Positions 1 to 64,000 of a stretch of DNA of 64,000 nucleotides are shown here, piece after piece. Numbering within the stretch: position 1 is the stretch's first letter; the number at the start of each line of letters is the position of its first letter. The DNA is taken from IMG/VR virus record IMGVR_UViG_3300009601_000004, positions 28,737 to 92,736 of that record, one strand, 5' to 3'. Below the pieces are notes generated by a model. It did no database searches, was not told the origin of the DNA, and saw only the letters and a program-made list of their open reading frames with translations. Source of the DNA: a virus. A program made the position numbers and the translations under genes.

Positions 1-22
1 TAAACCACGCGGAAGTGCCCCA

Positions 23-457
23 GTGAGCGCGGGTGACGGTGGACCCGTCGCGATGTGCGCGAAGTGTGGCAATAAGCTGACCGCGTACGAGGAGTACATG
101 CACTGCCCCGTTGAAGATGACCTCCAAGCACAACACGCGCGTGTGCCACTGGGCAAGGGTGTGCGGTTGCGCCGGTTGTCCGCGGAAGAGGCAACGCCAG
201 GCAAACCAGAGAACGCTATCAAGGGCATACAACAGGCGAACTTCTGGCGCATAGCCGTGCTGCCGGACGGTGCCGAAGTGCCCGTGTGGCGCGATTACAA
301 GAAGCGTGGCTACAGCTACGTCCTGCCTAGCGGTGAGCAGTGCCTTGTGCGCGGCGGCACTGTCCGGCTGGGCAGAGCAATACTAGGCACGCAAGACCCG
401 TCGTACAGCAGTGTACGGGGTGAACTCGAAGACTTTCCACACTTTCTCGCAACTTAG
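23..457 (+). CDS. Small zinc-ribbon-like protein of unknown function
   Basis: A 144-residue reading if GTG at 23 is used. ATG at 53 is an alternative start and would begin MCAKCGNK. The frame has no stop before the window edge, so the gene could also extend further left. A CxxC pair near the N-terminus (CAKC) and a further Cys about 15 residues on suggest a small metal-binding knuckle. The rest is a mixed, weakly basic domain I do not recognise. It ends with TAG and is followed 15 nt later, in the same frame, by the next ATG, with a purine-rich AGAGGA acting as ribosome binding site between them. It is probably the first visible member of the left operon. Confidence 0.6.
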   Translation: MSAGDGGPVAMCAKCGNKLTAYEEYMHCPVEDDLQAQHARVPLGKGVRLRRLSAEEATPGKPENAIKGIQQANFWRIAVLPDGAEVPVWRDYKKRGYSYVLPSGEQCLVRGGTVRLGRAILGTQDPSYSSVRGELEDFPHFLAT

Positions 458-472
458 CAGAGGACATCTACA

Positions 473-3148
473 ATGGCTAAAACCAAGCAACGCTACATCC
501 GCCGCATCGAGGGTGACGTTCAGTCACACATCGACGTAGAGCTAGGACCACGCACACTCATCCACGGACGCAACGCGACGGGCAAAGACAGCATCGTGCG
601 CACTCTCACACTCGCGCTGCGTGGCGCTGTAGACGACATGGCTGGACGGGACGACGTCAAGGCTGCACACGTCCTCTCTGGCCTCGCACCGGGCCGCATT
701 GGCACGCTTCGTGCCCGTGCGCTCGATAACCTGGGAGACACCGCCAGCTTCATCATGGACGTACCGGAGCCAGGCAAGACGAAAGGGCTAAAGCACGAAC
801 CTCTCAAGGGTGTGCTCTGCCCTGTCGTCGACTTGCGCGAGCATCTTCTGGCTGGGCCTGAGCCGCGTCGTCGGTGGCTACTCGGTATCATCGGCACCGA
901 CATGACGGAGGAGCGCATACGGGCATTGATTCCGGGGCCCCTGCTGTCCGAATACACCGCAGTACACACCGCCGTGCGCATTGCGCTTAAGGGCGCACGA
1001 GGCGCCACAGACCTCACACCGGTTGAGCTGCTCACCAAGGTTCGCGGCGAAGCGGCCACGCGTAAGAGCGGGGCCGCACGGGACCGCAAAGCGCACCTAG
1101 CCATCGCCGCTGTGGGTGGTTCAAACGTCCCAGTGCCTGCGGCGAGCGAGCTGGAAGGGCTCAAGATGGAGATGGAGCAAGCGCAGGCCCTACTCGGACA
1201 AGTGCCTGCCGTAGTGGAAGCGGCGGCGCTGCCTACCCTTGTCAGCACACATGAGGTCTCGCAGCTGCCTGTGCTGGATACGCTGGCACACGGCACAGAT
1301 TTGCGGGCAAAGGACGCACGCGTGAAGGCCGACGCCATCCAAGAGTGGTTGTATCAAAACCCGGAGCCGTCGCTTGAGGATGTCGACGCCGCACGCAGAG
1401 CCATCGAGGTGCAAGGTGCGCTGAAGATGGTCGCAGCTGCGCAGATCGAGGCGGTCACAGCTGGCCGCATTCATTCCTGTGTACTCTGCGGTGGCGGGCA
1501 GTCCGTACAAGGCACGGACATCGTCTTGGGTACGGATTCGCTGGACTACGCAGACAACGCCATCCGCTCCGCCGATGGTGTCATCGGGCAATGGCAGGGG
1601 ATCCTTGACATTGTGAAGACCCGCACAGCAAACGCCGGGTACCTGTCCCAGTGGAACACGCAGATTGCCACGCTGGAAGGGCAAGCGGCACGCACTCGTG
1701 TAACAGCGGCCGACATCCGTAAGCGCCAGCACGAGCAAGAGAACCAGCGCGCCCATGCACGCACACAGCAGACCACTGGCGACGCCGCCGCACTGGGTGG
1801 CGCTCGTAATGAGCTGGAGGTGTCGCTTCGCAAGGCTACGGAAGACTACGTCCGCGCGAAAGGGGCATTTGACGCCAACGCCAACGTGCGTAGGGCGCAG
1901 AGTCAGGCAACTGTCGCACAGTCGGATGAGGACAAGTACAAGCGTCTTGTTGAGGCGCTAGACAAGGTCGTCGGCGAGGTCTTGCACCAAGCCAAGGATC
2001 TGTTTGTCCAGCAGGTGCGGTCGTTCATGCCAGAGCGTAAGGACATGCCAGGGGCCGAACGTATCGGCGGCGGTGGGATGTTTGAGATCAGCTTGAATGA
2101 GGGCAAGCGTGAGGTTTGCGACATCGGACTGCTCAAGGCGGCGGACGAAGGCGGCAACCCTTACGTCGCGACATCCTTGTCGGGTGCCGAAGAGGTCATC
2201 GTGCGTACCGCCATGGCGTGTGCGCTGGGCGTCCGTAATGGTTCCGACCTTGTTGTCGTGACGCTCAACGAGCGCGGCATCCACCCTGACGACCTTGGGC
2301 CGGCGATGCGTGCGCTCTCCAAGGCCCCCTGTCAGATCATCTGGACCAACACCCTGCCGCCGAAAGGCCGCAAGCCCGCTGGCTGGACCATCATTGACAC
2401 CGGCAAGATGGTTGCACCCTCAGAGCCCTTCGAGGCTGATGCTGCTCTGACATCGGTGGAGACGGAAGCAAAGGCTGCGGCCAAAGATGCCGCGTCACTA
2501 GCCGCTGCAGAAGCGCGCGATGACGGGATGAACGCGCAGGAAGTCCGCGAGGCCGCCGCCGATGCTGCGAAGGCGGCGGAAGCGGAAGTACGCGGCGACG
2601 TCATCAAGTCGTTGCTACCCTTCTGGGCGCAAGACCTCGGTCGTGGGATGCCGACACTCGCGCTCAAGGGGCCTGTGACTGACGTCGTCTCGCTGGCCTA
2701 CCCGTCGTCTGGGGGCATCTGCGATTCCCATCAAGTGACAGAGGGCACCGAGATCACCACCGTGTGGCACCGCTTCAACAACGGGCTGGTGTGCCGTACT
2801 GCGCCTGGTCGGCTGTTGATGTTCAGTGGCCGCTGCCCTGACCCAACAGCTGCCGAGCCTCCCAGTGTGCCGGTGTGGGCTGGGGAGGTGGAGTCGGGGC
2901 CTTCGCTCTTTGTTGTGCAGGGCAAAGAGCCAGACATGCAAGCAGTGCTGACCGCCAGTGAGATGGGTGACTACGTCGTCGAAGTGGCCTACAACAAGTG
3001 GGAACGCCTGCAAACAGGCGTCGTGCTCTGGAAAGGCAACAAGGCCACATCGGTGCTTACCGGCACGTCGCGCGTCGCACCTGGACAGGTGGCCGAAGTT
3101 CGCGCACAGGTCGGTCGACAGACCGCCGGTCTCGAAGGAGGTGGTTGA
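473..3148 (+). CDS. Rad50/SMC-like coiled-coil ATPase with an extra C-terminal domain
   Basis: An 891-residue ABC-type ATPase of the Rad50/SbcC/RecF class. The N-terminal lobe has a P-loop at residues 32-39 (GRNATGKD), in which the usual Ser/Thr after Lys is Asp. A central heptad-like region carries a CxxC at about 336-339 (CVLC) that resembles a zinc hook. The C-terminal lobe has the ABC signature LSGAE near 568 and a Walker B-like strand ending VVVTLNER near 591-600. About 190 residues follow the ATPase and match nothing I know. Family members tether and process DNA ends. No SbcD/Mre11-like nuclease partner is seen nearby. It starts the left operon and overlaps the next ATG by TGATG. The altered P-loop leaves ATP hydrolysis open to question. 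Confidence 0.8.
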   Translation: MAKTKQRYIRRIEGDVQSHIDVELGPRTLIHGRNATGKDSIVRTLTLALRGAVDDMAGRDDVKAAHVLSGLAPGRIGTLRARALDNLGDTASFIMDVPEPGKTKGLKHEPLKGVLCPVVDLREHLLAGPEPRRRWLLGIIGTDMTEERIRALIPGPLLSEYTAVHTAVRIALKGARGATDLTPVELLTKVRGEAATRKSGAARDRKAHLAIAAVGGSNVPVPAASELEGLKMEMEQAQALLGQVPAVVEAAALPTLVSTHEVSQLPVLDTLAHGTDLRAKDARVKADAIQEWLYQNPEPSLEDVDAARRAIEVQGALKMVAAAQIEAVTAGRIHSCVLCGGGQSVQGTDIVLGTDSLDYADNAIRSADGVIGQWQGILDIVKTRTANAGYLSQWNTQIATLEGQAARTRVTAADIRKRQHEQENQRAHARTQQTTGDAAALGGARNELEVSLRKATEDYVRAKGAFDANANVRRAQSQATVAQSDEDKYKRLVEALDKVVGEVLHQAKDLFVQQVRSFMPERKDMPGAERIGGGGMFEISLNEGKREVCDIGLLKAADEGGNPYVATSLSGAEEVIVRTAMACALGVRNGSDLVVVTLNERGIHPDDLGPAMRALSKAPCQIIWTNTLPPKGRKPAGWTIIDTGKMVAPSEPFEADAALTSVETEAKAAAKDAASLAAAEARDDGMNAQEVREAAADAAKAAEAEVRGDVIKSLLPFWAQDLGRGMPTLALKGPVTDVVSLAYPSSGGICDSHQVTEGTEITTVWHRFNNGLVCRTAPGRLLMFSGRCPDPTAAEPPSVPVWAGEVESGPSLFVVQGKEPDMQAVLTASEMGDYVVEVAYNKWERLQTGVVLWKGNKATSVLTGTSRVAPGQVAEVRAQVGRQTAGLEGGG

Positions 3149-4479
3149 TGCCGTGGGTAGAGGACAGCAGCGCGCCGGTAGAGACCTACCGCCACGGAGA
3201 CGGTCTCAGTCTGCGTTGGGGCCGTGAAAGCTGGTCCTTGCTGGTCTGGCGCTTGCCTCTGGGCACGGGGATTATCACTACCCTTCAGTTGGATCCGAAA
3301 CTCGCGGAAGCCTCGGGACTCGCGGCACTCGCGGCACTCGCGGAAAAAGAGCTAGACACCAGGCAAGAGGGTGACACCGTCCCGTGCGCGGCCACCAACC
3401 GCTCTTGGACACTGCGCTATGACGAGAGCATTGACGGCGTAGACGGTAGCGGTGGCTGGGTCTGGCTTGACGGTAGCGGTGGGTCATACAACCCTGGGGT
3501 AGCACAGCGTAAACACCCACTCGTCGCTTACTTGCGCCTGCAAGACCAGACCAGACGCTACTGGGGGCCTTCCACCACGCAGCTCGCGCACGATGCAAGC
3601 CCGTGGAAGGACGAAGAGACGGGGGCGGGTACGCCTACTGTGCAGCCGGCAGCGGAGGAGGTGCTCGCCGACGCACTCAAGGCCGAGACCCGCAGAGGCT
3701 GGCAAACGCTGCAAGATGGTCGAGCCTACCGCCAGGTAGGTGACACACACTGGGCCATCATCACGGTTGCAGACATCGACGATGGCGTCCGCTTTGGATT
3801 GTGGGCGCTGTACCGCGATGGATGCCATGTACTGGATGTGGGGACAGGGCACACCGACACAGTAGAGCAACGTACAGCGTGGGGGGATGCGTACATTGCT
3901 ACAGTCCACAGCGCTAAGTGGGCAATCTCCTCGGATGGCACAGCGCTCTACATTGACTTTACAGGGGCGCTCACGTGGACAATCTCGAAAGTGGCCGGTA
4001 GCATTTGGGCGCTGCACTGCAACGGCAAGCGTCTTTCGGACATTGTTCCAGGGCACACAGGAACGGCTCGACAGCGCATCGAGTGGGCGGATGAGCACAT
4101 CCAGCAGCTAGAGGCCATGCAGCGCGAAGACGGGGCAGCAGACGCACAAGAGAGCGCCATCAATCCCAGCCACTACAAGGACCGCGACGTCTCCGAGTGC
4201 ATCGACATCGTGCGCGCCATTACCTGGGATCCTGAAGAGGTCGCCTGTGCCGTGGCCGCCAACCTTGGCGATGGTGCTGCCCCCGATACGAAGTCTGTGG
4301 CCTTCGCTGACCATTGCCGACTCGACGCATTCAAGTACGTGTTCCGCGCAGGTGACAAGGTGCTACCCGGTGAAAACGTCCACGACGCCATCGTTCGCGA
4401 CCTCGGTAAAGCGGTCTGGTACCTCCAGAAAGCTCTGCATGAGTTGGGTGCCGGCGACGACCCTCGGGATGGCACATGA
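3148..4479 (+). CDS. DUF3310 protein with repeated Trp-rich modules
   Basis: The start is ATG at 3148, overlapping the preceding TGA and preceded by GGAGGT, which gives 443 residues. The last 100 residues match the phage family DUF3310: they open INPSHYKD and carry the conserved YVFRAGDK helix and the DLGKAVWYL helix. The N-terminal two thirds contain at least two copies of a module of about 60 residues. Each has a Trp-rich strand, a gly-his turn (TGHTDT, PGHTGT) and a helix with W(A/G)D. DUF3310 proteins in phages are usually short and of uncertain role, often near nucleotide metabolism or replication genes, so this fusion is unusually long. The order and function of the repeats are inferred from sequence only. 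Confidence 0.75.
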   Translation: MPWVEDSSAPVETYRHGDGLSLRWGRESWSLLVWRLPLGTGIITTLQLDPKLAEASGLAALAALAEKELDTRQEGDTVPCAATNRSWTLRYDESIDGVDGSGGWVWLDGSGGSYNPGVAQRKHPLVAYLRLQDQTRRYWGPSTTQLAHDASPWKDEETGAGTPTVQPAAEEVLADALKAETRRGWQTLQDGRAYRQVGDTHWAIITVADIDDGVRFGLWALYRDGCHVLDVGTGHTDTVEQRTAWGDAYIATVHSAKWAISSDGTALYIDFTGALTWTISKVAGSIWALHCNGKRLSDIVPGHTGTARQRIEWADEHIQQLEAMQREDGAADAQESAINPSHYKDRDVSECIDIVRAITWDPEEVACAVAANLGDGAAPDTKSVAFADHCRLDAFKYVFRAGDKVLPGENVHDAIVRDLGKAVWYLQKALHELGAGDDPRDGT

Positions 4480-5183
4480 ACGCCCGCGACCGCCGCACGC
4501 TTCGCCGTACCGTGCGACGCCGTCTAATCGAAATGGGCGTACAGCCAATGGCCGAAGACATGAGGAGCATGACCTTTTCCTCGGCTTGTGTTGTACGCAA
4601 TTCGATGCAGCAAAACCTGTGGATTCGCCGTAAGGTGCAAGAGGACAAACGGCCTAAGTTCCAGGCGCGGCCAGGTCACGGGTCGCCTTCCACTTCCCGT
4701 AAGTGGGGCCACTTGATGAATCATTTGGGGAAGCTACAGCTCCTGCGGACTTTCCAGCGTCACGCCCCTGCCTTCCCTGAAGGCACGCAGGTGGAGTACA
4801 CCCGCAAAGACGGCACCACAGTCACGGGCACGACTGACACATACTACCCGCAGAGCGTGCTAAATGACTACGGCGCCGTGTTGGTGAAAGGCCCTGCGTA
4901 CCGGCTCAAGCTCACCCCAGAAGACGCCAAGCGTGTTGGCCACCCTGTCACGGTCACTGCGTCCCGCCTCCGCGTCGTCATCACCCTTGACCCCGTGGGC
5001 TGCGACTTTGACCTGAGTACGCACGACTTTGACACCGTGCCTCGCGTCCGGTGTGATGAGCCCGTACTCGGTGACCTGCGCGTCTGCTACGACCACGCCA
5101 AGCTGTGCCCAGAGTGCCGCGAGGAGCCCGTCAACCCCGGCGAGACCTGCAACCCCTGCCCTGTTTACCTGGATGAGCCATGA
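4476..5183 (+). CDS. Unknown protein with basic N-terminus and C-terminal zinc ribbon
   Basis: This 235-residue product begins ATGA within the stop of the DUF3310 gene. Residues 1-75 are Arg-rich and suggest nucleic-acid contact. The middle is a small beta-rich domain (VEYTRKDGTTVTGTTD) like SH3 or Tudor barrels. The C-terminus has clustered cysteines (CYDHAKLCPECREE, then CNPC) typical of a zinc ribbon. It overlaps the following gene by 4 nt. I do not recognise the family; it is clearly translated as part of the left operon. Confidence 0.6.
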   Translation: MNARDRRTLRRTVRRRLIEMGVQPMAEDMRSMTFSSACVVRNSMQQNLWIRRKVQEDKRPKFQARPGHGSPSTSRKWGHLMNHLGKLQLLRTFQRHAPAFPEGTQVEYTRKDGTTVTGTTDTYYPQSVLNDYGAVLVKGPAYRLKLTPEDAKRVGHPVTVTASRLRVVITLDPVGCDFDLSTHDFDTVPRVRCDEPVLGDLRVCYDHAKLCPECREEPVNPGETCNPCPVYLDEP

Positions 5184-5584
5184 AGACAACGCACACCCGC
5201 GAGTTGTTCCGCGTGCGTGGCTTGTCAGCCACGGCCATCACCGTGCCCATAGATACATCCTGGGTTGTCACCGGCTTTCGCCCTATACGGGCTAACCGGC
5301 CCCTAGTGATCTATGAGACAGCAAACACGCGCGTTGAGCTTCTCTCCACGCCTGATGGGAAGTTGTGGCACCCCACGCATGACGACCTGAACACGGTGCA
5401 TCGACTGCAGCCGTGGGCTGTACCTGCGGGGGTCACATTCACCCTGCGCATTGAGGAGCGTGGGTCGTCGTTGGCTTCTCCCCTTATCACGGATCACCCG
5501 CCCCTTGTGGGCGCAAGTGGGGGCGGAGGGCGGTACACTTTCTACGGGGAAGAGACCACTATTTTGCAGGGGGATACCTACTGA
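5180..5584 (+). CDS. Unknown 134-residue protein
   Basis: It begins with an ATGA overlap and ends with TGA, which overlaps the ATG of a 15-codon frame. The sequence is moderately hydrophobic, with alternating polar and apolar residues, which suggests a beta-rich fold. I see no cysteine clusters, signal peptide or catalytic motif. Only its operon position supports it being real. Confidence 0.55.
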   Translation: MKTTHTRELFRVRGLSATAITVPIDTSWVVTGFRPIRANRPLVIYETANTRVELLSTPDGKLWHPTHDDLNTVHRLQPWAVPAGVTFTLRIEERGSSLASPLITDHPPLVGASGGGGRYTFYGEETTILQGDTY

Positions 5585-5631
5585 TGACCAAGCCAATACC
5601 ACGCCACATTTTCGACCCTTGGAGCCCCTAA
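5584..5631 (+). CDS. Possible 15-residue micro-gene (leader or coupling ORF)
   Basis: A frame of 15 codons reading MTKPIPRHIFDPWSP lies exactly between two genes. Its ATG overlaps the upstream TGA (TGATG) and its TAA overlaps the downstream ATG (TAATG). That is the junction style used by genuine genes throughout this operon, so ribosomes finishing the upstream gene could translate it and be delivered to the next start. It may only be a coupling device. No family is recognisable at this length. Confidence 0.4.
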   Translation: MTKPIPRHIFDPWSP

Positions 5632-5963
5632 TGAGCCGTGAGACACAACCGACGTGGGCAAGTCTCCAGGGTGCCGCGATACTTGCTTTTGTTGTGGGTG
5701 CCGCAAGCTGCTCGTTGGTCTGGTTAGCGGTCACCACACACCCCATGCCAGCGCACCCCGACACGCCGACCATTCCTTTTCACCTCGAAGCTCACAGCGC
5801 CGTAGACTGGGTGGAGCATCAGGGCGAGCTGGTTCGCATCCGCGACGTAGAGAATGACCTGCTGTGTTGGGTGACTGTCCGGCTGGACGGCGACCCGATG
5901 AGCATGTGGTGTTCACCTGGTTGGGCACTTGAAGAACCGGGAGACGCAGACGATGAGCAGTAG
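5631..5963 (+). CDS. Small single-span membrane protein
   Basis: This 110-residue protein starts at ATG 5631. Residues 10-33 form a hydrophobic helix (AAILAFVVGAASCSLVWLAV) that could be a signal anchor. The soluble part that follows is acidic and ends in a GDADDEQ tail. The Cys in the helix has no clear lipobox around it. It is co-transcribed with its neighbours, and its stop overlaps the coding start of the next gene. Function unknown. Confidence 0.6.
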   Translation: MSRETQPTWASLQGAAILAFVVGAASCSLVWLAVTTHPMPAHPDTPTIPFHLEAHSAVDWVEHQGELVRIRDVENDLLCWVTVRLDGDPMSMWCSPGWALEEPGDADDEQ

Positions 5964-6366
5964 TAATTGGACATACGCAGAGAGCCCAGACACCGCCGCA
6001 AAGGCTCGTGGGGAAGGCTTCTTAGCCATTCGGCACACTCGCACCTGTGAGTGTCGAATCGTGCTTCACGGGCCGTCTCGTTCTGCCCTCGCGGACGCAG
6101 CTCACGAGGTAGACCGCGGCTTAGACTTGCGCGGCGAGCCGCAGCGCCTCACTCGCGCGAATTGGACGGGCCGCCCCACTGTAGAGGTGCCTACGCCGAA
6201 GGGCGCTGTTGTCGTCACGGGCCTCCGCTTGGTGGAGCCAGAGCCTTCAGTTGCTGGGGAGCCCTGTGGGGTGTGTTTGTCGCCCAACACCGAAATACTT
6301 GGGGACTACACTGATTGTGTCGACTGCGGCGCCTGCAGCTTGGACCCTGACTGGGTTGAAGCGTGA
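5953..6366 (+). CDS. Unknown protein with C-terminal zinc knuckles
   Basis: The start is ATG 5953 with GGGAG about 9 nt upstream; an in-frame TTG at 5929 is less likely. The 137-residue product has an N-terminal alpha/beta part and a C-terminal Cys cluster (CGVC about 17 residues before CVDCGAC) consistent with a zinc ribbon. It shares its end with the next gene through a GTGA overlap. I do not recognise the family. Confidence 0.55.
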   Translation: MSSSNWTYAESPDTAAKARGEGFLAIRHTRTCECRIVLHGPSRSALADAAHEVDRGLDLRGEPQRLTRANWTGRPTVEVPTPKGAVVVTGLRLVEPEPSVAGEPCGVCLSPNTEILGDYTDCVDCGACSLDPDWVEA

Positions 6367-6548
6367 GCGACGCCCCCGAAGAGGTCCGCAAGCCGGCAAG
6401 GCCGGTTACTTTCGAGGGTGTGAGTTACCCTAGTGTGGGAGCGTTTGCGCGTTTCTACCGAGGGCATGAAGCGGGTCGGTTAACCAAACGTCAGCGCAAT
6501 CGAGCGCTGGACGCACTGCGTGAAAACGCCAAAAAGGGAGGCACTTGA
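6363..6548 (+). CDS. Small basic helical protein
   Basis: A 61-residue product with a GTG start overlapping the previous stop (GTGA). It contains a short beta hairpin (VTFEGVSYPSVGAFARFY) followed by basic helices (GRLTKRQRNRALDALREN). This arrangement resembles small DNA-binding domains of the NUMOD/AP2-like sort, but the match is too weak to name. Operon position and coupling support expression. Confidence 0.5.
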   Translation: MSDAPEEVRKPARPVTFEGVSYPSVGAFARFYRGHEAGRLTKRQRNRALDALRENAKKGGT

Positions 6549-7093
6549 TGCCAACAGGACCATTCTCACCCGGAAAGTTTCCACCGATTGACGGGCTCCC
6601 GCCTATCACGCAAGACGATGCAGAGGCCTTCGAGCAGGAGACTCACAGCAGCTTGGTTGAGTCGGGCTTGTCAACCATCATAGCCGTCGCGCAGGCAGCA
6701 CAGGCTGGCCGTATGCCCCTCACGCGGGCACTCGGTCTCATCCAAGGCACCGCAGAGCAGTACCGCAACCTTGCCAATCTCTACGCTGCGGGAGAACCCG
6801 AGTTTGAGAAGGACGGCTATGGTGGGGGCCTAGTGCGCCGACGTCGGCCTGAAAATGCGGGAGGGCTCGCGGGCATACCACACGAGCTGACGGGTATGCT
6901 GGAGGGCCAGGCCGAAGCGGTCAACATCAGCGCGCTCACTTCTATCCTGAAGTCTGACGCTTCCGAGGACGCGAAGGCCGTGGCTAGTGCCCGCCTTGAC
7001 GCTCTACTCTTGCCAGTGCCTGCTACGTGGACGCCGGCACCGTCCGAAGCCCTGCTTACCCCGCTACCCCCTGAACAACCCGAGGACGCTTAA
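6548..7093 (+). CDS. Unknown, mainly helical protein
   Basis: The 181-residue frame starts at ATG 6548 in a TGATG junction. Proline-rich ends flank a helical core: residues 20-70 predict two amphipathic helices and residues 115-160 two more. There are no cysteines and no motifs I recognise. The stop TAA is followed immediately by the next ATG, so translation is probably coupled. Confidence 0.55.
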   Translation: MPTGPFSPGKFPPIDGLPPITQDDAEAFEQETHSSLVESGLSTIIAVAQAAQAGRMPLTRALGLIQGTAEQYRNLANLYAAGEPEFEKDGYGGGLVRRRRPENAGGLAGIPHELTGMLEGQAEAVNISALTSILKSDASEDAKAVASARLDALLLPVPATWTPAPSEALLTPLPPEQPEDA

Positions 7094-7816
7094 ATGCACT
7101 GGTTCATCCCATCGAGTACCGGGGACTTCCGCTTGGAGTCCATCAAGGACAACACGAGCTGCAAGCTCACAGTGAACGACCCGACGACCTTCGAGTACGG
7201 CGAGATACTGACACCGTTCATTACCAAGATGCGCAAAGCCTCCTGGATTGACGACGCCGACGGAGTCGCCCGCAAAGGCAAGACTGTCCTCAAGATCAAG
7301 GCATCGATCCAGACGATTGGTGCCATCCTCGCGAGCATCGTGACCGAGTCCCGTGGTGAGACGTGGACAGCCATCCGCAGCGAGGGCGGGAAGGTGACGC
7401 TCTTGTCAGAGTCTACGGACCCTGGGAAGGCCATTGAGTCCGCACCCGATACCATAGCGGCTGTGACGGTTAAGAAGCCTCGACGGGGGTGCCCAGCACC
7501 GGAGGATGCAAACATCCGTGCGTCCCAAGTGCTTCGCACGTTCAGCACAGAAGTCCAGTGGTTGGACTTCTTGGCGACGGGCACCATGAAGCTCATCGGC
7601 AACGCCACAGGTCGTGCATACCGCGTGTTCCATCGCAAGCGCGCAGTCGAACGCCGGCTAGGTCACTTGCTGGTCGACGACACGGGCGACGAGGTCTGTG
7701 TGTGGGATGACACCATCCCCGCTGAAGAGGAGATGCTCGCCATCAAACTGGCTGTGGAGCACCGCGAGGCGTGGCTCATGAGCGGTCACCTTGGTGGTGG
7801 CTTGGCGCTGATCTAG
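7094..7816 (+). CDS. Unknown two-part protein
   Basis: This 240-residue product starts directly after the preceding TAA. The first 130 residues form an alpha/beta unit. The second part opens with a Cys-Pro turn (GCPAPED), then helices with FSTEVQWLDF, and a basic strand (GNATGRAYRVFHRK). A similar order of a Gln-Trp helix and a Gly-x-x-Thr-Gly-x-x-Tyr strand recurs in unclassified phage proteins as I remember them; no function is known to me. Its TAG stop shares its G with the GTG start of the next gene. Confidence 0.55.
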   Translation: MHWFIPSSTGDFRLESIKDNTSCKLTVNDPTTFEYGEILTPFITKMRKASWIDDADGVARKGKTVLKIKASIQTIGAILASIVTESRGETWTAIRSEGGKVTLLSESTDPGKAIESAPDTIAAVTVKKPRRGCPAPEDANIRASQVLRTFSTEVQWLDFLATGTMKLIGNATGRAYRVFHRKRAVERRLGHLLVDDTGDEVCVWDDTIPAEEEMLAIKLAVEHREAWLMSGHLGGGLALI

Positions 7817-8037
7817 TGCCTCGGTACGAGTACCGGTGTGGTGAGTGCGGACACGTCCAAGACCTGTTCGGCATTCCTGTGTCGAGGCGAGATGAGCCCG
7901 TGATGTGCAACGCATCAGCTGCCCACCCTGACACGGGCGCTCCCGTCCGCTGTGTGCGACTTGTCGCGGTCACAGGGGGATTCTCGCTCAAGGGCGGCGG
8001 CTGGTACAAAGACGGTTACCAAAAGGACAAGCCATGA
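7816..8037 (+). CDS. FmdB-like zinc-ribbon protein
   Basis: The GTG start at 7816 gives MPRYEYRCGECGH, which matches the hallmark of the FmdB family, a single zinc ribbon beginning M-P-x-Y-E-Y-x-C-x-x-C. Here the second Cys pair is spread out (CNASAAHPDTGAPVRC), so the ribbon has a longer loop than usual. At 73 residues it is of typical length. The biochemical role of these proteins is poorly known; regulation of transcription has been proposed. It is coupled at both ends to its neighbours. Confidence 0.7.
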   Translation: MPRYEYRCGECGHVQDLFGIPVSRRDEPVMCNASAAHPDTGAPVRCVRLVAVTGGFSLKGGGWYKDGYQKDKP

Positions 8038-8276
8038 ATACATTTGCAACCATTTATGCCCTGGGGATGGCCTGGGGCGGGCTTCACACGGTGTGGCAGA
8101 TTCACACGGGTAGGAGCGTCCTAGACACCGACCGAGCCGTCGTGAAAGTCTTACCGCTCACACGGCAGCAGATGATCCAAACCCTCGTGTTCGGTTCGGC
8201 GGTTCTTTGGCCCGCGTTGCTTGTGGCCATCCTGTTCAACCTGTGGTCCCGGTTGTCTGCTTGGGTGCATAGTTGA
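8034..8276 (+). CDS. Small membrane protein with two predicted spans
   Basis: The 80-residue product starts with an ATGA overlap. Residues 3-22 are apolar and residues 45-72 form a strong hydrophobic helix (TLVFGSAVLWPALLVAILFN), with polar residues and Arg between them. Size and topology would fit a small holin-like or accessory membrane protein, but nothing nearby supports lysis. Function unknown. Confidence 0.55.
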   Translation: MNTFATIYALGMAWGGLHTVWQIHTGRSVLDTDRAVVKVLPLTRQQMIQTLVFGSAVLWPALLVAILFNLWSRLSAWVHS

Positions 8277-8467
8277 AGGGGCGCAAACGGGCACTAGAGG
8301 CCTTGCGCTACTTTTCAGGCCAGATGTTTCTGGCGGAGGTCGAGGCGCGAGCCGAAGGCGACGCAGACGGGCAGAAGCTACTCACGGCGCTGGGTATTCA
8401 CTGTCAAAAGCAGATGAGCGAAACGGCGCGCACCTTAGCTGATGAGGTACCCGATGCGCCGGAGTAG
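8273..8467 (+). CDS. Small helical protein
   Basis: A 64-residue product with a TTG start overlapping the previous TGA. It is almost entirely helical, beginning with a basic stretch (KGRKRALEALRYF) and ending acidic. Its last 26 nt overlap the start of the next gene. No family recognised. Confidence 0.45.
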   Translation: MKGRKRALEALRYFSGQMFLAEVEARAEGDADGQKLLTALGIHCQKQMSETARTLADEVPDAPE

Positions 8468-8708
8468 GCGCCACTGGGTAAAGCTGGCATCGTTTCTGTA
8501 CGAGCGCCACGATGGGCTGCGGGTGCATATCGGTGGATTTATCCGTGCAGCTGACAGGACACACCTGTGGTCGGTTTACCGGCTCGATGACTTGATGCTC
8601 CCGGCGTGGAAAGCTGCGAAGGCGCGAGAGCCTAAGAGCCGCCGCGCATTGCTTCGCCTTGCGGATGACCTGTGGCCTGCGCCTGTGGAAGAGCCGAAAC
8701 ATGCCTAG
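8442..8708 (+). CDS. Unknown 88-residue basic protein
   Basis: It can start at ATG 8442 or at ATG 8454 (MRRSRRHW). The later start gives a shorter overlap with the upstream gene and may be the real one. The product is Arg-rich with a central beta hairpin (GLRVHIGGFIRAADRTHLW) and a C-terminal helix. The stop overlaps the start region of the RNase H-like gene. Function unknown. Confidence 0.5.
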   Translation: MRYPMRRSRRHWVKLASFLYERHDGLRVHIGGFIRAADRTHLWSVYRLDDLMLPAWKAAKAREPKSRRALLRLADDLWPAPVEEPKHA

Positions 8709-9225
8709 TTGGCCCAAGGAAAAGCTAGACAAGTGGGTGACTGTTTACACGGACGCAGGGTTTCACGAAGGGAGGGCTCGTGTTGCGTACTTGGCGCGCA
8801 CGAGCCTGACACCTAGATGGTTCGACAATGCTCGTGACTGCCAATGCACCGACGTGCAAGCGGCTGAAACTATCGCCATATGGTTCGCGCTCAACGAAGT
8901 ACACCGGGTGTTCCCTGACCCCGCGACCATCGAAGGGCTGTTCGTGCGTACGGACAACAAGTGGGTCGCAGAGCTTGTGGGTGCCAAGACAAAGTCCCAG
9001 CGTAAGCATTACCTTCGGCGAGCTTTGAAGGGCCAGCTTCAAACCGATCTGCACACCGCGCTGAAAGGCGTGTTCAATGCTGCTGACCACTACGGGTACG
9101 AACTGCGGGTAAAGCATGTGTTCGCGCACGGGAGAGCTAACGACCCGACAGCGCGGTGGATGAATGACCAGGCCGACAGGTTGGCAAATTTACGATCGAA
9201 GGAGCGACAAAATGCCGCTAACTAA
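8701..9225 (+). CDS. RNase H-like nuclease
   Basis: The 174-residue product has the acidic residues of an RNase HI fold in order. They are Asp in VYTDAGF near residue 15, Glu in QAAETIAIW near 58, Asp in VRTDNKW near 83, and a C-terminal helix with HGRANDPTARWMNDQADRLA, where His and Asp complete the active site. RNase H removes RNA primers from RNA-DNA hybrids, which fits a phage that carries its own polymerase. The start at ATG 8701 lies inside the preceding gene. The nick-and-process role is inferred from motif order. Confidence 0.75.
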   Translation: MPSWPKEKLDKWVTVYTDAGFHEGRARVAYLARTSLTPRWFDNARDCQCTDVQAAETIAIWFALNEVHRVFPDPATIEGLFVRTDNKWVAELVGAKTKSQRKHYLRRALKGQLQTDLHTALKGVFNAADHYGYELRVKHVFAHGRANDPTARWMNDQADRLANLRSKERQNAAN

Positions 9226-9433
9226 GTGCTGGCCTCTACAGTTGGCTTGGCTTCTACCTCTTCGGCCCGCAGACCCGTGGGGCTTGCGGCAAACGTCCGT
9301 CGCGCTTAGCCGTGCCATGCTTGCAGCAAACCCCGAGTGGTACCGCCTGTTCGGTCTACCCAAAGGATGGACAAAGCATGTGCCGCAGTCTACCTATGAG
9401 GAGCTACTGAGCCTGGCAGCGAGACGGCCCTAG
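9212..9433 (+). CDS. Unknown small protein closing the left operon
   Basis: The ATG at 9212 follows AAGGAG with good spacing and gives 73 residues. An N-terminal apolar segment (LQLAWLLPLRPADPWGLR) is followed by a helical, mildly basic part. No family recognised. Its stop codon sits in the left arm of a hairpin shared with the opposing operon. Confidence 0.55.
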   Translation: MPLTKCWPLQLAWLLPLRPADPWGLRQTSVALSRAMLAANPEWYRLFGLPKGWTKHVPQSTYEELLSLAARRP

Positions 9434-9458
9434 CTCCACAGGGACGGTAGCTAGGCCC
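9426..9458. terminator. Shared hairpin between convergent operons
   Basis: The arms GGCCCTAGCT (9426-9435) and AGCTAGGCC (9449-9457) pair with one bulged C. Each arm contains the stop codon of one of the two facing genes. There is no clear U-tract on either strand, so termination may depend on the stem plus Rho, or on collision. Confidence 0.5.
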
Positions 9459-9630
9459 AGTAGCCAGCATCACGGTGGCGGTTCATCGCTAGTTGCGCTG
9501 CGAGTATACGCTTGCCGTCTTTGCTGCGTTTGGCTTCGAGCAACGCGCGGTAGAGAATGCGGCGCTTAGCAAGGTACTCCGCGTGGAACTTCAGGTATTT
9601 CGGGTCAGCGCTGCCATACTTCTTGCTCAC
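9451..9630 (-). CDS. Small basic helical protein downstream of the polymerase
   Basis: The 59-residue product most likely starts at GTG 9630, overlapping the polymerase stop as GTGA with GGAG upstream. An in-frame TTG at 9642 would add four residues. The sequence is a run of Lys/Arg-rich helices (KYLKFHAEYLAKRRILYR), compatible with a DNA-binding or polymerase-associated helper. No family recognised. Confidence 0.55.
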   Translation of the reverse strand: MSKKYGSADPKYLKFHAEYLAKRRILYRALLEAKRSKDGKRILAAQLAMNRHRDAGYWA

Positions 9631-12600
9631 GTTTCGCTCCAACGGGATTGACCCATACCTAGCGGGTCATCTTCGCGGAGGGCCATCCCTGGATCAGCCG
9701 TGAAGTTGACACCGGGGTATGCCTCGTTGGTGACGTTCATCCGCTCGATGAGCAGGTCGTAGATGCGCTTCGCGTCGTGCTCTGGGCACTCGACGGTGAT
9801 GGAGTCGTGGCACTGGTTGATGATGCCGGTGCCGGGACCGGCGTACCCAAACGGAATGCGCGGTACGAGGTCGGCCATGATCTTGTTCATCAGGCCCGCG
9901 CCACTCGCTTGGATGGGGAAGTTCACGAACTCATTCAGCTTCGAGGCGCGTTGGCCTGTGAAATCGCGACGGCGCCAGGTGACCGGCTCGTAGATGCAAC
10001 CGTGCGCCTTGACCAAAGCCAGCTCGCGGAGCCAACCGTCAATGAACTCCGGGCACCCCTTGAGCCAGTTTTCGTGCATGGCGCCGACCTCCATCTCCGT
10101 GAGGTCGGGGAAGAGGAGTACACCGCGCTTCTTGTCTTCGGCGGATGTGACCAAGCGGAACACCGTGTGGGTGTCCACGACCTCGACAGAGCCACCGCGG
10201 ACGGCACAACCAGCTGCGTACTGCGAGGCGTATTGAATGGCCTTAGCGAGTTTGCGCATCTTCTCGAACTCGCCACCCCGCGCGAAGTCCTTGCGGCCAA
10301 ACACGGAAGGTGCGCCGCCGAAGTTCATCATGCGAACCCGGCCGAAGACGGCTTCCATGGTCATCTGGTGCGGGTCAATGCCCTTCTCAAAGGCTTCAAG
10401 GTACCGGGCAGCTCCCCAGCGGGCGGCGGCGATGCGCAGCTCCAGCTGGTCCATGTCGGCGCCTACGAGCAGGTTGCCGGGTGCCGCGATGATCATGCCC
10501 TTGGCGAGTGCCGGCAAGTTCTGGACGTTAGGCCCGCTACTGCTGTACCGCCCGGTCACTGGGGTATGGTTGTTCCAATTCGCGTGGAGACGGCCATCTA
10601 CCCAGGTGCGGCAGGCTTTATCCAGCGCAAGGTCGCCGGTTGGGGGGCGGAAAGGCCGGACGTACGTGCCCCACATCTTCGCGTGGCGACGCACCATGCG
10701 GATGGAGTGGATGAACTTGCGCTGTAGGTCGGTGAGGTTTGGGTCAACCATGAGCTGACGCAACACGCTGTCCCCGGTGCTGATCTCACCGCTGCTCGTG
10801 TACAGCTCTTTGTTCTTCAGCTTCGTAGGGATGGGTAGTTCCCACTCATCGAATAGAACGGCGCGCAGCTGGGGGTGTGACAGGGGGTTGAAGGCTAGCG
10901 TGTCGAGACCCAGCTCTGACGCATTCGGCAGGAATCCAGCATCCCCGAACTCGTCTTTGGCGTCAGCGTCTGCCTCTTCTCGCTCATCAAGGGATGCTTC
11001 TAGCTGCCACTCGCTGTTTGCCTTGTCCGCTTTCTTGGAGCGCTTGACGATGTCCGTCACGTCCACGCCACCGGCCTGGAGCACTTGACGAAGACGCAGG
11101 GTCCACTGCGGCACCGCACCACGCGGCAACGTGACCATGCCCTGCGACCCGTCAGCGTTCCGTTTGCCATTCCGTATGGTGATCTTGCCGGGAGACGCGA
11201 GCAATAGGTCAAGGCGCTCCCGCTCGTCTTGGTCGACCTGCATCCCTTGGTAGTGCATCCCTACGCAGGCGCTCTGCATGACATGGTCCAGCGTCAGCAC
11301 GCCGGTTTGCTGGCGCTCCTTGAGCACCTCGTACATGCGTGGGACGGTGTCACCGGGCACAACATTGTCCCAGATGCAGTAGCGCCACAGCGTCTCATCC
11401 GTCCGAGCGTGTACTGCGGTGTGGTTGCCCTTCCAATCGTGGATGTCTGTCCACACACTGCCGACGGTGCCGAGGTCGTTAGGTATCTCTGGCTGTACAG
11501 AGCGCTTTACTTGGATGCCATCAAGGTGGGGCGAAGGGCTCCACCCTGACCTACACTCGGTCACGATTCGGTCGTATTGCCCGCTGTTCCAGCCTACTTT
11601 GAGTATTCCGGCGTCGGTTCCCCAGTGCTTCAGTATGCGGTCGCGCTCCGCTTGCTCGTGGGCGTCGTACAGGGGTAGCCGTGTACCATCGTCCATGGTG
11701 TACCAGTCTTCGTAGAACCCCGGCGGGTTGCTCTGAACATCGGCGATGGCTGCGCGTATGGCTTCGGACTGCACAGCGCCCTGCGACTCGTACACTTGGC
11801 GGAGCCGCACAGCCGCCTGCTGGCGCGCTTCCGTCTCGCGGCGCCACTGTACCGGGTCGTAGGGCACGATGACGCCCCATGTGGTCGTACCGATGCCAAG
11901 GCACCGCCGACGCGCAGTCATGGCACGAATGCCGTCAGTCTCCCAGTCCCAGAAGTGCGTCTTCGTGCCTAGCCAATCCAGGGGTAAGTAGTCTGGGTGG
12001 TCTCGCTGGATGAGCAGACGTTCCATATCGGCGACGCCGGGACGGTAGATCATCTTGGTGTCGAACACACGCAGTTCACCGCGCCACCACCGCCAAGCCC
12101 GGTCGAGGTCCGCCATGAACACCTCATCCCACTGGCTTTCGCGCAAGACGAAACCAGGGCTCAGCATGGGCAGGATCTGTCGACCTGGGACGCGAGAGGG
12201 GTCGAGACCTTCGGCCTTCAGGCGTTCGGGGTAGTCAAAGAACGGTCGAGGGTCCACGGCGGACAATGGCAGCTCGACTAGGCGGCCACGAGCGTTGCCA
12301 ATGCCCCCACGTAGGCCAGGGACGATGGCGCGGGCGGACACCGGACCAAACGGAATGACGTGCAGAAACGGCGCAATCTCCCGATGCATCCGGGGGGCGC
12401 AACACTCGGTCGGCGTTGGGATTGGTTGCTTGCCAGCGCTGGCGCGCTTTTTGTTGCGACGGCGCAGCTTGCTTTCATACGCGGTCACGTCGCCGCCGGG
12501 GGACATGCACGCCACCGTAGATGTCGTTGATAGGTGATGGCGAGACGTGCCCAGCCGAACGAGTGCATCGTCTAGGTAGCCACCAGTACGCCCAGCAAAA

Positions 12601-12785
12601 GGCCGGTCGGCTAACAGCTCGGACTTGCCTGGTTCCTGTGCGACTCCGACGCGGTCAGTCCCCGGAATGATCTCGGAACCACAGGGCCCATGGCCTTCGG
12701 TGCGCAGTGGGCAGATGTCGCAGCGAGCGCCTAGTGCCTGCATGTCTTCGTAGGAGGTGTGGCCGGCTGGCCTGTCTATCACCAT
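9627..12785 (-). CDS. Fused Fe-S uracil-DNA glycosylase-like domain and family A DNA polymerase
   Basis: A 1052-residue replicative polymerase. Residues ~15-235 resemble the Fe-S UDG superfamily: CDIC near the start, PFAGRTGGYLDDAL, and later Cys in VACMS and ECC. The usual HPS active-site motif is replaced by LSPG, so glycosylase activity is doubtful. The 3'-5' exonuclease has DWETDG near 280, NSGQYD and YCIWD. The polymerase has GRYSSS, motif A ADMDQLELRI near 777, motif B RKLAKAIQYASQY near 845 and motif C HDSI near 990. The residue equivalent to E. coli Phe762 is Tyr, as in T7 polymerase. An ATG start with GGAG upstream is well placed. The fusion could recruit uracil recognition to the fork. 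Confidence 0.88.
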   Translation of the reverse strand: MVIDRPAGHTSYEDMQALGARCDICPLRTEGHGPCGSEIIPGTDRVGVAQEPGKSELLADRPFAGRTGGYLDDALVRLGTSRHHLSTTSTVACMSPGGDVTAYESKLRRRNKKRASAGKQPIPTPTECCAPRMHREIAPFLHVIPFGPVSARAIVPGLRGGIGNARGRLVELPLSAVDPRPFFDYPERLKAEGLDPSRVPGRQILPMLSPGFVLRESQWDEVFMADLDRAWRWWRGELRVFDTKMIYRPGVADMERLLIQRDHPDYLPLDWLGTKTHFWDWETDGIRAMTARRRCLGIGTTTWGVIVPYDPVQWRRETEARQQAAVRLRQVYESQGAVQSEAIRAAIADVQSNPPGFYEDWYTMDDGTRLPLYDAHEQAERDRILKHWGTDAGILKVGWNSGQYDRIVTECRSGWSPSPHLDGIQVKRSVQPEIPNDLGTVGSVWTDIHDWKGNHTAVHARTDETLWRYCIWDNVVPGDTVPRMYEVLKERQQTGVLTLDHVMQSACVGMHYQGMQVDQDERERLDLLLASPGKITIRNGKRNADGSQGMVTLPRGAVPQWTLRLRQVLQAGGVDVTDIVKRSKKADKANSEWQLEASLDEREEADADAKDEFGDAGFLPNASELGLDTLAFNPLSHPQLRAVLFDEWELPIPTKLKNKELYTSSGEISTGDSVLRQLMVDPNLTDLQRKFIHSIRMVRRHAKMWGTYVRPFRPPTGDLALDKACRTWVDGRLHANWNNHTPVTGRYSSSGPNVQNLPALAKGMIIAAPGNLLVGADMDQLELRIAAARWGAARYLEAFEKGIDPHQMTMEAVFGRVRMMNFGGAPSVFGRKDFARGGEFEKMRKLAKAIQYASQYAAGCAVRGGSVEVVDTHTVFRLVTSAEDKKRGVLLFPDLTEMEVGAMHENWLKGCPEFIDGWLRELALVKAHGCIYEPVTWRRRDFTGQRASKLNEFVNFPIQASGAGLMNKIMADLVPRIPFGYAGPGTGIINQCHDSITVECPEHDAKRIYDLLIERMNVTNEAYPGVNFTADPGMALREDDPLGMGQSRWSET

Positions 12786-13133
12786 GTCGCGTAACTCCAG
12801 CCTACCCAGCTATGAGTTATACGGGGCCTTGGCACAGGGGTACCCCAGGGCATGAGCAGGGGTACAGCCCAGTCAGACCAGCAGGGTACTAGAATACCCA
12901 ACGCAGACGTCCCCCAAGCAAAGGCGGTCGGGTGGGGTGCGGGTGGGACAGGTACCCACGTCTTTGGGACAGTCCACAACATCGAGCACTCCTAGTGATG
13001 AGGGGGCACGCCACAAAGGTCCGGTCCATACTAAACGCAAGAGAGTACCCTCTCAGTAGAGAAACCCGCTGCCTGATGTGGTCAGACAGCGGGCGGGTTG
13101 TAGGCCCTCCGTGGGGACCAAGGGCCTACGAGA
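12786..13133. promoter_or_regulatory. 348-bp intergenic leader upstream of the polymerase gene
   Basis: No gene is apparent on either strand. The part nearest the polymerase holds an inverted repeat GTACCCC/GGGGTAC (about 12840-12866) and a GAGAG/CTCTC dyad at 13041-13054. The distal part holds the two hairpins that end the upstream transcript, listed separately. It is the longest gap in the window and the likely place for a polymerase promoter, but I cannot pick a convincing -35/-10 pair. Confidence 0.45.
13065..13129 (-). terminator. Double-hairpin terminator of the candidate SSB transcript
   Basis: On the minus strand the first stem is GTAGGCCCT/AGGGCCTAC (13129-13100). The second is CCCGCTG/CAGCGGG (13093-13065), with further pairing in its loop, followed by a T-rich GGGTTTCTCT. 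Both lie just past the stop of the 13134 gene. The second has the form of an intrinsic terminator. Confidence 0.65.
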
Positions 13134-14012
13134 CTAGGCTACGCCGGGAGGTCCAAAGCCTGCGGGTGCGCTAGGTGCCGACGGGCCACCGGGAGGGGTC
13201 AGCCCGTTGGTACGGGCTGCGGGGGCTGCGGGACCGGCGGGTGCTGCGGGACCGGCGGGTGCTGCGGGGGGTCCAGCCGGTGCGGTTGCGACTGCGCCAC
13301 CGGGACGGGGTCCACCAACGGCCGGGGGGCCAGCAGGGGGAGCGCCAGCAGGCGGCAACATTCCAGCGGCGGCGGTCGGTGCCAGCGCGGCGCCTCCGGT
13401 CATCTTCGCCATCTTGGTGTCATAGCCCCAGCTGATGTTCTTGCCGCTGGTTGCAATCTTGTTGAACTGCTCACGGGCCTTCTCGATGCCACCGTCAGGG
13501 CCACCCGTCAAGATGGTGACGAGGGGGAAGCCGTTGTCTCCCGACTTCGGATCCTTGTAGCCCTTGGGGGGCGGGTCGAAGGTAACGAACAGCGTCTGGC
13601 CCAGGAACCAGTCGACATCGAACTGAAAATTGTCATCAAGGCTGGTCAGGAAGGCTTCCAAGGTCTTGCCCGCCGCCGCCGCGTGGTCGCCGTAGACGCC
13701 AAGGGCCAACAGGCCGCCCTTCAGCTCACGTTCACGGTACTTGTCGGCTTCAGTGTTCTTGCCGTCGGGAAAGCTCACGGTGGTGCGGATGTTTTCACCA
13801 ACACCGGCTTTGGATGCCAGCCATGAGCCGTCTTCCTGCGGCGTGAAGCAAGTAACGGCCTCACCTTCGATCTTGTCGTACTCGTACCCGGTCCCGCTCG
13901 TTTCCGAGGAGGTGGCAGTCACCAAGATTTGGTAGATGCCGCGCAAAGGGTAGCCTGAGCTGACGCCTTGTGGGCGCTCGCCTTGGAGGTTTTGAACTGT
14001 GCGTAATGCCAT
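13134..14012 (-). CDS. Candidate single-stranded DNA-binding or recombination mediator protein with Pro-Ala-Gly tail
   Basis: ATG 14012 (MALRTVQN) is preferred over longer frames, giving 292 residues. Residues 1-205 are beta-rich with several aromatic strands (GIYQILVTATSS, TLFVTFDPPPKGY). Residues 230-292 form a low-complexity tail of Pro, Ala and Gly with repeats of AGPAAPAGPAAPA. A folded beta domain plus a flexible tail, encoded next to a RecA-like ATPase and the polymerase, suggests an SSB-type protein. The tail lacks the acidic tip of bacterial SSB, and the fold is not certain. Two hairpins follow the stop, so it probably ends a transcript. A structural prediction would be needed to confirm an OB fold. 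Confidence 0.5.
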   Translation of the reverse strand: MALRTVQNLQGERPQGVSSGYPLRGIYQILVTATSSETSGTGYEYDKIEGEAVTCFTPQEDGSWLASKAGVGENIRTTVSFPDGKNTEADKYRERELKGGLLALGVYGDHAAAAGKTLEAFLTSLDDNFQFDVDWFLGQTLFVTFDPPPKGYKDPKSGDNGFPLVTILTGGPDGGIEKAREQFNKIATSGKNISWGYDTKMAKMTGGAALAPTAAAGMLPPAGAPPAGPPAVGGPRPGGAVATAPAGPPAAPAGPAAPAGPAAPAARTNGLTPPGGPSAPSAPAGFGPPGVA

Positions 14013-14095
14013 GGGTCTTCTCGCTGTTGTCCGCTGTGAATGAATAGAGCCGGTTGGCGCGGACAGAACCGCCGGCACTTCTGCAGAATCAAAAA

Positions 14096-14302
14096 TTAAA
14101 GGATGACCAACGTGCTAGTGTCGCCATTAGTGGCCATGGTGTAAAGCGTCCCATCAGAGGTCAGGGCAAAGTCTAGCAAGCGTAGTGCCCGACGTATGGT
14201 TTCAGTGCGGGAGGCGGCGCTTAGTGAGGTTTGGCAACTTTCGAGCATCTTTATGGTTGTGCTGTCCATATCGAGTTGGACGCGTGTTTTTCCCTTTCCC
14301 AT
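14096..14302 (-). CDS. Ribbon-helix-helix (CopG/MetJ-like) regulator
   Basis: This 68-residue protein has a basic N-terminal strand (KTRVQLDMDS) followed by two helices (STTIKMLESC, RTETIRRALRLLDFAL), the classic layout of RHH repressors that bind short palindromes as dimers. It overlaps the RecA-like gene by ATGA, so it is made with the recombination genes. Short palindromes of the CACGATCGTGT type precede genes in this block and are plausible targets; that link is inference only. Confidence 0.7.
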   Translation of the reverse strand: MGKGKTRVQLDMDSTTIKMLESCQTSLSAASRTETIRRALRLLDFALTSDGTLYTMATNGDTSTLVIL

Positions 14303-15492
14303 CAGATGAGACCTCGGAGTGCGTTGGTTTGGCGACCAGCGCGAAGACGGCCACGGTGGATGCCGTCAACTGTGGCCCACCTGACGTGAGTGTAGTGATG
14401 GCCTTGGCGTAGCAGGTACTCCGCCCAAGGCTTCGCGGCGTCGCGTTCGGGCGTGCCGTTGACGATGATAGCCTGCGCGATGTTTTCGGCTACCTCTTCC
14501 ATCCACTCTAGGCCGCTGGGGCGCGGGACATGGTAGTTGTAGCCGTGGACGCGTGCCGCTTCCCGGATGATCTCCGCCGTGTTGAGGGGGCCGTCAAACT
14601 CGGGAACAATGTCGAACCGATCACCTGTCGCGACACCAGGGTTGCCACGCTCAGCGTTGCAACGGAAGTCCCAGGGTGGGCTTGCTTGCGCCGTTTCTCC
14701 TGGCCGTAGCACCGCTGTGGGTTGTGGGCGGCCCGTGGCGTACAGGCATATGTCGGCTTCGCAGGGCAGCACGCTGACCAGCTTGCCCCAGCTTAGGTCC
14801 GGTCCCAAGGGGTACGCACCGTCTTTGTCGTGATGGTAGGCCAGCTGGGCATGAGCAGTCAGAACGCCGGGTATACCTGCCCAGCGCAGGGCCTTGCCTA
14901 CTTCGGTGACCAGTGGGCGAAGAACGCCCCACATTGCGCGGTCAGTGCCTTTCTCTGTGCCATCAGGGCGGTACTGGGTGTAGCGCTTGCGGATGGCTGC
15001 AAAGCTGTTGGCCATGAGCAGGGTCGCATCGTCGACATACACCGACGTGAACCCGTTTTCACCTGCCCAGCGAATCCAAGCGGGAAGCTCCTCAAAGGTC
15101 GAGACGTGCTGGATCTGTTGACTCACGTCGATACCTAGAACGGTCTTCGCGGTAGTAGCACCGCCAGGTTGGGTGAGGATGAGGCCACCGCCGGCCACGA
15201 AGCGCAAAGCGTCCGTAGACTTGGAGGTGTTGGTTCCGCCAAACACCACGATGAAGGGCGGGTCGTCGAGCTTGCGGTCTGCACCGCGGCCCACGTAGAG
15301 GTTTGGTGCGTTGATGGCGGCGCGGAGGTCGGCATCGAGCTGCGGGGTCACCGGAGCCTTACCCATCGCAGGGCCTGGAGCGATGACGGCCACCGTAGTG
15401 CCCGTCTGGGCTACGGCTACGGCTGGTACGGCGACTGCCGGCGCTGCGACTGCAGCGACGCCGGTAACACCGGGTCGAGGGTCTGTGGTCAT
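14302..15492 (-). CDS. RecA/Sak4-like recombination ATPase
   Basis: The start at ATG 15492 is chosen because GGAG lies 9 nt upstream; the ATG at 15501 abuts it. The 396-residue protein opens with a flexible Ala-Val-Pro segment. A P-loop follows near 84-92 (GGTNTSKST, with Ser in place of the Gly before Lys) and a Walker B near 150-158 (VYVDDATLL). The order and spacing fit the single-domain RecA paralogues of phages such as Sak4, which anneal or exchange strands together with SSB. Its neighbours, a Cas4-like nuclease and a candidate SSB, support that role. The C-terminal 70 residues are helical and basic. Confidence 0.72.
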   Translation of the reverse strand: MTTDPRPGVTGVAAVAAPAVAVPAVAVAQTGTTVAVIAPGPAMGKAPVTPQLDADLRAAINAPNLYVGRGADRKLDDPPFIVVFGGTNTSKSTDALRFVAGGGLILTQPGGATTAKTVLGIDVSQQIQHVSTFEELPAWIRWAGENGFTSVYVDDATLLMANSFAAIRKRYTQYRPDGTEKGTDRAMWGVLRPLVTEVGKALRWAGIPGVLTAHAQLAYHHDKDGAYPLGPDLSWGKLVSVLPCEADICLYATGRPQPTAVLRPGETAQASPPWDFRCNAERGNPGVATGDRFDIVPEFDGPLNTAEIIREAARVHGYNYHVPRPSGLEWMEEVAENIAQAIIVNGTPERDAAKPWAEYLLRQGHHYTHVRWATVDGIHRGRLRAGRQTNALRGLI

Positions 15493-15570
15493 GTGTGCCA
15501 TCTCCGTGGGGGGTGAGTTTCGCCTGTCGAGGGTTGTACTGCAGAGGGTGCGGGTACGTCAAGTATTTAC

Positions 15571-15586
15571 CTACACGATGGTGTAG
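15571..15586 (-). promoter_or_regulatory. Palindromic operator/promoter element, copy 1
   Basis: The dyad CTACACCATCGTGTAG on the minus strand lies about 80 nt upstream of the RecA-like gene and is followed by the AT-rich stretch GTAAATAC, which could serve as a -10 region. It shares the core CATCGTGT with two other sites at 17609 and 21547. Confidence 0.5.
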
Positions 15587-15597
15587 GGATGCCGATC

Positions 15598-16689
15598 TTA
15601 ATTCTTGAAAGGGCCTAGCAACGGCTGTACGCCGGCCGGGATTCCGTCAGGCCCATAGTCGCAAAGGTACGCGCCGGGGCAGGGCCCATAGCGGTGCTCA
15701 CACACACCATTCTCGATCATCACTTTGGGGAAGCGATAAGGGTCCATGTCAGTGCTCACGAGCGCTTGCTCTTGCCACTCACCATAGCGAATGGTGTCGC
15801 CGAAGGTCTGCAGGCGCCAGGGCAGCACTGGAGGTGTCACACGCTCGAAGCTGAACGCATAGTCTCCTGCAGCCCCATCACGACGCTCTTTCGGGTCGTG
15901 TTTGAACGTCGCGTAGTTGGTCAGCACGCCGCCGAAGAACTGCCGGAAATGCTGCTCTCCGAGGAGCCGTAGCGCTTGGAACTGGCCTGACCTGGCGTAG
16001 CCTCGCTGCTGCCGAAGGTCGCGGCGTCCACGCGTCTTGTGGTCAGGTAGGTGGACGTAGCCCGTCCGGTCCCAGTAGCAGAGGTCTAAGCGCAATGTCA
16101 TCATGTAGCGCGTGATGGCGGGGTCGATGCTCCACCCGTCCGTGGGGACAAACAGCCGCAGTTGTTGCTCGACTGCCAGAATCTCCCAGCGCTCGTACGC
16201 TTGGAAGTGTGCGGCGTAGGCATGGACAGCGGCTTTGGCCTCGTCAACGAAATCCGCCCACCACGTAGTCTCGTCGACTTCGATCCAGGGCTTGTTGTCC
16301 TCCGCACGGGCTCCCAGCTCGATGGCACGCATGGGACTGTGAAAAACGTCTGGGTCTTCACCACGCTGCTGGGCCATGACGCGCCGGTAGTAGTGCGCCA
16401 AACCCAAGTGGTACAAGGAGCCTCGAATCAGTGGAGGTGACCGTGGGTGTCGGACGTGTGCGACACGCGGGTCGTCTTTGAGCTTCGGGTGGTACAGGTA
16501 GGCCCACAGCTGGGGGCAGCGCAGCATGGTGGACAGACGGTGCCAACCTCGTTCGGACTGGCCAGCATCCATGAGGAGCTGACCCTCGACCATTACGAAG
16601 TCGGTAAGGTCTTCGGCTGGCATCAGCTCGCGTGCCATGTCGGCAGACAAGAAACCAATGCTGTCGAGGTGTTCGGGGCGGAGGGACAT
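15598..16689 (-). CDS. Cas4/RecB-like PD-(D/E)XK nuclease with Fe-S cluster cysteines
   Basis: This 363-residue protein has the nuclease core in order: Glu in LAVEQQLRL near 172, Asp in LRLDLCYWD near 200 and the catalytic DHK of HLPDHKTRG near 215. One N-terminal Cys (RCPQLW, near 58) and three C-terminal Cys (CEHRYGPCPGAYLC, near 329-342) form the split 4Fe-4S pattern of Cas4 and AddB nucleases. Such enzymes resect DNA ends to give single strands for RecA-type annealing. The ATG has GGAG upstream. The gene stands between the RecA-like ATPase and the helicase operon, as expected for a recombination module. Confidence 0.82.
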   Translation of the reverse strand: MSLRPEHLDSIGFLSADMARELMPAEDLTDFVMVEGQLLMDAGQSERGWHRLSTMLRCPQLWAYLYHPKLKDDPRVAHVRHPRSPPLIRGSLYHLGLAHYYRRVMAQQRGEDPDVFHSPMRAIELGARAEDNKPWIEVDETTWWADFVDEAKAAVHAYAAHFQAYERWEILAVEQQLRLFVPTDGWSIDPAITRYMMTLRLDLCYWDRTGYVHLPDHKTRGRRDLRQQRGYARSGQFQALRLLGEQHFRQFFGGVLTNYATFKHDPKERRDGAAGDYAFSFERVTPPVLPWRLQTFGDTIRYGEWQEQALVSTDMDPYRFPKVMIENGVCEHRYGPCPGAYLCDYGPDGIPAGVQPLLGPFKN

Positions 16690-16751
16690 GCCAAAATCTC
16701 CAAAGGTGGGCGGCTAGGGTGTACCGTGCAGGTGAGCCAAAAAGTGTCCGC

Positions 16752-17243
16752 CTACTCGGTGTCTGGAATAAAGCCGACGGGAGCGCTTACTTTGAGCTTA
16801 CGGTCTGCCGCTCCGCGCTCACCGGCAGGGGTCAGCACGAGGCCGTCCCAGGGGTGCAGAATGCGCTGTGTGCGAAGGAGCTTGAGTAGGTCGGTCGCTG
16901 CGTGGGCGCGCTGGCCTTGACCTAGCAGCCAGTCTATGACCTTGTTCTGGGGTTGGCCTGCGGTGCGTGAGACATGCGCGAGCAGCCGACGGGTGATGCT
17001 ACCAGGCTGTCCGGTGTACTCCACACGCTTGCGCCAGTCGGCACGTACGAGGACAACAGCCGGCTTTGCGGGCCACAGCCAACCGCGAGACCGCAGAGAG
17101 GCTGCGGCTTCCCGCAGGGTGCTGTACTCGCGGCCTGTCATCTTGCTGAGACGCTTGCCGGGGCGGCGTGCGGCTGCACGCAGCACAAGCAACTCTGTAG
17201 GTGTCAGGGCAACCTCAAGCTCTGCGGCAGGCACGGCGTTCAC
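16752..17243 (-). CDS. Probable winged-helix DNA-binding protein
   Basis: A GTG start (GTGA overlap with the upstream gene) gives 163 residues. Residues 12-50 read as helix-turn-helix (LTPTELLVLRAAARRP, REYSTLREAAASLRSRGWL), with a following beta wing. The rest is a second, similar helical unit ending in a wing (LHPWDGLVLTPAGE). Two tandem winged helices are typical of replication initiators and repressors. Direct evidence is limited to the residue pattern. Confidence 0.5.
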   Translation of the reverse strand: MNAVPAAELEVALTPTELLVLRAAARRPGKRLSKMTGREYSTLREAAASLRSRGWLWPAKPAVVLVRADWRKRVEYTGQPGSITRRLLAHVSRTAGQPQNKVIDWLLGQGQRAHAATDLLKLLRTQRILHPWDGLVLTPAGERGAADRKLKVSAPVGFIPDTE

Positions 17244-17590
17244 TGGCCGCCCGCTGCGGCAAGCAGGTCATCCATGTCCATGTTTTCGTTGGCTTGGATG
17301 TGCAACCAAGCGCTAGTCTGGCGACCCTCACACTGATTGCGGTTTTCCGCAGCGCTAATCTGCTGACGCCAGCGGAAGGAGGTCCGACGCTCCTTGCGGT
17401 TGTGGCCCTGGCGGTCTGTGCAACGGTAGAAGGTGCGCAGGCCAGCATCACGGAAGTTCGCGACGCCGACAAAGCCAACGTGTGCAAGGTCTTCTGGCCA
17501 CTCTTGTCCGTCACGGATCAGGAAGTAGCTGCCGTAGTCGGCTTCACAAGGCGGCGCGAGGTCGTCCCTTGCGGTGGTCTTTGTGCTCAT
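17240..17590 (-). CDS. Unknown 116-residue protein
   Basis: It is coupled at both ends by 4-nt overlaps. Its middle is basic (RKERRTSFRWRQQ) and its end acidic. Two Cys (YRCTD, NQCEG) and several His are present, but they form no standard zinc motif. The palindrome at 17609-17620 lies just upstream, inside the preceding gene, so it may be separately regulated. Confidence 0.5.
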   Translation of the reverse strand: MSTKTTARDDLAPPCEADYGSYFLIRDGQEWPEDLAHVGFVGVANFRDAGLRTFYRCTDRQGHNRKERRTSFRWRQQISAAENRNQCEGRQTSAWLHIQANENMDMDDLLAAAGGQ

Positions 17591-17910
17591 AGTAACTCTC
17601 CAGTGTCTACACGATCGTGTCGGGAGCGTTGTAGTCCGAAAGGGGTGTTGTGGTCAAGTCTCTCGATCTCTTCGATCGCAGCCACCCACAGCAAAAGATC
17701 GAGGATGCCCCGTACTCTGTGAGGCACAGTCCAGATGACGACCCGTGAGTAACTGAGAGTTTCAAACCTAATTTCCCACAAGTCGAGCAGCCGGTTGTGC
17801 GCAGAAAAGCGCGTGAAAGCTGTAGGTGCCAATACAGCGTCCGGTAGCAGCCTCTGAAGTAGTTGCAGCACCGCAGTGGGTACGTCCGCTACGGTGGCGG
17901 TCCACTTCAT
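17587..17910 (-). CDS. Unknown 107-residue protein
   Basis: A start with ATGA overlap follows the helicase gene. Helical N- and C-termini flank a beta-rich middle containing WEIRFETLSYSRVVIW. No cysteines, signal or motif were recognised. Its retention in a tightly overlapped helicase operon suggests a role in replication. Confidence 0.5.
   Translation of the reverse strand: MKWTATVADVPTAVLQLLQRLLPDAVLAPTAFTRFSAHNRLLDLWEIRFETLSYSRVVIWTVPHRVRGILDLLLWVAAIEEIERLDHNTPFGLQRSRHDRVDTGELL
17609..17620 (-). promoter_or_regulatory. Palindromic operator/promoter element, copy 2
   Basis: ACACGATCGTGT is a perfect 12-bp palindrome. On the minus strand it continues AGACACTGGAGAG, placing it about 20 nt upstream of the 17590 start codon with a ribosome binding site between. 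It lies inside the coding end of the upstream gene. Confidence 0.5.
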
Positions 17911-20042
17911 AACAACGACTCCCAGAGATCCATCTCTTCGTCTGCAGCCGGCACCAATGCGGTGGATTCGCGGATGGCCTCGAACAGTTTTTCTTGCGAT
18001 TCTGCGTCTGTGCCGCGCATGGTGTCCCGCACTTCTGCCAGCGAGCTGTTGCCCGTCGTAAGCGAGATGTCGGGTACCTTGTCGATGAGGACAGAAGCCC
18101 GCCGGTCATCCACTGTGCCGTCCGCAACGAGTATGACCACTTGGCAAGGGCGTTTCATACCTAGCCGCTGGACGCGTCTCATCCACTGGTCGAGGTCACC
18201 GGGGCTCCACGGCAAATAAACGATGCAAAGCAGGTCACTGTCCTGCAGGTCGAGCCCGGTACCCCACGCCTGCCCGGTAGCGACGAGGACTGTAGGCCCT
18301 GCGTCCGCCATGTAGGCGTCCTGCATGGCTTGCCGTTCATGGCCTTCGAGCACCTCAAACCCGCCCGCACGGACGCGACGCAGCCGTTGCGCGGGTGTCT
18401 CTAAGACGAGCTTGCCAGCCTTGTTGGTGACATGCTGGCGCTCTGTGTTCGCTAGGGCACGGACACCGCAGAGCAATCGAGCCCGTGCTAGCGGGGCGCC
18501 CGACTTATTGCCCGCACGCTCTAGTGCGTCGTACAGTTCCCAACAGTCCGCGTGCCGTCCCGTGAAGATGACGCACTTCCCTTTGATCTCGGTCGCGTCA
18601 CGCGTTGGGATTTTGCCTTGGGCCTCTACTTCCTTGTCTAGCGCGACCCTACGGCCCACGTAGTCTTCGATGAGGCCGATGGTGGCGCTGCGCTTGCGTG
18701 CGGCGGCTTCCTGCCCCTCCACTTCCGCGAGTAGTCCACGGGCACTGCGGTCCCCCTTGCCGGCTTCGCGCGCTAGGCGGCGCATCTCGGTGCGAAAGTA
18801 CGGGTCGGTCTTGTCCTGCGTCCTGCGGCTCACACGCATGACCGACAGGCGGCGCGGTGGTAGCTGGGCGTCGACCACATCTTGGGGCACGGTCGCCACA
18901 ATGTAGGACTTGCGGACCAGAAACTCCTCAGTGTTTTCCGTCCCCTTGACTTCCCAGCCAAAGTCTCCCGCCTGCGCACCACAGTAGCGCCCGTCTGACC
19001 GACCGCTTGTCTCTTCCCACCCGTTCGAGCACAGGGAGAGCTGGCCCCACCAGTCCTGTCGGCGGTCAGGCTGTGGAGTGCCCGTCATCACCAGCCGTCT
19101 TGGTGTGGTCAGAGACAGCGCGTAAGCGGCGTAGGTGCGCGTGCGCCGCCTCGGAAACTTCTGGGAGCTGTTCAGCTTACGGACGTGGTCCCAGCGCTTG
19201 TGCGACTTGGCAAAGTGCGACTCGTCGAACACGATGCTAGACCATTTGATCTTTTCGAGCGCATCGAGGACGTGCAACAGCGTGTCCCAGCCTACGACAA
19301 TGTGAGGGCGCCCGTTGGCGTAGGATTCGAAGGCCGGGTCGTACTCGCAGAAGTCGAGGTATTCGGCGAGCAGATCATCGAGTGGGACACGCTTACCGTC
19401 GCGTACTGGTGCGTGGCTTGCCGAAGGTAGCTCGCAGGGTCGCACACGGGAAAACTGGGCAATGGCCCTGGCGTACTGCGTTGTGACGCTGTTCTTCGTG
19501 ACGTGCAAGACGGGACCGGGCGGACCCAGCTCGGCAAACACGGTCGCGCTCACTGTCTTACCACCACCTGGTGGGACTTCCCACATCCCACCGCCACGCT
19601 CCAAGGCGAACCAGACGATGTAGCGCTGGAAGGGCGTAAGCACAAAGGGCCCACCGGGGCGCACAAGCCAGTTACGCAGGTGGCCATTACGCGTGATTGT
19701 CTCAACTAGCGCGGCTTCAGCCTCGTCGCCGTAGGGTCGAGGGTGGTGGATGTTGTCGGGTTCTTTCACCTTGTACGGCAGCTGCCACGCGTCGAGCGTC
19801 CGTTGGACAATCCAAGCGCTATCGTAGCTAGGACCGTACCAAGTGCCTGTCTTCTTTGCGTGAATGCCAGGGACCACGCGTAGGCTCTGGTAGACGTTGT
19901 CCAGCACTTGTTGCAGCGGGTACATCTTGCCGTCGCTCGCAGCGACCGGCCAACATCCCCCGTGGGGTCTGCAGATTACCCGGAGGGCTCGCATGTCGAG
20001 GGTGTAGCTGTACCGGGCATGGAGAGAGGATAGTGCGCTCAT
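17907..20042 (-). CDS. SF2 DNA helicase (SNF2/DEAD-like)
   Basis: This 711-residue helicase has a P-loop PPGGGKT near 157, a DESH box (VFDESHFAK) near 268 and motif III as TGTPQP. Motif V is WGTGLDLQDSD and motif VI QWMRRVQRLG near 617. Arg at the end of motif VI is present, so ATP coupling should be intact. A long insertion between the two RecA-like lobes is helical and charged. It overlaps the DUF3987-type gene by 4 nt, which suggests the two act together in replication initiation or branch processing. The class is certain; the substrate is not. Confidence 0.82.
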   Translation of the reverse strand: MSALSSLHARYSYTLDMRALRVICRPHGGCWPVAASDGKMYPLQQVLDNVYQSLRVVPGIHAKKTGTWYGPSYDSAWIVQRTLDAWQLPYKVKEPDNIHHPRPYGDEAEAALVETITRNGHLRNWLVRPGGPFVLTPFQRYIVWFALERGGGMWEVPPGGGKTVSATVFAELGPPGPVLHVTKNSVTTQYARAIAQFSRVRPCELPSASHAPVRDGKRVPLDDLLAEYLDFCEYDPAFESYANGRPHIVVGWDTLLHVLDALEKIKWSSIVFDESHFAKSHKRWDHVRKLNSSQKFPRRRTRTYAAYALSLTTPRRLVMTGTPQPDRRQDWWGQLSLCSNGWEETSGRSDGRYCGAQAGDFGWEVKGTENTEEFLVRKSYIVATVPQDVVDAQLPPRRLSVMRVSRRTQDKTDPYFRTEMRRLAREAGKGDRSARGLLAEVEGQEAAARKRSATIGLIEDYVGRRVALDKEVEAQGKIPTRDATEIKGKCVIFTGRHADCWELYDALERAGNKSGAPLARARLLCGVRALANTERQHVTNKAGKLVLETPAQRLRRVRAGGFEVLEGHERQAMQDAYMADAGPTVLVATGQAWGTGLDLQDSDLLCIVYLPWSPGDLDQWMRRVQRLGMKRPCQVVILVADGTVDDRRASVLIDKVPDISLTTGNSSLAEVRDTMRGTDAESQEKLFEAIRESTALVPAADEEMDLWESLL

Positions 20043-21505
20043 TCGTAGGCCAGGGCGGCGGCTATGGCACTTCCGTCGTGCTCTTGGCGGTCTTGCCCGG
20101 TGTCAGCTGCCAGCGCCGGCTCGGGTGCCACGGCTTGTGGTACAGGTGGCACGATCTGACCGTTCACGACGCCGACGACGCGGGGAGCGGCTGGGGGGAC
20201 CAAGTCGCGCCTTGGCGTGATCAGCACAGTGTCCCCGAATTGTTCGCGCTTGATTTTGGCCTCACATGCGTCGGCCTCTTCGATCGATGTGCTGTAGTGG
20301 TCGTGGGCGAGCCCTGGGACCTTTCGTACAAAGATGGCTTCCGACTGTGCCAAGTGGTCGAGAATTTCCCGCGTGTGACGGAGCGACATCGCAGGGCGGC
20401 AGCGCCTCAGCACTTCGGGGAACGACCGAAGGCCCCCTTGTACGGCTTCGAGCACGGCGCGGCGTTCGCGGCCGTAACGGTCGGTGTCAATCGCGTTGAG
20501 TGTGGAGACCACGCTTGCCAAGTGTAGGTCGGCGAACGTCGTACCCCAGCCCATCGAGCGGTCGTCTATGTACCAAGGGCGGCCGTTGCTTTTGCTGGCG
20601 TTGCCGATGTCCGAGCTGATGGTCACCGCAGCTTTGAGCGCTACCGACATGGCACGAGCGTAGGTAGGACGGGTCCACTGGTCTCGGCTACCGGCGCCCA
20701 TCGCTTCGAGGTTGCGGGCCCACGCCTCTACACGAGCCCTCGCCTTGTCGGTGAAGCCAAGGCAAGGGCCTACACGGTGGTCTAGTTTGCGCCGTAGTGC
20801 CTCTACAAGTGTGACCCGTGTGGGTTCATCCCAGGGGGGCAGGAAGGCCAGACGCGAGCGTTTAGCGTGGACTAGAATCCATCGAGACATGCCGCCGTCT
20901 GTCCAGTCGTGGATGCCCGTGTGCTTTTCAAGAACACCCAACGCGACGCAGGCGAGCAGAGAGACGCGAGGCCGCTCGATGGTGATGACAGCGCCTTTGC
21001 TGCGCTTCTCAATGACGTTGCCGTCCCAGGTGCTAAGCAGCCCCTCACGCATGGAGGCCTTGTAGGAACCGGCAGTCGTGCCCGCCAAGAACTTCGCCCA
21101 CTCCCCGTAAAACATGAACAGCTGCGGGCGCTCCCCTAGATCCTCCAGGAACTTTGCCTCCGACTCGTAGCCGCCGACACTGCACAGGTCAGGCTCTACG
21201 TCGCGCAGCATCTTGTGCGCCAGGCTACCCGCCGTCGTCTTCCGGCTATCCCCAGCCTCTCCGACCAACATGCACCAGATTGTGCAAGACATCCCACCGT
21301 AGACCGGAATCAGCACGTCTGGGTCGACGGTCGCCGACAACATAGCGAGCGCTGACGCCAGATGGAAAGCGACGGGTGCGTCTGTGACAGCGGAGGCCCA
21401 AGTAACGTACTTCTCTAAGAAGCCGCCTTTGGGCACCGCTTTGCGTGCGATGTTGTCAGGGACCAACCGTGTGCCTTCGTTGTGAGTTTCGCCGTGGACT
21501 GCCAA
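20039..21505 (-). CDS. DUF3987-type ATPase (primase/helicase-associated)
   Basis: This 488-residue product has the DUF3987 layout: a helical start with FHLASALAMLSATV, a P-loop GEAGDSRKTT near 81-90 with Arg before Lys, and a beta strand carrying YGEWAKFL. Polar loops follow, and the C-terminus is low in complexity and Pro-rich. DUF3987 proteins often accompany phage or ICE replication genes and are thought to be helicase-like. The start is uncertain: TTG 21505 has no strong ribosome site, while a TTG 13 codons further in has GAAGG upstream. Confidence 0.7.
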   Translation of the reverse strand: MAVHGETHNEGTRLVPDNIARKAVPKGGFLEKYVTWASAVTDAPVAFHLASALAMLSATVDPDVLIPVYGGMSCTIWCMLVGEAGDSRKTTAGSLAHKMLRDVEPDLCSVGGYESEAKFLEDLGERPQLFMFYGEWAKFLAGTTAGSYKASMREGLLSTWDGNVIEKRSKGAVITIERPRVSLLACVALGVLEKHTGIHDWTDGGMSRWILVHAKRSRLAFLPPWDEPTRVTLVEALRRKLDHRVGPCLGFTDKARARVEAWARNLEAMGAGSRDQWTRPTYARAMSVALKAAVTISSDIGNASKSNGRPWYIDDRSMGWGTTFADLHLASVVSTLNAIDTDRYGRERRAVLEAVQGGLRSFPEVLRRCRPAMSLRHTREILDHLAQSEAIFVRKVPGLAHDHYSTSIEEADACEAKIKREQFGDTVLITPRRDLVPPAAPRVVGVVNGQIVPPVPQAVAPEPALAADTGQDRQEHDGSAIAAALAYE

Positions 21506-21546
21506 GCTACCGGGGGGATCGACTCAACGCAAGGGACTAGCACCAT

Positions 21547-21566
21547 CACGATCGTGTCGGTATAGT
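21547..21566 (+). promoter_or_regulatory. Palindromic operator/promoter element, copy 3
   Basis: CACGATCGTG (21547-21556) is followed by TCGG and then TATAGT (21561-21566), a good -10 box for the plus-strand gene at 21604. A 14-base string CACGATCGTGTCGG is shared exactly with the site at 17610. It lies between divergent transcripts and may also act on the minus-strand operon starting at 21505. Confidence 0.55.
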
Positions 21567-21603
21567 GCGCTACCCGCCGCTAACGCGGGGAAAGGAGATC
21601 TGC

Positions 21604-21984
21604 ATGGCGATACTCATTCCGGCCAACGGGCTTTGGACCCACACCAAGACGGGGCGCATTTACCGCGTCCTAGAGTGCAAGGCGCTCTACCAGTCTAGCG
21701 TTGCCGAAGCACTCGATGGCACAACGTCAGTGAGGTACCGCATGGCGCGACTCGATGAGCTGCTGTTGTGCTTCCCCCCCACTGGGTGGCCCACCGCCAT
21801 CCGACCCGACGCCGTTGGTGTTGAAGGCCTCGACTTGGAATTTGACCGGCAGATAGATGAGTTCGTGGAAAAGTTTGCGCCCATGACTACCGCCGATCTA
21901 GCGCGCGTCATCTTAGCGGCTGGGACGCCCAGCGAGGGTCCAGAGAACCCACCAGACTTGGTAGGTGAGGAGAGCATCGGGTAG
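21604..21984 (+). CDS. Unknown 126-residue protein
   Basis: ATG 21604 follows a strong AAAGGAGA. The N-terminal half reads as a small beta barrel (LWTHTKTGRIYRVLECKALY, then SVRYRMARLDELL), like DUF1653-type or SH3-like phage proteins. The C-terminal half is acidic and helical. Its last 72 nt overlap the 3' end of the opposing exonuclease gene. Expression is probably driven by the palindrome-linked promoter just upstream. Confidence 0.6.
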   Translation: MAILIPANGLWTHTKTGRIYRVLECKALYQSSVAEALDGTTSVRYRMARLDELLLCFPPTGWPTAIRPDAVGVEGLDLEFDRQIDEFVEKFAPMTTADLARVILAAGTPSEGPENPPDLVGEESIG

Positions 21985-22611
21985 CGCCCGATGGAGCTGC
22001 GTACCGCCGTCCTGCAGGATGCCGAGACGCTTGCACAACACTTCGAGCTTGAACACCTTGGAGCCTGTTGGATGCGCGTCTCGCGCCATCTGGTACAGAC
22101 AGTCCTCTGCCCATGGCACTTGGAAGTTTTCGACGTGTTGGAACGTCTTTTTGACCATGCGCTGGTCAAAAGACTTGTTGTAGGCGGCGACCGTCACGCC
22201 AGGTGGCCAGACGCCGCTCCACATACAGAAGTTGTACCAGGCTTCCCAGGGTGTGGGAGCGTGCCGTAGGTCTGTCAGCTCGATGTCGTTGCATTTGAAC
22301 GCGTGGCGGCTACCCAAAGGTGCCACCTCTCCAGGGGGCGGCCACTGCACAAGGCTGTCAAATGTGGAGAGGATGGAGCCGTCTACGTCTACGGCGACCG
22401 CGCCCAGCTCGACAACCTCTGCCCATTCATTGTGGGGAAGTCCGCTTGTCTCGGTGTCCAAGATGACAAAGGGGGGTAGCGGCATCTTGAGGCCGCGAAG
22501 GTCGTGTAGCAAGCCCACAGCCGTGGGGTTGTCTGGTATTTCAGGCAGTGTGACATACTGCACACCTTTGGCTACCGGCGGCTGTCCTGCTAAATCACTG
22601 TGCTCAACCAT
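21913..22611 (-). CDS. DnaQ-like DEDDh 3'-5' exonuclease
   Basis: ATG 22611 has AGGAGAG upstream and gives 232 residues. Motif ExoI is ILDTETSGLP near 47-56, ExoII is AYNKSFDQRM near 142-151 and ExoIII is HRALPDALLT near 203-212. These are the four acidic residues and His of the DEDDh family. Such proteins proofread or trim DNA or RNA ends. The fused polymerase already carries its own exonuclease domain, so this enzyme more likely degrades host or recombination intermediates. It is a lone minus-strand gene between plus-strand units. Confidence 0.82.
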   Translation of the reverse strand: MVEHSDLAGQPPVAKGVQYVTLPEIPDNPTAVGLLHDLRGLKMPLPPFVILDTETSGLPHNEWAEVVELGAVAVDVDGSILSTFDSLVQWPPPGEVAPLGSRHAFKCNDIELTDLRHAPTPWEAWYNFCMWSGVWPPGVTVAAYNKSFDQRMVKKTFQHVENFQVPWAEDCLYQMARDAHPTGSKVFKLEVLCKRLGILQDGGTQLHRALPDALLTYQVWWVLWTLAGRPSR

Positions 22612-22651
22612 GTGCTCTCCTACCCTAGACAAGCACCCTACCACGTCCAGA

Positions 22652-22661
22652 CGCTAGACTG
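22652..22661 (+). promoter_or_regulatory. CGCTAGACTG promoter element (site 1)
   Basis: The element lies 19 nt upstream of the ATG at 22681. A TAGACT -10-like box is followed by AGGAGGT, so the leader would be very short. The same string recurs before five other units in the window. Confidence 0.6.
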
Positions 22662-22680
22662 TACGCAGGAGGTACCTTCA

Positions 22681-23133
22681 ATGGACCCAGTAGCAACCGA
22701 TTCCAGTGCGCCGTATGTGACCACCGACACCGACATCGACACCGACACCGACAGTGGCACTGCTGGCGTGTCGGTCGTGATTGACCCCATACTACCGCCG
22801 GGTGCCTTTGACCCTACCGACCCGATGTTCACGGCTGTGGCGGTCATCGTCGCCATTACGGTCACCGCCGCTGCCCGCAAGCTCAGCAAGGTTAAACCGG
22901 CACTGGCCTCGCTGATGTCTGCCATCACGCCACCGTTTGCGATACTGCTCGCCGTGTTTGCGCGGGCGGCTGCAGACATTGTCTGGGGTGTGCCCTTCAG
23001 CGCTGACGTGCTGGGGCAGGGCCTTTTTGCTGGGGTGGGCGCTGTCACTGGCCACACGTCGTGGTTGAGCTTTACCAAGCACTTCCCGGCCTTCATCTCA
23101 CTGCTGTTCCGCAAGACGTCAGCCGATGAGTGA
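22681..23133 (+). CDS. Multi-span membrane protein, candidate holin
   Basis: The start is ATG 22681 after AGGAGGT. The N-terminus has a tandem Thr-Asp repeat (TDTDIDTDTD) of low complexity. Three hydrophobic segments follow, near 50-70 (FTAVAVIVAITVTAA), 80-100 and 115-135, giving 150 residues in all. An acidic N-terminus with two or three spans and a positively charged end is holin-like. No adjacent endolysin was recognised; the M15-type peptidase is about 30 kb away. A phage-type promoter element lies immediately upstream. Confidence 0.5.
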   Translation: MDPVATDSSAPYVTTDTDIDTDTDSGTAGVSVVIDPILPPGAFDPTDPMFTAVAVIVAITVTAAARKLSKVKPALASLMSAITPPFAILLAVFARAAADIVWGVPFSADVLGQGLFAGVGAVTGHTSWLSFTKHFPAFISLLFRKTSADE

Positions 23134-23797
23134 CCCTTTCGACGAGTACACCGAGTTCCTTGACAGGCTCCCTCGGATGCCGACGAACCCTAGCCCAGCG
23201 GAACAAAGCCACTTTATGGCGGAAATGTGGCGGTCGGCGTCAGCTAACTCCATGGTGCTGGCTCGTGTCGTGCGTGAAAACACGCAGGCACACAAAGACG
23301 GTAGCTCGCTGTACCGTGAGCTACTGGAGGAGCGGCGGGAAGCTCTGCGGCGCCAGGCGGGCCGTACGGATCACAGCCAGGTCGCCGCCGACCTTTTGTC
23401 TGTAGGGCCCCCACCAGCACCGCCGATGAGCGCGCCGTTGTCCGTGCCCGTCCTGCCGTCTCTGATGACCCAGCCAGCCCCGCTACCAGCCCCAGCTGTA
23501 GAGATTGTGGCCCCAGCGGCCAGCGCACCGGCAGGGCCGGTAGCCGTCGCCAAACACTGGTTAGACCGACTAAGAGAACTGCCTCTACCCATTCAGCTTA
23601 CCTCGCTTGTCCTGGGTCTTGGCTTCTTGGGCATCATCGTAGGATTCTTTCGTTTGGACATGCAGTACAAGGAAGCATCCATCCGAAGCAATTCCGCAGG
23701 TGCCACGGAATTGGTTTCACCTGTTGCGCCTGTTGCGCCTGTTGAAACATCGGAGATGTCGACGCGCGACGGAACTGGATCCACCAACCTAGACTAG
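23126..23797 (+). CDS. Membrane-anchored protein with Pro-rich linker
   Basis: It overlaps the preceding gene by 8 nt; 223 residues. The first 85 residues form a charged helix, residues 90-145 are a Pro-Ala linker, and residues 160-182 a transmembrane helix (TSLVLGLGFLGIIVGFF), leaving a short polar C-terminus. Together with the upstream multi-span protein it resembles a two-gene lysis or membrane module. A spanin role is possible but unproven. Confidence 0.5.
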   Translation: MSDPFDEYTEFLDRLPRMPTNPSPAEQSHFMAEMWRSASANSMVLARVVRENTQAHKDGSSLYRELLEERREALRRQAGRTDHSQVAADLLSVGPPPAPPMSAPLSVPVLPSLMTQPAPLPAPAVEIVAPAASAPAGPVAVAKHWLDRLRELPLPIQLTSLVLGLGFLGIIVGFFRLDMQYKEASIRSNSAGATELVSPVAPVAPVETSEMSTRDGTGSTNLD

Positions 23798-24024
23798 ACA
23801 GTTTCCTAGTTTGATGCTGGACAGTTGCCGTTGAGTCCCTGCTTTTGTGTATCACGCCACCCGTAGGGACACGCCTATTATCGGCTGAAAACCAAGGTTA
23901 AACCTTGGTTATTAGCTAAAAACCATAATACTTGCTTATCGTCGGTGTGTAGTGTTAGGCTTTGCCTCGTGAGTCCCTGGGAAGAGACTTCACGTAGGCG
24001 AAACACACCAAGAAAGGCGAGAAC
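23798..24024 (+). promoter_or_regulatory. AT-rich control region with paired palindromes
   Basis: A 227-bp gap, strikingly AT-rich for this genome. It contains a perfect dyad with 10-bp arms AACCAAGGTT and AACCTTGGTT around a single A (23890-23910). Overlapping it is a second near-palindrome, TGGTTATTAGCTAAAAACCA (23905-23924). Further on, a leader hairpin forms with CGTGAGTC pairing to GACTTCACG (about 23968-23994). It precedes the 24025-31298 operon and looks like an operator region plus structured leader. Confidence 0.6.
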
Positions 24025-25065
24025 ATGGCGAAAGGGGTAGACCCTGACCTTCGGTCAGTGGACAAGAGTAGTGAAGAGAACACCGAAGGTGAGACCTCAC
24101 CTGCTGCGAAGTACACCGAAGCTCTCAATGCGGGCGACGACCCACATCAGGACTTCGTCCTAGTGCCCAAGGCCACTCGGTCTAAGGGTATTGACTGGTG
24201 GAAGGAGTTGGGTCTTGTCGAAGACGGTCCACAAGCCTCGGATGACCGCTTCTTTGCCCCTCGGGCGCTGACAGGGCGCTACAGCAGCAGCGAGCCAGAG
24301 ATGCAGCGTATGCCCCCAAAGGTGGGAAGCCGTCGCCATCTGCGTGAGCAGGACGCGTACGAAGCTCGCTTCAAGGCAGGGGAAGACTTCGTCGTAGCCG
24401 ACGACGACCTCGCCAAGCTAGAGATGCGCATTGCAGCGACAACCCCGCTCGACCTCTTCAACATTCTGCGGAAGGGTGTCGGCCTCAGCACGGTGGAGCG
24501 CAGCCGAGCGCTAAACCGCCGCCTTGGGGCTGTGGAACGCGGTACCGAGATGCACCGCCGCATCGCAGCCGGTGAAGACCCCACGGGTGTCGTTGCTGCC
24601 TTGGACGAAGCACGGAAGAGTGGTCAGTTCGTGGTCCTCGACGACTTTAGCCTGATGGTCCCACCGCCGACACCCGAGCAACGCACAGTGGTCAATGACC
24701 TCTTGGCCCTTGTGAGCGCTGCTATTGCCCCCACTGACCTTGAGCCCTTCCCCGACGACGCCGACAACTGGAAGCAGGGCCTTCCCACAGGCGAGGACAC
24801 GGTTGTCGGCATTGACAACGGCAGCTCTAGTCACCAGATCATCACCCCTGCGCCCGTCGGCATCCAGTGTGGCAGCTGTGATGTCGCTTGGTACGCCGAC
24901 TCGAACGGCATGGTGACCATGCAGGTGTCCCGTGGTGTCGCTCGCGTGATCACAGATGAGACCGTCCAAATCGCCCCTGCTGTGCTGCCCTACAACTGTG
25001 CTTGCCCTCATTGTGGCAGTGGCGCGCTCAACCCTGTGAAGACACTACCGGAGACCTCCCCATGA
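24025..25065 (+). CDS. DNA polymerase A palm fragment fused to a zinc ribbon
   Basis: This 346-residue product carries an unmistakable PolA stretch near residues 85-135. It has LTGRYSSSEPEMQRMP followed by a motif A variant VVADDDLAKLEMRIAAT, in which the catalytic Asp and Glu are both kept. Motifs B and C, the fingers and the exonuclease are absent. The C-terminus has two Cys pairs (CGSC and CACPHC) forming a likely zinc ribbon. The full-length polymerase is elsewhere in the window, so this is a detached, probably repurposed palm segment rather than the replicase. The gene is intact and codon use is normal. It opens an operon behind a strong regulatory region. Confidence 0.7.
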   Translation: MAKGVDPDLRSVDKSSEENTEGETSPAAKYTEALNAGDDPHQDFVLVPKATRSKGIDWWKELGLVEDGPQASDDRFFAPRALTGRYSSSEPEMQRMPPKVGSRRHLREQDAYEARFKAGEDFVVADDDLAKLEMRIAATTPLDLFNILRKGVGLSTVERSRALNRRLGAVERGTEMHRRIAAGEDPTGVVAALDEARKSGQFVVLDDFSLMVPPPTPEQRTVVNDLLALVSAAIAPTDLEPFPDDADNWKQGLPTGEDTVVGIDNGSSSHQIITPAPVGIQCGSCDVAWYADSNGMVTMQVSRGVARVITDETVQIAPAVLPYNCACPHCGSGALNPVKTLPETSP

Positions 25066-25406
25066 GTAAGCGCATATTCCACGTCACTGCCCACGCCTAC
25101 GCGGACACCGGTGGCTCTGACATCGAAGCCGATAGCGCTGATGCTGCCATGGAAATTTACGTTGAAATGGACGAAGCGTCACCGTCGGTCTGTCACCAGT
25201 GCTCAGAGGGTGTGCAGTTTGGCGACTTTTTCATGCACACCGTGCAGGAAGGTGGCAAGGAAGTGTACAACGACCTTCCTTCTGCTGGGGAACGTCGCGA
25301 GATTGTGGCGCTGTTGGGCGCTATTGAGGCGTCGGTTAGCGTAAATGGTACCTTAGAGCCGGCTGACATTGCGCTGCGTCTGCGGGGTATCCTCCATGGA
25401 GCGTAG
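25062..25406 (+). CDS. Unknown acidic protein
   Basis: The start is an ATGA overlap, giving 114 residues. The first 40 residues form a beta hairpin and helix (RIFHVTAHAYADTGGSD, EADSADAAMEIYVEMDE) reminiscent of small phage domains that bind other proteins. The pair CHQC is present but isolated. Function unknown. Confidence 0.5.
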   Translation: MSKRIFHVTAHAYADTGGSDIEADSADAAMEIYVEMDEASPSVCHQCSEGVQFGDFFMHTVQEGGKEVYNDLPSAGERREIVALLGAIEASVSVNGTLEPADIALRLRGILHGA

Positions 25407-26676
25407 TCGACAGCAGCAACGCCTGTTCATCACGGTGGGCAGTAACCACCTTGAGGACTTCATCGACAAGGTCGCAGCGGAGGCGGAGACGCTGCGCACA
25501 TCACACGGCAAGGGTGCGGTTGCGTTGGTGTTCAACACTTTCGACACGCGCCGTGCCGTGTCCTGGGAACTGGGTGCAAGCCTACGCGATTACCTCCTGT
25601 ACGCCGTGGACACGTTCATACTGCGCGATCAGGCAGAGGAGCCGGCCATTGCTGCGGTGCTCGTTGTGGGCCCTCCTACGTACGCGCGTTTGATGAAGGT
25701 GGACAGCCGGTTCACACAGGGGGCCAACCCCATGCGCGCACAGGTCACCTACATTGCTACGGCTCCTGACATGGAGGAGCTGCGCCGGAACCTAGCGTCG
25801 ATCGACACAGCACTCAGTGAGGCAGCGGCCAACGCCGACAGGACCGCTAGTGCACTGCAGGTGTCGGAACGTCAGGCCGCCCTTGCTCTGCAGCACGAAC
25901 AGGACCGCAAGGAAGCCGTAGAGCGCACAAAGCAGAGCTTGCGTGACTTAGGGGGCCAGTTCAGCATCGAGACCGTGGGCATGGATGACGTCCGAGACCC
26001 TACCAAAAATGCGGGTGCCGCTTCCGAGCTGTCACGCCTAGAGCTGACCCGACACATGGCGCTTGACGACGTGAACCACCGTGCGCAGATAGGCGCACTC
26101 GAAGACCTGCTAAACGAGATTGCGCGGGACTTGGGTACGAAGCCTGGAGACTTCCAAGCGCTGCGCTCTGCTATCCTCCAAACCCGCCTGGGGCGCAACG
26201 CACCTGAGTTGTGGGCTGCGTGGATGACAGGCACCGTAGATTTGATGGGGATGCAAGCACTACCCCGTGTCGGCCACATGGCACCCATCCACCACGCCGT
26301 GCGCGCCATGATGCAAGCGCATCAATCAGACTCGACAGACCGCAAAGTCACGCTCAAGGAGCAAGCCGTCTTAGAGGCTGCGGCACCTACCCTTGCGCTG
26401 ATGGAGACGGCTACAGGCAACCTGCGTAAGCTGTTCAGTGAAGCGGCTGAACGTGCCGAAGAACGCCGCCAGCAGGCCGCTGCGGGCACCGACACACCAC
26501 AGGCCGTGGTCCAGGGTCTCGACGACTTGCTCGTCCGTGTGAAGGCCCTCGGTGTCCGCGACGACATGACCGAAGGTGAGCAAAACGCCATGAACATCGT
26601 GGCATCTCATCTAAGCACGCTTCAGCGCACCGCTGAAGCTCTACTTCCCCCCATCAACATCCCGGCGGCTACATGA
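25396..26676 (+). CDS. Unknown helical protein, possible operon partner of the AAA+ ATPase
   Basis: The start at ATG 25396 gives 426 residues. The N-terminal 130 residues are alpha/beta with a hydrophobic core. The remaining 300 are charged helices with coiled-coil character (ADRTASALQVSERQAALALQ, SEAAERAEERRQQAAA). No enzyme motif is visible. Its position next to a BCS1-like ATPase and helicase suggests a scaffold or adaptor. Confidence 0.5.
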   Translation: MERSRQQQRLFITVGSNHLEDFIDKVAAEAETLRTSHGKGAVALVFNTFDTRRAVSWELGASLRDYLLYAVDTFILRDQAEEPAIAAVLVVGPPTYARLMKVDSRFTQGANPMRAQVTYIATAPDMEELRRNLASIDTALSEAAANADRTASALQVSERQAALALQHEQDRKEAVERTKQSLRDLGGQFSIETVGMDDVRDPTKNAGAASELSRLELTRHMALDDVNHRAQIGALEDLLNEIARDLGTKPGDFQALRSAILQTRLGRNAPELWAAWMTGTVDLMGMQALPRVGHMAPIHHAVRAMMQAHQSDSTDRKVTLKEQAVLEAAAPTLALMETATGNLRKLFSEAAERAEERRQQAAAGTDTPQAVVQGLDDLLVRVKALGVRDDMTEGEQNAMNIVASHLSTLQRTAEALLPPINIPAAT

Positions 26677-27044
26677 ACTACGACCACAGTCTGCACAAGT
26701 GCAACGAAGAGACCTGCCAAGTCTGCCGGGGTGGCCTCGCCTTCTGTGAGGTCTGTAGCGGCGGGGAAGGGAGTCTCCCAACGTCGTGCCCTGGCCGTAC
26801 TATGACAAGTGAAGAGGGTGACGAGGTCTACGGGGCACGCCGCGACTGGGCAGTCATCGCAGGCCACCGTGTGGAGCTTGTACGTGCCCACTACCAAGAC
26901 CCCTGGCAGGAGGCAGCACGGTCTGTGACGCAGCGTCTTGACCGCCCTAACGCGGCGCCTGTTGTCGACTCTGCCTCCGATGCGCAGCTAGGGTCATACG
27001 CTCGGACCTTCTCCTCCCTTACTGCGCGGACGGACAGAGCATGA
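26673..27044 (+). CDS. Small zinc-cluster protein
   Basis: The 123-residue product starts with ATGA overlap. Its N-terminal third has Cys at CNEETCQVCRGG and CEVCSGGEG, then SCPG, which resembles the DnaJ-type CxxCxG zinc finger. The rest is helical and ends in a polar tail. A similar zinc cluster occurs in the 40824-41336 gene. It overlaps the AAA+ gene by 4 nt. Confidence 0.55.
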   Translation: MNYDHSLHKCNEETCQVCRGGLAFCEVCSGGEGSLPTSCPGRTMTSEEGDEVYGARRDWAVIAGHRVELVRAHYQDPWQEAARSVTQRLDRPNAAPVVDSASDAQLGSYARTFSSLTARTDRA

Positions 27045-28273
27045 ACCCGCTCAAGCAACTAGCAGCTCGTGGGGCCATCTACGCTCAGCGCTACACGGGA
27101 AGTGCGGGCCAGATTGCACGCCGCACCAGTGACATCGTCGAGACGTGGTTTCACGCGCAAGAGGGTCCAGCCATCCTGCGGGGAGTGGCCGCCGTGTCCA
27201 TCCTGAGCCAGCTGGCCGACCTTGTCCACACCATGTGGGACTTTGACCAGCTGATAGTAGCTGCAGGGTGGGAGCTAGTGCCTATGGGCAAGGATGCGCA
27301 CACAGCCCTCATCACACGACTACGACCCTTTGCTCTGCGCTCACCGGACATCGAAGACGACGACGGGGAAGGCCTAAGCGTCCTCACCTGGGTCGACGAG
27401 CACGGGCGGGCCGTTGTGATGGCGACCGAAAACAGGTGGGACGAAAAGTTTGCAGAAGTCGAGCCCGGTGCTCTTGATGCCCTGATCGGGTTTCATGTGT
27501 GGAGCCAGCCTATTTTGGAGGTTGTGCGGACCACCGACGAGGACGGCAGACACACAGTCACGCTGAACCCCTGCTCTGAGCCTGACCGGACCTTGGTGGG
27601 CAACCAGGTCCAGTCTGTGCAACAGGCTTGTGTGGTGTCGGAGGATACGCGGATTGTGGCTGTGCTGGGCTCGACGGGGTCAGGCAAGACATCCAGCGTC
27701 TATCAAGCGCTGTCAGGCCGTCGCGTGCTCTGCAACGTGGGGAACGTGCTGAGCCCGAGTAGCCTGATGGTGTTGGTACGCACGCTCAAGCCGGACGTGG
27801 TGGTTCTAGATGACCTAGAGATGTCAGACGACTTCGACGCCGGTCTAGGGCGGGCACTTGACCAGCTGCACCAAGAGGTACCGCTGGTCATCATCACCGT
27901 GATGCTGGACGAGTTCCTGTCGGTAGAGGAGATGGAAGCTGGGGCAATGTACTGGTCTGGAATGCGACCGGGCCGCATTGATCAGTTTGTGTTCATCGGC
28001 AAGCTCGATGACGGTGACCGCGCGAAGGTGCTCGATCTGTACGGGTGCCCTCCATCGCTGCTCGCAGAGGCCGTAGCAGGCACAGGCTGCCTTAGTGCTG
28101 CGTATCTACGGGAGACGGCCCTACGTCTCAAAGCGGGGGGTGACCTCGCTACGACGCTCCGCGACATCCGCCTGCAAGCCCCCATCGAGATGTCCCCGGA
28201 TGGCCTCGACTCGCAGGGCAAGCATTCGCGCAAATCTGTCACCACACCCGATGAAAACGAGGACAGCCCATGA
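27041..28273 (+). CDS. BCS1-like AAA+ ATPase
   Basis: This 410-residue protein has a P-loop GSTGSGKT near 209-216, a Walker B VVVLDDLE near 253-260, and the second-region signature RPGRIDQFVF near 308, as in membrane-associated AAA+ proteins of the BCS1 type. Residues 40-60 form a hydrophobic helix (LRGVAAVSILSQLADLV) that could be a membrane anchor. BCS1-like ATPases in phages and bacteria act in protein translocation or defence; none has a fixed phage role known to me. It sits between a zinc-cluster protein and the helicase in one operon. Confidence 0.72.
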   Translation: MNPLKQLAARGAIYAQRYTGSAGQIARRTSDIVETWFHAQEGPAILRGVAAVSILSQLADLVHTMWDFDQLIVAAGWELVPMGKDAHTALITRLRPFALRSPDIEDDDGEGLSVLTWVDEHGRAVVMATENRWDEKFAEVEPGALDALIGFHVWSQPILEVVRTTDEDGRHTVTLNPCSEPDRTLVGNQVQSVQQACVVSEDTRIVAVLGSTGSGKTSSVYQALSGRRVLCNVGNVLSPSSLMVLVRTLKPDVVVLDDLEMSDDFDAGLGRALDQLHQEVPLVIITVMLDEFLSVEEMEAGAMYWSGMRPGRIDQFVFIGKLDDGDRAKVLDLYGCPPSLLAEAVAGTGCLSAAYLRETALRLKAGGDLATTLRDIRLQAPIEMSPDGLDSQGKHSRKSVTTPDENEDSP

Positions 28274-30414
28274 GACCGATTGCACTCCCCCCAGCACCAG
28301 GCACTGCAGCTACGGTTGACAACCGCAAAGTTAGCTACCCTGCGCATACCCGTCGCAAGGTGCAAGCCGCGCTTGACCGGCTCGACCCTGACCAGACGCG
28401 CAGCTCACAAGCTGTGCGAGCTGGCAAGCGGGGCGCGCTACGCATTGCAGCGACCGCAGGGTCAGGCAAGACGACGTCGCTAATCGCAACGCTCGCAGCG
28501 CTCATCGTGCTTGATGACGTGGACCCTCGCGAGATCTGCGCAGTCACGTTCACAAACAAGGCGGGTACCGAGATGCGCGAGCGCCTCGCACACCTCATTG
28601 GCCTAGTGCCCAAGGGCCTGCGCATGGGTACGTTTCACGCCCTTGCCCTGTCACGTCTTCGCGAGCTGGACAAGGACCGTGGGTGGGCGAATGACCGCAA
28701 CCTCGACATCGCACGGTTTGACTCCGCCATACCGTCATCTAAAGAGATGTGGGAGTCAATCATAGGCTGGCGGCGAGGTGGCGTCTTTGGCAGTGAAGAG
28801 AAGTCCTTGTCTATCGACGGGGCGGATTGGCAAGAATACCAGCTTGTGGTCGACCAGCTTCGAGGGTCCGGTTTGCGCGTCAGTGACGACCCCCTCAAGG
28901 TGGCGGAAGCCTGCGAAAAGAAAGGTCTGCCCAGTCTGTACACGGCGTGGAAGCTGTTCGCTGGCGGCAAATCGCAGCTCAACATCTGGGACTTTGCCGA
29001 TGCCCTAGACGCCTATCTCGACCTCATCACAGACGGTCGGGAGCCTTGGACGCCTCGGTACATCGTGGTGGATGAGGCCCAAGATAACAACATGGTGCAG
29101 CTGTCTGTCGCCATGGCTCAGCGCGCTGTGACTGACGGTACATTGGTGCTCGTCGGTGACGGCTCACAGAGCATCTACGAATGGCGTGGCGCGACGCCGG
29201 AGGTATTTTGCAAAGCAGACACTCTCATACCGGGCACTGAAACGACCACGCTACCCAACAACTACCGCTCTGTCCCGGCCATCGTAGCGCTGGGCAACCG
29301 AGTCGGCGAAACACTGGGGAACGAGTGGACTGCCGGCCTTGTCGCCCGTGCCATCCGCCGCAGTGTGCCAAGCATCCAGCCTGTGGGGGCACTCGTAGGC
29401 AAAGACCCACTGATGACCGCCTACCTAGCAGCCGACGTCATTGCCAAGGCCGTGAAGGAAGGGGGAAAGCCCGACGACTTCGCTATCCTCATCCGCACCA
29501 ACAACGCCGCCGCTCTCTACGAGGGTGCGCTCATGGCGAGGGGCATTCCATGTGTCCGCTGGGGCGGTACGCCTTTCTGGGAACGACACGACGTGCTCGG
29601 TTTCGTCGGGTACCTTCTGTTGGCGGAAGGCGGCAAAGGTGGTCGGGTAGCTGACACAACGCTCGTGCAGGACGGTGGGGCCTTCCGGCGCATTGTCAAT
29701 CAACCTCTGCGCTACTTGCCCCGTGCGTGGACTGACGCCGTCGTAGACCGTGTCTACAACGGAGCCCCCTTGGTAGAGGCCATTCGGGATGAGCGCAGAG
29801 GCCTGAAACAAAAGAGCCAAGTGCGAACAGGCGAACTTGCCAGTTTCATCGAGCGCATTCAAGGCCACAGCTGGGAACACACCCTGTCAGTCGTGCGGCG
29901 CAAGATGGTCGAGGGAATCCCAAGGGACAATGGTCAGCAACCTGACGAAGAGAAACGCGCGGTTCCTGCGACATGCGCCGGCATCGCCAAGCGCGAATAC
30001 TGCGGTGGGGAGCCGATGAGCAATGGCCTGCAATTCGCGCGGTACGCTGATGCAGGTGCGCGCAACGCGGCGCGGGCAAATGGTCAAATCCCGGAGGGTA
30101 GGACCGTCCTGTCCACCGTCCACCGTTTCAAGGGCCTAGAACGCCCCCGCGTCATCATTCCGATGGAAGATGGCCTATTCCCACACAAAAACTCGAAGGG
30201 TGACCCTGGCCGTTACGGCGAAGAACAGCGTTTGTTCTACGTGGCTGTGACCCGTGGACGTGACCAGGTGTTGGTCACATGCTCACGCGCCAACCTAGAT
30301 GGCGAGCCTCTTGGCACGTCGGACTTTGTGGACTTCCTGCCTGATGACGTGCGTAGCGACATCAAGGACGCCATGGCTATCGACGACTACGGCGACGAGG
30401 GGTACGAAGAATGA
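28270..30414 (+). CDS. UvrD/PcrA-type SF1A DNA helicase
   Basis: Complete SF1A helicase of 714 residues. Motif I is ATAGSGKTT near 60-68 and motif Ia AVTFTNKAG. Motif II is VVDEAQDNN near 266 and motif III GDGSQSIYEWRG. Motif IV is LPNNYRS, motif V TVHRFKGLERPRVI and motif VI EEQRLFYVAVTRGRD. All catalytic residues are present. It translocates 3' to 5' and could support replication restart or plasmid-like maintenance. It starts in an ATGA overlap with the AAA+ gene and is directly followed by the integrase. Confidence 0.9.
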   Translation: MRPIALPPAPGTAATVDNRKVSYPAHTRRKVQAALDRLDPDQTRSSQAVRAGKRGALRIAATAGSGKTTSLIATLAALIVLDDVDPREICAVTFTNKAGTEMRERLAHLIGLVPKGLRMGTFHALALSRLRELDKDRGWANDRNLDIARFDSAIPSSKEMWESIIGWRRGGVFGSEEKSLSIDGADWQEYQLVVDQLRGSGLRVSDDPLKVAEACEKKGLPSLYTAWKLFAGGKSQLNIWDFADALDAYLDLITDGREPWTPRYIVVDEAQDNNMVQLSVAMAQRAVTDGTLVLVGDGSQSIYEWRGATPEVFCKADTLIPGTETTTLPNNYRSVPAIVALGNRVGETLGNEWTAGLVARAIRRSVPSIQPVGALVGKDPLMTAYLAADVIAKAVKEGGKPDDFAILIRTNNAAALYEGALMARGIPCVRWGGTPFWERHDVLGFVGYLLLAEGGKGGRVADTTLVQDGGAFRRIVNQPLRYLPRAWTDAVVDRVYNGAPLVEAIRDERRGLKQKSQVRTGELASFIERIQGHSWEHTLSVVRRKMVEGIPRDNGQQPDEEKRAVPATCAGIAKREYCGGEPMSNGLQFARYADAGARNAARANGQIPEGRTVLSTVHRFKGLERPRVIIPMEDGLFPHKNSKGDPGRYGEEQRLFYVAVTRGRDQVLVTCSRANLDGEPLGTSDFVDFLPDDVRSDIKDAMAIDDYGDEGYEE

Positions 30415-31298
30415 AACGCGCAGGCTCCAAAGGTGGGCCCACCACACAAACACAAGCCAAGTTCCGTGCCCAGTTCGGCAAGTACCTCGCGGACCAAGGG
30501 CTGTCCGACGCAACAGTCAAGCAGTACGTGGGGCGTGGCGCGGCTTGTCTGCGCTCGCGTCAGACGCCAGCGCAATGGCTGCAGTCTAAGGTGGGTAAGG
30601 GGGCACCTCGCGGGACCGTGCTGGGGTACCGTAGTGCAGCGCAGCACCTGCACGCCTTCCTGTCCATTGTGAAGCCTAGCATCGCAGGAGAGCCCCCTAA
30701 GGTCGACATGAAGCGTGTCGTCAAGAAGCGGCAGCTTCGGCTGAACAGTAGTCTTGATCCCGAACGCCTCAAGATGTACATAGATGCCGTGCTCGCCGAT
30801 AAGGTCATCTCACCCGAAGCGCGCGCCATCCTGCTGCTTTTGCCCTTCACGGGTTTGCGCGTTTCGGAGGCTTGCAACCTGCGACCGTCGCACCTGGTCA
30901 AGCAGGGCAATGTGCGCTGCATTCACGTAGCCGACGGCAAAGGGAACAAGGAGCGCTTCGTCCCCATGGGCAAGCGTGCCAAGCAGATCACTGACCACTA
31001 CCAGCGCAAACACCGCTTGCAGGGGCCTTGGCTCTTTCCGAGTCCGATGTCCCCCTCCCGACCCATCACACCCAACAACGTGCGTGTTCACCACCGCCGC
31101 ATCCGCAGAGGTTTAGGGCCGGACTGGGAGTCTGTCCTTGTCCATGACCTACGGCATACGTTCGCGTCGCTGCTCATCGAGCGTGGTGTGCCCCTGCCGG
31201 CCGTCAAAGACCTGCTAGGGCATGAGAGCGTGAAGACCACCGAGATCTACATCCACAGCAACGCGAGCGCACTCAAAAAGTACGTCGACCAGCTCTGA
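30411..31298 (+). CDS. Tyrosine recombinase (phage integrase family)
   Basis: The 295-residue protein has a SAM-like N-terminal DNA-binding domain and a C-terminal catalytic domain. The active-site residues are all present: Arg in GLRVSEACN near 149, Lys in DGKGNKERF near 180, HDLRHT near 244-249, His in GHESVKTTE near 269 and Tyr in EIYIH near 280. Length is typical of XerC/D-like integrases. It may integrate the element or resolve genome dimers. No obvious attachment-site repeat flanks it, and the next gene is convergent after 5 bp. Confidence 0.88.
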   Translation: MKRAGSKGGPTTQTQAKFRAQFGKYLADQGLSDATVKQYVGRGAACLRSRQTPAQWLQSKVGKGAPRGTVLGYRSAAQHLHAFLSIVKPSIAGEPPKVDMKRVVKKRQLRLNSSLDPERLKMYIDAVLADKVISPEARAILLLLPFTGLRVSEACNLRPSHLVKQGNVRCIHVADGKGNKERFVPMGKRAKQITDHYQRKHRLQGPWLFPSPMSPSRPITPNNVRVHHRRIRRGLGPDWESVLVHDLRHTFASLLIERGVPLPAVKDLLGHESVKTTEIYIHSNASALKKYVDQL

Positions 31299-31303
31299 CA
31301 GGG

Positions 31304-32110
31304 CTAGGAAGGCTTCACGAGCAAGCCGACCATACGGCCGTTCGCGTCGTTCATCACGCTTAGGGCCATCATGTCCGACCCACGGAGAGCAGCCATCTGG
31401 GGGTGACCGTCGATGGTGACAATGCCGTGGTTAGCGGCACGGCAGCTGTCCAGCGCCTGCAACGAAGTAGCAGCCAACGGCGCGGCAGACGCGCGAGTGC
31501 CATCTGCGTGCTTGGCGAGGTAAGCCTTGATACCTCCCATTATAGTGAATGCTTGGCGCTGATCTGGCACGCTGACGCGCCACGTACCGTCCGGCAATTT
31601 TGCGTAAGGCTGGCGAGCGCGGCGGGCCAAGAACTCTGCTTTAGGTCCGACAATGTCAACAGCGTAGCCGCTACGTGCTTCCTGCGGCTTGCGCCAGCGG
31701 GTGTCGACCATGTCAGCACCTGCGAGGACCAGGAGGCCGTTCGCGCGTACTGAACCATAGGGCACTTCGGTGAGGTCCGACTTGGCCGCGGCAGCTGCAA
31801 TGGACTGCTCATGCACGATCTCTAGTCGGCGGTGGCTTTCAATGAGTTCCTGCTTAGCGGCACCCAGGCGACCGATGAGCGCTTGGTCTTCCTGCGCCTG
31901 CGCGATTGCGGCGTCAAGCTGCGTTTGCACAACCTCGGTCGCCTTAACGGCAGCGTAGGCGGCGGATTCTGCCGTTTCCTGCGCCTTGATCGCATCGTCT
32001 GCCTCGGTCTGCAGGCTCACAATGCGGTTCGATAGTTTGGTGTTTTCCGTCTTCAGTGACGTGAGTGTCGGCTTCTTTGGCGCGGCTTTACTGGGGGTTT
32101 CGTCTGGCAT
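31304..32110 (-). CDS. Coiled-coil protein with C-terminal beta domain
   Basis: The 268-residue product starts with a Lys/Pro/Ala-rich segment. A long coiled coil follows (about 20-110; LKTENTKLSNRIVSLQTEAD, then Ala-rich heptads), and then a compact alpha/beta domain (GYAVDIVGPKAEFLARRARQ, ITMGGIKAYLAKHA in similar order). It may be a structural or regulatory scaffold. A perfect palindrome AAGGTTGCAACCTT lies upstream in its leader. Family unknown. Confidence 0.55.
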   Translation of the reverse strand: MPDETPSKAAPKKPTLTSLKTENTKLSNRIVSLQTEADDAIKAQETAESAAYAAVKATEVVQTQLDAAIAQAQEDQALIGRLGAAKQELIESHRRLEIVHEQSIAAAAAKSDLTEVPYGSVRANGLLVLAGADMVDTRWRKPQEARSGYAVDIVGPKAEFLARRARQPYAKLPDGTWRVSVPDQRQAFTIMGGIKAYLAKHADGTRASAAPLAATSLQALDSCRAANHGIVTIDGHPQMAALRGSDMMALSVMNDANGRMVGLLVKPS

Positions 32111-32175
32111 GATGGCTCCTGTGCTTAGTGCGCCGGTAGCTTAACACCGCTCGCGGGACAGAGAGCGAGTATGAG

Positions 32176-32189
32176 AAGGTTGCAACCTT
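32176..32189. promoter_or_regulatory. Palindrome AAGGTTGCAACCTT, possible operator
   Basis: This 14-bp perfect palindrome lies 66 bp upstream of the 31304-32110 gene in a 189-bp gap. The half-site AAGGTT/AACCTT also forms the core of the dyad at 23890-23910, so the two regions might be bound by one regulator. Confidence 0.45.
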
Positions 32190-32260
32190 GCGCGTGCGCG
32201 GGTAGTATGCGCGTGGACATGCCAGTCCTCTCGTGTAGTGCGTTTCGCCGCGCCAAGACG

Positions 32261-32282
32261 CCCCCAGTCGATTGACTGGGGG
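32261..32282 (-). terminator. Strong hairpin after the RelA/SpoT-like gene
   Basis: The stem CCCCCAGTC/GACTGGGGG has nine base pairs and a four-base loop. It lies 18 bp past the stop of the 32300 gene. The T-tract is short, and better on the plus strand than the minus. Confidence 0.6.
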
Positions 32283-32299
32283 TGTTCGTGTTTTGGGGC

Positions 32300-33433
32300 T
32301 TAGTGCAGGCCTCGGACCCCACCGCCAAGCGAAACAGAGCGAAGCCCCGACATGCGGTTCGAGCTGCTTTGCTTGATGTGGATGGTACCGCCCTTGATGG
32401 ACATGTCGGCGTTGCTGTGCTTGTACCCGCGCGACTGTGCCCATGCACGCGCGCTAGTGGGTGTGAACTGCGGTCGAGGGAAGACAAGCACTTTCATGGC
32501 CTGTGGGTTTTTGCGGGGCTTCGTCATCAGCTTAGCCATGTGTGCCGGTCCTTTGGCCAGGATGGGGTCGATGGTGCGTATAGCTGCGGCGTCGCCTTGG
32601 TCGGCGAGGTCGGCGAGGCGAAATAGACGCTCCATCTCTGGGACATTGGCGTTGCCCTGCTTGTACGCGGTGTGCGAACCTTTACCTAGCGTGGACAAGC
32701 GAGTGGACTTGAGCTGCAGCTCGACGGGCACTTCAACCATGCGCCCGTCTTCGGTTTCCAGCTCGCGCATCAGCGTGAAGTGGTAAGCGCGGTAGCCGTT
32801 GTTGGGGCTGGTGTAAAAGTCGTCGTCTAGCTTGGCGCGGCCCAGTGCCCCGCCTTCGATGATTTTGCGCATACTCTCCACACCATAGCGGTCGGGCATT
32901 ACGATGGTGGTGGCTACCACGTCTGTAAGTCCCTTCTTACCCACAAGACGCTTACGGCGCAGCTTGTTGATCATCGAGTAGGGCGTCTTGACGCGTCCAA
33001 TGAATTTGCCACCTCGCTTGGTTGCGATCTGTTCCACGTCACGCCTGACGTCTTGAAAGAGCCCCTGCATCGAGTCGCGGTAATCCAGCAGCTTACCCAT
33101 CTCTTCAGACAGCTTGGTCTCTTCGATACGGCGGGTGTTCTGTTTGCCGTAGGGTTCAGGGTCGTCAACCGCTGGGATGCCGTCCCCATCGAAATCGTTG
33201 AAGAACGCCGGGTAGTCCTTGCGGCTTAGGCGTGTGTCACCTGTCGCATGGACTGCGTACTCTTCCGCTCCGCTGTTTGGTCTGACCGAGGGACGCACCA
33301 CCATGACAGCGTGGCCTTCGCCGTCGTAGACGTGACACGGCTTGTTGGTCGCTGCTGCCTGTTGGTGAGCGCGCCGTAGTGCGTTCTTTTTGCGTGTGTA
33401 AACTGTCGAACGGCCGTCAATGGTGAAGGGCAT
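32300..33433 (-). CDS. RelA/SpoT-like nucleotidyltransferase (putative alarmone synthetase)
   Basis: The 377-residue product starts at ATG with GGAGATG upstream. Residues ~140-265 match the RelA/SpoT synthetase fold: GRVKTPYSMINKL, LTDVVATTIVMPDRYGVESM, NGYRAYHF and VELQLKST, followed by GSHTAYKQGN. The Tyr in NGYR and the Glu in E-x-Q are kept; the usual Gly-x-Arg after the Asp strand is replaced by Ala-Thr-Thr. There is no HD hydrolase domain. The N-terminus has a calcium-binding-like DFDGDGIPAVDD loop and the C-terminus is basic. Known members make (p)ppGpp or, in toxic relatives, pyrophosphorylate other substrates. A host-manipulating role is inference. Confidence 0.72.
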   Translation of the reverse strand: MPFTIDGRSTVYTRKKNALRRAHQQAAATNKPCHVYDGEGHAVMVVRPSVRPNSGAEEYAVHATGDTRLSRKDYPAFFNDFDGDGIPAVDDPEPYGKQNTRRIEETKLSEEMGKLLDYRDSMQGLFQDVRRDVEQIATKRGGKFIGRVKTPYSMINKLRRKRLVGKKGLTDVVATTIVMPDRYGVESMRKIIEGGALGRAKLDDDFYTSPNNGYRAYHFTLMRELETEDGRMVEVPVELQLKSTRLSTLGKGSHTAYKQGNANVPEMERLFRLADLADQGDAAAIRTIDPILAKGPAHMAKLMTKPRKNPQAMKVLVFPRPQFTPTSARAWAQSRGYKHSNADMSIKGGTIHIKQSSSNRMSGLRSVSLGGGVRGLH

Positions 33434-33436
33434 GTG

Positions 33437-34360
33437 TCATCTCCGGGTCATGTATAGAGCGATGGCGTAGGCGTCCCAAGTGTGTCGATGCTTGCGCAGA
33501 CGTCGGGGTAGCCGTGGGTTGTTTTTGTCGTTGACCAGGTCCTGCAGTTCACGCCAGACACGCGAATCGCGGCCTACTTCGGTAGGTGTCAGCCCCAGCA
33601 AAGAAGAGGCCCAAGTGCGTTTGTCTATGACGGTTCGGCCTTGGCTTGCCCCATCGGAAGCAATGGCGTTGACGACGTCGGCACTCCGCTTGTCCTTGCC
33701 GCCGCCCCACGTCTCTTCCACGACCAGGCGATAGGTGCCTTGCGCGAGCTGTGCGGCTCGTGCGGCGATGTGCTCGCCGATACCGGCCATCGTATCGAAC
33801 GTCAGTACCTCACCGCTCCCTGCGGCTTCTAGCAGCCCTCGACCGCCTTTACTGTCTTCGTCCCAAGACCAGCCCCAAGCACCCAAGATGCGCCTGCCAT
33901 CTGCCGTGATGAGGACGGCGGCACCGCTGGGGCCGTCGTCGACTGCGAGCACTGGGTTAGCGTGGCGCGGGTTGCGCTTGACCGTCGGTGTGCTGCGGGC
34001 CAGCAGCTCGATACGACCCGTCAAGGTGGGACCGTTGAGTGACTGATAGCCTTTCGTGATGAGCTGGTTGCTGTACGACGCAGCGACACCAGAGGCGTGC
34101 GAGACGGTGATGTGATGTGGGCCCACAGAAGGAAGTCCACGAGGCAGCTCAACGACCAGAGCCTGCGCCTGCTGGTCTTGCGCCACTCCTACCACTTTCA
34201 TGCGCACTGCACGCCCGACAAGGTCAGGCAGAGCGGACAGCGCGAGTGTGACGTGGTCCGCAGTGACATGGGGATGTGCAGGCGCCACGGCGCGTAGCAC
34301 AGCTCGCCGTGACTTAGGGGACAGCTTGACCGCGGTGTATTCGCGACGACGCTTTGTCAT
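33437..34360 (-). CDS. 2H phosphoesterase-like domain fused to a RuvC-like nuclease domain
   Basis: ATG 34360 overlaps the upstream stop and gives 307 residues. Residues 25-95 carry two H-x-T motifs, HVTLAL near 34 and HITVSH near 81, spaced as in 2H phosphoesterases, which open cyclic phosphates or act on RNA ends. A KRNPRHANP linker follows. Residues ~135-307 form an RNase H-fold nuclease with VDDGPSGAAV, VVEETW and HTWDAYAIA, the three-acid pattern of RuvC resolvases. RuvC-type enzymes cut Holliday junctions before packaging. The joining of the two activities is unusual to me. Both halves are inferred from motifs. Confidence 0.65.
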   Translation of the reverse strand: MTKRRREYTAVKLSPKSRRAVLRAVAPAHPHVTADHVTLALSALPDLVGRAVRMKVVGVAQDQQAQALVVELPRGLPSVGPHHITVSHASGVAASYSNQLITKGYQSLNGPTLTGRIELLARSTPTVKRNPRHANPVLAVDDGPSGAAVLITADGRRILGAWGWSWDEDSKGGRGLLEAAGSGEVLTFDTMAGIGEHIAARAAQLAQGTYRLVVEETWGGGKDKRSADVVNAIASDGASQGRTVIDKRTWASSLLGLTPTEVGRDSRVWRELQDLVNDKNNPRLPRRLRKHRHTWDAYAIALYMTRR

Positions 34361-36723
34361 GCGTCGATACCGGAGGCTTGCAGCTGGAAGGCGTGGGGCC
34401 ACTTCGCAATGGTGTCCTCCATCCGCAGCATCTCAGCGTGCTCTTTGCCTGGTAGACGCCGACCGGCCTCTGCGTAGCCCATCATGCGGTCTTCCATCGC
34501 AACGTACTGCCGGTACATCTTCGTAGCCACTGCCATCGTGGGGAGGCCGTCGTTGTCGTCGTTGTCGTTGCTGGCCTGGATGGCCTTCACGAGCTTGCGC
34601 CAGTCCCAGTTTGGGATGCCAAAGACTTCCGCAACGTGCATCAGCGCGGCACCTGTAAGGATGCGCTGCTGCACCTGACCACGCCGGCTCCAGTTGAACC
34701 CGCGCAGCTTGCCATGGATGGGAGCACCCCGCTCGTAGGCGAGTTTGATGCGGTCGTCTGTGATCTCGATGCCGACCTCGGTACCGTCAGGCGCAACCAA
34801 GTTGCCGGACACACCCGAGGCCTCTTTGCGCACGAGGATGTCATCGAGCATGTCGACGGCGGCTTTCAAGTCGGGCCCCGTGGCTTTACCTTGACGCCTC
34901 GCGGCAATCAATAGCTTCAGCTTGCGCAGCTGGATACCGGCTTGACCCCCTGACTCTTCCATGCGTGCTTTGTTGATCTCACGCTGGGTGACTTTGGCCG
35001 CTTGCTTGATCAAGTCGAGCCAGTCCCCTTGCCGGCGGTCGGCACTGTCCGACTTTTTTTGCTCCCGGCGCTCATTGCGACCACCTCGGCCTGTGATCAT
35101 CCACGATGTGGTACCTGCCCGCGAGCCCAAAAAGGCGCGGAAAGCGGCTTTGTACTTTGTCAGGAAGCGGCCTAGCTCGGCAATGGCTGTACGGCGCTGG
35201 TTGACTGTATCCGCCATGTCTGCAGCCTCTTCTGCCATGTCATTCCACATACTGGCGTACTCACGGCGGTACTGCTCTCCGCGCCTCTCCGCTGAAAATG
35301 ACGTGCCTTGGAAGGCCATCGACGCCGTTGAGCTGCTGACGTCACGTATGGACGCTCTAGGTGCCGGCAGGTAGACCTCGTCGTCAGGTGTGATGCGCGG
35401 TGGTAGCGGCTGAGGCTTGCCTAAGACCTTCTCGTACTTGGCTATCAACGCGTCCATCTTCGCGTCAGCAGACGCTTTCCGCGCACCCTGTGTGGCTTTG
35501 AGCCGGTCACGGTGGACCTTGTCACTCGCAGCCTTACTGGCAACCGCCTGTGATAGCCGAGGTACGCGCTGACTCCAGAGAAAGCGGAGAATCTCCTCAC
35601 TGGTGTCCCCTGGGCCAAACCAGCTATTCCAGCCCCCGTAGCCATTCTTCTCGCCTAAGCGCACACCGAACACAGCGGCAACCAAGTCACCGCCAGCGTA
35701 GTTGCTCATCATCTCGCGGGTCTTGCCTCGGCCCTTCCGCCCGTCTTTGTCTACGGTTTTGGCGATGGCGTCAGCCAGCTGTACCATTGTTTTCTTTGCG
35801 GGAGATGCTGGGGCATTCGTCCACAGCAACGGAGGGGTGTTGAGACCCGACATACGCCGCACTAGGAGGTTGACCACCTGACGCGACTCGTCACCTGCAT
35901 CCTCTGTTGTGATGGCAAAGTATGCGCGAGACCTGCCGTCTTTTTTGGGCTTAGCCCACTTGCGCATCTCGATGGTGAAGGGCTGACCCTCCAAGCTGAC
36001 AGGCTCCCCTTCCCAGGCAAAAGCGCGTACTGCGGGGATCAATTCGGGATTCTTCTCGTGGTAGTGGTCATCCGCCACCATTGCGCCTGGTAGAGGTGTT
36101 CCTTCACTCCGCGTGGCTTCAACCACACTCCGCCACTGCATGGCGGGGTACTCGATGCCTTCAATGGGCTTCGGGATGGCCTTCGCGGCGGGTGCCTTCT
36201 TGGCTGCTATGGACTGTAGGTAGTACCCACTACCCACACCTTTCGGCTTTTTCAGCTCGACTTGCAGGCCGCCAGCGTTCACGAGGTCCGTGATCTCTTG
36301 GCGCATTTTAGGTGTGATGCGCTTTACCGTGGTGTGCCCGACCGAACCGCGGTGACTACGCTTCTGCGTCTCACGTACGAGGTCGCCACGCATAAACCCC
36401 CGCTGCTCTGCGTAAGACAAGCGACTGTTGAGGCTCGACAGGCCCCACCGCATATCGGGGTCACCGACACCACGGTGCAGCCGGTGGGCCGCGTCGTTGA
36501 GGATGTACTCCGCGATGGCTTCGGCGTGAGTTGTCTTCGTCTTCTTGGCTGCTACGGCTTCCGCTACTTCGTAGATGGGACCGCCCTTACTTACGAGGGT
36601 CTTGCGGTGCTTCATCATCCAGGTGGCGGTCGAACGTGTCGAGCTGTCCGAGGCCATGATGGCGTGAACACGGTCAAAGATGTGCGTTGCGAGTGACGCG
36701 TTGCTGGGATTCTTACGTCTCAT
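34357..36723 (-). CDS. Large protein of unknown function carrying the shared N-terminal helical module
   Basis: This 788-residue product begins MRRKNPSNAS and then has a helical module (HIFDRVHAIMASDSS, then TATWMMKHR) that recurs in three neighbouring large proteins. A beta-rich section follows (MRKWAKPKKDGRSRAYFAIT). The C-terminal third is charged helices with AALMHVAEVFGIPNWDWRKL. No enzymatic motif was recognised. It is translated in one unit with the 705-residue protein upstream and the 2H-RuvC gene downstream. Size and modular build suggest virion-associated or injected proteins. Confidence 0.55.
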   Translation of the reverse strand: MRRKNPSNASLATHIFDRVHAIMASDSSTRSTATWMMKHRKTLVSKGGPIYEVAEAVAAKKTKTTHAEAIAEYILNDAAHRLHRGVGDPDMRWGLSSLNSRLSYAEQRGFMRGDLVRETQKRSHRGSVGHTTVKRITPKMRQEITDLVNAGGLQVELKKPKGVGSGYYLQSIAAKKAPAAKAIPKPIEGIEYPAMQWRSVVEATRSEGTPLPGAMVADDHYHEKNPELIPAVRAFAWEGEPVSLEGQPFTIEMRKWAKPKKDGRSRAYFAITTEDAGDESRQVVNLLVRRMSGLNTPPLLWTNAPASPAKKTMVQLADAIAKTVDKDGRKGRGKTREMMSNYAGGDLVAAVFGVRLGEKNGYGGWNSWFGPGDTSEEILRFLWSQRVPRLSQAVASKAASDKVHRDRLKATQGARKASADAKMDALIAKYEKVLGKPQPLPPRITPDDEVYLPAPRASIRDVSSSTASMAFQGTSFSAERRGEQYRREYASMWNDMAEEAADMADTVNQRRTAIAELGRFLTKYKAAFRAFLGSRAGTTSWMITGRGGRNERREQKKSDSADRRQGDWLDLIKQAAKVTQREINKARMEESGGQAGIQLRKLKLLIAARRQGKATGPDLKAAVDMLDDILVRKEASGVSGNLVAPDGTEVGIEITDDRIKLAYERGAPIHGKLRGFNWSRRGQVQQRILTGAALMHVAEVFGIPNWDWRKLVKAIQASNDNDDNDGLPTMAVATKMYRQYVAMEDRMMGYAEAGRRLPGKEHAEMLRMEDTIAKWPHAFQLQASGIDA

Positions 36724-38837
36724 TGAGCTTTCCCTGCGAATGTAAGGTACCCGGCGCTACCGCCGACGGTGTGAGCTTCCCCGTGCTTGTACAGTCCGCG
36801 AACCTTCCACACGTATTTTTGGCGACGCTGCTCTGCGTGCTGGCCTGCGAACCACTGACCGCTCACCCCTTCCAATAGGTCCAACTGCAACCCCGGTGCT
36901 AGGTCGCGGATAGTCACACGCGTTTCACTGCCCTTGTTACCGCCGGAAAGGGCCACTAGCTCCAGTGTGGGGTCGCCCGCGTCGCCTGACACGTCTACGA
37001 CCACCCAGAGCTTGCGGCCCCCCTTGAGCTTCACCACGTTGTTTAGCCAGTTGTACAAGTCTGGGTGAGCCTTCGCGCTGTACGGCGCAGGCTTGACCTT
37101 GCCGAGCTTGCTCATGTCGACGTGCTCGACAGGTATGGTGAGACCGCCCACCTTCGCTGTGGTGGTGTGCGTGATGGCTACCCCACGAGCTTCGTGGGCA
37201 AGTGAATGCTCTAGTTCTTCGTTGTAGCTGTCACGCAGCTTTGCCGTCTTGCTCGCATTTGCCTCGCGGGTCGTGGCTGATGCGCGAGTGTAGGCGCGGT
37301 AGCGCAGCTTCTCCAACTTGGCTGTCTGCTTGTCAATGTCATGCCGTACCGCTTTGGACGGTCGCGGGGTGCCCCGCTCGTGCAGAGTGATTCCCTGCCG
37401 ATGTGCCTCGACACGTGCGGACCTGGCTTGCTCAACTGCGTCGGCAAACCCTGGGTCTTTGTACCCCTTTTGAATGACGTCCACAGCAGCTGACATAGCA
37501 GCTTGCAACTGAGCCGGTGTGCGCCCCTTTGAGATGGCTACCGGCTTGCGCTTGGGCTTCTGCGCAGTCCACGTCTTGTACGAGTCCTGCACATCCTCAA
37601 GGGTGTACGAACTGGAGTGGGTGGGCTTCTGGGGCCCCATCATGTAGCCGCCTCGACGCCGCGCGTGCTCCTTTAGGTAGTCAGCTACACTCATGCTCGC
37701 ATAATGCTTCAGTGTCGAGAGCAGGGCTCGCAGGGCTCGCTGCGCGCCAGACCCGAAAGATTGGCTGTACCAGTGCCAGCTGTACGCGCCACGCAATGTG
37801 TAGGCTGCTCGTTTGCCGCCGCCGGAGTTTGTTACCCGCCAACCTTCGGGAAGGTGGCGCTTAACGTCCCGAATGGACGCGACACGACCTTTAGCCTCGG
37901 CATCCGCAAGGGCTTGCTCAACGACCTTAGCTCCGACCTGGCTTTCCGCTAGGAACGCGGTCACTTGCTCTGCGAATAGCTTGTCAGCGAGGGCGTAGGC
38001 TGCGCTATCGCGACGTCCTTTGGCCGCTGCGGCCCGGTCGTCTTGGGCGACTTGGGCGGCGCCGGCTTTCGACGCGACGATACGGGGGTCTCGATACCCA
38101 GCACCCGCAAGCACTTGCTTCCCGATAACGGGCCAAAACTTCCACGAGTTTGCGAGCTTCTGCAGAGATGCCCTGCGGGTCTTTTCCATCGTGTGTTCGA
38201 TCTTCTGGCCCTTGTAGAACAGATCAGCGTCCCAGCGTACCCATGAGCGCTCCCCAACCTTGTTGACCTTGACGGTGACTCGGTCGCGGATGCCGGCGTC
38301 GTCAAGGATGCCATTAAAATAGGCCGTCGCGTCTTTGACGTTGGTACCTACCTCGGAACCGTCACTCTCCTTGCTCCCGGTAAGTACACTCTTCGAGGTC
38401 TGTGGCTGCAGAACGCGCAGAATGGTTTGGTTCGCAGCTTCCCAGCCTGCGGGGTACTTCAGTCCTTCGGCCGACATCAGATGCCGCACAAGCTCAAAGC
38501 CGTAGATGCTCGCCGCCATGGCACGCATGGAGCCAGTGAGCCCTTGCCCCTCTAGGTAGAACTTGTTCACCAGTGTGGCCGCACGCTCAACTTGGTCCAG
38601 CAACGGCGTGTCCTTGCTCCGCAACCCAGCAAACCAATCAGGTACCTCCGCAGCCGGCGGTAGCTCGTCGTCGAGCCCACGTTTAGCAGCGACCACAGAC
38701 GCGGCCTCTGTGAAGATGCCAGCAATCAACGCAGCGCGGTTGCGCTCCATGAAGGCGGCGGTTGCCTGGCCCTCGCGGGTCGCCTGCAGGTATGCGTGCG
38801 TTGCTGCGTAGAGACGGGTTGGTAGTGAGATGGCCAT
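36720..38837 (-). CDS. Large protein of unknown function with the shared N-terminal module
   Basis: The first gene of a minus-strand operon; 705 residues. The N-terminus RLYAATHAYLQATREGQ, then TAAFMERNRAAL and VVAAKRG, aligns with the module of three other large proteins. The middle contains a small domain (SWVRWDADLFYKGQKIEHT) and a Trp-rich strand unit (YTLRGAYSWHWYSQSFGSG). The C-terminus is an alpha/beta domain. The promoter element CCGCTAGACTG lies 45 nt upstream. No catalytic motif was seen. Confidence 0.55.
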   Translation of the reverse strand: MAISLPTRLYAATHAYLQATREGQATAAFMERNRAALIAGIFTEAASVVAAKRGLDDELPPAAEVPDWFAGLRSKDTPLLDQVERAATLVNKFYLEGQGLTGSMRAMAASIYGFELVRHLMSAEGLKYPAGWEAANQTILRVLQPQTSKSVLTGSKESDGSEVGTNVKDATAYFNGILDDAGIRDRVTVKVNKVGERSWVRWDADLFYKGQKIEHTMEKTRRASLQKLANSWKFWPVIGKQVLAGAGYRDPRIVASKAGAAQVAQDDRAAAAKGRRDSAAYALADKLFAEQVTAFLAESQVGAKVVEQALADAEAKGRVASIRDVKRHLPEGWRVTNSGGGKRAAYTLRGAYSWHWYSQSFGSGAQRALRALLSTLKHYASMSVADYLKEHARRRGGYMMGPQKPTHSSSYTLEDVQDSYKTWTAQKPKRKPVAISKGRTPAQLQAAMSAAVDVIQKGYKDPGFADAVEQARSARVEAHRQGITLHERGTPRPSKAVRHDIDKQTAKLEKLRYRAYTRASATTREANASKTAKLRDSYNEELEHSLAHEARGVAITHTTTAKVGGLTIPVEHVDMSKLGKVKPAPYSAKAHPDLYNWLNNVVKLKGGRKLWVVVDVSGDAGDPTLELVALSGGNKGSETRVTIRDLAPGLQLDLLEGVSGQWFAGQHAEQRRQKYVWKVRGLYKHGEAHTVGGSAGYLTFAGKAQ

Positions 38838-38882
38838 CAGTGCGGGCGCTCCCTGGTGTGTCGGGGCCTTTGCGTACCCAGA

Positions 38883-38893
38883 CAGTCTAGCGG
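38883..38893 (-). promoter_or_regulatory. CCGCTAGACTG promoter element (site 2)
   Basis: The minus-strand element lies 45 nt upstream of the start of the 705-residue gene, followed by GGGAG before the ATG. It is identical to the core found before the 57611 and 46972 starts. Confidence 0.6.
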
Positions 38894-38909
38894 CAGGGCA
38901 TCGGAAGTG

Positions 38910-38999
38910 GCATTAACCCGCTGGCGGGTTTGCACCCGCTGGCGGGTTCGGCTATAGTCTTTGTGCCGGTGGGAGTTCCCCCACCATTCTGGAGTTCCC
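38910..38999 (+). promoter_or_regulatory. Tandem-operator promoter cassette, copy 1
   Basis: Two dyads follow each other: AACCCGC-TG-GCGGGTT and, 3 bp on, ACCCGC-TG-GCGGGT. TATAGT (38953-38958) fits a -10 box. A leader hairpin GGTGGGAGTTCCCCCACC (38968-38985) and a GGAG ribosome site follow, 5 nt before the ATG at 39000. The layout suggests a repressor-controlled promoter with a structured leader. Confidence 0.7.
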
Positions 39000-39221
39000 A
39001 TGACAACCGAAGCAATCGCCCAAGCAATCACCGCACAAATGAGCCCAACAGACATCGCAAACTTTACCCCTCAAAATTGGAGGGACGGCATCAGCGCCAT
39101 GCTCGTGGATGGCTGGGAGGGCGCTGACCTTGACGGCGTCTTGGATGCCATCGAGGACGACATCAACGATAGTGGTGACAACGACGCGGACGACTTCGCA
39201 GACAACTGCTGGGAAGGGTAG
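39000..39221 (+). CDS. Small acidic protein with a duplicated C-terminal tail
   Basis: ATG 39000 is set by the cassette's ribosome site; 73 residues. The N-terminus is helical (TEAIAQAITAQMSPTDIANF). The C-terminus is strongly acidic and ends DSGDNDADDFADNCWEG, a tail repeated exactly in the 39805-40044 protein. An acidic tail might mimic DNA or contact a basic partner. Its stop codon abuts the second promoter cassette. Confidence 0.6.
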   Translation: MTTEAIAQAITAQMSPTDIANFTPQNWRDGISAMLVDGWEGADLDGVLDAIEDDINDSGDNDADDFADNCWEG

Positions 39222-39309
39222 CATTAACCCGCTGGCGGGTTTGCACCCGCTGGCGGGTGCGTTAGGTAGATTATGCCGGTGGGAGTTCCCCCACCATTCT
39301 GGAGTTCCC
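39221..39309 (+). promoter_or_regulatory. Tandem-operator promoter cassette, copy 2
   Basis: The first 38 bp and the last 35 bp are identical to copy 1. Only the roughly 16-bp stretch holding the -10 box differs (TAGATT near 39267 instead of TATAGT), as if promoter strength was tuned while operators and leader were kept. The hairpin is at 39278-39295. Confidence 0.7.
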
Positions 39310-39525
39310 ATGGAAATGCAACAAGTCACAGTTACCATCACGCTCGAAATTCAAGCAGAAGCCCCCGCAGGCATGAGCGAGTCAGACCTCTTGGAGGCCT
39401 GCGAAAACGCGGCAACGTGGGGCACCCTCGCCGACGGGGAAGGCGTGGCATTGTGCTCCACTTCCCACGGACCCTACTTCAGAGGGACAGACGACCCTAC
39501 AATCACCATCGAACTGGGAGATTGA
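39310..39525 (+). CDS. Unknown 71-residue protein
   Basis: It starts at ATG 39310 from the second cassette. The predicted fold is a beta strand (QVTVTITLEIQAEAP), a helix (SESDLLEACENAATW) and more beta strands, similar to small ferredoxin-like domains. It is acidic overall with two Cys and no zinc motif. The function is unknown, but the dedicated cassette suggests it is tightly regulated. Confidence 0.55.
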   Translation: MEMQQVTVTITLEIQAEAPAGMSESDLLEACENAATWGTLADGEGVALCSTSHGPYFRGTDDPTITIELGD

Positions 39526-39529
39526 ACCC

Positions 39530-39733
39530 ATGCCGACTTATGTCGAATGTTTCTGTTGCGACAAAGCCGTTCGGGTGGACAAACCCCACTGGCGCGTCCA
39601 CATGCTAACCAGCGGTGAGATCGTAGCGCAGGGCTACGAGTCGAACGAATCACAGGGCACGTTCGGTATCGGCCCTTCCTGCCGCAAAAAGTACCCGCTC
39701 GCCTATCGGGTGAAAGAGCCTCACCATTGCTAG
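39530..39733 (+). CDS. Small zinc-binding-like protein ending at an in-frame amber codon
   Basis: A 67-residue product with CFCC near the N-terminus, a later Cys (GPSCRKK) and CxH at the end, which suggest metal binding. It stops at TAG (39731-39733). The same frame continues for 23 sensible codons (AEDLNTALDLVIKLATHPYA and three more) to TAA at 39803, which overlaps the next ATG. This could be readthrough, a recent nonsense mutation or a sequencing error. Confidence 0.5.
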   Translation: MPTYVECFCCDKAVRVDKPHWRVHMLTSGEIVAQGYESNESQGTFGIGPSCRKKYPLAYRVKEPHHC

Positions 39734-39804
39734 GCAGAGGACCTCAACACGGCGCTCGACCTCGTGATCAAGCTCGCCACTCACCCCTACGCGGAGATGC
39801 TCTA

Positions 39805-40044
39805 ATGACCCAGCAACCCACACTTACGAGCCGAGTCGCGGCCATGATTACAGCAGGTGCGACCTACCTTGAGGTAGAGAACGCGGTCCATGACATGCTG
39901 ACGGAGCGGTACCCCAACCGTGAAGACATCGAGGAGGAGGCCATGAGGATTGCGACGCGCGAATACGAGAAGGTGCCTGTCGATGACGACGATAGTGGTG
40001 ACAACGACGCGGATGACTTCGCTGACAACTGCTGGGAGGGGTGA
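39805..40044 (+). CDS. Acidic-tail protein, partial paralogue of the 39000 gene
   Basis: ATG 39805 overlaps the TAA of the extended upstream frame; 79 residues. The N-terminal helix (TSRVAAMITAGATYLEVENA) leads to a charged part and then the tail DSGDNDADDFADNCWEG, the same as in the 39000-39221 protein. At the DNA level the tails differ only at synonymous positions, so the tail has been kept by selection since duplication. Confidence 0.6.
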   Translation: MTQQPTLTSRVAAMITAGATYLEVENAVHDMLTERYPNREDIEEEAMRIATREYEKVPVDDDDSGDNDADDFADNCWEG

Positions 40045-40334
40045 TGCTCGGTGAAACCACAGAAGAGACAGACTTACTTAACCGGGCAGAGTGCGCGGTT
40101 GGCCTCGCTACCGAGTTGGCGCGTGACAACGGGCTCATCACGGCTCTGGTCGAGGGCCGTGCTCGCTACATTGGTGACCATACGGTCGCCGTGTTCGACG
40201 CTGCCATGTTCGCAGAGGTGGCCCGCATGGTGCAGGCAGAGACAGAGGCAAACATCGCGCTTGCTGCTACCCACGAGAAGGAGCGGCAGGCCGAACTGGT
40301 GGAACTCGCGCGTTACGATGCCGAGGTCTACTGA
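40044..40334 (+). CDS. Unknown acidic helical protein
   Basis: It starts in a TGATG overlap; 96 residues. It has long amphipathic helices, the second of which (FAEVARMVQAETEANIALAA) has coiled-coil character, and no motifs. It belongs to the operon of small acidic proteins. Confidence 0.5.
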   Translation: MLGETTEETDLLNRAECAVGLATELARDNGLITALVEGRARYIGDHTVAVFDAAMFAEVARMVQAETEANIALAATHEKERQAELVELARYDAEVY

Positions 40335-40522
40335 TGATCTACCTAGAACTCATCCGCACCCTGCCAGAAGGCACACAAGGTCGCATCATTGCGGCGGCTC
40401 ATCGCATCGCAGATGCCCGCAACATCGAAGCCAACGGGCAAGGTGCCTACTACGCCAGCCTGCGCATCCTCTATTACGACGAAGAGACGTGGAAAGATGC
40501 CTACCTTGAGGTGTGCGCGTGA
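40334..40522 (+). CDS. Small unknown protein
   Basis: The 62-residue product starts at an ATG overlapping the previous TGA. It is helical with an aromatic-rich middle (GAYYASLRILYYDEETWKD). No family recognised. Confidence 0.45.
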   Translation: MIYLELIRTLPEGTQGRIIAAAHRIADARNIEANGQGAYYASLRILYYDEETWKDAYLEVCA

Positions 40523-40821
40523 AACACTCCCGCACCCCTCACCAAGCGGTACCCACTGAGCACAACGCGTTTGTCGAGCGCTACGGCTTCACACTCTCCC
40601 GCGGCGGCTTCCCGCTTGCCGGCCCTCAAGCTGTGCGTGCGGCCATCGCTCGTGGTGTCTGGTCTTGGAGTATCCTACTGTCTCTACAGACCCGAGCGCA
40701 GCGCCGGACGCTTGTAGACCTGCTCTACACTCACGAGTGGCTCGCAGTTCGCAGCGGCTGCGTGTTGGGTGCGGTGACGCGAGACGCCGCCGATGCTGCA
40801 TTGACCTACGCTACGGAGTGA
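40519..40821 (+). CDS. Small unknown protein
   Basis: The GTG at 40519 overlaps the previous stop as GTGA, giving 100 residues. The N-terminus is basic; the middle is a set of helices (QAVRAAIARGVWSWSILLSL, then RRTLVDLLYTHEWL) with possible DNA-binding character. It ends just before the convergent 40824 gene. Confidence 0.45.
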   Translation: MKHSRTPHQAVPTEHNAFVERYGFTLSRGGFPLAGPQAVRAAIARGVWSWSILLSLQTRAQRRTLVDLLYTHEWLAVRSGCVLGAVTRDAADAALTYATE

Positions 40822-40823
40822 AG

Positions 40824-41336
40824 CTAACCTATGAGGCGCTCTGCCTCTTTGTGCAGATCACGCGGTAGCCGTTCACCATCAACTAGCCACTCTAGGTAGC
40901 TGGCGGGCACGTCGGCTAGGGCCTTGCCTCGGTGCTTGCCGAAGGGCATCACGTACTCCTCGCCTACGCTGGCAAGGAGACGTTCCCTGGCATCGCCAGT
41001 AACGACGCCTCGGTCGATGCGGTCTAGCAGACGGTACACCTCGAAGGCGTATGTTTCATTGCCCATGGCCGCGCGGGTCTTTGCTCCTATGCGCGGGTCA
41101 TCGTGGTACGTCGCCTGGCGGCTGTCACTCTGATTCACCGACGCATCTCGTGTGCTGCGACTTGCCTCGTGCCGCCTTGCTTCACGGCGCTCACGCGCTT
41201 TCGCACGCACAGCTGGCGATGTCTTGTACTCGTGTTGCCCAGTGCCGCCGCAGGAGAAGCAAACGCCCCCTTGCACATGGTGCGCCCAGTTGAGTCGTCC
41301 TGTGCCATCGCACTTGCCGCAAGTCTCACGATACAT
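40824..41336 (-). CDS. DnaJ-type zinc finger plus DUF3820-like domain
   Basis: ATG 41336 overlaps the stop of the modification-fusion gene (ATGA); 170 residues. Residues 5-32 hold CGKCDGTG and CFSCGGTG, two CxxCxGxG repeats of the DnaJ zinc type. The middle is a basic, Ser-rich linker. Residues 120-170 match DUF3820, with MPFGKHRGKALADVPASYLE, a small domain often joined to exonucleases. It is expressed right after the DNA-modification fusion and could help recruit it to DNA or stabilise it; that is inference. Confidence 0.65.
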   Translation of the reverse strand: MYRETCGKCDGTGRLNWAHHVQGGVCFSCGGTGQHEYKTSPAVRAKARERREARRHEASRSTRDASVNQSDSRQATYHDDPRIGAKTRAAMGNETYAFEVYRLLDRIDRGVVTGDARERLLASVGEEYVMPFGKHRGKALADVPASYLEWLVDGERLPRDLHKEAERLIG

Positions 41337-44300
41337 CAGCTCTCCCGTCCGAGTAAATCCCAGCGCGCGGCACCCGCAACGGGTCCGGCCTCCCATCGTA
41401 TTTTGCGGGTCGTGCCTTTGGCGGCTTGTACACTTGCTGCCGATCGAGCGCCTTGCTTGCCACGCTTGCCACCGATGAGGGCGACAGGCCGCAACCCTTG
41501 CGATTTAAGGGCCTTGTAGGTATGGCCCCCTTCGCTCTCTAGGCTGTAGGTCACGAACAACCAAGGGCCGTCGGCGTCCCCTCGCTTGCTTGCAGGTGCC
41601 GCTTGTAGAACGGCGCTCGCAAGCATGGAAGATGCACCCGCGACACTGCCGTCGCTTGCGATGCGTGTCAGCTCTAGGACGTTGCGCTGGTCGAGGCGCT
41701 TCCATGGTGCGGAGGGATGACCTGCAGTCGCGACTGCTACCAAGCGGTCACCCCGGAAGGCACCTAGTGCGTACATGGTGCGGCGAGGCAGTTGCTTGAG
41801 TTGGCTGTGGTGAGCAGCTAAGAAGGCCCTAGCGGCCTCCCGGTCGACAGGTGCTAGGCGTAGCTTCTTACCCGCCTCGCCCACTGCCAGGTAGGTGAGC
41901 ATGTCAGCCATTGAGGCGACAGCTAGCCAGGTAGGAAGGGTCTGGTCGTCGTTGCGGGATGCGTCGTCGCGGGTGCGTCCTGTGTCGTGCTTCTTGCCTC
42001 CGGTGTGGCGATAGATCGGGTCACCGAAGGGCGAACCATCCCACCTGCCAGGGTCGGTCTCCATGGCGAGTTTGAACGCATGGACGGCCACAGAGCGGTC
42101 AAGGGCCTTGTCTGCGTTGAGCCCCATCGTACCGAGCACGGTCTCCATGGCTTCGGTGCTTGTCTCGTCGTCTGTCTTGCCTGCCAAGGCTTCCCACGCC
42201 CACGAGGCTTCGGGCTGTCCCAGCCAGTTCTTTGCAGTGCTTACGAGCTGCGCTGCCTGGTCAGGAAGGTCAGAGGGTAGGCCAGCGGGCCGACTGCGCT
42301 TGGTGGGTGTCTTGGGGCTGTAGCGCTTCCACAGACCAGCTTTCGGGTCGCCTGCAATGACCTCGCGGACCGCTTGACGGGTGACGGCGGGTGTCTCCAG
42401 TGTGTGAGCTTCCGCGCGTATCTCGGTCTCCATTGCCTGATGGAACACCTGATCCATGTACCAGGGCGAGTCGTTGGGGGCGTCGGCCTGCATGAACTCT
42501 GTCGGGTCCGCTGCCATGGCCCTACGCCAAGCCTGTGCAACCTTTCGAGGAGGGTTGTAGGCTTTGACCAGTGCGGAGGCCAGACGGTGCCGTGCGGCCT
42601 TCGTCATCCAGTCGAGATCACTCTCCACCTCGGTGCCGTCCATCGACCCACCGGGCGCCCACCGGGTCTCAGCGACGTCGCGACGCGCGGTATCTTTCGT
42701 CTTCATGTAGGGGCCAGGGTGGTGGCGGTTGCCCACCTTGCCGCGCAGGTAGACGCTATCGAAGTAGACCTCTGCACGTGGGTAGGCTTCGCGCACCATG
42801 GACAGGCGTTCTTGTGCTCCAGGTGCGCCGGGTGCGAGTCCCAGGAAGTGGAACGCATTCGGTGGGCTCTTGCGTACCGCACGCAGAAAGGCGCCCAGTT
42901 CTTCGATGGTGGTCGCGTCCTTCTTGCTGGGGATGCCGGCCACGAGCGTTGCACCACGTAGCTCTTTGCTCGCGGCGTTCCACATCTTGGCTTGGTCCCA
43001 CTTCCCGCCACGCTGCAGAGGTACGATGAGCCGGACGGGGGCAAAGGCCCCCAGTGCCCGCAGCTCGGGTGCGTAGCGGTCCCACAGCTTTACGGTGTGT
43101 GCAGGGTCGGCAACGCGGTCAGGGGCCACCAGGAAGAGACCGGGGGCGTGTGCTGGCCATCTGCTAGCAAGCCGATTGTAGACCCCTAGAACCTCTGGCC
43201 AGTTTGGTGCTTTGGCTGCGTCCCAAGCGGGCCCGGTTGCTGTGAACTCAACCTCCGAGAAAGCACCCGAGTCCACGAAGACAGGGACGGCGCTCGCGAT
43301 GTCGAGCAGTGCACCGACAGAGGCCTTGGTCAGCTCGGTCACAGCAACGCCGACGGCCTGACCCGCAGCACCGAGTGCGGCAATTTCAGCGGATCGAGTC
43401 GCACCACTGGCGAAGTAGACAGGAGGCTGCACGGCCTGCGTGCGTGAGCCGCCCATCCCGCTGTCACCGAGGTTTGAGCATATGGAGAGGTCGCCCAGTG
43501 GGAATAGGCCTTGGTCGGTGCCGGCCGACATCGAGCCGGCTGGCGGTCCCGGTCGACGGCCATCGGCTTGCTGCAGGGCGTTGCGGACGTGAGCGAGTAC
43601 AGCTCTGCCCATGTTCACTGGGATGCCGTTCCCTACTTGCTTGTACTCTTCTGCTTGCCCACCTGCGAAGACGTACCAGGAGGGAACATCTTGGAGCTTT
43701 GCGGCCTCTCTAGGCGTGAGCTGCCGGACCTCGCCTAGCTCTGGCGACAGGGCGCCCTTCTTGCCTTCCGGCTGGTGTCCAGGCTCCACAGTGATGCCGT
43801 AGGGGATTCCCTTGTACATGCTCTTGGTCATGGCCGGTGCCAACCAGCGGCCCACCAGGGCATCACGTTTGCCGGTCGGCCACCAGTTCGCGAAGGCCCC
43901 ACCGTAGTCGATGAACCCCTGCAGCTTCAGACGGTTGCGGCCATCCGTCAGCTCGCGATTGAGGTAGGCGATTGACTTGGGTGTCAGCTCGTCTCGGATG
44001 ACGTCGTTGTCGGCTTGCTCGTAGTTGCTGCCCATCTTGCAACCCCCACACATCCCGTCAAGGTTGCCGATGTTCACACACGAGCTGTACCCGAAGCCCC
44101 CGCAACATCCGTCGTTGAGCCGGTCGAATGCACGGGTATAGACGTTGGCCGATCCGTATGGGATCGATCGAGGGTCCAGACGGGTCGGTCTAGGGCCTGC
44201 TCGAAGGTAAGAGGCCCACGGTGCTCCCTTTGGCCAGAGCACGTAGAAGGCCCGTTCCCGCGTCTGCGGTGTACCGAAACTCGCAGCCTTCAAGACCCAC

Positions 44301-44869
44301 ACGGTCCCCTCGTACCCGGCCTCGTCGGCGAGCGTCTTCCACCAGACATCCCAGTAGGCTGACCACTTGCCAGCGCGGACGGTATTTGGGCTGTTTTCCA
44401 TTACGATAACGCGAGGCTGTCCTTCGCGTGCCCAGCGGATAACTTCGGGAAACAGGTTGCGAGGGTCCAGCGGTCCAAGTTGCCTACCCGCAGTGCTCCA
44501 CCCTTGGCAGGGTGGCCCACCTGTGAGGACATCGAGCCCTCCGCGGGGGATGTCCGGTGTCCACTTCGTTGCGTCGGCCTGCTTTGCTTTGCCTGGCAGC
44601 TGCCTGTCGAGCGTCTCAACCGCGGCGGCGTCGCACTCGACTAGCTCCTGCAGGTCGTAGCCTTCGATGAACCCAGCGAGCGCCAGCAGTCCACCACCAG
44701 CAAAAACGTCGGTCATGGTGTAGCGGTCACTCTTGCGGGGTAGGCGTCGCATGGCCTCGTTGAGCTGCACAAGGACAGGCGCACGATTGCGCACCATCCA
44801 CGCCGCCGTGTCGTTGGGCAGTGCTTTGTGCAGAGCCTCAAACAGGTCGCTGGTCGTGCGTACCGCCAC
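41336..44869 (-). CDS. Three-part DNA modification fusion: cytosine-C5 methyltransferase, DpdA/TGT-like barrel, Mom/XF1762-like acyltransferase
   Basis: This 1177-residue product starts with the shared helical module (DLFEALHKALPNDTAAWM). Residues ~47-440 form a complete cytosine-C5 methyltransferase: DVFAGGGLLALAGF, GGPPCQGWS near 115, ENSPN near 156, QTRERAF near 200 and QVGNGIPVNMG near 413. Residues ~480-770 look like a TIM barrel of the tRNA-guanine transglycosylase/DpdA class, with VDSGAF near 533, VAPDRV, VPLQRGG and AGIPSKKD. A helical linker follows. Residues ~1000-1130 resemble the XF1762/Mom GNAT fold: AFLAAHHSQLKQLPRR, LELTRIASDG and FVTYSLESEGGHTYK. Each class modifies nucleic-acid bases. 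The first call is firm; the others rest on motif order. Confidence 0.72.
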   Translation of the reverse strand: MAVRTTSDLFEALHKALPNDTAAWMVRNRAPVLVQLNEAMRRLPRKSDRYTMTDVFAGGGLLALAGFIEGYDLQELVECDAAAVETLDRQLPGKAKQADATKWTPDIPRGGLDVLTGGPPCQGWSTAGRQLGPLDPRNLFPEVIRWAREGQPRVIVMENSPNTVRAGKWSAYWDVWWKTLADEAGYEGTVWVLKAASFGTPQTRERAFYVLWPKGAPWASYLRAGPRPTRLDPRSIPYGSANVYTRAFDRLNDGCCGGFGYSSCVNIGNLDGMCGGCKMGSNYEQADNDVIRDELTPKSIAYLNRELTDGRNRLKLQGFIDYGGAFANWWPTGKRDALVGRWLAPAMTKSMYKGIPYGITVEPGHQPEGKKGALSPELGEVRQLTPREAAKLQDVPSWYVFAGGQAEEYKQVGNGIPVNMGRAVLAHVRNALQQADGRRPGPPAGSMSAGTDQGLFPLGDLSICSNLGDSGMGGSRTQAVQPPVYFASGATRSAEIAALGAAGQAVGVAVTELTKASVGALLDIASAVPVFVDSGAFSEVEFTATGPAWDAAKAPNWPEVLGVYNRLASRWPAHAPGLFLVAPDRVADPAHTVKLWDRYAPELRALGAFAPVRLIVPLQRGGKWDQAKMWNAASKELRGATLVAGIPSKKDATTIEELGAFLRAVRKSPPNAFHFLGLAPGAPGAQERLSMVREAYPRAEVYFDSVYLRGKVGNRHHPGPYMKTKDTARRDVAETRWAPGGSMDGTEVESDLDWMTKAARHRLASALVKAYNPPRKVAQAWRRAMAADPTEFMQADAPNDSPWYMDQVFHQAMETEIRAEAHTLETPAVTRQAVREVIAGDPKAGLWKRYSPKTPTKRSRPAGLPSDLPDQAAQLVSTAKNWLGQPEASWAWEALAGKTDDETSTEAMETVLGTMGLNADKALDRSVAVHAFKLAMETDPGRWDGSPFGDPIYRHTGGKKHDTGRTRDDASRNDDQTLPTWLAVASMADMLTYLAVGEAGKKLRLAPVDREAARAFLAAHHSQLKQLPRRTMYALGAFRGDRLVAVATAGHPSAPWKRLDQRNVLELTRIASDGSVAGASSMLASAVLQAAPASKRGDADGPWLFVTYSLESEGGHTYKALKSQGLRPVALIGGKRGKQGARSAASVQAAKGTTRKIRWEAGPVAGAARWDLLGRES

Positions 44870-44872
44870 GCT

Positions 44873-46972
44873 CTACCCCTTCTTCGCGGCTTTAAGCGTC
44901 GGGTGGCCGGTCTCGTGTGGACGTCCACCACCGATGCGGTCGCTTGTCCGAATCCACGCCGTGTTGCCTCGTCCTGTCTTGGCGATTGAGACACTGCCCC
45001 GCACGTAAGCGTCTCCTACCTTTTTCCAGTTCGCCTTTTCCGCTTTGGCCGCGAGCGCTGCACGCTTGGGCTCGACGTGACCAAAGTAAGGCGACAGATC
45101 TATACGCACACCTGTAGCAGCTCGAACACCTTGCCACGCTCGACTGTGCATGACAGACTCTCGGTCTTTGATGCCCGAACCCCCTAACATCTGATGGAGC
45201 TGGAAAGCGAGGGACGCGAAAAGCGTGTACTCGTTGGAGATCTCTAGGGCCTGGTCGTACTGGTCGCCGTCTCTGGGGATGGTGAGCTTGCGCTCTTTGA
45301 ACCACTTGCGGTTGATGGCCTCTTCGACGATGTCAACCGCGAAGTCGCGCGCTTCGTCCTCTTCCCCCGCATACCAGCTAGCGGTCTCTTCCTCCTCTAC
45401 GGCCGCAAGCACAACCTCCTGCAACTCCTTCCCCGTGGGGTCCTTCCAAGACTCCTCCGCATTGCCGGCAGAGACGCCAAAGATGGCAGCAACGTACATG
45501 GCAACCAGGAAGTTCTGCATCTCCTCTGCACCTGGGGCGTCGATGTCGTCCGTCAGCACATCGCCGTCAGACTCGGCTACCATCTTCTTGTAGTAGGCCA
45601 CGACTGTTGGGATGCCTTGAGCACCGGCTTTGCCGCAGGCTGTGCGGACGGTGTTGTACCAGTCCTGCGGCGTCTTGTGGAGGCCCTTGACGGCGCCAGA
45701 GCGCAAGATCTGGCCAAAGGCGAGCCAGTCGAGTGCAGCCGCTTCGCGAATCAGCGTGAACGAGCCGAACGCATCCTTGGGCTCTGCGTTGAAGTTGCGA
45801 CTACTGAAGCCCATGATCTTCGCATCGTATGCGTTGGTGGCCAGATACTTCGAGGCTTCCCCAACGAGCAGCACAGCACCATAGCCCCCCTCGAAAGCTC
45901 CCATGAGATGCAGTGGTGCCTTATCCCCTGCGTGACGTCGACCACTCCCACTCCAGTCACCTAGAGCCTGTCCACGCTGTGGCTTCGCTTTGGGGGAGGG
46001 CTTCACCTTGGCGCGCTTGGCGTTGACAGCATCTGCGGTCTTGTTGAACTCTGCCATGACCTTATGAGACTCGACCTGCATCCAAAGTGCCGTATCTCGC
46101 GTAGCTGGGTTGGCCTGGAGCACGGCGTAGACTGCATTGAAGAGTTGGACACCTGTGACGCCTGCTCGTGTGGTCGCGGGTGCTTTAACTCTCGCTGGTG
46201 CCTTTTGTGCGGTGTACACGCCGCTCTGATCTACCAGCCACTGGATAGCTTGGTTCTTTGGCGGGAAGGCCTGCGCTGCACGGCTCTGATACTGCTTGTC
46301 CACAAACATGAAGTCGGCTTTAGTGGGCGCGCTAGCTCCCGCTGGTCGGCGTGCCTCCCAGCGTTCTGCCCCAGACATAACGCCACCCTTGATGTGGTCT
46401 GCTGTGCCTATGAACCGCCGACGCCGCCGATAGTCAGTGAGGTAGACGTCACCTTGCTTGGTCAGTTCTGCCCCATAGGTTTCGCCGGCCTGACTAGGCC
46501 CGCCCTTGGGTGTCATTGTGTAGGACCCAGGCTTGACAGCTCCCGTGGCTTTCGTCACTGCTGCTGTAGCGACTGCGGTGCCTGGCCCACTCGCCACAGT
46601 GCCGCCCGTGACCGCGTGCCGCTTGATCAGTCGGAGGACGTTGGCCACCGCTTGCTGCGGCTTGCTGTCAATCGCCCACTTACGCTCGGCTTTCGGCATC
46701 TTGCCGTCAATGAAGACGTGCTGATTTTGCTTCCAATGGGGGAGACCCACAGCCTTATGGTCGCCCCAGAAGCTGTGAATGAAGCCGCCCGCTACGCTTA
46801 CCTTAGCGCCACCTGGGACCGTGTCAAAGTAGTATTCAGTGCCACCCAGCGGGTCTACCTCCGCACGGTAGGGCACGCCCAGGCTAGCCACACCATTTGC
46901 AAGCGCTATAGTTAGCGCTATCTGCAGTTGTTTGCGGTCCTTCTCGGTTGCTCGGTACAGACGTTCGGCCAT
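44873..46972 (-). CDS. Large modular protein of unknown function with the shared helical module
   Basis: ATG 46972 (MAERLYRATEK) is preferred because AAGGA lies 8 nt upstream; about 699 residues. Several small domains follow one another. The helical module VQLFNAVYAVLQANPATRD, then ALWM, is internal here (near residue 275) rather than N-terminal. Residues 330-580 are alpha-helical and acidic (AAVEEEETASWYAGEEDEAR). A beta module (NWKKVGDAYVRGSVSIAKTG) lies at the C-terminus. It leads the operon containing the DNA-modification fusion and has the promoter element upstream. No catalytic signature was seen. Confidence 0.55.
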   Translation of the reverse strand: MAERLYRATEKDRKQLQIALTIALANGVASLGVPYRAEVDPLGGTEYYFDTVPGGAKVSVAGGFIHSFWGDHKAVGLPHWKQNQHVFIDGKMPKAERKWAIDSKPQQAVANVLRLIKRHAVTGGTVASGPGTAVATAAVTKATGAVKPGSYTMTPKGGPSQAGETYGAELTKQGDVYLTDYRRRRRFIGTADHIKGGVMSGAERWEARRPAGASAPTKADFMFVDKQYQSRAAQAFPPKNQAIQWLVDQSGVYTAQKAPARVKAPATTRAGVTGVQLFNAVYAVLQANPATRDTALWMQVESHKVMAEFNKTADAVNAKRAKVKPSPKAKPQRGQALGDWSGSGRRHAGDKAPLHLMGAFEGGYGAVLLVGEASKYLATNAYDAKIMGFSSRNFNAEPKDAFGSFTLIREAAALDWLAFGQILRSGAVKGLHKTPQDWYNTVRTACGKAGAQGIPTVVAYYKKMVAESDGDVLTDDIDAPGAEEMQNFLVAMYVAAIFGVSAGNAEESWKDPTGKELQEVVLAAVEEEETASWYAGEEDEARDFAVDIVEEAINRKWFKERKLTIPRDGDQYDQALEISNEYTLFASLAFQLHQMLGGSGIKDRESVMHSRAWQGVRAATGVRIDLSPYFGHVEPKRAALAAKAEKANWKKVGDAYVRGSVSIAKTGRGNTAWIRTSDRIGGGRPHETGHPTLKAAKKG

Positions 46973-46993
46973 GTGTTCCATCCTTCGTATCCG

Positions 46994-47009
46994 CAGTCTA
47001 GCGGTCTAG
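46994..47009 (-). promoter_or_regulatory. CTAGACCGCTAGACTG promoter element (site 3)
   Basis: The 16-base string, read on the minus strand, contains a direct repeat CTAGAC(C/T)G. The identical 16-mer occurs at 57580-57595 before an unrelated gene on the other strand. It lies 21 nt upstream of the 46972 start. Confidence 0.65.
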
Positions 47010-47014
47010 GGGCG

Positions 47015-49669
47015 TCATCTGGCACGCTTGAGTGCAGCGCCAAGGTCGCGGAGGGTTACCAGAATTGGCCGACCGTTCTTATCTAGTCGCAATTCGTGCC
47101 CCAAACGTCCACCAACACGCGAAGCGAAAGTAGCAGACACCGCAGAGGACACGTCACCATCAAGCAGCGCTATGGCCTGCTCTACCGTGCTTTCCCCCTC
47201 GTGTACACGTTCACCCCCCATGACAGCCTCGACTTCGATGCGCTTGCGTTGAAGCATCTCGGTGATGTGCTCGTCAACCGTGCCGCGTGCCAGCAGGTGC
47301 GTGAAGGTCGTGCGGTCAGTCTGGCCGATACGGTGGATACGGTCCTCGCCCTGCTCCATCCATGAAGGGTTCCACCACTGCTCGACGAACAGCATGTCAG
47401 AGGCAGCGGTCAATGTGATGCCTTGGTAGCCGGCCTTGGTCAGGACGATGACGTCGCGCTCTCCCGCTTGGAAGGCCTTCACGCGCTCATTGCGCTTCTT
47501 TGCCGACACAGCCCCGTCGAAGTATGTCCAGTTAGCACCGAGCTTGTCCAGACCTGCACAGATGCCCTTGAGGACCGCTTGGTGCCACACAAACACAACG
47601 AGCGGCCCAGCTTCTACCGCTTGCCTGTCTGCAATCCACTGCAGTGCAGGGGCTACCTTCGCTTCTCCGATGAAGCGCCACAGAGACATGATGGTGTTGC
47701 GTGAAGCGTGTTGATTGAATGCGCTTTCGCTGTTGCCGGCGCGCACGGCAGCAACAGCCGCCTGAGCCGGGAGGATGCCATCCCCGACTAGGTGATGGAA
47801 GTGGGCCACCGACGCCTTGAGTGCCCGCTCCTTGGCGACGCCGAGCATGTACTCCGCACCTTTGTCCGCAGCCCCATCGTATTTTTTGCGAACGGTGTCA
47901 GGGAGGTTGAACCACAGTGGTACCCTGGTTTTGTCCGGCAGCTCTCCGAGTACCTCGGACTTGCGGCGACGTACCATGTGGTAGCGCAGACGATGCCGCA
48001 ACTCTGCATTGAGGTCCCCCCCGGCATCGTCCACGAAGGTGCGCAGCTCTGTACGTCCGCGCTTTGCTCGTTTTTCCACGATGCGTTGACGGAGGTTGCG
48101 ATACCGGTGGTTGAAGTCGTCGCGGGTCGGGAACTCTTCACGGTCGATGATGTGCAATGGATGCCACATCTCGCTAGTTTTATTCTCGATGACGGTACCG
48201 GACAGACCAATGCAGTAGGGCACAGATTGACCGATGGCCTTGAACGCTTGCGACCGTTTGGCCTGGGGGTTCTTTGCCATGTGGATTTCATCACCGATGA
48301 CTGTCTGCACGCCCTCAAAAAGAAGGTCTTGCGCCAGCGGGGCAAGCAAGTCCCAGCTCACCACCCACACGCGCCGGTCGTTGGCCGGTGGCAGTTCTGC
48401 GGCAGCGCTCCCGATGACAACGGGGTCGAACCAAGGTGCAAATAGCTTGATCTCGTCGACCCAGTTGTGTGTCACCGAGCCCGGTGCAATCACGAGAGCA
48501 GGCAAGAGCTGACCATGCCCGTGCAACAGCGTTGCAATCGCCTGTATGGTCTTGCCGAGCCCCATGGCGTCCGCGATGAGCCCACGATAGCCACGGGCGG
48601 CCAAGAAGGCTACACCGATGCTCTGATACTCCCGCAGCACCAGACCGGGGGGGAGCGGCACATTACGCTCCACAGCTCGTGCCCACTGCCGAATGTCTGG
48701 GTCGGCAATCTCGGCAAACGTACCCGCGGCAGACAGCAGCGCGAGGTCTCGCCGGGGTTCGGCTGCGCTGTCCGTGCAGATGGCTAAACGAATCGCGAGA
48801 GCCGAAGCAAGATTACGACGTTCAAGCTGACGCGTAACGCGCAACACCTGACGACCGTCGAAGCTCGTGTAGTGCGCTCCCTTGTCGTGGTAGTCGATGG
48901 CACCTGGCAGGGTGCGCCGCCAGTCGCCGACCTCCCCTGCACCCTCACCTACGAGCAGCGCAATGCGGTCCGGCTGCTCGCCGCCGCCCTCTAGCCACTG
49001 CCAACGCACGAGGGTCTCCCCCTTGCCAGGACCGTCCCAAGCGATGACATGCCCCTTGTCCATGCCGGGCCGGACCTTGTGCGCGAGCAGCTGGGCCACG
49101 ACGGGTAGGCAGCGGTCGAAGTAGGTGGCGTCTCCTCTGTCCTTGCTGCTGGACATCCGCTGCATCGCCCGTGTGAAGCCTTCCGCCTCCTTGTACAGCT
49201 CGACACTGACGCCACAAGCGGCGGCGCCGTCGGCGATGCGCTGGGCTTCAATGGCATCAAGTGCGTACTCTTCTGCTCGCTCCTCTTTGAGTGCTCCAGT
49301 CCACAGGGGCAGTAGCAGAGCCAGCGCACGCGACAGAATGGGGCGCTTCGCTTTGGCCAGTGCCTCAATGATGCGCGGAACGTCGGCAAGGTCGACCTCT
49401 GCGTACCATAGGCCTTGAACTTGTCGCCACAGACCACACCCAGGCACCGCATGGGTGTGGTCTTCGAGCGTGCCAATGTCTAGGCCGATGGCCCCGCAAA
49501 ACTGTTTCAGCTGGCCACTGAAGCCGAAACGGGCCGTCTCAGGACCGCCGCACCCCATGCCCCGGTCATCCCGCCATCCATCGTTCCAAGCGTACCAGCC
49601 GTCAGGCACCACGGTACCGTGCATCGGAGGCACTACAGTGGGTGTCTGTTCACTCACGCGAGCCACCAT
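47015..49669 (-). CDS. SNF2/HepA-like SF2 helicase
   Basis: The start at ATG 49669 (MVARVSEQ) is likely but its ribosome site is weak; 884 residues. The N-terminal 330 residues are of unknown type. The ATPase has DAMGLGKTIQ near 365, GDEIHMAKNP near 458 and LSGTVIENK. The second lobe has YQGITLTAASDML and the motif VI stretch QGEDRIHRIGQTDR near 775, as in SMARCAL1/HepA proteins. These remodel DNA or displace proteins from it. It ends the 51459-47015 operon. Confidence 0.85.
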   Translation of the reverse strand: MVARVSEQTPTVVPPMHGTVVPDGWYAWNDGWRDDRGMGCGGPETARFGFSGQLKQFCGAIGLDIGTLEDHTHAVPGCGLWRQVQGLWYAEVDLADVPRIIEALAKAKRPILSRALALLLPLWTGALKEERAEEYALDAIEAQRIADGAAACGVSVELYKEAEGFTRAMQRMSSSKDRGDATYFDRCLPVVAQLLAHKVRPGMDKGHVIAWDGPGKGETLVRWQWLEGGGEQPDRIALLVGEGAGEVGDWRRTLPGAIDYHDKGAHYTSFDGRQVLRVTRQLERRNLASALAIRLAICTDSAAEPRRDLALLSAAGTFAEIADPDIRQWARAVERNVPLPPGLVLREYQSIGVAFLAARGYRGLIADAMGLGKTIQAIATLLHGHGQLLPALVIAPGSVTHNWVDEIKLFAPWFDPVVIGSAAAELPPANDRRVWVVSWDLLAPLAQDLLFEGVQTVIGDEIHMAKNPQAKRSQAFKAIGQSVPYCIGLSGTVIENKTSEMWHPLHIIDREEFPTRDDFNHRYRNLRQRIVEKRAKRGRTELRTFVDDAGGDLNAELRHRLRYHMVRRRKSEVLGELPDKTRVPLWFNLPDTVRKKYDGAADKGAEYMLGVAKERALKASVAHFHHLVGDGILPAQAAVAAVRAGNSESAFNQHASRNTIMSLWRFIGEAKVAPALQWIADRQAVEAGPLVVFVWHQAVLKGICAGLDKLGANWTYFDGAVSAKKRNERVKAFQAGERDVIVLTKAGYQGITLTAASDMLFVEQWWNPSWMEQGEDRIHRIGQTDRTTFTHLLARGTVDEHITEMLQRKRIEVEAVMGGERVHEGESTVEQAIALLDGDVSSAVSATFASRVGGRLGHELRLDKNGRPILVTLRDLGAALKRAR

Positions 49670-49848
49670 TTCCAAGTATCCCACTTAGAATCCACGGTGT
49701 GCGACACGTAGCCCAGCCCCTCCGCAGCGAGTAGCTCTGTCAGCACTAGTGCGGGGCTGTAGTAGAGCTTGTCGGCCACAGCGGTAGCCGTCGCAGGCTC
49801 GATGTCTGCGAGGGCGTTGATGATCTTTTCGATGGGGTCGGCGTGCAT
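49654..49848 (-). CDS. Small winged-helix-like protein
   Basis: The 64-residue product has helices (DPIEKIINALADIEP, TATAVADKLYYSP) then a wing-like strand with aromatic residues, as in short DNA-binding winged helices. It overlaps the helicase start by about 16 nt. Function inferred from pattern only. Confidence 0.5.
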   Translation of the reverse strand: MHADPIEKIINALADIEPATATAVADKLYYSPALVLTELLAAEGLGYVSHTVDSKWDTWKWWLA

Positions 49849-49885
49849 AGCCCGCAGGGTATCACCCGCGAGCGGTCAGGTCGAC

Positions 49886-50227
49886 TTAGATGAATCCACC
49901 GGTCTTGACAGACTGCGAAGTGCCCACGCCTGGCATCCACCCACGCACCTTGTCCCAGGCACCTTGTGGCGGTGGTCCACCAGCATCCGGCTTCCCTTCC
50001 ATTGCGGCCTGGTTGGCTTGAGCAGCGGTCAGTACAGGCGCGGGAGCTGAAGCTCCTTTGCCGGCAGTCGCGGTCGAGTAGGATTTGTAGGTCCAAACGG
50101 CAGCGGCAGCGGCGGCTACTCCGCTGGCGATCTTGGTGTTGCGCTTGCGCGTTCTCACTGCGGCCATGATGAGACCTAGCGTTGCGAGACCACCGACAAT
50201 CATCTGTGAGTTGAGAGAGAACGCCAT
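49886..50227 (-). CDS. Small membrane protein of the virion module
   Basis: This 113-residue product has two apolar segments near the N-terminus (MIVGGLATLGLIMAAV, SGVAAAAAAVWTY) separated by the basic RTRKRNTK. A Pro- and Gly-rich soluble tail follows. This fits small scaffold-like proteins of membrane-containing virions. It is coupled to the 50541 gene. Confidence 0.55.
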   Translation of the reverse strand: MAFSLNSQMIVGGLATLGLIMAAVRTRKRNTKIASGVAAAAAAVWTYKSYSTATAGKGASAPAPVLTAAQANQAAMEGKPDAGGPPPQGAWDKVRGWMPGVGTSQSVKTGGFI

Positions 50228-50541
50228 TAGATCACAGCCGCTGCGAACGGGGAGCCGTAGCCGGCCATCTTGCCGGGGTCGATCACAGGCTCATCCTCTT
50301 TCGACTGCACACCTGGGATTTTAGCTTGAACCATGGCGCGCTGGCTCTGTCGCGCAATGATCTTCATCTCCATGCCTTTAGGGCCTTGAATAAGGGCAGG
50401 CGCTCCCAGCGCGGCCAGCACACCGAGCACCACCTTCCCCCATGTCGGTTTGACCTTGTAGGCACCGAAGGCGAATGCAGCAGTGAAGATGGCTTGGCTG
50501 GCGTATTGGCCACGAGCCATGGCTTTGGGGTCGACGGGCAT
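50227..50541 (-). CDS. Small membrane protein of the virion module
   Basis: A 104-residue product. Residues 15-28 and 35-52 (GKVVLGVLAALGAPALI) are apolar and could make a hairpin. The C-terminal half is soluble and mildly basic. It is translated together with the 50227 gene downstream. Confidence 0.5.
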   Translation of the reverse strand: MPVDPKAMARGQYASQAIFTAAFAFGAYKVKPTWGKVVLGVLAALGAPALIQGPKGMEMKIIARQSQRAMVQAKIPGVQSKEDEPVIDPGKMAGYGSPFAAAVI

Positions 50542-50550
50542 GAGAAACTC

Positions 50551-51459
50551 CTAGAGGTCTGCGAGGACGGAACGAAGGGCAGCGGTCAGACGTGCCATAT
50601 GAACGGAGTCGTCTTCTTGTGCAGGCTTAGAGGGGCGTACAGGGGCGTAATGGCCGCCTGCGGGGGCTTGACGGCGCGACGGTCCACGGCGTGACGACTT
50701 CGCGGGTGCGGACACCCGATGGTCCATCCCCACCTGCCGTACAGGCTTGTACGATGCACCGGGGATGACACCCGTACGGCCACTGTGTGAGCGACCTCGG
50801 GTCTTGGTCTTCGGAGCGGGTGCGCGGTACTCCATGCCTTGGCGCTTGGGGGCTAAACGCTGCGTCGCTTGTGTTGGTGCAACAGAGTTTTCAGCCGCCG
50901 TGACGGCTGCAGTGATCTCGTCTTTTTGCGCAGAAGTCAAACGCTTTGATGTGGGGTACCGACCCTCGCCACGCAAATACTTGCGGTACTGGGTACCGTA
51001 ACGCTTCTCTTCTGCGGTGTGCCCTGGAGCGGAAGTGGCGCGGGGCTTGCGGGGCTTGCGGGGCTGGCGGGTGCCACTAGACGCAGCACGCTTAGCCGCG
51101 GCTTCTGCACGGGCCATGGCGGCGTTGACACGCTTGGTCGCAGCGGAGCCCCCCGCACCGGCTTCAACGTAGAATCCCTTGGGAGCGGCCTTGCTGTCTA
51201 GCTCAGTAAACGATTTCACTTCACCGATGACACCGGGTCCGGTGATGAGTGCGAAGTCCCCGGCTTTAGTGCCGTTGAAAGAGTAGATCCGAAGACTGAC
51301 ACCTGTGGCTCCCGCTCGCGTGTGTGAGACCTCTGGCCGCTTGAGCTTGCCGCCGTGGGCCGCGAGTACCTTGCTAATGGCCGTCAGCTGCGCACCTTCA
51401 GACTTACGCGCACTTACGTGCTTCTTGATGAGGGCTAAAATGGTGCTTTGACTTGCCAT
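50551..51459 (-). CDS. Basic, partly disordered protein
   Basis: It starts at ATG 51459 after GGAAGGA; 302 residues. The first 100 residues form a helical domain and a beta domain (GATGVSLRIYSFNGTKAGDF). The rest is Lys/Arg/Pro/Ala-rich with a repeat RKPRKPRATS and two similar blocks (GASYKPVRQVGMDHR, GGHYAPVRPSKPAQ). It is probably DNA- or RNA-associated in the virion. The promoter element is 24 nt upstream. Confidence 0.55.
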   Translation of the reverse strand: MASQSTILALIKKHVSARKSEGAQLTAISKVLAAHGGKLKRPEVSHTRAGATGVSLRIYSFNGTKAGDFALITGPGVIGEVKSFTELDSKAAPKGFYVEAGAGGSAATKRVNAAMARAEAAAKRAASSGTRQPRKPRKPRATSAPGHTAEEKRYGTQYRKYLRGEGRYPTSKRLTSAQKDEITAAVTAAENSVAPTQATQRLAPKRQGMEYRAPAPKTKTRGRSHSGRTGVIPGASYKPVRQVGMDHRVSAPAKSSRRGPSRRQAPAGGHYAPVRPSKPAQEDDSVHMARLTAALRSVLADL

Positions 51460-51483
51460 CGGGATTCCTTCCAGTGCTGTGCG

Positions 51484-51493
51484 CAGTCTAGCG
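51484..51493 (-). promoter_or_regulatory. CGCTAGACTG promoter element (site 4)
   Basis: The minus-strand element lies 24 nt upstream of the 51459 ATG, with the ribosome site GGAAGGA between. Confidence 0.6.
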
Positions 51494-51511
51494 CTTGAGT
51501 CCTAGTGTCTA

Positions 51512-52003
51512 CTACCGGCCGCGACGCCGAACCACACCATCGCCTCGCTCGATCTGTCGACCGCCCTTCACTGTCCACACAGGCCGCAGCCGTGCCCCGG
51601 TCACCAACGCCTTGAGTTTGTCCCGCTCCATGAGTGCGACCAGCTCAGGCGGTATCCAGTACAGCTCGACGATGCGGTCGTCACTGATGGCCTCGCGACC
51701 TTTGCGCCGGATGATGGCGTGGGCCTCTGTGTGGTCGACCCGGCGCACCTTGGCCTGTCGGCGCGTCTTGACGAAGCTGGGCCCCTTCCACGCGCCGCGT
51801 GTCTTACCTTTGCGGGTCTTCTTTGCCGGTTTAGGCACCATCCGCGCCATGTACAGGCCGCCTGGTGCCCCAAAGCGCGAGCAGGGCAGCGGAGCCCGCG
51901 CAGAGGCGGCCAGAGCGACACGGGACAGTGCATGGTCCGGTGTCTTCGGAGGGGGCGAACCCCTCACGGCCTTGACTGCGTTGCGGGCGGTGAGTGGCTT
52001 CAC
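51512..52003 (-). CDS. Basic protein of unknown function
   Basis: The GTG start shares its G with the previous TAG; 163 residues. The N-terminal 60 residues are Ala/Pro-rich and the middle is highly basic (KPAKKTRKGKTRGAWKGPS). A compact alpha/beta end (DRIVELYWIPPELVALMERD) finishes in RRRGR. It is probably nucleic-acid-binding and translationally coupled within the virion operon. Confidence 0.5.
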   Translation of the reverse strand: MKPLTARNAVKAVRGSPPPKTPDHALSRVALAASARAPLPCSRFGAPGGLYMARMVPKPAKKTRKGKTRGAWKGPSFVKTRRQAKVRRVDHTEAHAIIRRKGREAISDDRIVELYWIPPELVALMERDKLKALVTGARLRPVWTVKGGRQIERGDGVVRRRGR

Positions 52004-52617
52004 TAGCGTTCACGGCCTACGCGAACTCCGCAGTATTCCCACAAGATGGTCCCGTGACCAAAACGGACGTCACTGGCCTTGTAGCCGGGCGCCACATGCA
52101 GGAGGAGCAACGCCCCACCGGGACCGGGTGTGCAGTTCATCGGGGCCTTGACGACGCGCTCGGCGATGGCGCGGCTCGTGCGTTTGTCCCCACCGGAGTT
52201 TTCTGTGCGGAGGTAGAACGTCCCGGTCTTGGGTAGACTTGGGTTGCTCCGCGCTTCCCGCCGCACGCGTTCACCGTCGTGGTAGTGATTGACTTTGTCG
52301 GCGTCAGCAGCGGCTTTGTAGGGCGTCTTGTAGGTGGTCTTGCCCACTTTCACACCGTTGGGAGAGTACAGGTACCACACACCAGGGCGTGTTTTCTCCA
52401 TGCCCCAGCCATCAGCATTCACATACAGACGCTGCTCGTAGTCATAGGTCCAACCCTTGGGCATCCTGGCAGGGTTGCCATGCTTGCCGGGGTTCACAAA
52501 CAACGCGGAGGCGCTCCGAAGGCTGGGATTGCGGCGCTTGCCCCCTCCACGGCCCCTGCGGTGCGCCTTGGCTTGTGCGCGCGTCATGCCCATCTGTTTT
52601 GCTGTCTTGCCTGCCAT
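52003..52617 (-). CDS. Unknown protein with RRNP tags and beta modules
   Basis: The 204-residue product begins with a basic tag region (HRRGRGGGKRRNPSLRS). A small beta module follows (WTYDYEQRLYVNADGWG, GVWYLYSPNGVKVGKTTY), then a second tag (ARSNPSLPK) and a beta-rich C-terminus. The beta module resembles ones in the 699-residue protein. The start overlaps the peptidase stop (TAATG). Function unknown. Confidence 0.55.
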   Translation of the reverse strand: MAGKTAKQMGMTRAQAKAHRRGRGGGKRRNPSLRSASALFVNPGKHGNPARMPKGWTYDYEQRLYVNADGWGMEKTRPGVWYLYSPNGVKVGKTTYKTPYKAAADADKVNHYHDGERVRREARSNPSLPKTGTFYLRTENSGGDKRTSRAIAERVVKAPMNCTPGPGGALLLLHVAPGYKASDVRFGHGTILWEYCGVRVGRER

Positions 52618-53309
52618 TATGCCACCTGCCCTACGTAGTTAACGTAGCTGCCGTTTGCTTGGCGGTACGTGTATTTCGTGCGATTCGTCCGACGTGTCAC
52701 GTAGGATGCATGGACATTAGGGCCGCGTGAATTGCGGTTGTACAAGATGGCCTGGTCAACAACAATCTCGCCGTTGGCTACCATCTCGCGAATCAAGCTG
52801 TACGTGTCGTTGCGGTCCATCCCTTCGATGTAGAAGTCAACGGCCTCGCCTTTGGTGTGCTGGCTACCATTTTCACCGCCGATCTCGGTGTTCAACTTGG
52901 GGCTGCGAAACCACGAAGTGACTCGAACACGCCCGTTGACGCGTTGGTCGAGGGGTGACAAAAAGTTCAAAGACAGATTGGAACCTGCACGCAGCTGAAG
53001 GGGCGTCGCGGAGTTGTCGATGCCCTTGGCTACCGCGGTGTTGCTGTGTAGGAAATCTTCCACCAAGCTGAAGCGCCCGAAGTCGTACGTTTCAATGGCT
53101 TGCTGAGTCTGGGGTGTATTCACGTTCACTCCACTGGATGAGGTGCCGGATGGCTTGGCTGGGCTTTGCGACGTGATGCGCCGCTTCGGCGTCTTACGCT
53201 TCTGGGTCTTGACTACGACGTAGCCCACACCCGCGAGTGCAAGCACCGCGGCTATGACGCCACCTAGAGAGGCCATGGTGAGGCCTCTGCGCTTGCGGCG
53301 CCTTGCCAT
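52617..53309 (-). CDS. Membrane-anchored M15-type peptidase (peptidoglycan hydrolase)
   Basis: ATG 53309 gives 230 residues. The N-terminus MARRRKRRG is basic, followed by a transmembrane helix near 13-32 (LGGVIAAVLALAGVGYVVV). The catalytic domain has SQHTKGEAVDF near 148-158 (metal-binding His and Asp) and PNVHAS near 199 (second His), the pattern of M15-type DD- or LD-peptidases. A virion membrane-anchored wall hydrolase could help DNA entry, as in tailless membrane phages. No signal-release site is seen. Its place among small membrane proteins supports a virion enzyme rather than a free endolysin. Confidence 0.72.
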   Translation of the reverse strand: MARRRKRRGLTMASLGGVIAAVLALAGVGYVVVKTQKRKTPKRRITSQSPAKPSGTSSSGVNVNTPQTQQAIETYDFGRFSLVEDFLHSNTAVAKGIDNSATPLQLRAGSNLSLNFLSPLDQRVNGRVRVTSWFRSPKLNTEIGGENGSQHTKGEAVDFYIEGMDRNDTYSLIREMVANGEIVVDQAILYNRNSRGPNVHASYVTRRTNRTKYTYRQANGSYVNYVGQVA

Positions 53310-53310
53310 G

Positions 53311-53781
53311 TCAATCCTCTGCGGTGACCGCGTCAATGACTACGCGGGCTGTCTTGCCCCCATTCTTGCGCTTCTTGCGCATGAAAGGGACGGGATGTTT
53401 GCCTTGTCCGGTGCGGTAGACGGCGAAAAGCCCTCCACCTACGACAAGCGCCCAGCCCCACCACGGGACCGTCTGCACAGCCCAGGTAGCGGTCCTGCGG
53501 ACGACACCGAGCTGCTTGACCTGTGGCTGCTGCTGCTCTTGCTCACCGGGAGCGGGCATCTGCGGTTCAGAGGACTGCGTGAAGGTCGTGCGGCCCGATT
53601 GGTCGAAGCCTCCGACCTGCGGACCCGCGCCACCAACGGCACCTGCACCACCTGCACCCGAAGGACCACCGTAGTAGTCTTCGGCTGTTTGGTAGGCCCC
53701 TTGCGGTGGCCGGGATTTGCTCTCTGGCTTGAAAGGCACTTGCCCCATGGAGCTAGAGGCGAACGGTAGTACGTCGGGCAT
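53311..53781 (-). CDS. Tail-anchored virion-module protein
   Basis: This 156-residue product has a Gly/Pro/Gln-rich disordered N-terminus and a transmembrane helix near 107-125 (WWGWALVVGGGLFAVY). A basic segment (FMRKKRKNGGK) and an acidic end follow. It is coupled to the peptidase, whose start lies 1 nt before its stop. Confidence 0.6.
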   Translation of the reverse strand: MPDVLPFASSSMGQVPFKPESKSRPPQGAYQTAEDYYGGPSGAGGAGAVGGAGPQVGGFDQSGRTTFTQSSEPQMPAPGEQEQQQPQVKQLGVVRRTATWAVQTVPWWGWALVVGGGLFAVYRTGQGKHPVPFMRKKRKNGGKTARVVIDAVTAED

Positions 53782-53789
53782 TCAGGACC

Positions 53790-54197
53790 TCAAGATGCGG
53801 AAGCGAAGAGAGCGGCGCGAATGTCCGCGCTAGCAAGTTGTCCGGCTGGGAACACAAACTGCAGGGAGAGGTCTTCGGCGATGACGGGACCGAGCAACGC
53901 CAAGTAAAACGGCACGGTAGGCGTCGCAGGCCAGACCCTCGAATCGATTACAACACCCGCGATGCCATTGACCGTCGCGATTAGCTTGACCACCGTATCG
54001 ACATGCACAGCGATGGCCCCGCTGGGTTGGGCCACCGTGTACGCGACGCGCGTCATCCCGGAGGTGTTCATAAAAAGGTGCGTCACCGTACTAGCACCAG
54101 CGTTTGTGAAGTAGCTGCCGCGTGTGCCGCCGCCGTTGCCCCCACCTGGAGTGACGTCGGCGACGTAGCGAGGGAGTCCTGTCTTTTCGCCAAACAT
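53790..54197 (-). CDS. Beta-rich protein, candidate minor virion protein
   Basis: ATG 54197 overlaps the stop of the next gene upstream; 135 residues. It opens with a Gly-rich loop (TPGGGNGGGTRGS) and then alternating beta strands (RVAYTVAQPSGAIAVHVDTV). It looks like a small jelly roll or similar beta sandwich. It is coupled to two other beta-rich genes. Confidence 0.5.
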   Translation of the reverse strand: MFGEKTGLPRYVADVTPGGGNGGGTRGSYFTNAGASTVTHLFMNTSGMTRVAYTVAQPSGAIAVHVDTVVKLIATVNGIAGVVIDSRVWPATPTVPFYLALLGPVIAEDLSLQFVFPAGQLASADIRAALFASAS

Positions 54198-54823
54198 CAG
54201 TGCAGCTCCGAGCTGATAGTGATCTGCTGGGCACCAACGGCGCCAAACACCAAGTCTGAGACGATGGCCAACCCCCAGAAACGGACAGGGCTGTGCAGTG
54301 GAAATACAAGCGTCGTGGTGTAGGTCGTGCGCGCCCCTGCTGTTGGCACGCTGAAGCCGCTGTACACCTGGCTTGAGATATTGAATGGCGCGCTGTTGTA
54401 CGCAAGGAGTCGGGGGTTGAGAGCGTGTGACCTCGTCACGTAGCTGAAGCGCCACACGGATGCCGTGAGTAGAATAGCCTCGATGGTCACGTAAAGACTC
54501 AGGTGGTTACCGTGCATCAATTCACGGGGTACGGCCATGGCTTCGGTGCCGTAGCTGTTGGAGGCTGCAAGGTCACCGCGCAAGTCAAGAGGGACCAACT
54601 CCCACAAGCGGCGCTGTACGACACCCGCGCTGGCACCAAAGGCCCCGTCGCCGGTTGTGATGACCGCGCCCTGGCTAGGGCCGCTCGTGCCCTGGCCCTG
54701 GTAGCCTAGCGGACGCTGGACATCGACAGGCATACCGCTGCGCCCACCGAAGGCACCACCGCCTACGCGTTGCTGCCCTGCGGCTTCCGGTAGGGAGCCA
54801 AAAGCGTTTACTGGTTTTGTCAT
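54197..54823 (-). CDS. Beta-rich protein, candidate capsid-associated protein
   Basis: The 208-residue product has a flexible Gly-rich N-terminus (residues 1-60) and then strands typical of a beta sandwich (LSLYVTIEAILLTASVWRFS, TYTTTLVFPLHSPVRFWG). Size, beta content and operon position fit a capsid or vertex protein. No sequence family recognised. Confidence 0.5.
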   Translation of the reverse strand: MTKPVNAFGSLPEAAGQQRVGGGAFGGRSGMPVDVQRPLGYQGQGTSGPSQGAVITTGDGAFGASAGVVQRRLWELVPLDLRGDLAASNSYGTEAMAVPRELMHGNHLSLYVTIEAILLTASVWRFSYVTRSHALNPRLLAYNSAPFNISSQVYSGFSVPTAGARTTYTTTLVFPLHSPVRFWGLAIVSDLVFGAVGAQQITISSELH

Positions 54824-54838
54824 GGGGTCATCCTCCTA

Positions 54839-55435
54839 CTAGCCCGAAAAGTTGCCCGCCATGGGGGTCAGCTCGATTGCCCAGAGCGACAAATCGATAC
54901 GCAGGTTGGCGAACAATGGGGTGATCAGCACCTGCATGACCGTGCCGCCAGGAAAGCGCCAAGCTGGCATACCGAGGTAACGCGGGTATTTCGCGTCACC
55001 GAGCACAACCGAGCCCAGAGCGGCGTTGTCTTGGTACTGGCGACCCTGCGCCAGCTTGAATTGGACTGTGAAGGTGTCGAGCGGATTAGCCACGTTGGTG
55101 GGCGGGAATGCAGCACCAGACGTGTCGTAGACCGCAGCAGTGAGCGCGTAGATGGCGCTATCCAGGTCGAAAGCGATTGTCGGGATGGCGGTCGTACCCG
55201 CATTGCCGTTTACAATCGAGATCACGCGGTCGTTGAGACCGGGTGTGAAGCCTTCCGCGGGCAGAAGGGGTGCAGGCTCTGCGACGTGCATGGCAATGAA
55301 AGGTACACCGCCGATGACGGTTGCACGGCCGGTCTGCTCAAGACCCGCGCGCATAGCGGGACCGAGTTGTGACTCGATGGCTTTTTCCACGCTCTGTAGG
55401 GCGAGGGCTTCCATGTACTGACGTTGGGAGGTCAT
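54839..55435 (-). CDS. Beta-rich protein, candidate capsid protein
   Basis: ATG 55435 has GGAG upstream; 198 residues. A helical N-terminus (residues 1-40) precedes a beta domain with FTVQFKLAQGRQYQDN and PGGTVMQVLITPLFANLRID. It may pair with the 55570-56211 product. The helical arm resembles ones that contact a membrane or scaffold. Confidence 0.5.
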   Translation of the reverse strand: MTSQRQYMEALALQSVEKAIESQLGPAMRAGLEQTGRATVIGGVPFIAMHVAEPAPLLPAEGFTPGLNDRVISIVNGNAGTTAIPTIAFDLDSAIYALTAAVYDTSGAAFPPTNVANPLDTFTVQFKLAQGRQYQDNAALGSVVLGDAKYPRYLGMPAWRFPGGTVMQVLITPLFANLRIDLSLWAIELTPMAGNFSG

Positions 55436-55484
55436 AGCGAGACTCCAGAGGGGCAAAAGGTGTGCAAGGTCACAAGTGGATGAG

Positions 55485-55537
55485 ACTAAAAAGGGGAAAG
55501 GCCCCGAAGGACGCTCGGATGAACGACCCGCGAGGCC
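55485..55537 (-). terminator. Hairpin after the candidate major virion protein gene
   Basis: On the minus strand GGCCTCG pairs with CGGGGCC with one wobble, and the stem is followed by TTTCCCCTTTTT. It lies between the 55570 stop and the next gene, so it may lower expression of the downstream genes relative to the first one. Confidence 0.5.
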
Positions 55538-55569
55538 TCACGGCGCTGTGGCCACCGCGGTGCGAAGGC

Positions 55570-56211
55570 CTAGCCTTCAGGCACTGCGGAGGTAGCGACG
55601 CCCACCAGGTGGGTACGGATGACGAGGTTCGAGCTGTTGATGCCGCCATCGACTGCGATAGCGGAGTCACCGAACGACAGTTGCAGCGAGAAGCTGGTGT
55701 TTGCCGGCAGGAGCACAGGCAGCTCGTGGTAGACCCAGGTAGACCCTGCGCCGTTGTTCAACGCGATACGTGAACCGCCGGAGCCGCCCTCGACTGCGCC
55801 GGTATCAGCGGTCGAACCGAAGATACCACCACCCTGTCCGATGAGGGACACGGTTGCAATTTCAACAGTCGTGTTGAGGAACTTCCAGATTGGAACGCAG
55901 TTGTTGAGCAGGTTGCGCAGGTCGGCGCCTACGACGGCCCACGAGTCGTCATAGAGCGGCTCAACAGCCACCTGACGCACGGTGTAGGCAAGACCAGACG
56001 CGATTCGACCGGCCTCGGCCATGTTGGTCTCAGCGATGGACATGGGATTCGGCCAGCCCTGGCCGGTGCCGCCTTGCTTCGTCGAGAAGAGGTCGCGGGT
56101 GAGTCCTGCCAAGACGGCGCCGTTCAGGAAGTAGTAGCTACTCCAGAGGTCGGCTTCGTAGTAGCGCTTTACGTTCGTGGGGAGCCGGAAACCGGCCATT
56201 TGTCCGTACAT
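55570..56211 (-). CDS. Candidate major virion protein (beta-rich)
   Basis: The 213-residue product has its own transcript boundaries, with hairpins on both sides, and AGGAGG just upstream of ATG, both common for major capsid genes. Residues 1-60 are helical with aromatics. The C-terminal half has strands HELPVLLPANTSFSLQLSFG and LVIRTHLVGVA like a jelly roll. The gene is placed at the centre of the virion module. The assignment to capsid is inference; it lacks the HK97 signature. Confidence 0.5.
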   Translation of the reverse strand: MYGQMAGFRLPTNVKRYYEADLWSSYYFLNGAVLAGLTRDLFSTKQGGTGQGWPNPMSIAETNMAEAGRIASGLAYTVRQVAVEPLYDDSWAVVGADLRNLLNNCVPIWKFLNTTVEIATVSLIGQGGGIFGSTADTGAVEGGSGGSRIALNNGAGSTWVYHELPVLLPANTSFSLQLSFGDSAIAVDGGINSSNLVIRTHLVGVATSAVPEG

Positions 56212-56249
56212 GAAGACCTCCTAAAAGGGTCGCGGGGTGTGCGCATAAA

Positions 56250-56273
56250 ACAGGGAGAATTGAAAAGCCCTGT
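56250..56273 (-). terminator. Terminator-like hairpin between the Arg-rich gene and the candidate major virion gene
   Basis: On the minus strand ACAGGG pairs with CCCTGT around a 12-base loop, followed by TTTTATG. It could end the upstream transcript, and the TTTTAT that follows could be part of a promoter for the next gene. Confidence 0.5.
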
Positions 56274-56356
56274 GCCGCAGAGGCGGCGGTAGGGGTGATG
56301 GACCGTGCGGAACTACAAGGGGTAGGAGGAGCTACACACGGTCCATCGAGGGAAGA

Positions 56357-57382
56357 CTAGGAGCCGACGAGCACGGCGCCCATGGCACCAGAGAAGCCGC
56401 CCGGTGAGACCGAGAAGCCAGGGCCCATGCCCATGTCAGCGGAGAGGAGGCCGTAGCCACCGGTAGAACTGGACACGAGGGCGCCCATGCCGGCCACTGG
56501 CTCATCACCACCGACCTGCTGTTCAGGTGTCGCGATGCCGGCTTCATTCGCCAGCTGGCGTGAACGCATCTTGACGTAGCCAGCACCCGCACCTGCAGCG
56601 GTCATCAGACCCGGCAGATTGGCGATGGAGCCAAGGAACGGGATCTTCGAGATACCGGCCATCTTCAGGCCACCTGCAACGACTGCACCAGAGAGAGCGG
56701 AGAGCAGCGTAAAGTACGCAAACTCATTCTCTTTCAGTACGGCCGGGATCCAAGTCTGCGACGAGACAATGGGCGACAGGCGGAGTGGGATTTCCATTGC
56801 GACACCGGCCAAGAGGCCAGCAGGCATGGAGCCGAACGCCGCCGCGAGGGTACCGCCAATGACAGGCACCTTCTTGAACATCTTGCCAATGCCGGGATTG
56901 CGGCGGACACGGCGAGAGCCCCGACGTGTCTTGCTCGACAGCTTCCATGGATTGCGACGCGGACGCATGGCTCCACGGCCCTTACGTGCGCGCTTGCGCT
57001 TGATCTTGCCGGCGTGAATGCGACGAACACCTGGACGCGGGTTGCGGCGTTTTGCCTGACCACGGCGAGAGGTGCGGCGTTTTGCCTGCCCACGGCGGGC
57101 GGTGCGGTGCTTCGCCTGCCCACGGCGGGCGGCGCGGCGAGGGTTGCGACGAGTTGCCCGGCGACGATTGCGACTGGCAAGCATACGGCGGCCAGAGTGA
57201 CGGCCCTTGCGGCCCTTGCGGCCCTTGCGGCTTGTGCGGCCCCGACGGGTCTTGCTGCGACTGCGGGGATTGCGGCGGGTGACCCGAGGTGCCTTACGGC
57301 GAGCCTTACGGCCTCGACCCGGATTGCTGATCACCGTCGCGATTGTCCGGCGGCGGCTAGTTGCGGTGCGACGACGCGCCAT
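56357..57382 (-). CDS. Extremely Arg-rich protein with a hydrophobic C-terminal half
   Basis: A 341-residue protein. The first 165 residues are mostly Arg/Lys with repeated blocks: RRGQAK(R/H)RT three times, RKGRKGRKGR, and RRNP at least five times. The second half has apolar segments (GSMPAGLLAGVAMEIPL, FTLLSALSGAVVAGGLK, NLPGLMTAAGAGAGYV) that would make two or three membrane spans. The N-terminus could condense or tether DNA to a membrane. ATG 57382 has TAGGAGT upstream. A virion role is likely from its neighbours. No known family fits. Confidence 0.6.
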   Translation of the reverse strand: MARRRTATSRRRTIATVISNPGRGRKARRKAPRVTRRNPRSRSKTRRGRTSRKGRKGRKGRHSGRRMLASRNRRRATRRNPRRAARRGQAKHRTARRGQAKRRTSRRGQAKRRNPRPGVRRIHAGKIKRKRARKGRGAMRPRRNPWKLSSKTRRGSRRVRRNPGIGKMFKKVPVIGGTLAAAFGSMPAGLLAGVAMEIPLRLSPIVSSQTWIPAVLKENEFAYFTLLSALSGAVVAGGLKMAGISKIPFLGSIANLPGLMTAAGAGAGYVKMRSRQLANEAGIATPEQQVGGDEPVAGMGALVSSSTGGYGLLSADMGMGPGFSVSPGGFSGAMGAVLVGS

Positions 57383-57579
57383 ACTGTACTCCTACGTGTA
57401 AAAAGGCTGCGGCGGCGTCACCCTAGGGGGCCTCTCCGTCAGCAGGCCACCGAAGCGGCCGACACTCGTAGTTTGGCGGTTTGGCCCCACAACTGGCACG
57501 CCTGCGGCCAATAGGGGGTGCCATGGCGTCTAGGCGCATGGGCGCTTCTTTCTACTGGGCGCCGTGGTAGTCAGGGTGG

Positions 57580-57595
57580 CTAGACCGCTAGACTG
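57580..57595 (+). promoter_or_regulatory. CTAGACCGCTAGACTG promoter element (site 5)
   Basis: This is the same 16-mer as at 46994, here on the plus strand. It lies 15 nt before the GTG start of the small regulator gene at 57611, inside a 228-bp gap between divergent genes. Confidence 0.65.
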
Positions 57596-57610
57596 CCCCT
57601 GGGGGTGCGC

Positions 57611-57820
57611 GTGAAGAAGATCAGCGTCAAGATGGCAGACGGTTTGCACAAGAAAGTGGGGCACATAGCAGTGGACGAGGACGTCACCAAAGCGGGCGTG
57701 TGCCGTTCGGCGCTACTCGTGTTCTTGGAGCTACGCCCTGCATTACCAGCTCTACGAGCCCGCGCCAAAAAAGAAGGCGTCCCGTTGGACACCTTGATCA
57801 CACAGCTGTTGAGCGCTTAG
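57611..57820 (+). CDS. Small RHH-like regulator on the opposite strand of the virion module
   Basis: GTG 57611 with GGGGG about 6 nt upstream gives 69 residues; GTG 57605 is an alternative. The N-terminus is a basic strand (KKISVKMADGLHKKVG), then two helices with LVFLELRPALPALRAR, as in ribbon-helix-helix proteins. It is the only plus-strand gene in a 15-kb minus-strand block and has its own promoter element, so it may control the late block. It overlaps the convergent gene by 4 nt. Confidence 0.55.
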   Translation: MKKISVKMADGLHKKVGHIAVDEDVTKAGVCRSALLVFLELRPALPALRARAKKEGVPLDTLITQLLSA

Positions 57821-58446
57821 CTCAGCTTCACAACAGAGATGCGCTGAAGAGTGCCGCCTGTGCCTGCGGCGCCAGCACTACATGTGAGTGCGATGCCGAG
57901 GACGTTGTCAATCGTGGTGTTCGGATTGGTGCCATCCACGTCGTTGTCCACTGACCCAGCAACGGCTGCAATCTTGGCACTGATGTCGGAAGCAAACGAC
58001 GCCACACCGCCGACACCGATGGTACGAACAGTTAAGTTAGCCGAGATGAACCAGTCACCCGAGGCCGACGTGATGGCGGCAGTAGTAGCCAGCGCTGTGC
58101 CGCCAAAGCTCAAATCGAAGACGGCTGTCTGTGCCCCTGCTCGTAGCCAAGTGCCGCTTGCCTGCACCTGTAGGACGTCACCTACTGCAAGTGTGCTGGC
58201 ACCCACAGTGTACGTGCTGTTGAACACGGTGCGCACGGCGGTGTTGTCAATGGTCGCAGAGGGTGCGACCGAGGCCAACAGCAAAGCAGACCCGGCGGTC
58301 GACCACAACGGGGCCACACCTGGTCCACCTGACTGGAGACGTGAGCCGGCTACCCCCGCACCTAAGCGGGAGAGCAGGCCATTGGCCCCCATATAAAGCA
58401 GATCACCCAGGGTGGTGAGTGTCCAGCGGCTGGCTTGATGAGGCAT
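57817..58446 (-). CDS. Spike- or fibre-like beta protein (paralogue of 59573-60193)
   Basis: The 209-residue product starts with a short helical adaptor (LTTLGDLLYMGANGLLSR). A beta sandwich rich in Ala, Thr, Gly and Val follows (LAVGDVLQVQASGTWLRAG, DWFISANLTVRTIGVGG). The pattern NT-x-x-F, L-x-x-GD and W-x-(I/L)-S-A-x-L matches the other copy, which suggests receptor-binding or vertex-spike domains. The translation start is uncertain; no strong ribosome site is visible. Confidence 0.55.
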   Translation of the reverse strand: MPHQASRWTLTTLGDLLYMGANGLLSRLGAGVAGSRLQSGGPGVAPLWSTAGSALLLASVAPSATIDNTAVRTVFNSTYTVGASTLAVGDVLQVQASGTWLRAGAQTAVFDLSFGGTALATTAAITSASGDWFISANLTVRTIGVGGVASFASDISAKIAAVAGSVDNDVDGTNPNTTIDNVLGIALTCSAGAAGTGGTLQRISVVKLS

Positions 58447-58489
58447 TCATTCATCCTAGTGATCTGTGTGACTGGGAGCGTCGAGCGGC

Positions 58490-58837
58490 TTAGCCGAGAG
58501 CGGTGCCATCGTTATGGACCAGACGCCAGACATAGGTCGCAGCCGCTGTACGGAAGGCCTGCAACGTGAACGAGTCGCCAACATCAGCCAGCGTGATCGT
58601 AGTGTTGCCCGCCACATTGAAGGCTGCTGCTACGGTGACGACACAGTCACCGCCATCCGTCAGGAAGTAGCAACGGATCTGCTGGCCTGCGAAGGTCGGG
58701 ACTGCAATAGTCCGCGCTTCCGCACCAGCTGTAATGATTGCGTAGTCCTGCGAGATGGCGACGCCAAGGGCACCACCAGCGCCAGGGTCAGCAGCGAATG
58801 TCGAGCTGTCTACGCCAGAAAAGAAATTAGAGGGCAT
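58490..58837 (-). CDS. Small beta-rich protein, possible spike component
   Basis: ATG 58837 follows AAGGAGA; 115 residues. The sequence is beta-rich and low in charge (QDYAIITAGAEARTIAVPTF, NTTITLADVGDSFTLQAF). It resembles small head-decoration or fibre-tip domains of other phages. A variant promoter element (CCGCTAAACTA) lies 36 nt upstream. Confidence 0.5.
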   Translation of the reverse strand: MPSNFFSGVDSSTFAADPGAGGALGVAISQDYAIITAGAEARTIAVPTFAGQQIRCYFLTDGGDCVVTVAAAFNVAGNTTITLADVGDSFTLQAFRTAAATYVWRLVHNDGTALG

Positions 58838-58873
58838 GATGTCTCCTTGGGTGGAACCAATGGGTTGCACAAG

Positions 58874-58884
58874 TAGTTTAGCGG
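58874..58884 (-). promoter_or_regulatory. CCGCTAAACTA variant promoter element (site 6)
   Basis: One core base (TAAACT for TAGACT) and the last base differ from the other sites. The position, 36 nt upstream of the 58837 start, is similar. Confidence 0.5.
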
Positions 58885-58912
58885 CACGGCTGCAGAAGTG
58901 GCACAAACGTCT

Positions 58913-59572
58913 TTAGTTTGTGATCCCTGCGTCTGGCACATGGTAGTCACCGCCGGCCCACCACAGGCGTCCACGCTTGTCGACACCGAGCCAGGGCTTG
59001 TGCCCGGTCTCTTCGCCCATGTGGTGTTCATACAGGTCGGGGATAAACTCATGTGCTAAGCGGGCGCCCTTGCGTCTGGCTTTCGCATCGTCCATCTTCG
59101 GCGTCAGGTAGACGACACGCTCGACGATGCCTACGGGCTTTACCAACACGTTGGGGTAGCGCTTTTTGTGCTGCCGAAGTTTGCGCCGGTACGGCTGGCC
59201 ATACTCATCCCACGTCGCGAGCTGTGCCAGCTTGAGCGGCTGGACGCCTCGACCTCGGTCCCAGAGCGCCCGCTTCATCTCCTGCAAGACGTGCAAGTCA
59301 AGCACATTGTACAGCCGCCTGACCTTCGGGTCGTCGAATAGCAGCATGGCTTGTGGGTCATCCCCATCGGTCGGGAAGTCCAGCACCATAGTGTCTCCGC
59401 CAGGTGAGCGGATTTCCAGCTCGGACAAGCGGCCCATCATCACCAAGTGGTCGGGTAGGTCCGCGTCATCGACCTCAAGCACTTTGTCAGCCTCGATGCC
59501 CCAGTGCGCGTCTTTGTACGCCTTCAAGGAGCTGGCGGGTGCTTTCCCTGTCGAGCGGCGTATCTTGCCCAT
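58913..59572 (-). CDS. Unknown protein of the virion module
   Basis: The 219-residue product has a mixed alpha/beta pattern with HLVMMGRLSELEIRSPGGD and a C-terminal basic segment (GVDKRGRLWWAGGDYHV). His and Asp are frequent in the last third, but no known metalloenzyme motif appears. The start follows the previous TAG directly (TAGATG). Confidence 0.5.
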   Translation of the reverse strand: MGKIRRSTGKAPASSLKAYKDAHWGIEADKVLEVDDADLPDHLVMMGRLSELEIRSPGGDTMVLDFPTDGDDPQAMLLFDDPKVRRLYNVLDLHVLQEMKRALWDRGRGVQPLKLAQLATWDEYGQPYRRKLRQHKKRYPNVLVKPVGIVERVVYLTPKMDDAKARRKGARLAHEFIPDLYEHHMGEETGHKPWLGVDKRGRLWWAGGDYHVPDAGITN

Positions 59573-60193
59573 CTAGGGGGCCGATGGCGGGAACATGGTC
59601 ACTGTGCTGTACACGCTGGTGATGCTGTTCGAGGCGTTGGCTGTTCCCCACTGCGCACCCGCTTGGATCGATAAGTCACCCGTGGGGGACGACTGCACCG
59701 CGGCGTAGCTGGTAGCCGCATCCGCCGTGCCCAGCCGCGTAAGAATCTCCGTACGCAGCTTGACAGCACCAACGGCGTCCACGTAGAGGTCCGCGCTGAT
59801 GGACCACTCGCCATCCAGGTTGGGTGAGATTGTGCGACTGAGCAAGACCACACCTTCAACAACCAAGCTCACGACGAGTTCTGGAGTTCCTGTGCGGCCC
59901 CACGAGCCCCCAAGACTAATGCGACCCGTGGCACCCGCTTGCAATTTGGCTGCTGGGATGGTCACAGGGGCGAAAACGCCAGCGGTTGTGGTGTTGGCGA
60001 TGGTGCCTGCGGTCTCGTCACTGCTGGCTTGGGCGGTGCCCAAAGTGCCCGCCATAGCAACCCACGCTACACCGGTCCAGTAGTACAGAGTGCCTAGATA
60101 GGTCTCCAGTGAATACTGCACGCCGGTCGCGGGTAGGCCGGCGGCCTGCTCGATGTTGATACCGCCGTCTGGGAATCGTGTCGTGTCAGCCAT
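59573..60193 (-). CDS. Spike- or fibre-like beta protein (paralogue of 57817-58446)
   Basis: The 206-residue product has an N-terminal adaptor (residues 1-45) followed by a beta sandwich (AGVFAPVTIPAAKLQAGATG, EWSISADLYVDAVGAVKL) with the same strand order as its paralogue. The two proteins may form hetero-oligomers or offer alternative receptor specificity. It is coupled to the 60193 gene by TAATG. Confidence 0.55.
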   Translation of the reverse strand: MADTTRFPDGGINIEQAAGLPATGVQYSLETYLGTLYYWTGVAWVAMAGTLGTAQASSDETAGTIANTTTAGVFAPVTIPAAKLQAGATGRISLGGSWGRTGTPELVVSLVVEGVVLLSRTISPNLDGEWSISADLYVDAVGAVKLRTEILTRLGTADAATSYAAVQSSPTGDLSIQAGAQWGTANASNSITSVYSTVTMFPPSAP

Positions 60194-61107
60194 TAGTGCT
60201 TCCGTGCGCGCTTGCGGCGCAGTCTAGGGTTTTTACGCTTGGTGGGCAGCAGTGCCGCCCCTATTTTCGCGTAGGGTGCCGCCACAGCGGCCACGAGGCC
60301 AACGCCACCGGCGACCACACCGACCTTGCCCCAAGTGGGCAGGTTTGTCCACAAAGCGCTGACCACCCATTTCACCGGGTCATTCTCACGGTCCTTGGGA
60401 TTCGAGGGGTCACCACCGGGCATCACAACACCTGCCACGTCTTCGGGGATGCGTAGACGCTTGAGCCGGGTAAGGTACGTGACAGCCGCGGGTGCTGACA
60501 AGCGTTGCATCTTGTCGATGCCTTCGTCGTAAAGTCCCCGGATGCGACTGGGTGCATCCGACCTCCCGATCGACGCCTGACCCATGACCTGCGCACCTAC
60601 GTCAGTCACCCACTGCCCCACCCACGCTCCCAGGTAGTAGGTGGCGTTAAACCCTGCGGCCAGCGTCGCTGTCCACAAGTTCAAGATCGCATAGCCGGCG
60701 CTCTGTGCAGGCCTCGACGTGGGGTCTACAGCACGCCGGACATACTCGTAGGTACTCGCAGGGCGCTGTCCCGATAGTATCTCTTTGTGGAGCTGCACGC
60801 GGTTGACTGTCGCCGAGACGACTGCCAAGCGAAGCTGCACACCGACGGTGTTGCCCGCAGCTTCCCCAACCCACGAGGGTGCCTGTGCGATGCTCGATGC
60901 AAAGCTCCCGTCGCGGTTGCCGTTGGGTAGCGCCATGAAGGCGACAACCTCTTTGATCATCCTGCCAATGGCTTTGCGGTCCCCTGGCGCTTTCTGCTGC
61001 TTTGCGGCACCGAGAGCACCGAGAGCACCGAAGCCTCGGGCGGTGCCGAAACCTTCCCCGGAGACGCTACGGTGCGCAAGCGCTGACTGACCTTGCCAAT
61101 GACTCAT
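60193..61107 (-). CDS. Membrane protein with basic RKNP tail
   Basis: The 304-residue product has an amphipathic middle (residues 120-165) and a strong transmembrane helix near 265-285 (GKVGVVAGGVGLVAAVAAPY). It ends KRKNPRLRRKRARKH, one of the basic RNP tags in this window. It probably spans or attaches to a virion membrane with the basic tail facing nucleic acid. Confidence 0.55.
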   Translation of the reverse strand: MSHWQGQSALAHRSVSGEGFGTARGFGALGALGAAKQQKAPGDRKAIGRMIKEVVAFMALPNGNRDGSFASSIAQAPSWVGEAAGNTVGVQLRLAVVSATVNRVQLHKEILSGQRPASTYEYVRRAVDPTSRPAQSAGYAILNLWTATLAAGFNATYYLGAWVGQWVTDVGAQVMGQASIGRSDAPSRIRGLYDEGIDKMQRLSAPAAVTYLTRLKRLRIPEDVAGVVMPGGDPSNPKDRENDPVKWVVSALWTNLPTWGKVGVVAGGVGLVAAVAAPYAKIGAALLPTKRKNPRLRRKRARKH

Positions 61108-61706
61108 CTTCGACTCCTACGACGCTTGCGGCTGGTGCGAACCACGCCAGCGCCAATGAGAACTATGGCTGCAACACCAATGCCTGTGACGACCCACAAG
61201 TTCCGCGTGATGCCATCCTGCCAATCCTTGCCCGCGTCGATGGAGTCGGTACGGTCGTCGACCATGGCCTGCAGAGCTTCCAGCTCGTGCCGGAGCCTAC
61301 GAATCTTCCAAGCGGGTTTGTTCTGGGCAATAGCCTTTTCGAGTGCGGCCCGCTTGCGTGATGCGCGAACGCGAGGGTCGCTGAATTGTGCGATTACGGG
61401 CGCGTATTGGTCGAGCACCGACAAGATGTTGCCGCCGCCACCGGCACCGCCACCACCGCCACCGGCATCTTGATAGCTGGGGCCGCTGTAGTGCCCTGCT
61501 TGCGCTGCGTACTGCTGCTGCTGGGTACTGACGTCCCCTAGCCAGGTGCCACCGAGACTGGCGGTCATGCCCGAACGGGTACGCGGTCCACTACCAAGGG
61601 CACGATGGGACCGACCAAACGAGAACCGGGGCACTTGTAGCAGCGGCATCCCCATGGGGCCAGGGCTGCTGTACGCTGCGTGTAAGGACTTACGCCGTGC
61701 CATCAT
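61104..61706 (-). CDS. Tail-anchored protein with Gly-rich linker and basic end
   Basis: This 200-residue product has an Arg-rich start, a Gly-rich linker (GGGGGGAGGGG near 85) and a charged helix. A C-terminal membrane helix (NLWVVTGIGVAAIVLIGAGV) is followed by RTSRKRRRSRR. It is coupled to both neighbours by ATGA overlaps. Confidence 0.55.
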   Translation of the reverse strand: MMARRKSLHAAYSSPGPMGMPLLQVPRFSFGRSHRALGSGPRTRSGMTASLGGTWLGDVSTQQQQYAAQAGHYSGPSYQDAGGGGGGAGGGGNILSVLDQYAPVIAQFSDPRVRASRKRAALEKAIAQNKPAWKIRRLRHELEALQAMVDDRTDSIDAGKDWQDGITRNLWVVTGIGVAAIVLIGAGVVRTSRKRRRSRR

Positions 61707-62629
61707 CGACTCCTACGGGTGCGACGGCGCTTGACCACATTCACAGTGCCTGCCGCCAAGAGTAGGGCCACACCGGACCCCACAGCAATCATACCGATGT
61801 CTGTCTTGACCCACTCAACGACATCGCCGACGGCTCCACGCTCCTCGACAACCCGAGGCGCCGTTGAGACCATACCTGCTATCGTCGGCTCGTTCGGTAC
61901 CGTGAGCTTGAGGCCGATGACCACCTTTGCTGCGTTCAAGCGGTCGATGTCCTTCTGTAGCTGCAACTTCTGACGCTTGTACTTTTTGCGGCGGCTCTTG
62001 CTGTTGGGCTTGCTGTCATGCCGACGCTTCGCCTTGCGTACGTCGTCGCGCTCTTTGCCGATCTTGCGCTCCCAACGCTCAGCGTGGCGTTGAACGACCT
62101 GCAGCTTAGCGGCCGACATCTTGCCGTATTCCTTCGCGAACGCCAGAGGATAGCCTTTGTCGATCGCGACCTGTCGAGCAGCCTTCACACCCTTGCGCCG
62201 GAAAGTGTCCACAAGCACAATGATACCGGCTGTGGCGACCAACCCACCCGCCACAATCCAGCCAGCGACCGGAATAGCAGTGGCGACCGCACCTCCCGCA
62301 AGCATGGTGGTAACCATGGTGCTGCCCGCGGCCATGGCAACGCCGCTGGCTGCTTTGCCGCCCTCCGTCGCACCTCCACCCGAGTAGCTGGCGTTCGCCA
62401 CAACAGGGGCCGGCGCAAATGGCATGGACGCATAGCCGTGATGGTTTGCCGCTGCGGTCTTGAAGGCGCCCAGCGTGAGCGCTCCACTGTTTTTCGTACC
62501 ACGGCCCGTGCCGGTCCACCCTTGAGACACACCGGGGCCATACGGCGCAAGCCCAGTGGCACCATAGGATGTGCCGAGCATACCTTTGCGCTGGCTCTTG
62601 AATTTCCGCGCTGTGTATTCAGTGCTCAT
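61703..62629 (-). CDS. Membrane protein with central hydrophobic segment and basic coiled coil
   Basis: ATG 62629 has AGAGGT upstream; 308 residues. Residues ~100-145 are apolar (AGGAVATAIPVAGWIVAGGL) and could span twice. A Lys/Arg-rich helix (RKAKRRHDSKPNSKSRRKKY in similar order) follows. A second span near 285 precedes a basic tail (KRRRTRRSR). It is coupled to the neighbouring gene. Confidence 0.55.
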   Translation of the reverse strand: MSTEYTARKFKSQRKGMLGTSYGATGLAPYGPGVSQGWTGTGRGTKNSGALTLGAFKTAAANHHGYASMPFAPAPVVANASYSGGGATEGGKAASGVAMAAGSTMVTTMLAGGAVATAIPVAGWIVAGGLVATAGIIVLVDTFRRKGVKAARQVAIDKGYPLAFAKEYGKMSAAKLQVVQRHAERWERKIGKERDDVRKAKRRHDSKPNSKSRRKKYKRQKLQLQKDIDRLNAAKVVIGLKLTVPNEPTIAGMVSTAPRVVEERGAVGDVVEWVKTDIGMIAVGSGVALLLAAGTVNVVKRRRTRRSR

Positions 62630-62636
62630 TTTACCT

Positions 62637-63134
62637 CTAAGATGCTGCTGCAGCCGCAAGGGCTAGTAGTGCGAGACTGCCGATTACCCATTTAGCTTTG
62701 GCCGACCTGACCGGGTCAGGTGTGACTGTCTGCTCTTGGTAGAAGGGCTCCGTGGGCGGCGGGACGTCAGGCACCGTGCCCCTTGCCGGCATCGTGTTGC
62801 GCTTGAGCTTCTCGTCTTGGCCGGCTTTGGCCTTCTCTTCTGCCTGAACGCGAGCCGCTTTCCGCCTCGCGTTCAGCGCTTGCGTGTCCGCCAAGCGCTG
62901 TGCGGCCTGAGCCGCTCCCGTTGCGGCGTTCTGCGCTTTGACGTCGTCCCGCGTCTGCACATACAGGTCGTACAATCCTACCTTTTCAGGCGAGTTCTGT
63001 GTCACCCTGAACATGGTAGTTTGCGCAGTCCGCAAGTGCAGATTGGCTTTGTGGGCATCACCAAATTTGGCTAGCTCCAAGGCCTCTGCAAGCAGCACCC
63101 GTGTGAGCGCTGCGTCTTGCTGCGACTGGCTCAC
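62637..63134 (-). CDS. Tail-anchored helical protein, paralogue of the 63131 gene
   Basis: GTG 63134 overlaps the previous TGA; 165 residues. An N-terminal helix pair contains AHKANLHLRTAQTTM, followed by a basic Ala-rich helix and a C-terminal membrane helix (KWVIGSLALLALAAAA). The helix with the N-x-x-L-R pattern matches the 63131 protein. Confidence 0.55.
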   Translation of the reverse strand: MSQSQQDAALTRVLLAEALELAKFGDAHKANLHLRTAQTTMFRVTQNSPEKVGLYDLYVQTRDDVKAQNAATGAAQAAQRLADTQALNARRKAARVQAEEKAKAGQDEKLKRNTMPARGTVPDVPPPTEPFYQEQTVTPDPVRSAKAKWVIGSLALLALAAAAAS

Positions 63135-63706
63135 GAGGTTGCCGCCCAACCGGCGAACGCCAGCAGCGCGAGGACACCACCACCGATGGCTACCTTCGCC
63201 CCCGTGGACATACCGTCACCCTCCTCCGGGTACTCTTCGATGTATTCTTCCGTGTAGACATCGCCACCCGGCACGCCTTCGTCGCCGTAGTCCACGGCGT
63301 TCTGTGCGGCGTGCTCTGCCAGCAGTGCCGCAACGCGCTGCTGAGCCGCCGCTACCGTCGAGGCCAACCCGGTCCTACTACCAGATGCCGACTGGAGGGC
63401 CTTCACTGCGCGACGGAGGTAGGTATTGGCGTTGAGTGTCTGGCCATGCTTTGCGGCTGCAATGGCTTTCGTGAGGTTTTGCGTGATGCGAGCACCTTGT
63501 ACATCCTGCTTGCTCATGACACTAGTCGACGTTTGGGTGCTTGCATCCGGCGCCTTGAAACCTGGTCGTGTCATGCCTGCACCGTAGTTGCCCATGGGGC
63601 TGTACGGCGTCGCGCCATTGTGTACGGCACCGTAGGCGACAGCAGCGCGGTGGCCCGCCCCTATGCTACCGAAGCGCCCATATGAATTTGGTTTTCCAAC
63701 AGCCAT
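63131..63706 (-). CDS. Tail-anchored helical protein
   Basis: The 191-residue product has a flexible N-terminus rich in Gly, Tyr and Pro and a helix pair with LNANTYLRRAVKALQ similar to the 62637 protein. An acidic stretch (YTEEYIEEYPEEGDG) and a C-terminal membrane helix (GGGVLALLAFAGWAATS) follow. It is probably embedded in a virion membrane. Confidence 0.55.
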   Translation of the reverse strand: MAVGKPNSYGRFGSIGAGHRAAVAYGAVHNGATPYSPMGNYGAGMTRPGFKAPDASTQTSTSVMSKQDVQGARITQNLTKAIAAAKHGQTLNANTYLRRAVKALQSASGSRTGLASTVAAAQQRVAALLAEHAAQNAVDYGDEGVPGGDVYTEEYIEEYPEEGDGMSTGAKVAIGGGVLALLAFAGWAATS

Positions 63707-63715
63707 GAGGGCCCC

Positions 63716-64000
63716 CTAAGAGAGTGTGTAAGCGCCGGCACCGACCACGAGGACAGCTCCGCCAATGATTGCAGCGACGGCCCAAGGGGACATCTTCTTT
63801 TTCGGTACCGGAGGTGGGGGTCGGTACATGGACGTACCCCCCGTGCGTGGTCCACCACCAGCAGGCGGCAGGCCACTGGAGCTAGATGGACCACCCTGCC
63901 CAGGGTGGTCCATGCCGATCTGTTGTGCTGCCTGGAGCCCGAAGTTGAACCACTGCCCGATCTGGTCTGGTGTGACGCCGCCGCCGCCGCCGCCGCCGCC
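63716..64000 (-). CDS. Partial tail-anchored protein running off the right edge
   Basis: The frame ends at 63716 and stays open to 64000. An internal Met at 63913 might look like the start, but upstream codons read sensibly (VTPDQIGQWFNFGLQAAQQ) and continue into a glycine run encoded by a GCC repeat. The visible C-terminus has a Pro/Gly linker, a KKKM motif and a membrane helix (WAVAAIIGGAVLVVGAGAY). The true N-terminus lies outside the window. Confidence 0.65.
   Translation of the reverse strand, partial: GGGGGGGGVTPDQIGQWFNFGLQAAQQIGMDHPGQGGPSSSSGLPPAGGGPRTGGTSMYRPPPPVPKKKMSPWAVAAIIGGAVLVVGAGAYTLS
63978..64000. repeat. GCC trinucleotide repeat at the window edge
   Basis: At least seven tandem copies of GCC encode a glycine run in the partial gene on the minus strand. 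It could vary in length by slippage, or it may have caused an assembly end at this point. Confidence 0.7.

What the first reader, a model, noticed from the sequence alone, without database searches (positions are those of the whole stretch)
32300..33433. RelA/SpoT-like nucleotidyltransferase encoded by the element
The synthetase fold motifs, including NGYR and E-x-Q, are present with no hydrolase domain. One conserved Gly-x-Arg stretch is altered and the N-terminus has a calcium-loop-like insert. A phage-made alarmone or a toxic pyrophosphorylase could alter host growth, defence or superinfection.
Basis: partly seen in the sequence, partly recalled or inferred. Interest (0 to 1): 0.75.

Follow-up and report, generated by a model that had tools for sequence, protein, structure and literature searches.

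The report
Unusual alarmone-synthetase relative in a virus
A virus-like genome carries a gene from a previously undescribed branch of the enzymes that make bacterial 'alarm' nucleotides; the branch keeps the catalytic residues, has replaced two normally invariant arginines, always carries a calcium-binding-type loop in front, and usually sits in giant multi-tool proteins, so it may be a tool for taking over a host cell.

Summary
The ORF is real (32300-33433, minus strand, 377 aa, the last gene of a tightly coupled operon), and residues 146-261 are a RelA/SpoT synthetase domain (Pfam E 2e-10; AlphaFold model matches B. subtilis SAS1, Z 15.6). There is no hydrolase domain. I found 15 more loci (IMG/VR contigs, two Bacteroidota/Balneolota MAGs, an archaeal plasmid). 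All those aligned carry a DxDxDG...DD loop directly before the synthetase. In an alignment of 11 members and 14 reference synthetases, the GxR arginine that stacks on the donor ATP's adenine is present in 14/14 references and 0/11 members; ExQxRT has become ExQxK in all members; the family is one clade (99/97). Phosphate-binding, metal and acceptor-stacking residues are invariant; dN/dS is 0.04-0.12. Most relatives are fused into giant polyvalent proteins or to DUF2958. Best reading: an element-borne, probably active 3'-pyrophosphokinase with altered nucleotide recognition, used as a host-takeover effector. Product, toxicity and virion delivery are inferred, not shown. RelA/SpoT in phage polyvalent proteins is known (Iyer 2017); this clade and its signatures appear undescribed.

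The parts
32300..33433 (-). the gene: 377-aa protein, RelA/SpoT-type synthetase module with N- and C-terminal extensions
   Evidence: ORF; Pfam PF04607; AlphaFold2/Foldseek/VIA
33221..33433 (-). N-terminal extension (residues 1-71), not shared with relatives; modelled as helix plus beta hairpin at moderate confidence
   Evidence: alignment; pLDDT
33152..33196 (-). TSP3/EF-hand-like acidic loop D80FDGDGIPAVDDPEP94
   Evidence: D80, D82, D84, D90, D91 and P94 invariant in 13 of 13 rows; also in the archaeal plasmid homologue
32558..33124 (-). helix plus synthetase domain and helical tail (residues 104-292)
   Evidence: conserved in all relatives; pLDDT mostly above 90
32651..32998 (-). RelA_SpoT core (residues 146-261): R147 K149 S153 K157 D171 Y214 H218 E238 Q240 H254 Y257 K258 all invariant in the family
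32906..32923 (-). altered GxR site: D171-V-V-A-T-T176 (reference synthetases have D-x-x-G/A-x-R)
   Evidence: Arg in 14/14 references, 0/11 family members
32504..32515 (-). R307-K-N-P310 linker motif between the synthetase and the C-terminal extension; same short motif in neighbouring and structural-looking proteins
   Evidence: 10 [KR][KR]NP against 0.39 expected from shuffling
32303..32476 (-). C-terminal extension (residues 320-377), not shared with the relatives found; low model confidence
32257..32286 (.). stable hairpin just 3' of the gene, terminator-like on the + strand scan; probable end of the operon
   Evidence: z -4.1
33437..34402 (-). upstream coupled gene, 321 aa, no Pfam match; C-terminal half looks RuvC/RNase H-like by eye (unverified); KRNP between its two halves
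   Evidence: inference
34357..36723 (-). upstream coupled gene, 788 aa, no family match; starts MRRKNP
36720..38837 (-). upstream coupled gene, 705 aa, no family match above cut-off
41336..44869 (-). 1177-aa DNA cytosine methyltransferase plus Mom-like domain, same strand: polyvalent-type neighbour
47015..49684 (-). 889-aa SNF2 helicase, same strand: a domain that is fused to the synthetase module in L013

Best explanation
The gene encodes a member of a distinct clade of RelA/SpoT-fold 3'-pyrophosphokinases carried by virus-like and plasmid elements. Its unit is an acidic (probably Ca2+-binding) loop, a long helix and a synthetase core. Shown here: the homology, the fold, the conserved module, the family-wide loss of the donor-adenine arginine and the Arg-to-Lys change after E-x-Q, the retention of all phosphate-, metal- and acceptor-stacking residues, purifying selection in relatives, and fusion of the module to polyvalent-type proteins. 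Inferred: the enzyme is active and moves a pyrophosphate from ATP (or another NTP donor) to the 3' hydroxyl of a nucleotide or a tRNA end; its donor-base recognition is altered; and the element deploys it, alongside methylase, SNF2 helicase and other polyvalent-type proteins, early after entry to alter host transcription, translation or defence. The acceptor (GDP/GTP, ATP or tRNA) is open. GTP/GDP is slightly favoured because the acceptor-side Tyr and the syn3 His are kept, as in RSH enzymes and unlike Apk2.
For: Domain and fold. Family. Invariant catalytic residues. GxR present in 14/14 references and 0/11 members; QxR to QxK likewise. One clade, 99/97. dN/dS 0.04-0.12 in two sets of relatives. 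Roles of the residues (R64, R95, Q147, E145; K66, S70, K74; D90; Y128 in FaRel2): PMC11782079. Module inside 766-2415-aa proteins, several with SNF2, methylase-like or kinase-like regions; fused to DUF2958 in others. RelA/SpoT in phage polyvalent proteins and delivery with DNA: PMC5512222. Shared [KR][KR]NP motif with structural-looking proteins.
Against: No activity, product or virion content was measured. The window's protein is not itself a large polyvalent protein; delivery is argued from relatives, gene neighbourhood and a short motif. Losing the donor-stacking arginine could also mean weak or no ATP use. In no relative is a host, an infection or even a virion demonstrated. The acceptor cannot be read from sequence: motif swaps in Apk2 failed to switch specificity (PMC12226406).
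Confidence: 0.5

Rival explanations
1. An ordinary small alarmone synthetase captured by a phage that makes (p)ppGpp late in infection to slow host growth; the sequence changes are drift without functional meaning.
For: RSH fold and catalytic residues kept; the syn3 His and the G-loop Tyr are invariant. Captured RelQ-like genes do occur in phage records.
Against: The two arginine changes are fixed across all 11 members in the comparison while all 14 references keep both; the family is its own clade and is tied to the acidic loop.
Confidence: 0.2
2. A toxin-like synthetase (toxSAS or Apk type) that pyrophosphorylates tRNA or makes (p)ppApp, used against the host or competing elements, with the element's MESH1/SAH-like hydrolase as protection.
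For: G-Y-x-A-x-H (Ser to Ala) is shared with the toxSAS PhRel alone among the references; Apk2 also lacks the GxR Arg, having R-Y-T where RSH has A-V-R (PMC12226406); the same virus record encodes a divergent SAH/MESH1-like HD protein at G000:21440-22141, and two relatives encode HD_4 proteins; PADLOC candidate PDC-S33 matches (1e-8).
Against: No antitoxin or immunity gene is recognisable next to the gene; the HD gene lies 39 kb away and HD proteins are common in phages; VIA ranks FaRel2 (Z 7.9) and Tas1 (11.1) below the (p)ppGpp makers SAS1/SAS2 (about 15), although CapRel scores 12.8.
Confidence: 0.2
3. A catalytically weakened or inactive binder that senses or sequesters host alarmones or ATP.
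For: Loss of the donor-adenine arginine and of the Arg after E-x-Q in every member.
Against: D171, E238, K157, R147, K149, S153 and Y214 are all invariant in 13 of 13 rows; a pure binder would not need the metal and triphosphate sites.
Confidence: 0.1

Closest known systems
Small alarmone synthetases RelQ/SAS1 and RelP/SAS2
   Same: synthetase fold (Z about 15, 168-179 aligned); R-x-K-x3-S-x3-K, D, G-Y, E-x-Q
   Different: identity 14-22%; GxR Arg and QxR Arg lost; acidic loop in front; NCBIfam equivalog far below its cut-off; lies in elements, often fused
RelA/SpoT domains of phage polyvalent and MuF proteins (Iyer 2017, PMC5512222)
   Same: same Pfam domain in large multidomain proteins of mobile elements beside SNF2, methylase, ParB and lysozyme genes
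   Different: [quoted passage not shown] its main text names neither calcium nor thrombospondin. Whether any of its examples belongs to this clade was not tested
toxSAS (FaRel2, CapRel, PhRel)
   Same: fold; phosphate and metal residues; Ala in G-Y-x-A as in PhRel
   Different: FaRel2 and PhRel keep the GxR Arg (FaRel2 R95; PhRel); toxSAS have antitoxins or fused sensor domains; no acidic loop known
Apk2 domains of MuF toxins ((p)ppApp synthetases)
   Same: phage-borne; also lack Arg at the third syn2 position (R-Y-T)
   Different: they have R two residues before it, GxN at syn3 and YH at syn4; this family has G/A, AxH and an aliphatic residue plus K
PADLOC candidate defence family PDC-S33
   Same: profile match 1e-8 over residues 104-243
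   Different: function unknown; no paper found

Membership tests
RelA/SpoT homologue (RSH) synthetase superfamily | PF04607 above curated cut-off | tested here: met
   41.3 bits against 27; 8 of 8 family members scanned match
RelA/SpoT homologue (RSH) synthetase superfamily | donor triphosphate and metal residues (R-x-K, S, K, D, E-x-Q) | tested here: met
   invariant in 13 of 13; roles from PMC11782079
RelA/SpoT homologue (RSH) synthetase superfamily | GxR arginine stacking on the donor adenine | tested here: not met
   T176 here; absent in 11/11 members, present in 14/14 references. Filed as a divergent branch of the superfamily by domain, fold and catalytic residues, not as a standard SAS
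RelA/SpoT homologue (RSH) synthetase superfamily | makes a 3'-pyrophosphorylated nucleotide or tRNA | not testable with these tools
   needs enzyme assay
bifunctional Rel/SpoT | HD hydrolase plus TGS/ACT regulatory domains | tested here: not met
   only PF04607 above cut-off in the 377 aa
RelQ (SAS1) orthologue | NCBIfam equivalog NF053588 above cut-off | tested here: not met
   18.1 bits against 320
toxSAS toxin-antitoxin module | cognate antitoxin adjacent or fused | tested here: inconclusive
   neighbours match no known family; an unknown antitoxin is possible
toxSAS toxin-antitoxin module | toxicity / tRNA 3'-CCA pyrophosphorylation | not testable with these tools
   needs expression and assay
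MuF-Apk2 polymorphic toxin | MuF domain at the N terminus; syn2 R-Y-T | tested here: not met
   no other Pfam domain above cut-off; syn2 is A-T-T
phage polyvalent protein | synthetase fused with other effector domains in one chain | tested here: inconclusive
   large fused chains in L008, L009, L011-L013, L015, L018; the window's protein has unassigned N- and C-terminal extensions only
phage polyvalent protein | packaged and delivered with the DNA | not testable with these tools
   needs particle proteomics
Ca2+-binding TSP3/EF-hand-like loop | D-x-D-x-D-G spacing with distal Asp | tested here: met
   sequence; Pfam EF-hand models match only weakly (0.04-0.7)
Ca2+-binding TSP3/EF-hand-like loop | binds Ca2+ | not testable with these tools
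   needs metal-binding measurement

The most novel reading that the evidence does not exclude
A widespread, undescribed clade of element-borne pyrophosphokinases that does not use the standard ATP donor pocket: it makes a new 3'-pyrophosphorylated product or uses another donor, and is switched by calcium through the conserved acidic loop (held off in Ca2+-rich surroundings and released in the low-Ca2+ cytoplasm, or the reverse), delivered as a pre-made effector.
Probability: 0.12. Interest if true: 0.85.

Novelty: new variant of a known kind. Interest (0 to 1): 0.52.

Why it matters
RSH enzymes are among the best studied bacterial stress enzymes, and in every reference compared here the donor-adenine arginine is kept. 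A clade that spans viral contigs, Bacteroidota and Balneolota genomes and an archaeal plasmid and has lost it, while conserving the catalytic centre and carrying a calcium-type loop, makes a sharp biochemical question testable: what is the donor, what is the product, and does calcium control it? It would also show how mobile elements bring their own nucleotide signals into a cell.

Tried and rejected
Single-sequence searches found no close relatives in IMG/VR or phage genomes; the archaeal plasmid hit at E 1e-3 opened the family through alignments A2-A4. The MT838476 hit is a complete bacterial Rel with chromosomal neighbours, so contamination, rejected. The Brevundimonas phage hit (E 6) was dropped. 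DUF6016 (window protein) and response-regulator (27041-28273) matches lie below cut-offs. Sequence comparison of two structural-looking proteins between G000 and L013 gave nothing; only the transglutaminase-like protein is shared (E 7e-11). Terminase_6N was absent from 11 records, but other terminase families were not searched, so no claim on virion type. The second AlphaFold job was not used. Absence of other folds from the VIA list is not taken as evidence.

Full report
What was checked. The ORF at 32300-33433 (minus) is intact and 377 aa long. It is the last of four tightly spaced genes on the minus strand (36720-38837, 34357-36723, 33437-34402, 32300-33433): the upstream stop codon TGA is followed by three bases and the ATG, with CGGAG ahead. 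A stable hairpin follows the gene. The window lies in a 92,736-base IMG/VR virus record with an integrase, family A-like DNA polymerase, primase, helicases, methylase, M15 peptidase and sigma factor, but no terminase, portal or major capsid protein was clearly recognised among the proteins scanned.

What it is. RelA_SpoT (PF04607) covers residues 146-261 (E 2.1e-10, above cut-off). A profile of the family finds RelSeq, RelP, RelQ, RelA and, weakly, CapRel and FaRel2 in the PDB. AlphaFold2 with a 13-row alignment gives pLDDT of about 80-98 for most of residues 71-300. VIA-align puts B. subtilis SAS1 first (5ded, Z 15.6, rmsd 2.8, 168 aligned), SAS2 about 15, CapRel 12.8, Tas1 11.1, with the first DNA polymerases at 7.8. 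The N-terminal 70 and C-terminal 60 residues are poorly modelled and not shared with relatives.

A family, not an oddity. Starting from one archaeal plasmid protein (LC711081, 1003 aa), alignments led to L007-L011, L012 and L013 in Phaeodactylibacter and Aliifodinibius MAGs, L015, L018-L020 and L022-L024, and a second copy in the L012 genome (L029). Each of the 11 viral records searched has exactly one copy. Every member aligned has the acidic loop D-x-D-x-D...DD-x-x-P, then a helix, then the synthetase. In L010, L019, L022 and L024 the spelling is DSDxDGVPDIDD, close to the thrombospondin type 3 consensus (own knowledge).

Signature changes. In an alignment of 11 members with 14 reference synthetases (Rel, RelQ, plasmid and prophage RSHs, PhRel), the arginine of D-x-x-G-x-R is present in 14/14 references and 0/11 members; the arginine of E-x-Q-x-R-T is R in 14/14 references and K in 11/11 members; the residue after G-Y-x is Ala in 11/11 members and in only 1/14 references (PhRel). 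In FaRel2 the equivalent of the first arginine (R95) stacks on the donor adenine together with R64, and the authors describe this as shared with the other alarmone synthetases (PMC11782079). The phage-borne Apk2 (p)ppApp synthetases also lack it, having R-Y-T (PMC12226406). The other residues named for FaRel2 (R64, K66, S70, K74, D90, Y128, E145, Q147) correspond, by aligning motifs, to R147, K149, S153, K157, D171, Y214, E238 and Q240 here, invariant in 13 of 13 rows. dN/dS among close relatives is 0.04-0.12, so the proteins are maintained. The 11 members form one clade (99/97); the archaeal sequence has a long branch and its place inside the clade is unsure.

Setting. In seven relatives the module sits in chains of 766-2415 aa; L013 combines it with an SNF2 helicase (Pfam), L012 with a kinase-like region (by eye). 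In four records it is fused to DUF2958. In this virus the methylase-Mom and SNF2 proteins are separate genes on the same strand. Iyer and colleagues described RelA/SpoT domains in phage polyvalent proteins thought to enter with the DNA (PMC5512222). A short motif links the synthetase gene with structural-looking proteins: [KR][KR]NP occurs 10 times in the window's main ORFs against 0.39 expected, in this gene, two neighbours and three proteins of the 50-64 kb region. In the Bacteroidota-type elements a different motif, [MFYL][AE][KDM]GG, plays that part: 20 copies against 0.08 expected in L015, with the synthetase module lying between two copies. Both look like inter-domain processing or targeting sites; this is inference.

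Most likely working. An active pyrophosphokinase with altered nucleotide recognition, used by the element as a host-takeover tool. I put about 0.7 on catalytic activity, about 0.5 on deployment at entry, and leave the acceptor open. The same record encodes a divergent SAH/MESH1-like HD protein 39 kb away (G000:21440-22141), and two relatives encode HD_4 proteins; this would fit control of the product but such proteins are common in phages.

Limits. No host is known; contigs may be incomplete; model coordinates could not be inspected, so pocket geometry was not measured; the alignment behind the model has 13 rows; the reference set is small; subscription literature was not searchable.

Noticed in passing
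G000:21440-22141 (L003 6440-7141, minus), outside the window: Divergent small alarmone hydrolase / MESH1-like HD protein (233 aa, HD motifs LHDAVED and KTADR kept) in the same virus record as the synthetase; Pfam HD_4 E 0.011, PDB SAH E 0.002.
   Followed up: partly
window 56357-57382, 32300-36723, 52003-52617, 60193-61107: The short motif [KR][KR]NP recurs at linkers: 10 copies against 0.39 expected, five of them in one 341-aa protein; L013 has R-E-N-P at similar places. Possible processing or packaging signal.
   Followed up: partly
L015 4267-9111 (also L009, L011, L019, L022, L024): Giant proteins with repeated [MFYL]A[KDM]GG between domains (20 copies in L015, 0.08 expected by shuffling), reminiscent of Gly-Gly cleavage sites.
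   Followed up: partly
L002 4294-5451 (G000, minus): Ice-binding-like domain (PF11999, E 1e-22) in a 385-aa protein of the virus, among possible surface proteins.
   Followed up: no
L002 5463-6584 and L013 5137-6162: Transglutaminase-like protein with a C-terminal hydrophobic segment shared by this virus and the Aliifodinibius element (E 7e-11): the two may be related elements.
   Followed up: partly
L029 2550-3320 and L004 1737-2930: PAPS-reductase-like gene near the synthetase module in both a Bacteroidota genome and the archaeal plasmid (the former by eye).
   Followed up: no
window 27041-28273: 410-aa protein with a weak NTPase match (terminase/HerA/GspE type); could be the packaging ATPase of a virus that has no recognised terminase.
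   Followed up: no
phage record MT838476.1 (L005): A 'Bacteriophage sp.' record that looks like a bacterial chromosome fragment (ParB-like, LysM/lytic transglycosylase, full-length Rel, pectinesterase).
   Followed up: yes

Follow-up and report, generated by a model that had tools for sequence, protein, structure and literature searches.

The locus raises the question of why a virus would string three putative base-modifying domains along one polypeptide. It lies in a 64,000-nucleotide stretch of viral DNA (the window; positions 28,737 to 92,736 of IMG/VR record IMGVR_UViG_3300009601_000004), where a gene of 1177 codons (41336–44869, minus strand) encodes a C5-methyltransferase, a DpdA/TGT-like barrel and an XF1762/Mom-type acyltransferase domain. 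With roughly even odds (about 0.5), we read the product from its sequence and predicted structure as an enzyme with which a phage-like virus hypermodifies DNA bases, all in a single chain; its substrate, its donor base and any coupling are inferences, and there are no biochemical data. The gene is a single uninterrupted frame with a GTG start 3 nt past the upstream stop codon, and AAGGGG forms a ribosome-site-like stretch. GC and GC3 vary little from domain to domain (GC3 0.63–0.72 inside them) and give no hint of a chimera; a chimera or assembly artefact is also rejected because unrelated contigs show these domains in the same partnership. The three domains were also verified separately, and the single polypeptide that the initial annotation had proposed is confirmed. 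A search of the whole fusion protein against viral contigs gave no relative, and the three-domain fusion was observed only in the window.

Residues 47–441 (43547–44731, minus strand) form what is, by its sequence, a complete SAM-type cytosine-C5 methyltransferase; methyl transfer itself is inferred. PF00145 (Pfam DNA_methylase) matches residues 51–426 over the full length of the domain (E 3.9e-42). PPC121Q, E158NS and QVGN414GIP align with HaeIII and HhaI, with Cys121 at the catalytic position, which bears out the earlier description of the methyltransferase motifs as complete and in order. Motif VI reads ENS, not ENV, and motif X is present. A phage C5-methyltransferase fold may also serve as a handle for hypermodification, as in the C5-carboxymethyltransferase CmoX, which requires Arg350 where HhaI has Asn304 (PMC12783734). 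In the window protein, however, Asn414 occupies the HhaI Asn304 position, which rules out carboxymethylation of the CmoX type. We hence expect an ordinary SAM methyltransferase.

The middle third, residues 478–843 (42341–43438, minus strand), comprises a barrel and a helical tail. It contains VDSGAF (532), VPLQRGG (616) and AGIPSKKD (644), motifs that are conserved in 27 aligned relatives and occur in the same order in phage DpdA. Pfam and PHROGs left the region unmatched, and blastn and single-sequence tblastn searches against phage records gave no match. Relatives were hence gathered via the XF1762 domain. By hhalign, the resulting family profile matched phage DpdA with a probability of 96.6 (E 6.6e-10; controls <1). 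The alignment is collinear over all motifs and places D72, D114, H196 and D215 of Enterobacteria phage 9g gp03, a DNA-guanine transglycosylase, on D533, D584, H674 and D704 of the window protein. D533, S534, G535, D584, D588, H674 and G677 are kept in 28/28 sequences, Q619 in 26/28 and D704 in 25/28. AF2 predicted a TIM barrel (pLDDT 90–98). A fold search of the PDB returned generic TIM barrels only and did not single out TGT; in a viral structure library a polyvalent protein came first, and several phage queuine tRNA-ribosyltransferases were among the top ten. E. coli TGT by itself scored poorly against the family profile, and a profile search of the PDB with the barrel family gave nothing significant. 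In a quick tree, a long, starred branch divided the 79 family rows from the four DpdA rows, which rules out the barrel as DpdA proper. The barrel is thus, by profile comparison, homologous to phage DpdA, with catalysis inferred, and we assign it to a new DpdA-related family, predicted to be sister to DpdA, in which the TGT/DpdA motif residues are conserved. The DpdA/TGT likeness claimed in the initial annotation accordingly stands for profile, fold and motifs, but not as membership of DpdA itself, nor was it echoed by TGT in the PDB fold search. The window barrel further differs from DpdA by its well-supported separate clade, by its fusion to a C5-methyltransferase and a GNAT domain and by the absence of a preQ0 operon in the record.

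A linker (residues 844–978; 41936–42340, minus strand), without a family match or convincing similarity to other window proteins, leads to the C-terminal domain (residues 979–1177; 41339–41935, minus strand). This part scored 53.9 bits against NF045478 (XF1762 family; curated cut-off 50), matched the Mom-like phrog_1384 with an E of 1.8e-12 and, scanned by itself, came marginally above the cut-off of Pfam Mom. Among all solved structures, the best match of its predicted fold was Mu Mom (8bv8, E 1e-7). H1021, R1069, S1081 and E1113 are invariant in 23 aligned sequences, and Mom R111 and S124 fall on R1069 and S1081; that Mom S124A is inactive we take from the title of a PDB entry. The domain is, judged from sequence and model, a GNAT of the XF1762/Mom type with an equivalent of Ser124, whereas acylation remains inferred; it differs from Mu Mom in being embedded in a larger chain and in its low sequence identity. 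The profile comparison and structure prediction that had been suggested as checks thus yielded a DpdA relationship, a TIM barrel and Mom as the best PDB match, in line with the Mom-related GNAT first noticed here.

From these domains a working scheme can be drawn. The methyltransferase would methylate cytosine at its own recognition site. In the barrel, Asp704, with Asp533, would take out a base, most likely guanine, and a free 7-deazaguanine-type base, probably made by the host, would be put in. The Mom-like domain would then transfer a small acyl group onto an exocyclic amine; the most economical acceptor would be the amine of the base just put in. As a result, the viral DNA would be shielded from several nucleases simultaneously, and the fusion protein would probably be a compact device by which the virus disguises its DNA, with the chemistry untested. 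A further step is to propose a new class of hypermodification, in which a non-canonical base inserted by the barrel is acylated by the Mom-like GNAT, guided or complemented by C5 methylation from the same chain, the product being an acylated replacement base not described before. Within polyvalent proteins of many viruses, this module would work together with a pyrophosphatase and a PP-loop (PAPS-reductase-like) enzyme. We offer this reading only tentatively and with the odds somewhat against it.

Distribution of the domains bears on how tightly they are coupled. As gathered here, the barrel family numbers 64 distinct clusters from viruses and 15 from bacteria; many of them lie within giant polyvalent proteins, and the family also occurs on Pseudomonas contigs and one plasmid. 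Among the 64 viral clusters, XF1762/Mom is nearby in 12 (in the same chain in 7) and a C5-methyltransferase in 10. All three lie close together in the window, L067, L093 and L101, and also in records L069 and L073. Since XF1762/Mom or C5-methylases accompany barrel relatives, and all three occur together in at least four records, we conclude that the trio is a recurrent module. In the barrel tree, XF1762-partnered members make up 11/35 inside the clade of the window versus 2/44 outside (Fisher p 0.002), and C5-methyltransferase-partnered ones 9/35 versus 2/44 (Fisher p 0.009), with both kinds on several separate branches. For these counts flanks were of unequal length, sequences were related and the association was tested after inspection. 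Barrels were present in 6/12 long-form XF1762 records as opposed to 0/9 short solo ones; with only about half of the long forms carrying one, the two are not obligatory partners. The trio could also simply be a tool-kit of three independent modifications, namely 5-methylcytosine, a 7-deazaguanine-type guanine replacement and acylated adenine (momylation), which would defeat different nucleases without chemical coupling. Known Mom acts on adenine N6 (PMC7824862) and known DpdA on guanine (PMC6884629), the jumbo phage PA5oct has Mom enzymes beside a deazaguanine system, and in L101 the Mom-like protein, the C5-methyltransferase and the barrel are separate consecutive genes. However, XF1762 and barrel share one chain in both orders, which hints at closer coupling, although such shuffling fits a plain tool-kit equally well. 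We regard uncoupled modification as possible but rather unlikely.

The source of the donor base was sought in the entire 92.7-kb record, which may be incomplete. Neither QueC nor PTPS/QueD was found; for these two, this supports the earlier remark that 7-deazaguanine synthesis genes are lacking, and it led us to reject a phage-encoded preQ0 route. PP-loop (PAPS_reduct) enzymes, a common partner in relatives, gave no match in the record either. TGT relatives act on tRNA. The barrel might hence work on RNA, or barrel and GNAT might be accessory binding modules of what is effectively a DNA methyltransferase, and the absence of donor-base genes would suit such a protein. The invariant Asp/Gln motif residues and the invariant Ser and Arg matching Mom nevertheless argue for retained catalysis, and the partners are DNA enzymes; we consider an RNA target or a mere binding role very improbable.

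For DNA hypermodification, it remains to be asked which DNA is the target. Barrel and XF1762 relatives occur in proteins of 1000–5500 aa with InPase, C39 peptidase and PAPS_reduct domains, and in L005 and L009 such polyvalent genes adjoin portal or terminase genes; some versions may therefore travel in the virion, which for the window virus is a guess only. In L005 and L006 a MuF domain seems present by eye, without a Pfam call. The polyvalent proteins described from phages and conjugative elements are likewise multi-domain chains; for them, and above all for InPase domains, packaging and injection are predicted (PMC5512222), while text searches of that paper gave no mention of Mom, XF1762, TGT or queuine. 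The window protein could thus be an early-infection effector packaged with the genome and directed at infecting or host DNA instead of replicating viral DNA. A helical-looking N-terminal module of about 45 aa (44735–44869, minus strand) that is common to four neighbouring genes would fit this idea. Leave-one-out HMM searches over the record's 827 ORFs recovered every one of the four as the top non-training match, with E-values of 1.2e-6, 2.4e-8 and 9.2e-8 for the neighbours and 0.013 for the fusion gene (next match 0.94). The module is internal in the upstream 702-aa protein (44873–46981, minus strand; no Pfam or PHROG match) and N-terminal in two large proteins of 788 and 705 aa (34357–38837, minus strand; no significant family match). 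Yet the window protein has modification domains only, without InPase or peptidase, and the record gave no portal match and no known packaging signal. InPase, a frequent partner in relatives, was not found elsewhere in the record, a weak negative, as InPase control genomes likewise gave nothing. Such an effector role, which we think improbable here, would in any case be compatible with DNA modification.

Pairing of GNAT and TGT has already been reported, in 2026, from bacterial BRC defence loci, which are HerA/FtsK-centred and BREX-related; there the two are occasionally fused and proposed as a DNA-modification apparatus (PMC12839542). These loci differ by PglZ, DUF6079 and STAND, and a C5-methyltransferase in the chain is not mentioned. 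Pfam and PHROG scans of the large window proteins, without a targeted search, did not name the full set of HerA/FtsK, PglZ, DUF6079 and STAND, with only a weak sub-cut-off STAND match. The fusion would be a phage counterpart to this newly proposed pair. It joins three DNA-modifying folds hitherto studied separately, points to a large unannotated DpdA-related family that travels with Mom-type acyltransferases and C5-methylases, and predicts a new modified nucleoside, which is testable. Being a single chain, it would offer a compact means of labelling DNA, or of protecting it from nucleases, with one protein.

Two further genes lie near the locus. Upstream on the same strand lies a SNF2-type helicase (47015–49684, minus strand; PF00176 E 2e-28, phrog_62 E 9.3e-92). 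Downstream, a protein with Zn-finger CxxC pairs and a DUF3820-type domain (40824–41336, minus strand; PF12843 E 2.6e-7) had been proposed as a co-translated partner. Its listed ATG at 41396 overlaps the fusion gene by 61 nt, while the internal ATG at 41336 leaves a one-base TGATG overlap, the usual arrangement for translational coupling. From this overlap such co-translation is plausible, and we assume that the gene is probably coupled to the fusion gene with its start at ATG 41336.

The middle third of the fusion protein, residues 478-843, remained unrecognised in every library search and single-sequence search. We hence gathered its family via relatives of the C-terminal domain, which led to the viral protein L006 (2205 residues; L-numbers denote loci, mostly with relatives of XF1762 or the barrel) with a stretch 41% identical to the barrel (E 1e-8), and from there to the wider family. 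In a single hhalign comparison, the 28-member barrel profile matched 15 phage DpdA proteins with a probability of 96.6 (E 6.6e-10); no control, whether the reversed template, any of ten column-shuffled templates or the XF1762 alignment, reached a probability of 1. A permissive alignment passes through all motifs and pairs DSGAF, LDGIGDP, FH, HGFG and CDSSS of phage 9g DpdA with DSGAF, APDRVADP, LQRG, HFLG and FDSV, respectively. The DSGAF and LQRG motifs named in the initial annotation are thus collinear with those of the 9g enzyme. Unlike DpdA2, which has no counterpart of 9g histidine 196 (PMC6884629), the barrel family retains this residue as H674 (28/28).

The AlphaFold2 model of this region is a TIM barrel with local confidence of 90-98. 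Its top Foldseek match in the viral library was a polyvalent-type protein (E 1e-16); the first ten also included several phage queuine tRNA-ribosyltransferases. However, the PDB fold search returned generic TIM barrels. Assignment to the DpdA/TGT superfamily hence rests mainly on sequence profiles plus the predicted barrel. In our tree, the barrel family and DpdA form distinct clades.

The two flanking domains agreed with their initial descriptions. Residues 51-426 match PF00145 (METHYLTRANSFERASE, E 3.9e-42), and when it is aligned with the PDB entries for HaeIII and HhaI, the match extends over the C5-methyltransferase regions of PPCQ, EN and motif X. N414 occupies the position of HhaI N304, where the carboxymethyltransferase CmoX has Arg. 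From this, ordinary SAM methylation rather than CmoX-type transfer is expected, with methyl transfer itself being inferred from sequence. The variable target-recognition region holds a Cys-rich stretch (CCGGFGYSSC...CGGC, residues ~254-275, about 44045-44110), possibly metal-binding, which the L067 methyltransferase lacks. At the C-terminus, residues 1005-1160 (ACYLTRANSFERASE) pass the NCBIfam XF1762 cut-off, and the best PDB match of the AlphaFold2 model (mean pLDDT 76) was phage Mu Mom S124A (8bv8, E 1e-7), above many GNATs. With Mu Mom as a single sequence, the hhalign pairing is weak (probability 19); it places Mom R111/S124 at R1069/S1081, both invariant in 23 aligned sequences; the PDB title labels the S124 mutant inactive.

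The window covers bases 28737-92736 of an IMG/VR virus record 92,736 bases long. The gene (41336-44869, minus strand) is a single frame of 1177 residues with GC and GC3 alike across all domains. Its GTG start, preceded by an AAGGGG stretch, lies 3 bases past the upstream stop. The same-strand run starts with an SNF2 helicase (47015-49684), followed by a 702-residue protein (44873-46981), the fusion gene and the Zn-finger/DUF3820 gene. For the latter, ATG at 41336 (TGATG overlap) is a more credible start than the upstream ATG (61-nt overlap). Four large minus-strand neighbours (34357-36723, 36720-38837, 41336-44869 and 44873-46981) have in common a module of some 50 residues (lF.A.ha.L..TAaWM.rNR). 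Three of them carry it at the N-terminus and one internally; it may serve as a tag for sorting, packaging or dimerisation.

Long-form XF1762 proteins of viral contigs are mostly polyvalent. Chains run C39 peptidase, PAPS_reduct, InPase, XF1762, barrel in L006; InPase, PAPS_reduct, barrel, XF1762 in L063; XF1762, barrel in L068 and L069; XF1762, C5-MTase in L067, with the barrel in a separate upstream gene; and InPase, XF1762, PAPS_reduct in L073, where a gene close by encodes the barrel. In whole-record searches, the barrel occurred in 6 of 12 long-form records versus 0 of 9 short solo ones, PAPS_reduct in 9 (one sub-cut-off) versus 0, and C5-MTase in 5 versus 2. A wider scan gave at least 64 distinct viral barrel clusters, with XF1762/Mom nearby in at least 12, C5-MTase in at least 10, InPase in at least 18 and PAPS in at least 8. 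Direct neighbours include PAPS-like, C5-MTase and barrel genes in L116, barrel and C5-MTase in L118 and L125, and Mom-like, C5-MTase and barrel in L101. All these counts are post hoc, from flanks of unequal length and related sequences. In the tree, XF1762 and C5-MTase partners gather in the 35-member clade of the fusion protein, on several separate branches.

PAPS-reductase-like PP-loop genes also adjoin or lie near the barrel gene in L116, L017, L018 and L030, as in polyvalent fusions, and may supply or activate a donor group. DpdA-like domains further occur within viral proteins of 4000-5500 residues (L013, L138, L139, L142, L146 and others), often with InPase; the barrel is thus a domain of polyvalent proteins without earlier label. 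Solo barrel genes are found in Pseudomonas and other bacteria (L028-L043; the L031 contig is labelled plasmid), the Pseudomonas proteins conserving TADANWLRSR. In a Salinibacterium MAG (L029:1-2126), the barrel gene directly follows an XF1762 gene, so that the pair also exists in a bacterial or prophage form.

Domain identities, conserved catalytic residues and recurrent linkage are observed. DNA as substrate is inferred by analogy, since it is what all three of the closest functional relatives modify. The barrel might exchange a DNA base for a host-supplied one, and the GNAT domain would acylate either this newly inserted base or adenine. The activities could alternatively make independent modifications; we slightly prefer coupled modification, and the strongest argument that all three serve one task is that the same three re-associate repeatedly. 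Each single part is already known: GNAT/TGT pairs, occasionally fused, were reported from bacterial BREX-related BRC loci (January 2026, PMC12839542), and jumbo phage PA5oct has both Mom and a deazaguanine system (PMC7824862). New here are the occurrence of the barrel family in polyvalent proteins of phages, the connection of this family with C5-methylases, and C5-MTase, barrel and XF1762/Mom in one chain.

Packaging into the virion is suggested by analogy, from relatives adjoining portal or terminase genes and the general polyvalent-protein argument; however, the 92.7-kb record lacks a portal match. Our scans of it gave no convincing family for terminase or capsid either, although it carries helicases, polymerase and endolysin; genes for virion proteins have either diverged strongly or are absent. 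The window has a tyrosine integrase gene (30411-31298, plus strand), and another part of the record encodes a D12-class adenine methyltransferase (L003:978-1958); the virus is possibly temperate, with an additional modification enzyme. A uracil-DNA-glycosylase-type domain is fused to family A DNA polymerase at 9627-12785 (minus strand; PF03167 and PF00476). Two small plus-strand ORFs (39109-39221 and 39900-40044) end in the same peptide, SGDNDADDFADNCWEG, and a stretch encoding CRWEFPHHSGVPM is repeated (38837-39341); this is either a local duplication of recent origin or a leader element present more than once.

Follow-up and report, generated by a model that had tools for sequence, protein, structure and literature searches.

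A conserved gene block probably encoding the virion of a large tailless, membrane-containing bacterial virus

The window analysed here is a 64,000-nucleotide stretch of the 92,736-base viral contig IMGVR_UViG_3300009601_000004 (contig positions 28,737–92,736), and its right end is the contig end. The remaining 28.7 kb, from the contig start, was added to the analysis and is cited as L001; all other positions are those of the window. Between 49886 and 64000 the convincing genes all lie on the minus strand, save one small plus-strand ORF. They encode candidate shell proteins, a very basic membrane protein, spike-like paralogues, a peptidase and a series of small proteins with predicted membrane helices (Table 1).

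Table 1. Features of the block and of the adjoining SNF2 gene, in window coordinates.
Feature	Position	Strand	Basis
SNF2-family helicase/translocase, capsid-linked group; candidate packaging motor or virion cargo	47015..49684	-	Pfam SNF2, 2e-28
Small protein, one helix	50227..50541	-	Hydropathy
Peptidase M15 with N-terminal membrane helix (wall hydrolase)	52617..53336	-	PF08291, 1.2e-11; PHROG 894 (endolysin), 1.8e-19
P3, third beta-rich protein, 208 aa	54197..54823	-	Position after P2; short common PVRFWGL
P2, second candidate single-jelly-roll shell protein, 205 aa	54839..55456	-	Homologues and model
Candidate major capsid protein (MCP), predicted single jelly roll, 213 aa	55570..56211	-	Homologues and fold matches
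Very basic KNP/RNP-rich protein with hydrophobic segments, 341 aa	56357..57382	-	Sequence, hydropathy, position directly before MCP gene
Spike/fibre-like paralogue, 209 aa	57817..58446	-	40% identical to L001:7235-8065
Beta-rich block protein, 138 aa	58490..58906	-	Coding score and position
Conserved block protein, 219 aa	58913..59572	-	Homologues; position before KNP-MCP
Spike/fibre-like paralogue, 206 aa	59573..60193	-	Weak similarity to 57817 product
Protein with C-terminal helix and basic tail KRKNPRLRRKRARKH	60193..61107	-	
Protein with C-terminal helix and basic tail RTSRKRRRSRR	61104..61706	-	
Protein with two helices and basic tail VKRRRTRRSR	61703..62659	-	
Small tail-anchored protein, helix at extreme C-terminus	62637..63149	-	Hydropathy
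Small tail-anchored protein, helix at extreme C-terminus	63131..63706	-	Hydropathy
Tail-anchored protein with poly-Gly linker	63716..64000	-	Gene runs on at contig base 1 (L001)

Both contig ends consist of a (GCC)n run, and a minus-strand frame reads poly-Gly through both. The block crosses the contig ends, since the gene at 63716 continues in L001 with matching Gly frames across a 25-base (GCC)n overlap. Along the coding strand, four of the relatives described below have the order transglutaminase, 138-aa protein, membrane proteins and MCP, which appears here only when the contig ends are joined. Because joining restores both the gene order and the Gly frame, we take the contig to be probably a circular, nearly complete genome, its IMG/VR class resting on its ends. 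The minus-strand continuation at the contig start encodes a membrane protein, a sigma-like factor, a 138-aa protein, an ice-binding-like protein, a transglutaminase-like protein and spike paralogues. The block that the original prediction placed at 49886–64000 is therefore present but larger than proposed: it extends past the contig ends as far as roughly L001:8600, and on the downstream side it reaches the SNF2 gene at 47015.

A Kyte-Doolittle scan (19-residue window, mean ≥1.6) found a helix in ten genes of 49886–64000, or nine without the beta-rich 59573 product, in agreement with the predicted minimum of nine. The 31 block genes, comprising this region and its continuation at the other contig end, were then compared with 65 genes elsewhere. 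Any helix was found in 12 of the 31 against 6 of the 65 (Fisher p = 0.0014), and a helix within 60 residues of the C-terminus in 8 against 2 (p = 0.0016). Shuffled block proteins gave a mean of 7.4 with a helix and a maximum of 11, compared with 12 in the real set, so composition accounts for part of the count. The enrichment is thus real relative to the rest of the genome and modest relative to shuffled proteins. Strongly basic C-terminal tails occur on the products at 60193, 61104 and 61703, matching the expectation of C-terminal helices with basic tails.

The other components named in the original prediction are also present. Beta-rich proteins of about 200 residues are encoded at 54197, 54839 and 55570. 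The spike-like paralogues are real, with the 57817 product 40% identical over 215 aa to that of L001:7235 (E 1e-34) and also related to those of L001:6633 (E 5e-6) and 59573 (E 2e-3 to 3e-5). The 52617 product combines an N-terminal helix with a peptidase M15 match, as expected of a membrane-anchored wall peptidase, and has orthologues in two relatives, G019 and G024.

Single block proteins or the SNF2 protein, used as queries for related loci, found no relatives. A 98-residue polymerase segment retrieved 79 loci, and among their records G001 encodes a protein homologous to the 55570 product (E 8.6e-33). Alignment searches then added G019, G020, G021, G022, G023, a contig in a Gemmatimonadota MAG, and G024, a contig in a MAG labelled proteobacterium. 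G210 was added from 298 genomes of the phylum of G023, and two more genomes from the phylum to which G024 belongs have weaker MCP relatives. The Gemmatimonadota bins give a hint of the host. Altogether nine genomes or contigs, this one and eight others, carry the block. G019 has an exact 127-base end repeat and a unique length of 72,861 bases; the G024 contig, C152, has an exact 141-base end repeat in 92,743 bases, for a unique length of 92,602. Judged from sequence, exact end repeats of 127 and 141 bases are the signature of closed circles assembled at those word lengths. The lineage therefore spans 72.9, 92.6 and ~92.7 kb in closed or probably closed genomes and 105 kb in one contig, and the size is that of a large phage, as had been claimed.

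The block forms a conserved module. Its common order is the 58913-type protein, the KNP-basic membrane protein, MCP, P2, two further beta-rich proteins (P3 and P4) and then, mostly, an SNF2 helicase. MCP homologues in the eight other genomes or contigs are 36–43% identical and have like gene neighbours. By profile clustering of all called proteins, MCP is present in nine of nine, P2 in eight (seven besides the present one) with homology beginning near residue 50, and the KNP-basic protein likewise in eight. P3, P4 and the 58913 family each occur in six; the last always lies ahead of KNP-MCP, and its G001 homologue is 35–42% identical. The transglutaminase-like and 138-aa proteins are each found in five. 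Two members of the present block were assigned by position, as neither the P3 profile against the 54197 product nor the KNP-basic profile against the 56357 product reached E 1e-3. In G023 and G210 the MCP gene is present as two tandem copies.

The core proteins are new in sequence, with no match to PHROGs and none at E ≤ 1 in 50,697 phage records. A match of the 55570 product to Agrobacterium phage Atu_ph07 (E 2) is due to chance, as is a plasmid match of the shell proteins, to an annotated dioxygenase (E 0.04). Virus Rctr197k was set aside as a block relative; it is related in the polymerase alone, and its own record lists a terminase-like feature.

AlphaFold2 models were built from nine MCP and seven P2 sequences and are of low confidence (pLDDT 52 and pTM 0.50 for MCP; pLDDT 55 and pTM 0.52 for P2). 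For both, the best Foldseek/VIA rows in unbiased libraries are overwhelmingly viral single jelly rolls, including those of the internal-membrane viruses SPV1, HHIV-2, SH1 and HCIV-1. On realignment, SPV1 6oj0_A ranks first for P2 (Z 8.5, 3.0 Å, 126 residues) and shares the lead for MCP (Z 7.1, 133 residues), and P2 matches HHIV-2, SH1 and HCIV-1 chains at Z ~7; values of 7–8.5 may reflect a mere common sandwich. The same lists hold phage cement and tail-fibre domains (KHP40, KHP30 and Pam1 cement) and unrelated sandwiches, and tailed phages, too, have jelly rolls in their cement and tail-fibre proteins. The candidate MCP family, 213–263 aa long, is modelled as one sandwich. MCP and P2 profiles gave chance matches only against PDB sequences, and profile comparison with the SH1 and P23-77 capsid proteins gave nothing, a comparison in which the known SH1/P23-77 pairs fail too. 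Of the three proteins proposed as possible jelly rolls, the models thus suggest single jelly rolls for the 55570 and 54839 products.

Beside the block there is no tail, portal or terminase gene, either in the window or at the continuation at the other contig end. The same holds in the two relatives closed by end repeats, so that the predicted lack of recognisable tail genes, and of any adjoining terminase, portal or tail cluster, stands. Pfam and PHROGs scans covered 72 proteins of this genome, 83 of G024 and 66 of G019. In these three closed or probably closed genomes they recover polymerase, helicases, primase, nucleases, methylases, integrase and wall hydrolases. Neither a terminase nor a portal nor an HK97 capsid appears by Pfam or among the best 25 of 41, 57 and 48 PHROG families, although sequence profiles can miss a diverged HK97 capsid or portal. 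The terminase family PF03237 has no match in any member. With phrog_2, TerL is credible in none of six family genomes, compared with six of 12 phages related through the polymerase. The search is therefore effective among these relatives, and the lineage has its replication core in common with tailed phages, consistent with the large-phage type ascribed to the replication genes. A TerL match in G001 (41 residues in a 94-aa frame, E 5e-4) is attributable to chance.

Extension of the contig had been expected to distinguish an FtsK/A32-type packaging ATPase from a terminase. The terminase is indeed lacking by these searches, but the expected ATPase was not found either, with no convincing match to FtsK (PF01580) or DUF87/HerA (PF01935). 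As a control, Pfam detects the P23-77 packaging ATPase clearly and that of SH1 weakly (E 0.002). A P-loop scan returned SbcC-like, Sak4-like and SNF2 proteins in G019 and SNF2 alone in closed G024. Two other motor candidates were rejected: the ATPase at 27041–28273, which has no counterpart in relatives, lies on the other strand in the replication half and gives weak AAA/STAND-like scores, and the Sak4-like protein, which is common to the polymerase-relative phages and was not found in closed G024. PHROG labels of baseplate hub, tape measure and minor head in G024 and G019 traced to no head or tail protein. Ten of the largest proteins gave fibre/decoration domain matches in one protein and otherwise only unnamed families and NUDIX.

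Of the NTPase families found, SNF2 (of either type) alone occurs in all three genomes that are closed or probably closed, and for this reason it is the best candidate motor. The SNF2 proteins fall into two groups. The capsid-linked group, near the shell genes, occurs in the present genome, G001, G020, G021, G022 and G024, and the replication-linked group in the present genome, G019, G020 and G022. A C-terminal module of ~65 residues is common to SNF2 proteins, unrelated large proteins and a RelA/SpoT-like protein; such a tag-like distribution suits SNF2 as cargo.

Among known viruses, the lineage has no named member in the collections searched, and it would work most like Portogloboviridae and Helvetiavirae. 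Portogloboviridae have two single-jelly-roll proteins, an inner membrane and a nucleoprotein core, with no packaging ATPase among assigned functions (PMC8459092). The present lineage, as known from its genes, resembles SPV1 of that family, which supplies the top structural match of P2, in its candidate single-jelly-roll pair, its predicted membrane proteins, its circular dsDNA and its lack of a recognised packaging ATPase. However, SPV1 is a 20-kb archaeal virus without replication genes. The ~20-kb circular genome and Sulfolobales host of that family are not seen here: closed relatives measure 72.9 and 92.6 kb, and the lineage, of 73–105 kb, is found in bacterial MAGs and metagenomes and has its own polymerase, helicases, primase, nucleases and wall hydrolases.

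Helvetiavirae (Thermus phage P23-77 and the Haloarcula viruses SH1, HHIV-2 and HCIV-1) share with the gene content described here a neighbouring pair of candidate single-jelly-roll capsid proteins, numerous small membrane proteins, enzymes that degrade the wall and a tailless layout. The group is marked by two vertical single-jelly-roll major capsid proteins; the low-confidence models obtained here resemble single jelly rolls. Helvetiavirae genomes, in contrast, are 17–31 kb, with the gene for a packaging ATPase next to those for the capsid. In the present lineage, no FtsK/HerA ATPase of this kind was found by PF01580, PF01935, Pfam or the P-loop scan of closed genomes, nor is there capsid sequence similarity. 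Caudoviricetes with related family A polymerases have in common with it the polymerase, a RecA/Sak4-like protein, a PD-(D/E)XK nuclease and an SNF2 helicase, but differ in the large terminase subunit, which is detected in half of the polymerase relatives tested and in no block carrier tested by PF03237, phrog_2 or Pfam/PHROGs, the two closed relatives included.

Taken together, the block is probably the virion module of a large tailless bacterial virus with a circular dsDNA genome of ~73–105 kb and a membrane-containing, single-jelly-roll particle, without recognisable terminase, FtsK or HerA. The tailless membrane-virus layout first proposed is thus supported, with membrane, virion, assembly and packaging inferred from gene content and low-confidence models. 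The replication genes of tailed-phage type, with polymerase relatives that encode TerL, could instead point to a highly diverged tailed phage whose terminase, portal and HK97 capsid escape recognition, the beta-rich proteins then being decoration, cement or fibre. This would fit the KHP40, KHP30 and Pam1 cement proteins and tail-fibre domains among the fold matches, and one G024 protein that matches tail-fibre and head-decoration PHROGs over ~100 residues. TerL is, however, normally among the easiest phage genes to detect, and Pfam and PHROGs do not find it in the two genomes closed by exact end repeats. The P-loop scan of these genomes leaves only SNF2, SbcC-like and Sak4-like NTPases, and the best-conserved genes are jelly-roll candidates, not a head-tail set. 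We therefore regard a tailed phage as quite unlikely. A virus of Halopanivirales (Helvetiavirae) type whose FtsK/HerA-type packaging ATPase went unrecognised would agree with the capsid-protein folds matched in SH1, HHIV-2 and HCIV-1, the adjacent pair of candidate shell proteins and the M15/SLT wall enzymes, and the weak Pfam score of the SH1 ATPase leaves room for a very diverged one. Against it, FtsK has no match and DUF87/HerA no convincing one, and closed G024 offers no plausible P-loop except SNF2; this appears very unlikely.

Within the tailless reading, the role of the capsid-linked SNF2 protein is less clear-cut. It may be virion cargo, with the genome held in a portoglobovirus-like nucleoprotein core of basic proteins, a possibility that we place somewhat short of even. 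G019 lacks a capsid-linked SNF2 orthologue, the ~65-residue module sits on SNF2 and unrelated proteins as a cargo tag would, and a very basic KNP protein occurs in each block; Portogloboviridae provide the precedent for the core (PMC8459092). The presence of SNF2 as the only NTPase family in all three closed or probably closed genomes argues for a motor instead. For a genome of 70–105 kb, we know of no precedent for condensation alone. Even so, nucleoprotein condensation may be an equal or better alternative to an SNF2 motor, because G019 has the replication-type SNF2 alone and the module suits cargo.

We propose that, in this tailless virus, the single-jelly-roll proteins encoded at 55570 and 54839 would form a shell around a membrane vesicle that carries small tail-anchored proteins, their basic tails turned toward shell or DNA. 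The KNP-rich basic membrane protein, encoded beside the MCP gene, may tie DNA, membrane and shell together. DNA would be packed by the SNF2-type translocase encoded beside the shell genes, or condensed with basic proteins. Spike paralogues would lie on the surface and bind the host, while the M15 and transglutaminase-like proteins may act on cell wall or proteins, with wall hydrolases opening the envelope.

Searches of the openly accessible journal literature turned up no description of a large tailless lineage of this kind. That it is a new high-rank lineage, in which a membrane-containing single-jelly-roll virion sits on a tailed-phage-like replication core and 70–105 kb are packaged by an SNF2 translocase without terminase, FtsK or HerA, is conceivable but, in that full form, unlikely. 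The single-jelly-roll membrane viruses compared (P23-77, SH1, Portogloboviridae and Simuloviridae) have genomes of 17–31 kb, and all but the portogloboviruses carry an FtsK-HerA-type motor. Annotation pipelines based on terminase or known capsids would overlook the lineage, because its core proteins are unmatched in the phage records and PHROGs. If the proposed virion is correct, the size range of single-jelly-roll membrane virions would widen to 73–105 kb without an FtsK-HerA motor, tailless shells could join large-phage replication cores, and the packaging of such genomes would become testable.

The RelA/SpoT-like protein of the window ends in a module of about 65 residues (pattern F..RWT..SA..W....GY...), which is shared with the capsid-linked SNF2 proteins and with proteins of 1251 and 1379 residues in relatives. 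Nine proteins carry the module (E ≤ 1e-20 once the search is iterated), distributed across the window's genome and the related G001, G019, G020, G021, G022 and G024; it is a candidate virion-cargo tag. A segment of about 40 residues, LF.A.HA.L....TA.WM..N, recurs in four long proteins, which include a C5-cytosine methyltransferase, and was found only in the window's own genome.

Features of the window and related contigs
Feature	Location	Remarks
RelA/SpoT-like protein	window 32300-33433	
Long proteins sharing the ~40-residue segment	window 34357-36723, 36720-38837, 41336-44869, 44873-46981	
Family A polymerase, uracil-DNA-glycosylase-like N-terminal part	window 9627-12785	
Ice-binding-like domain protein	L001 (other contig end):4294-5451	Pfam PF11999, 1e-22; inside structural block
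Holin-like small membrane protein, M15 peptidase	L124:16335-17858 (G024)	3' of SNF2 gene
Two tandem MCP (candidate major capsid protein) copies	L093:5429-6893	contig binned with Gemmatimonadota genome
Two tandem MCP copies	G210:C1:5194-6688	contig binned with Gemmatimonadota genome

G001 has a pattern related to that of the window's polymerase with its N-terminal part. The 136,910-base record G003 (L015) encodes a UvrD homologue together with a polymerase segment at 67% identity; neither an MCP relative nor a phrog_2 terminase was found in it.

The gene order in G024 suggests a lysis cassette closing the block, since the holin-like protein and peptidase follow the SNF2 gene. The tandem MCP copies are possibly separate hexamer and pentamer proteins, and the binning of their contigs hints at a Gemmatimonadota host.
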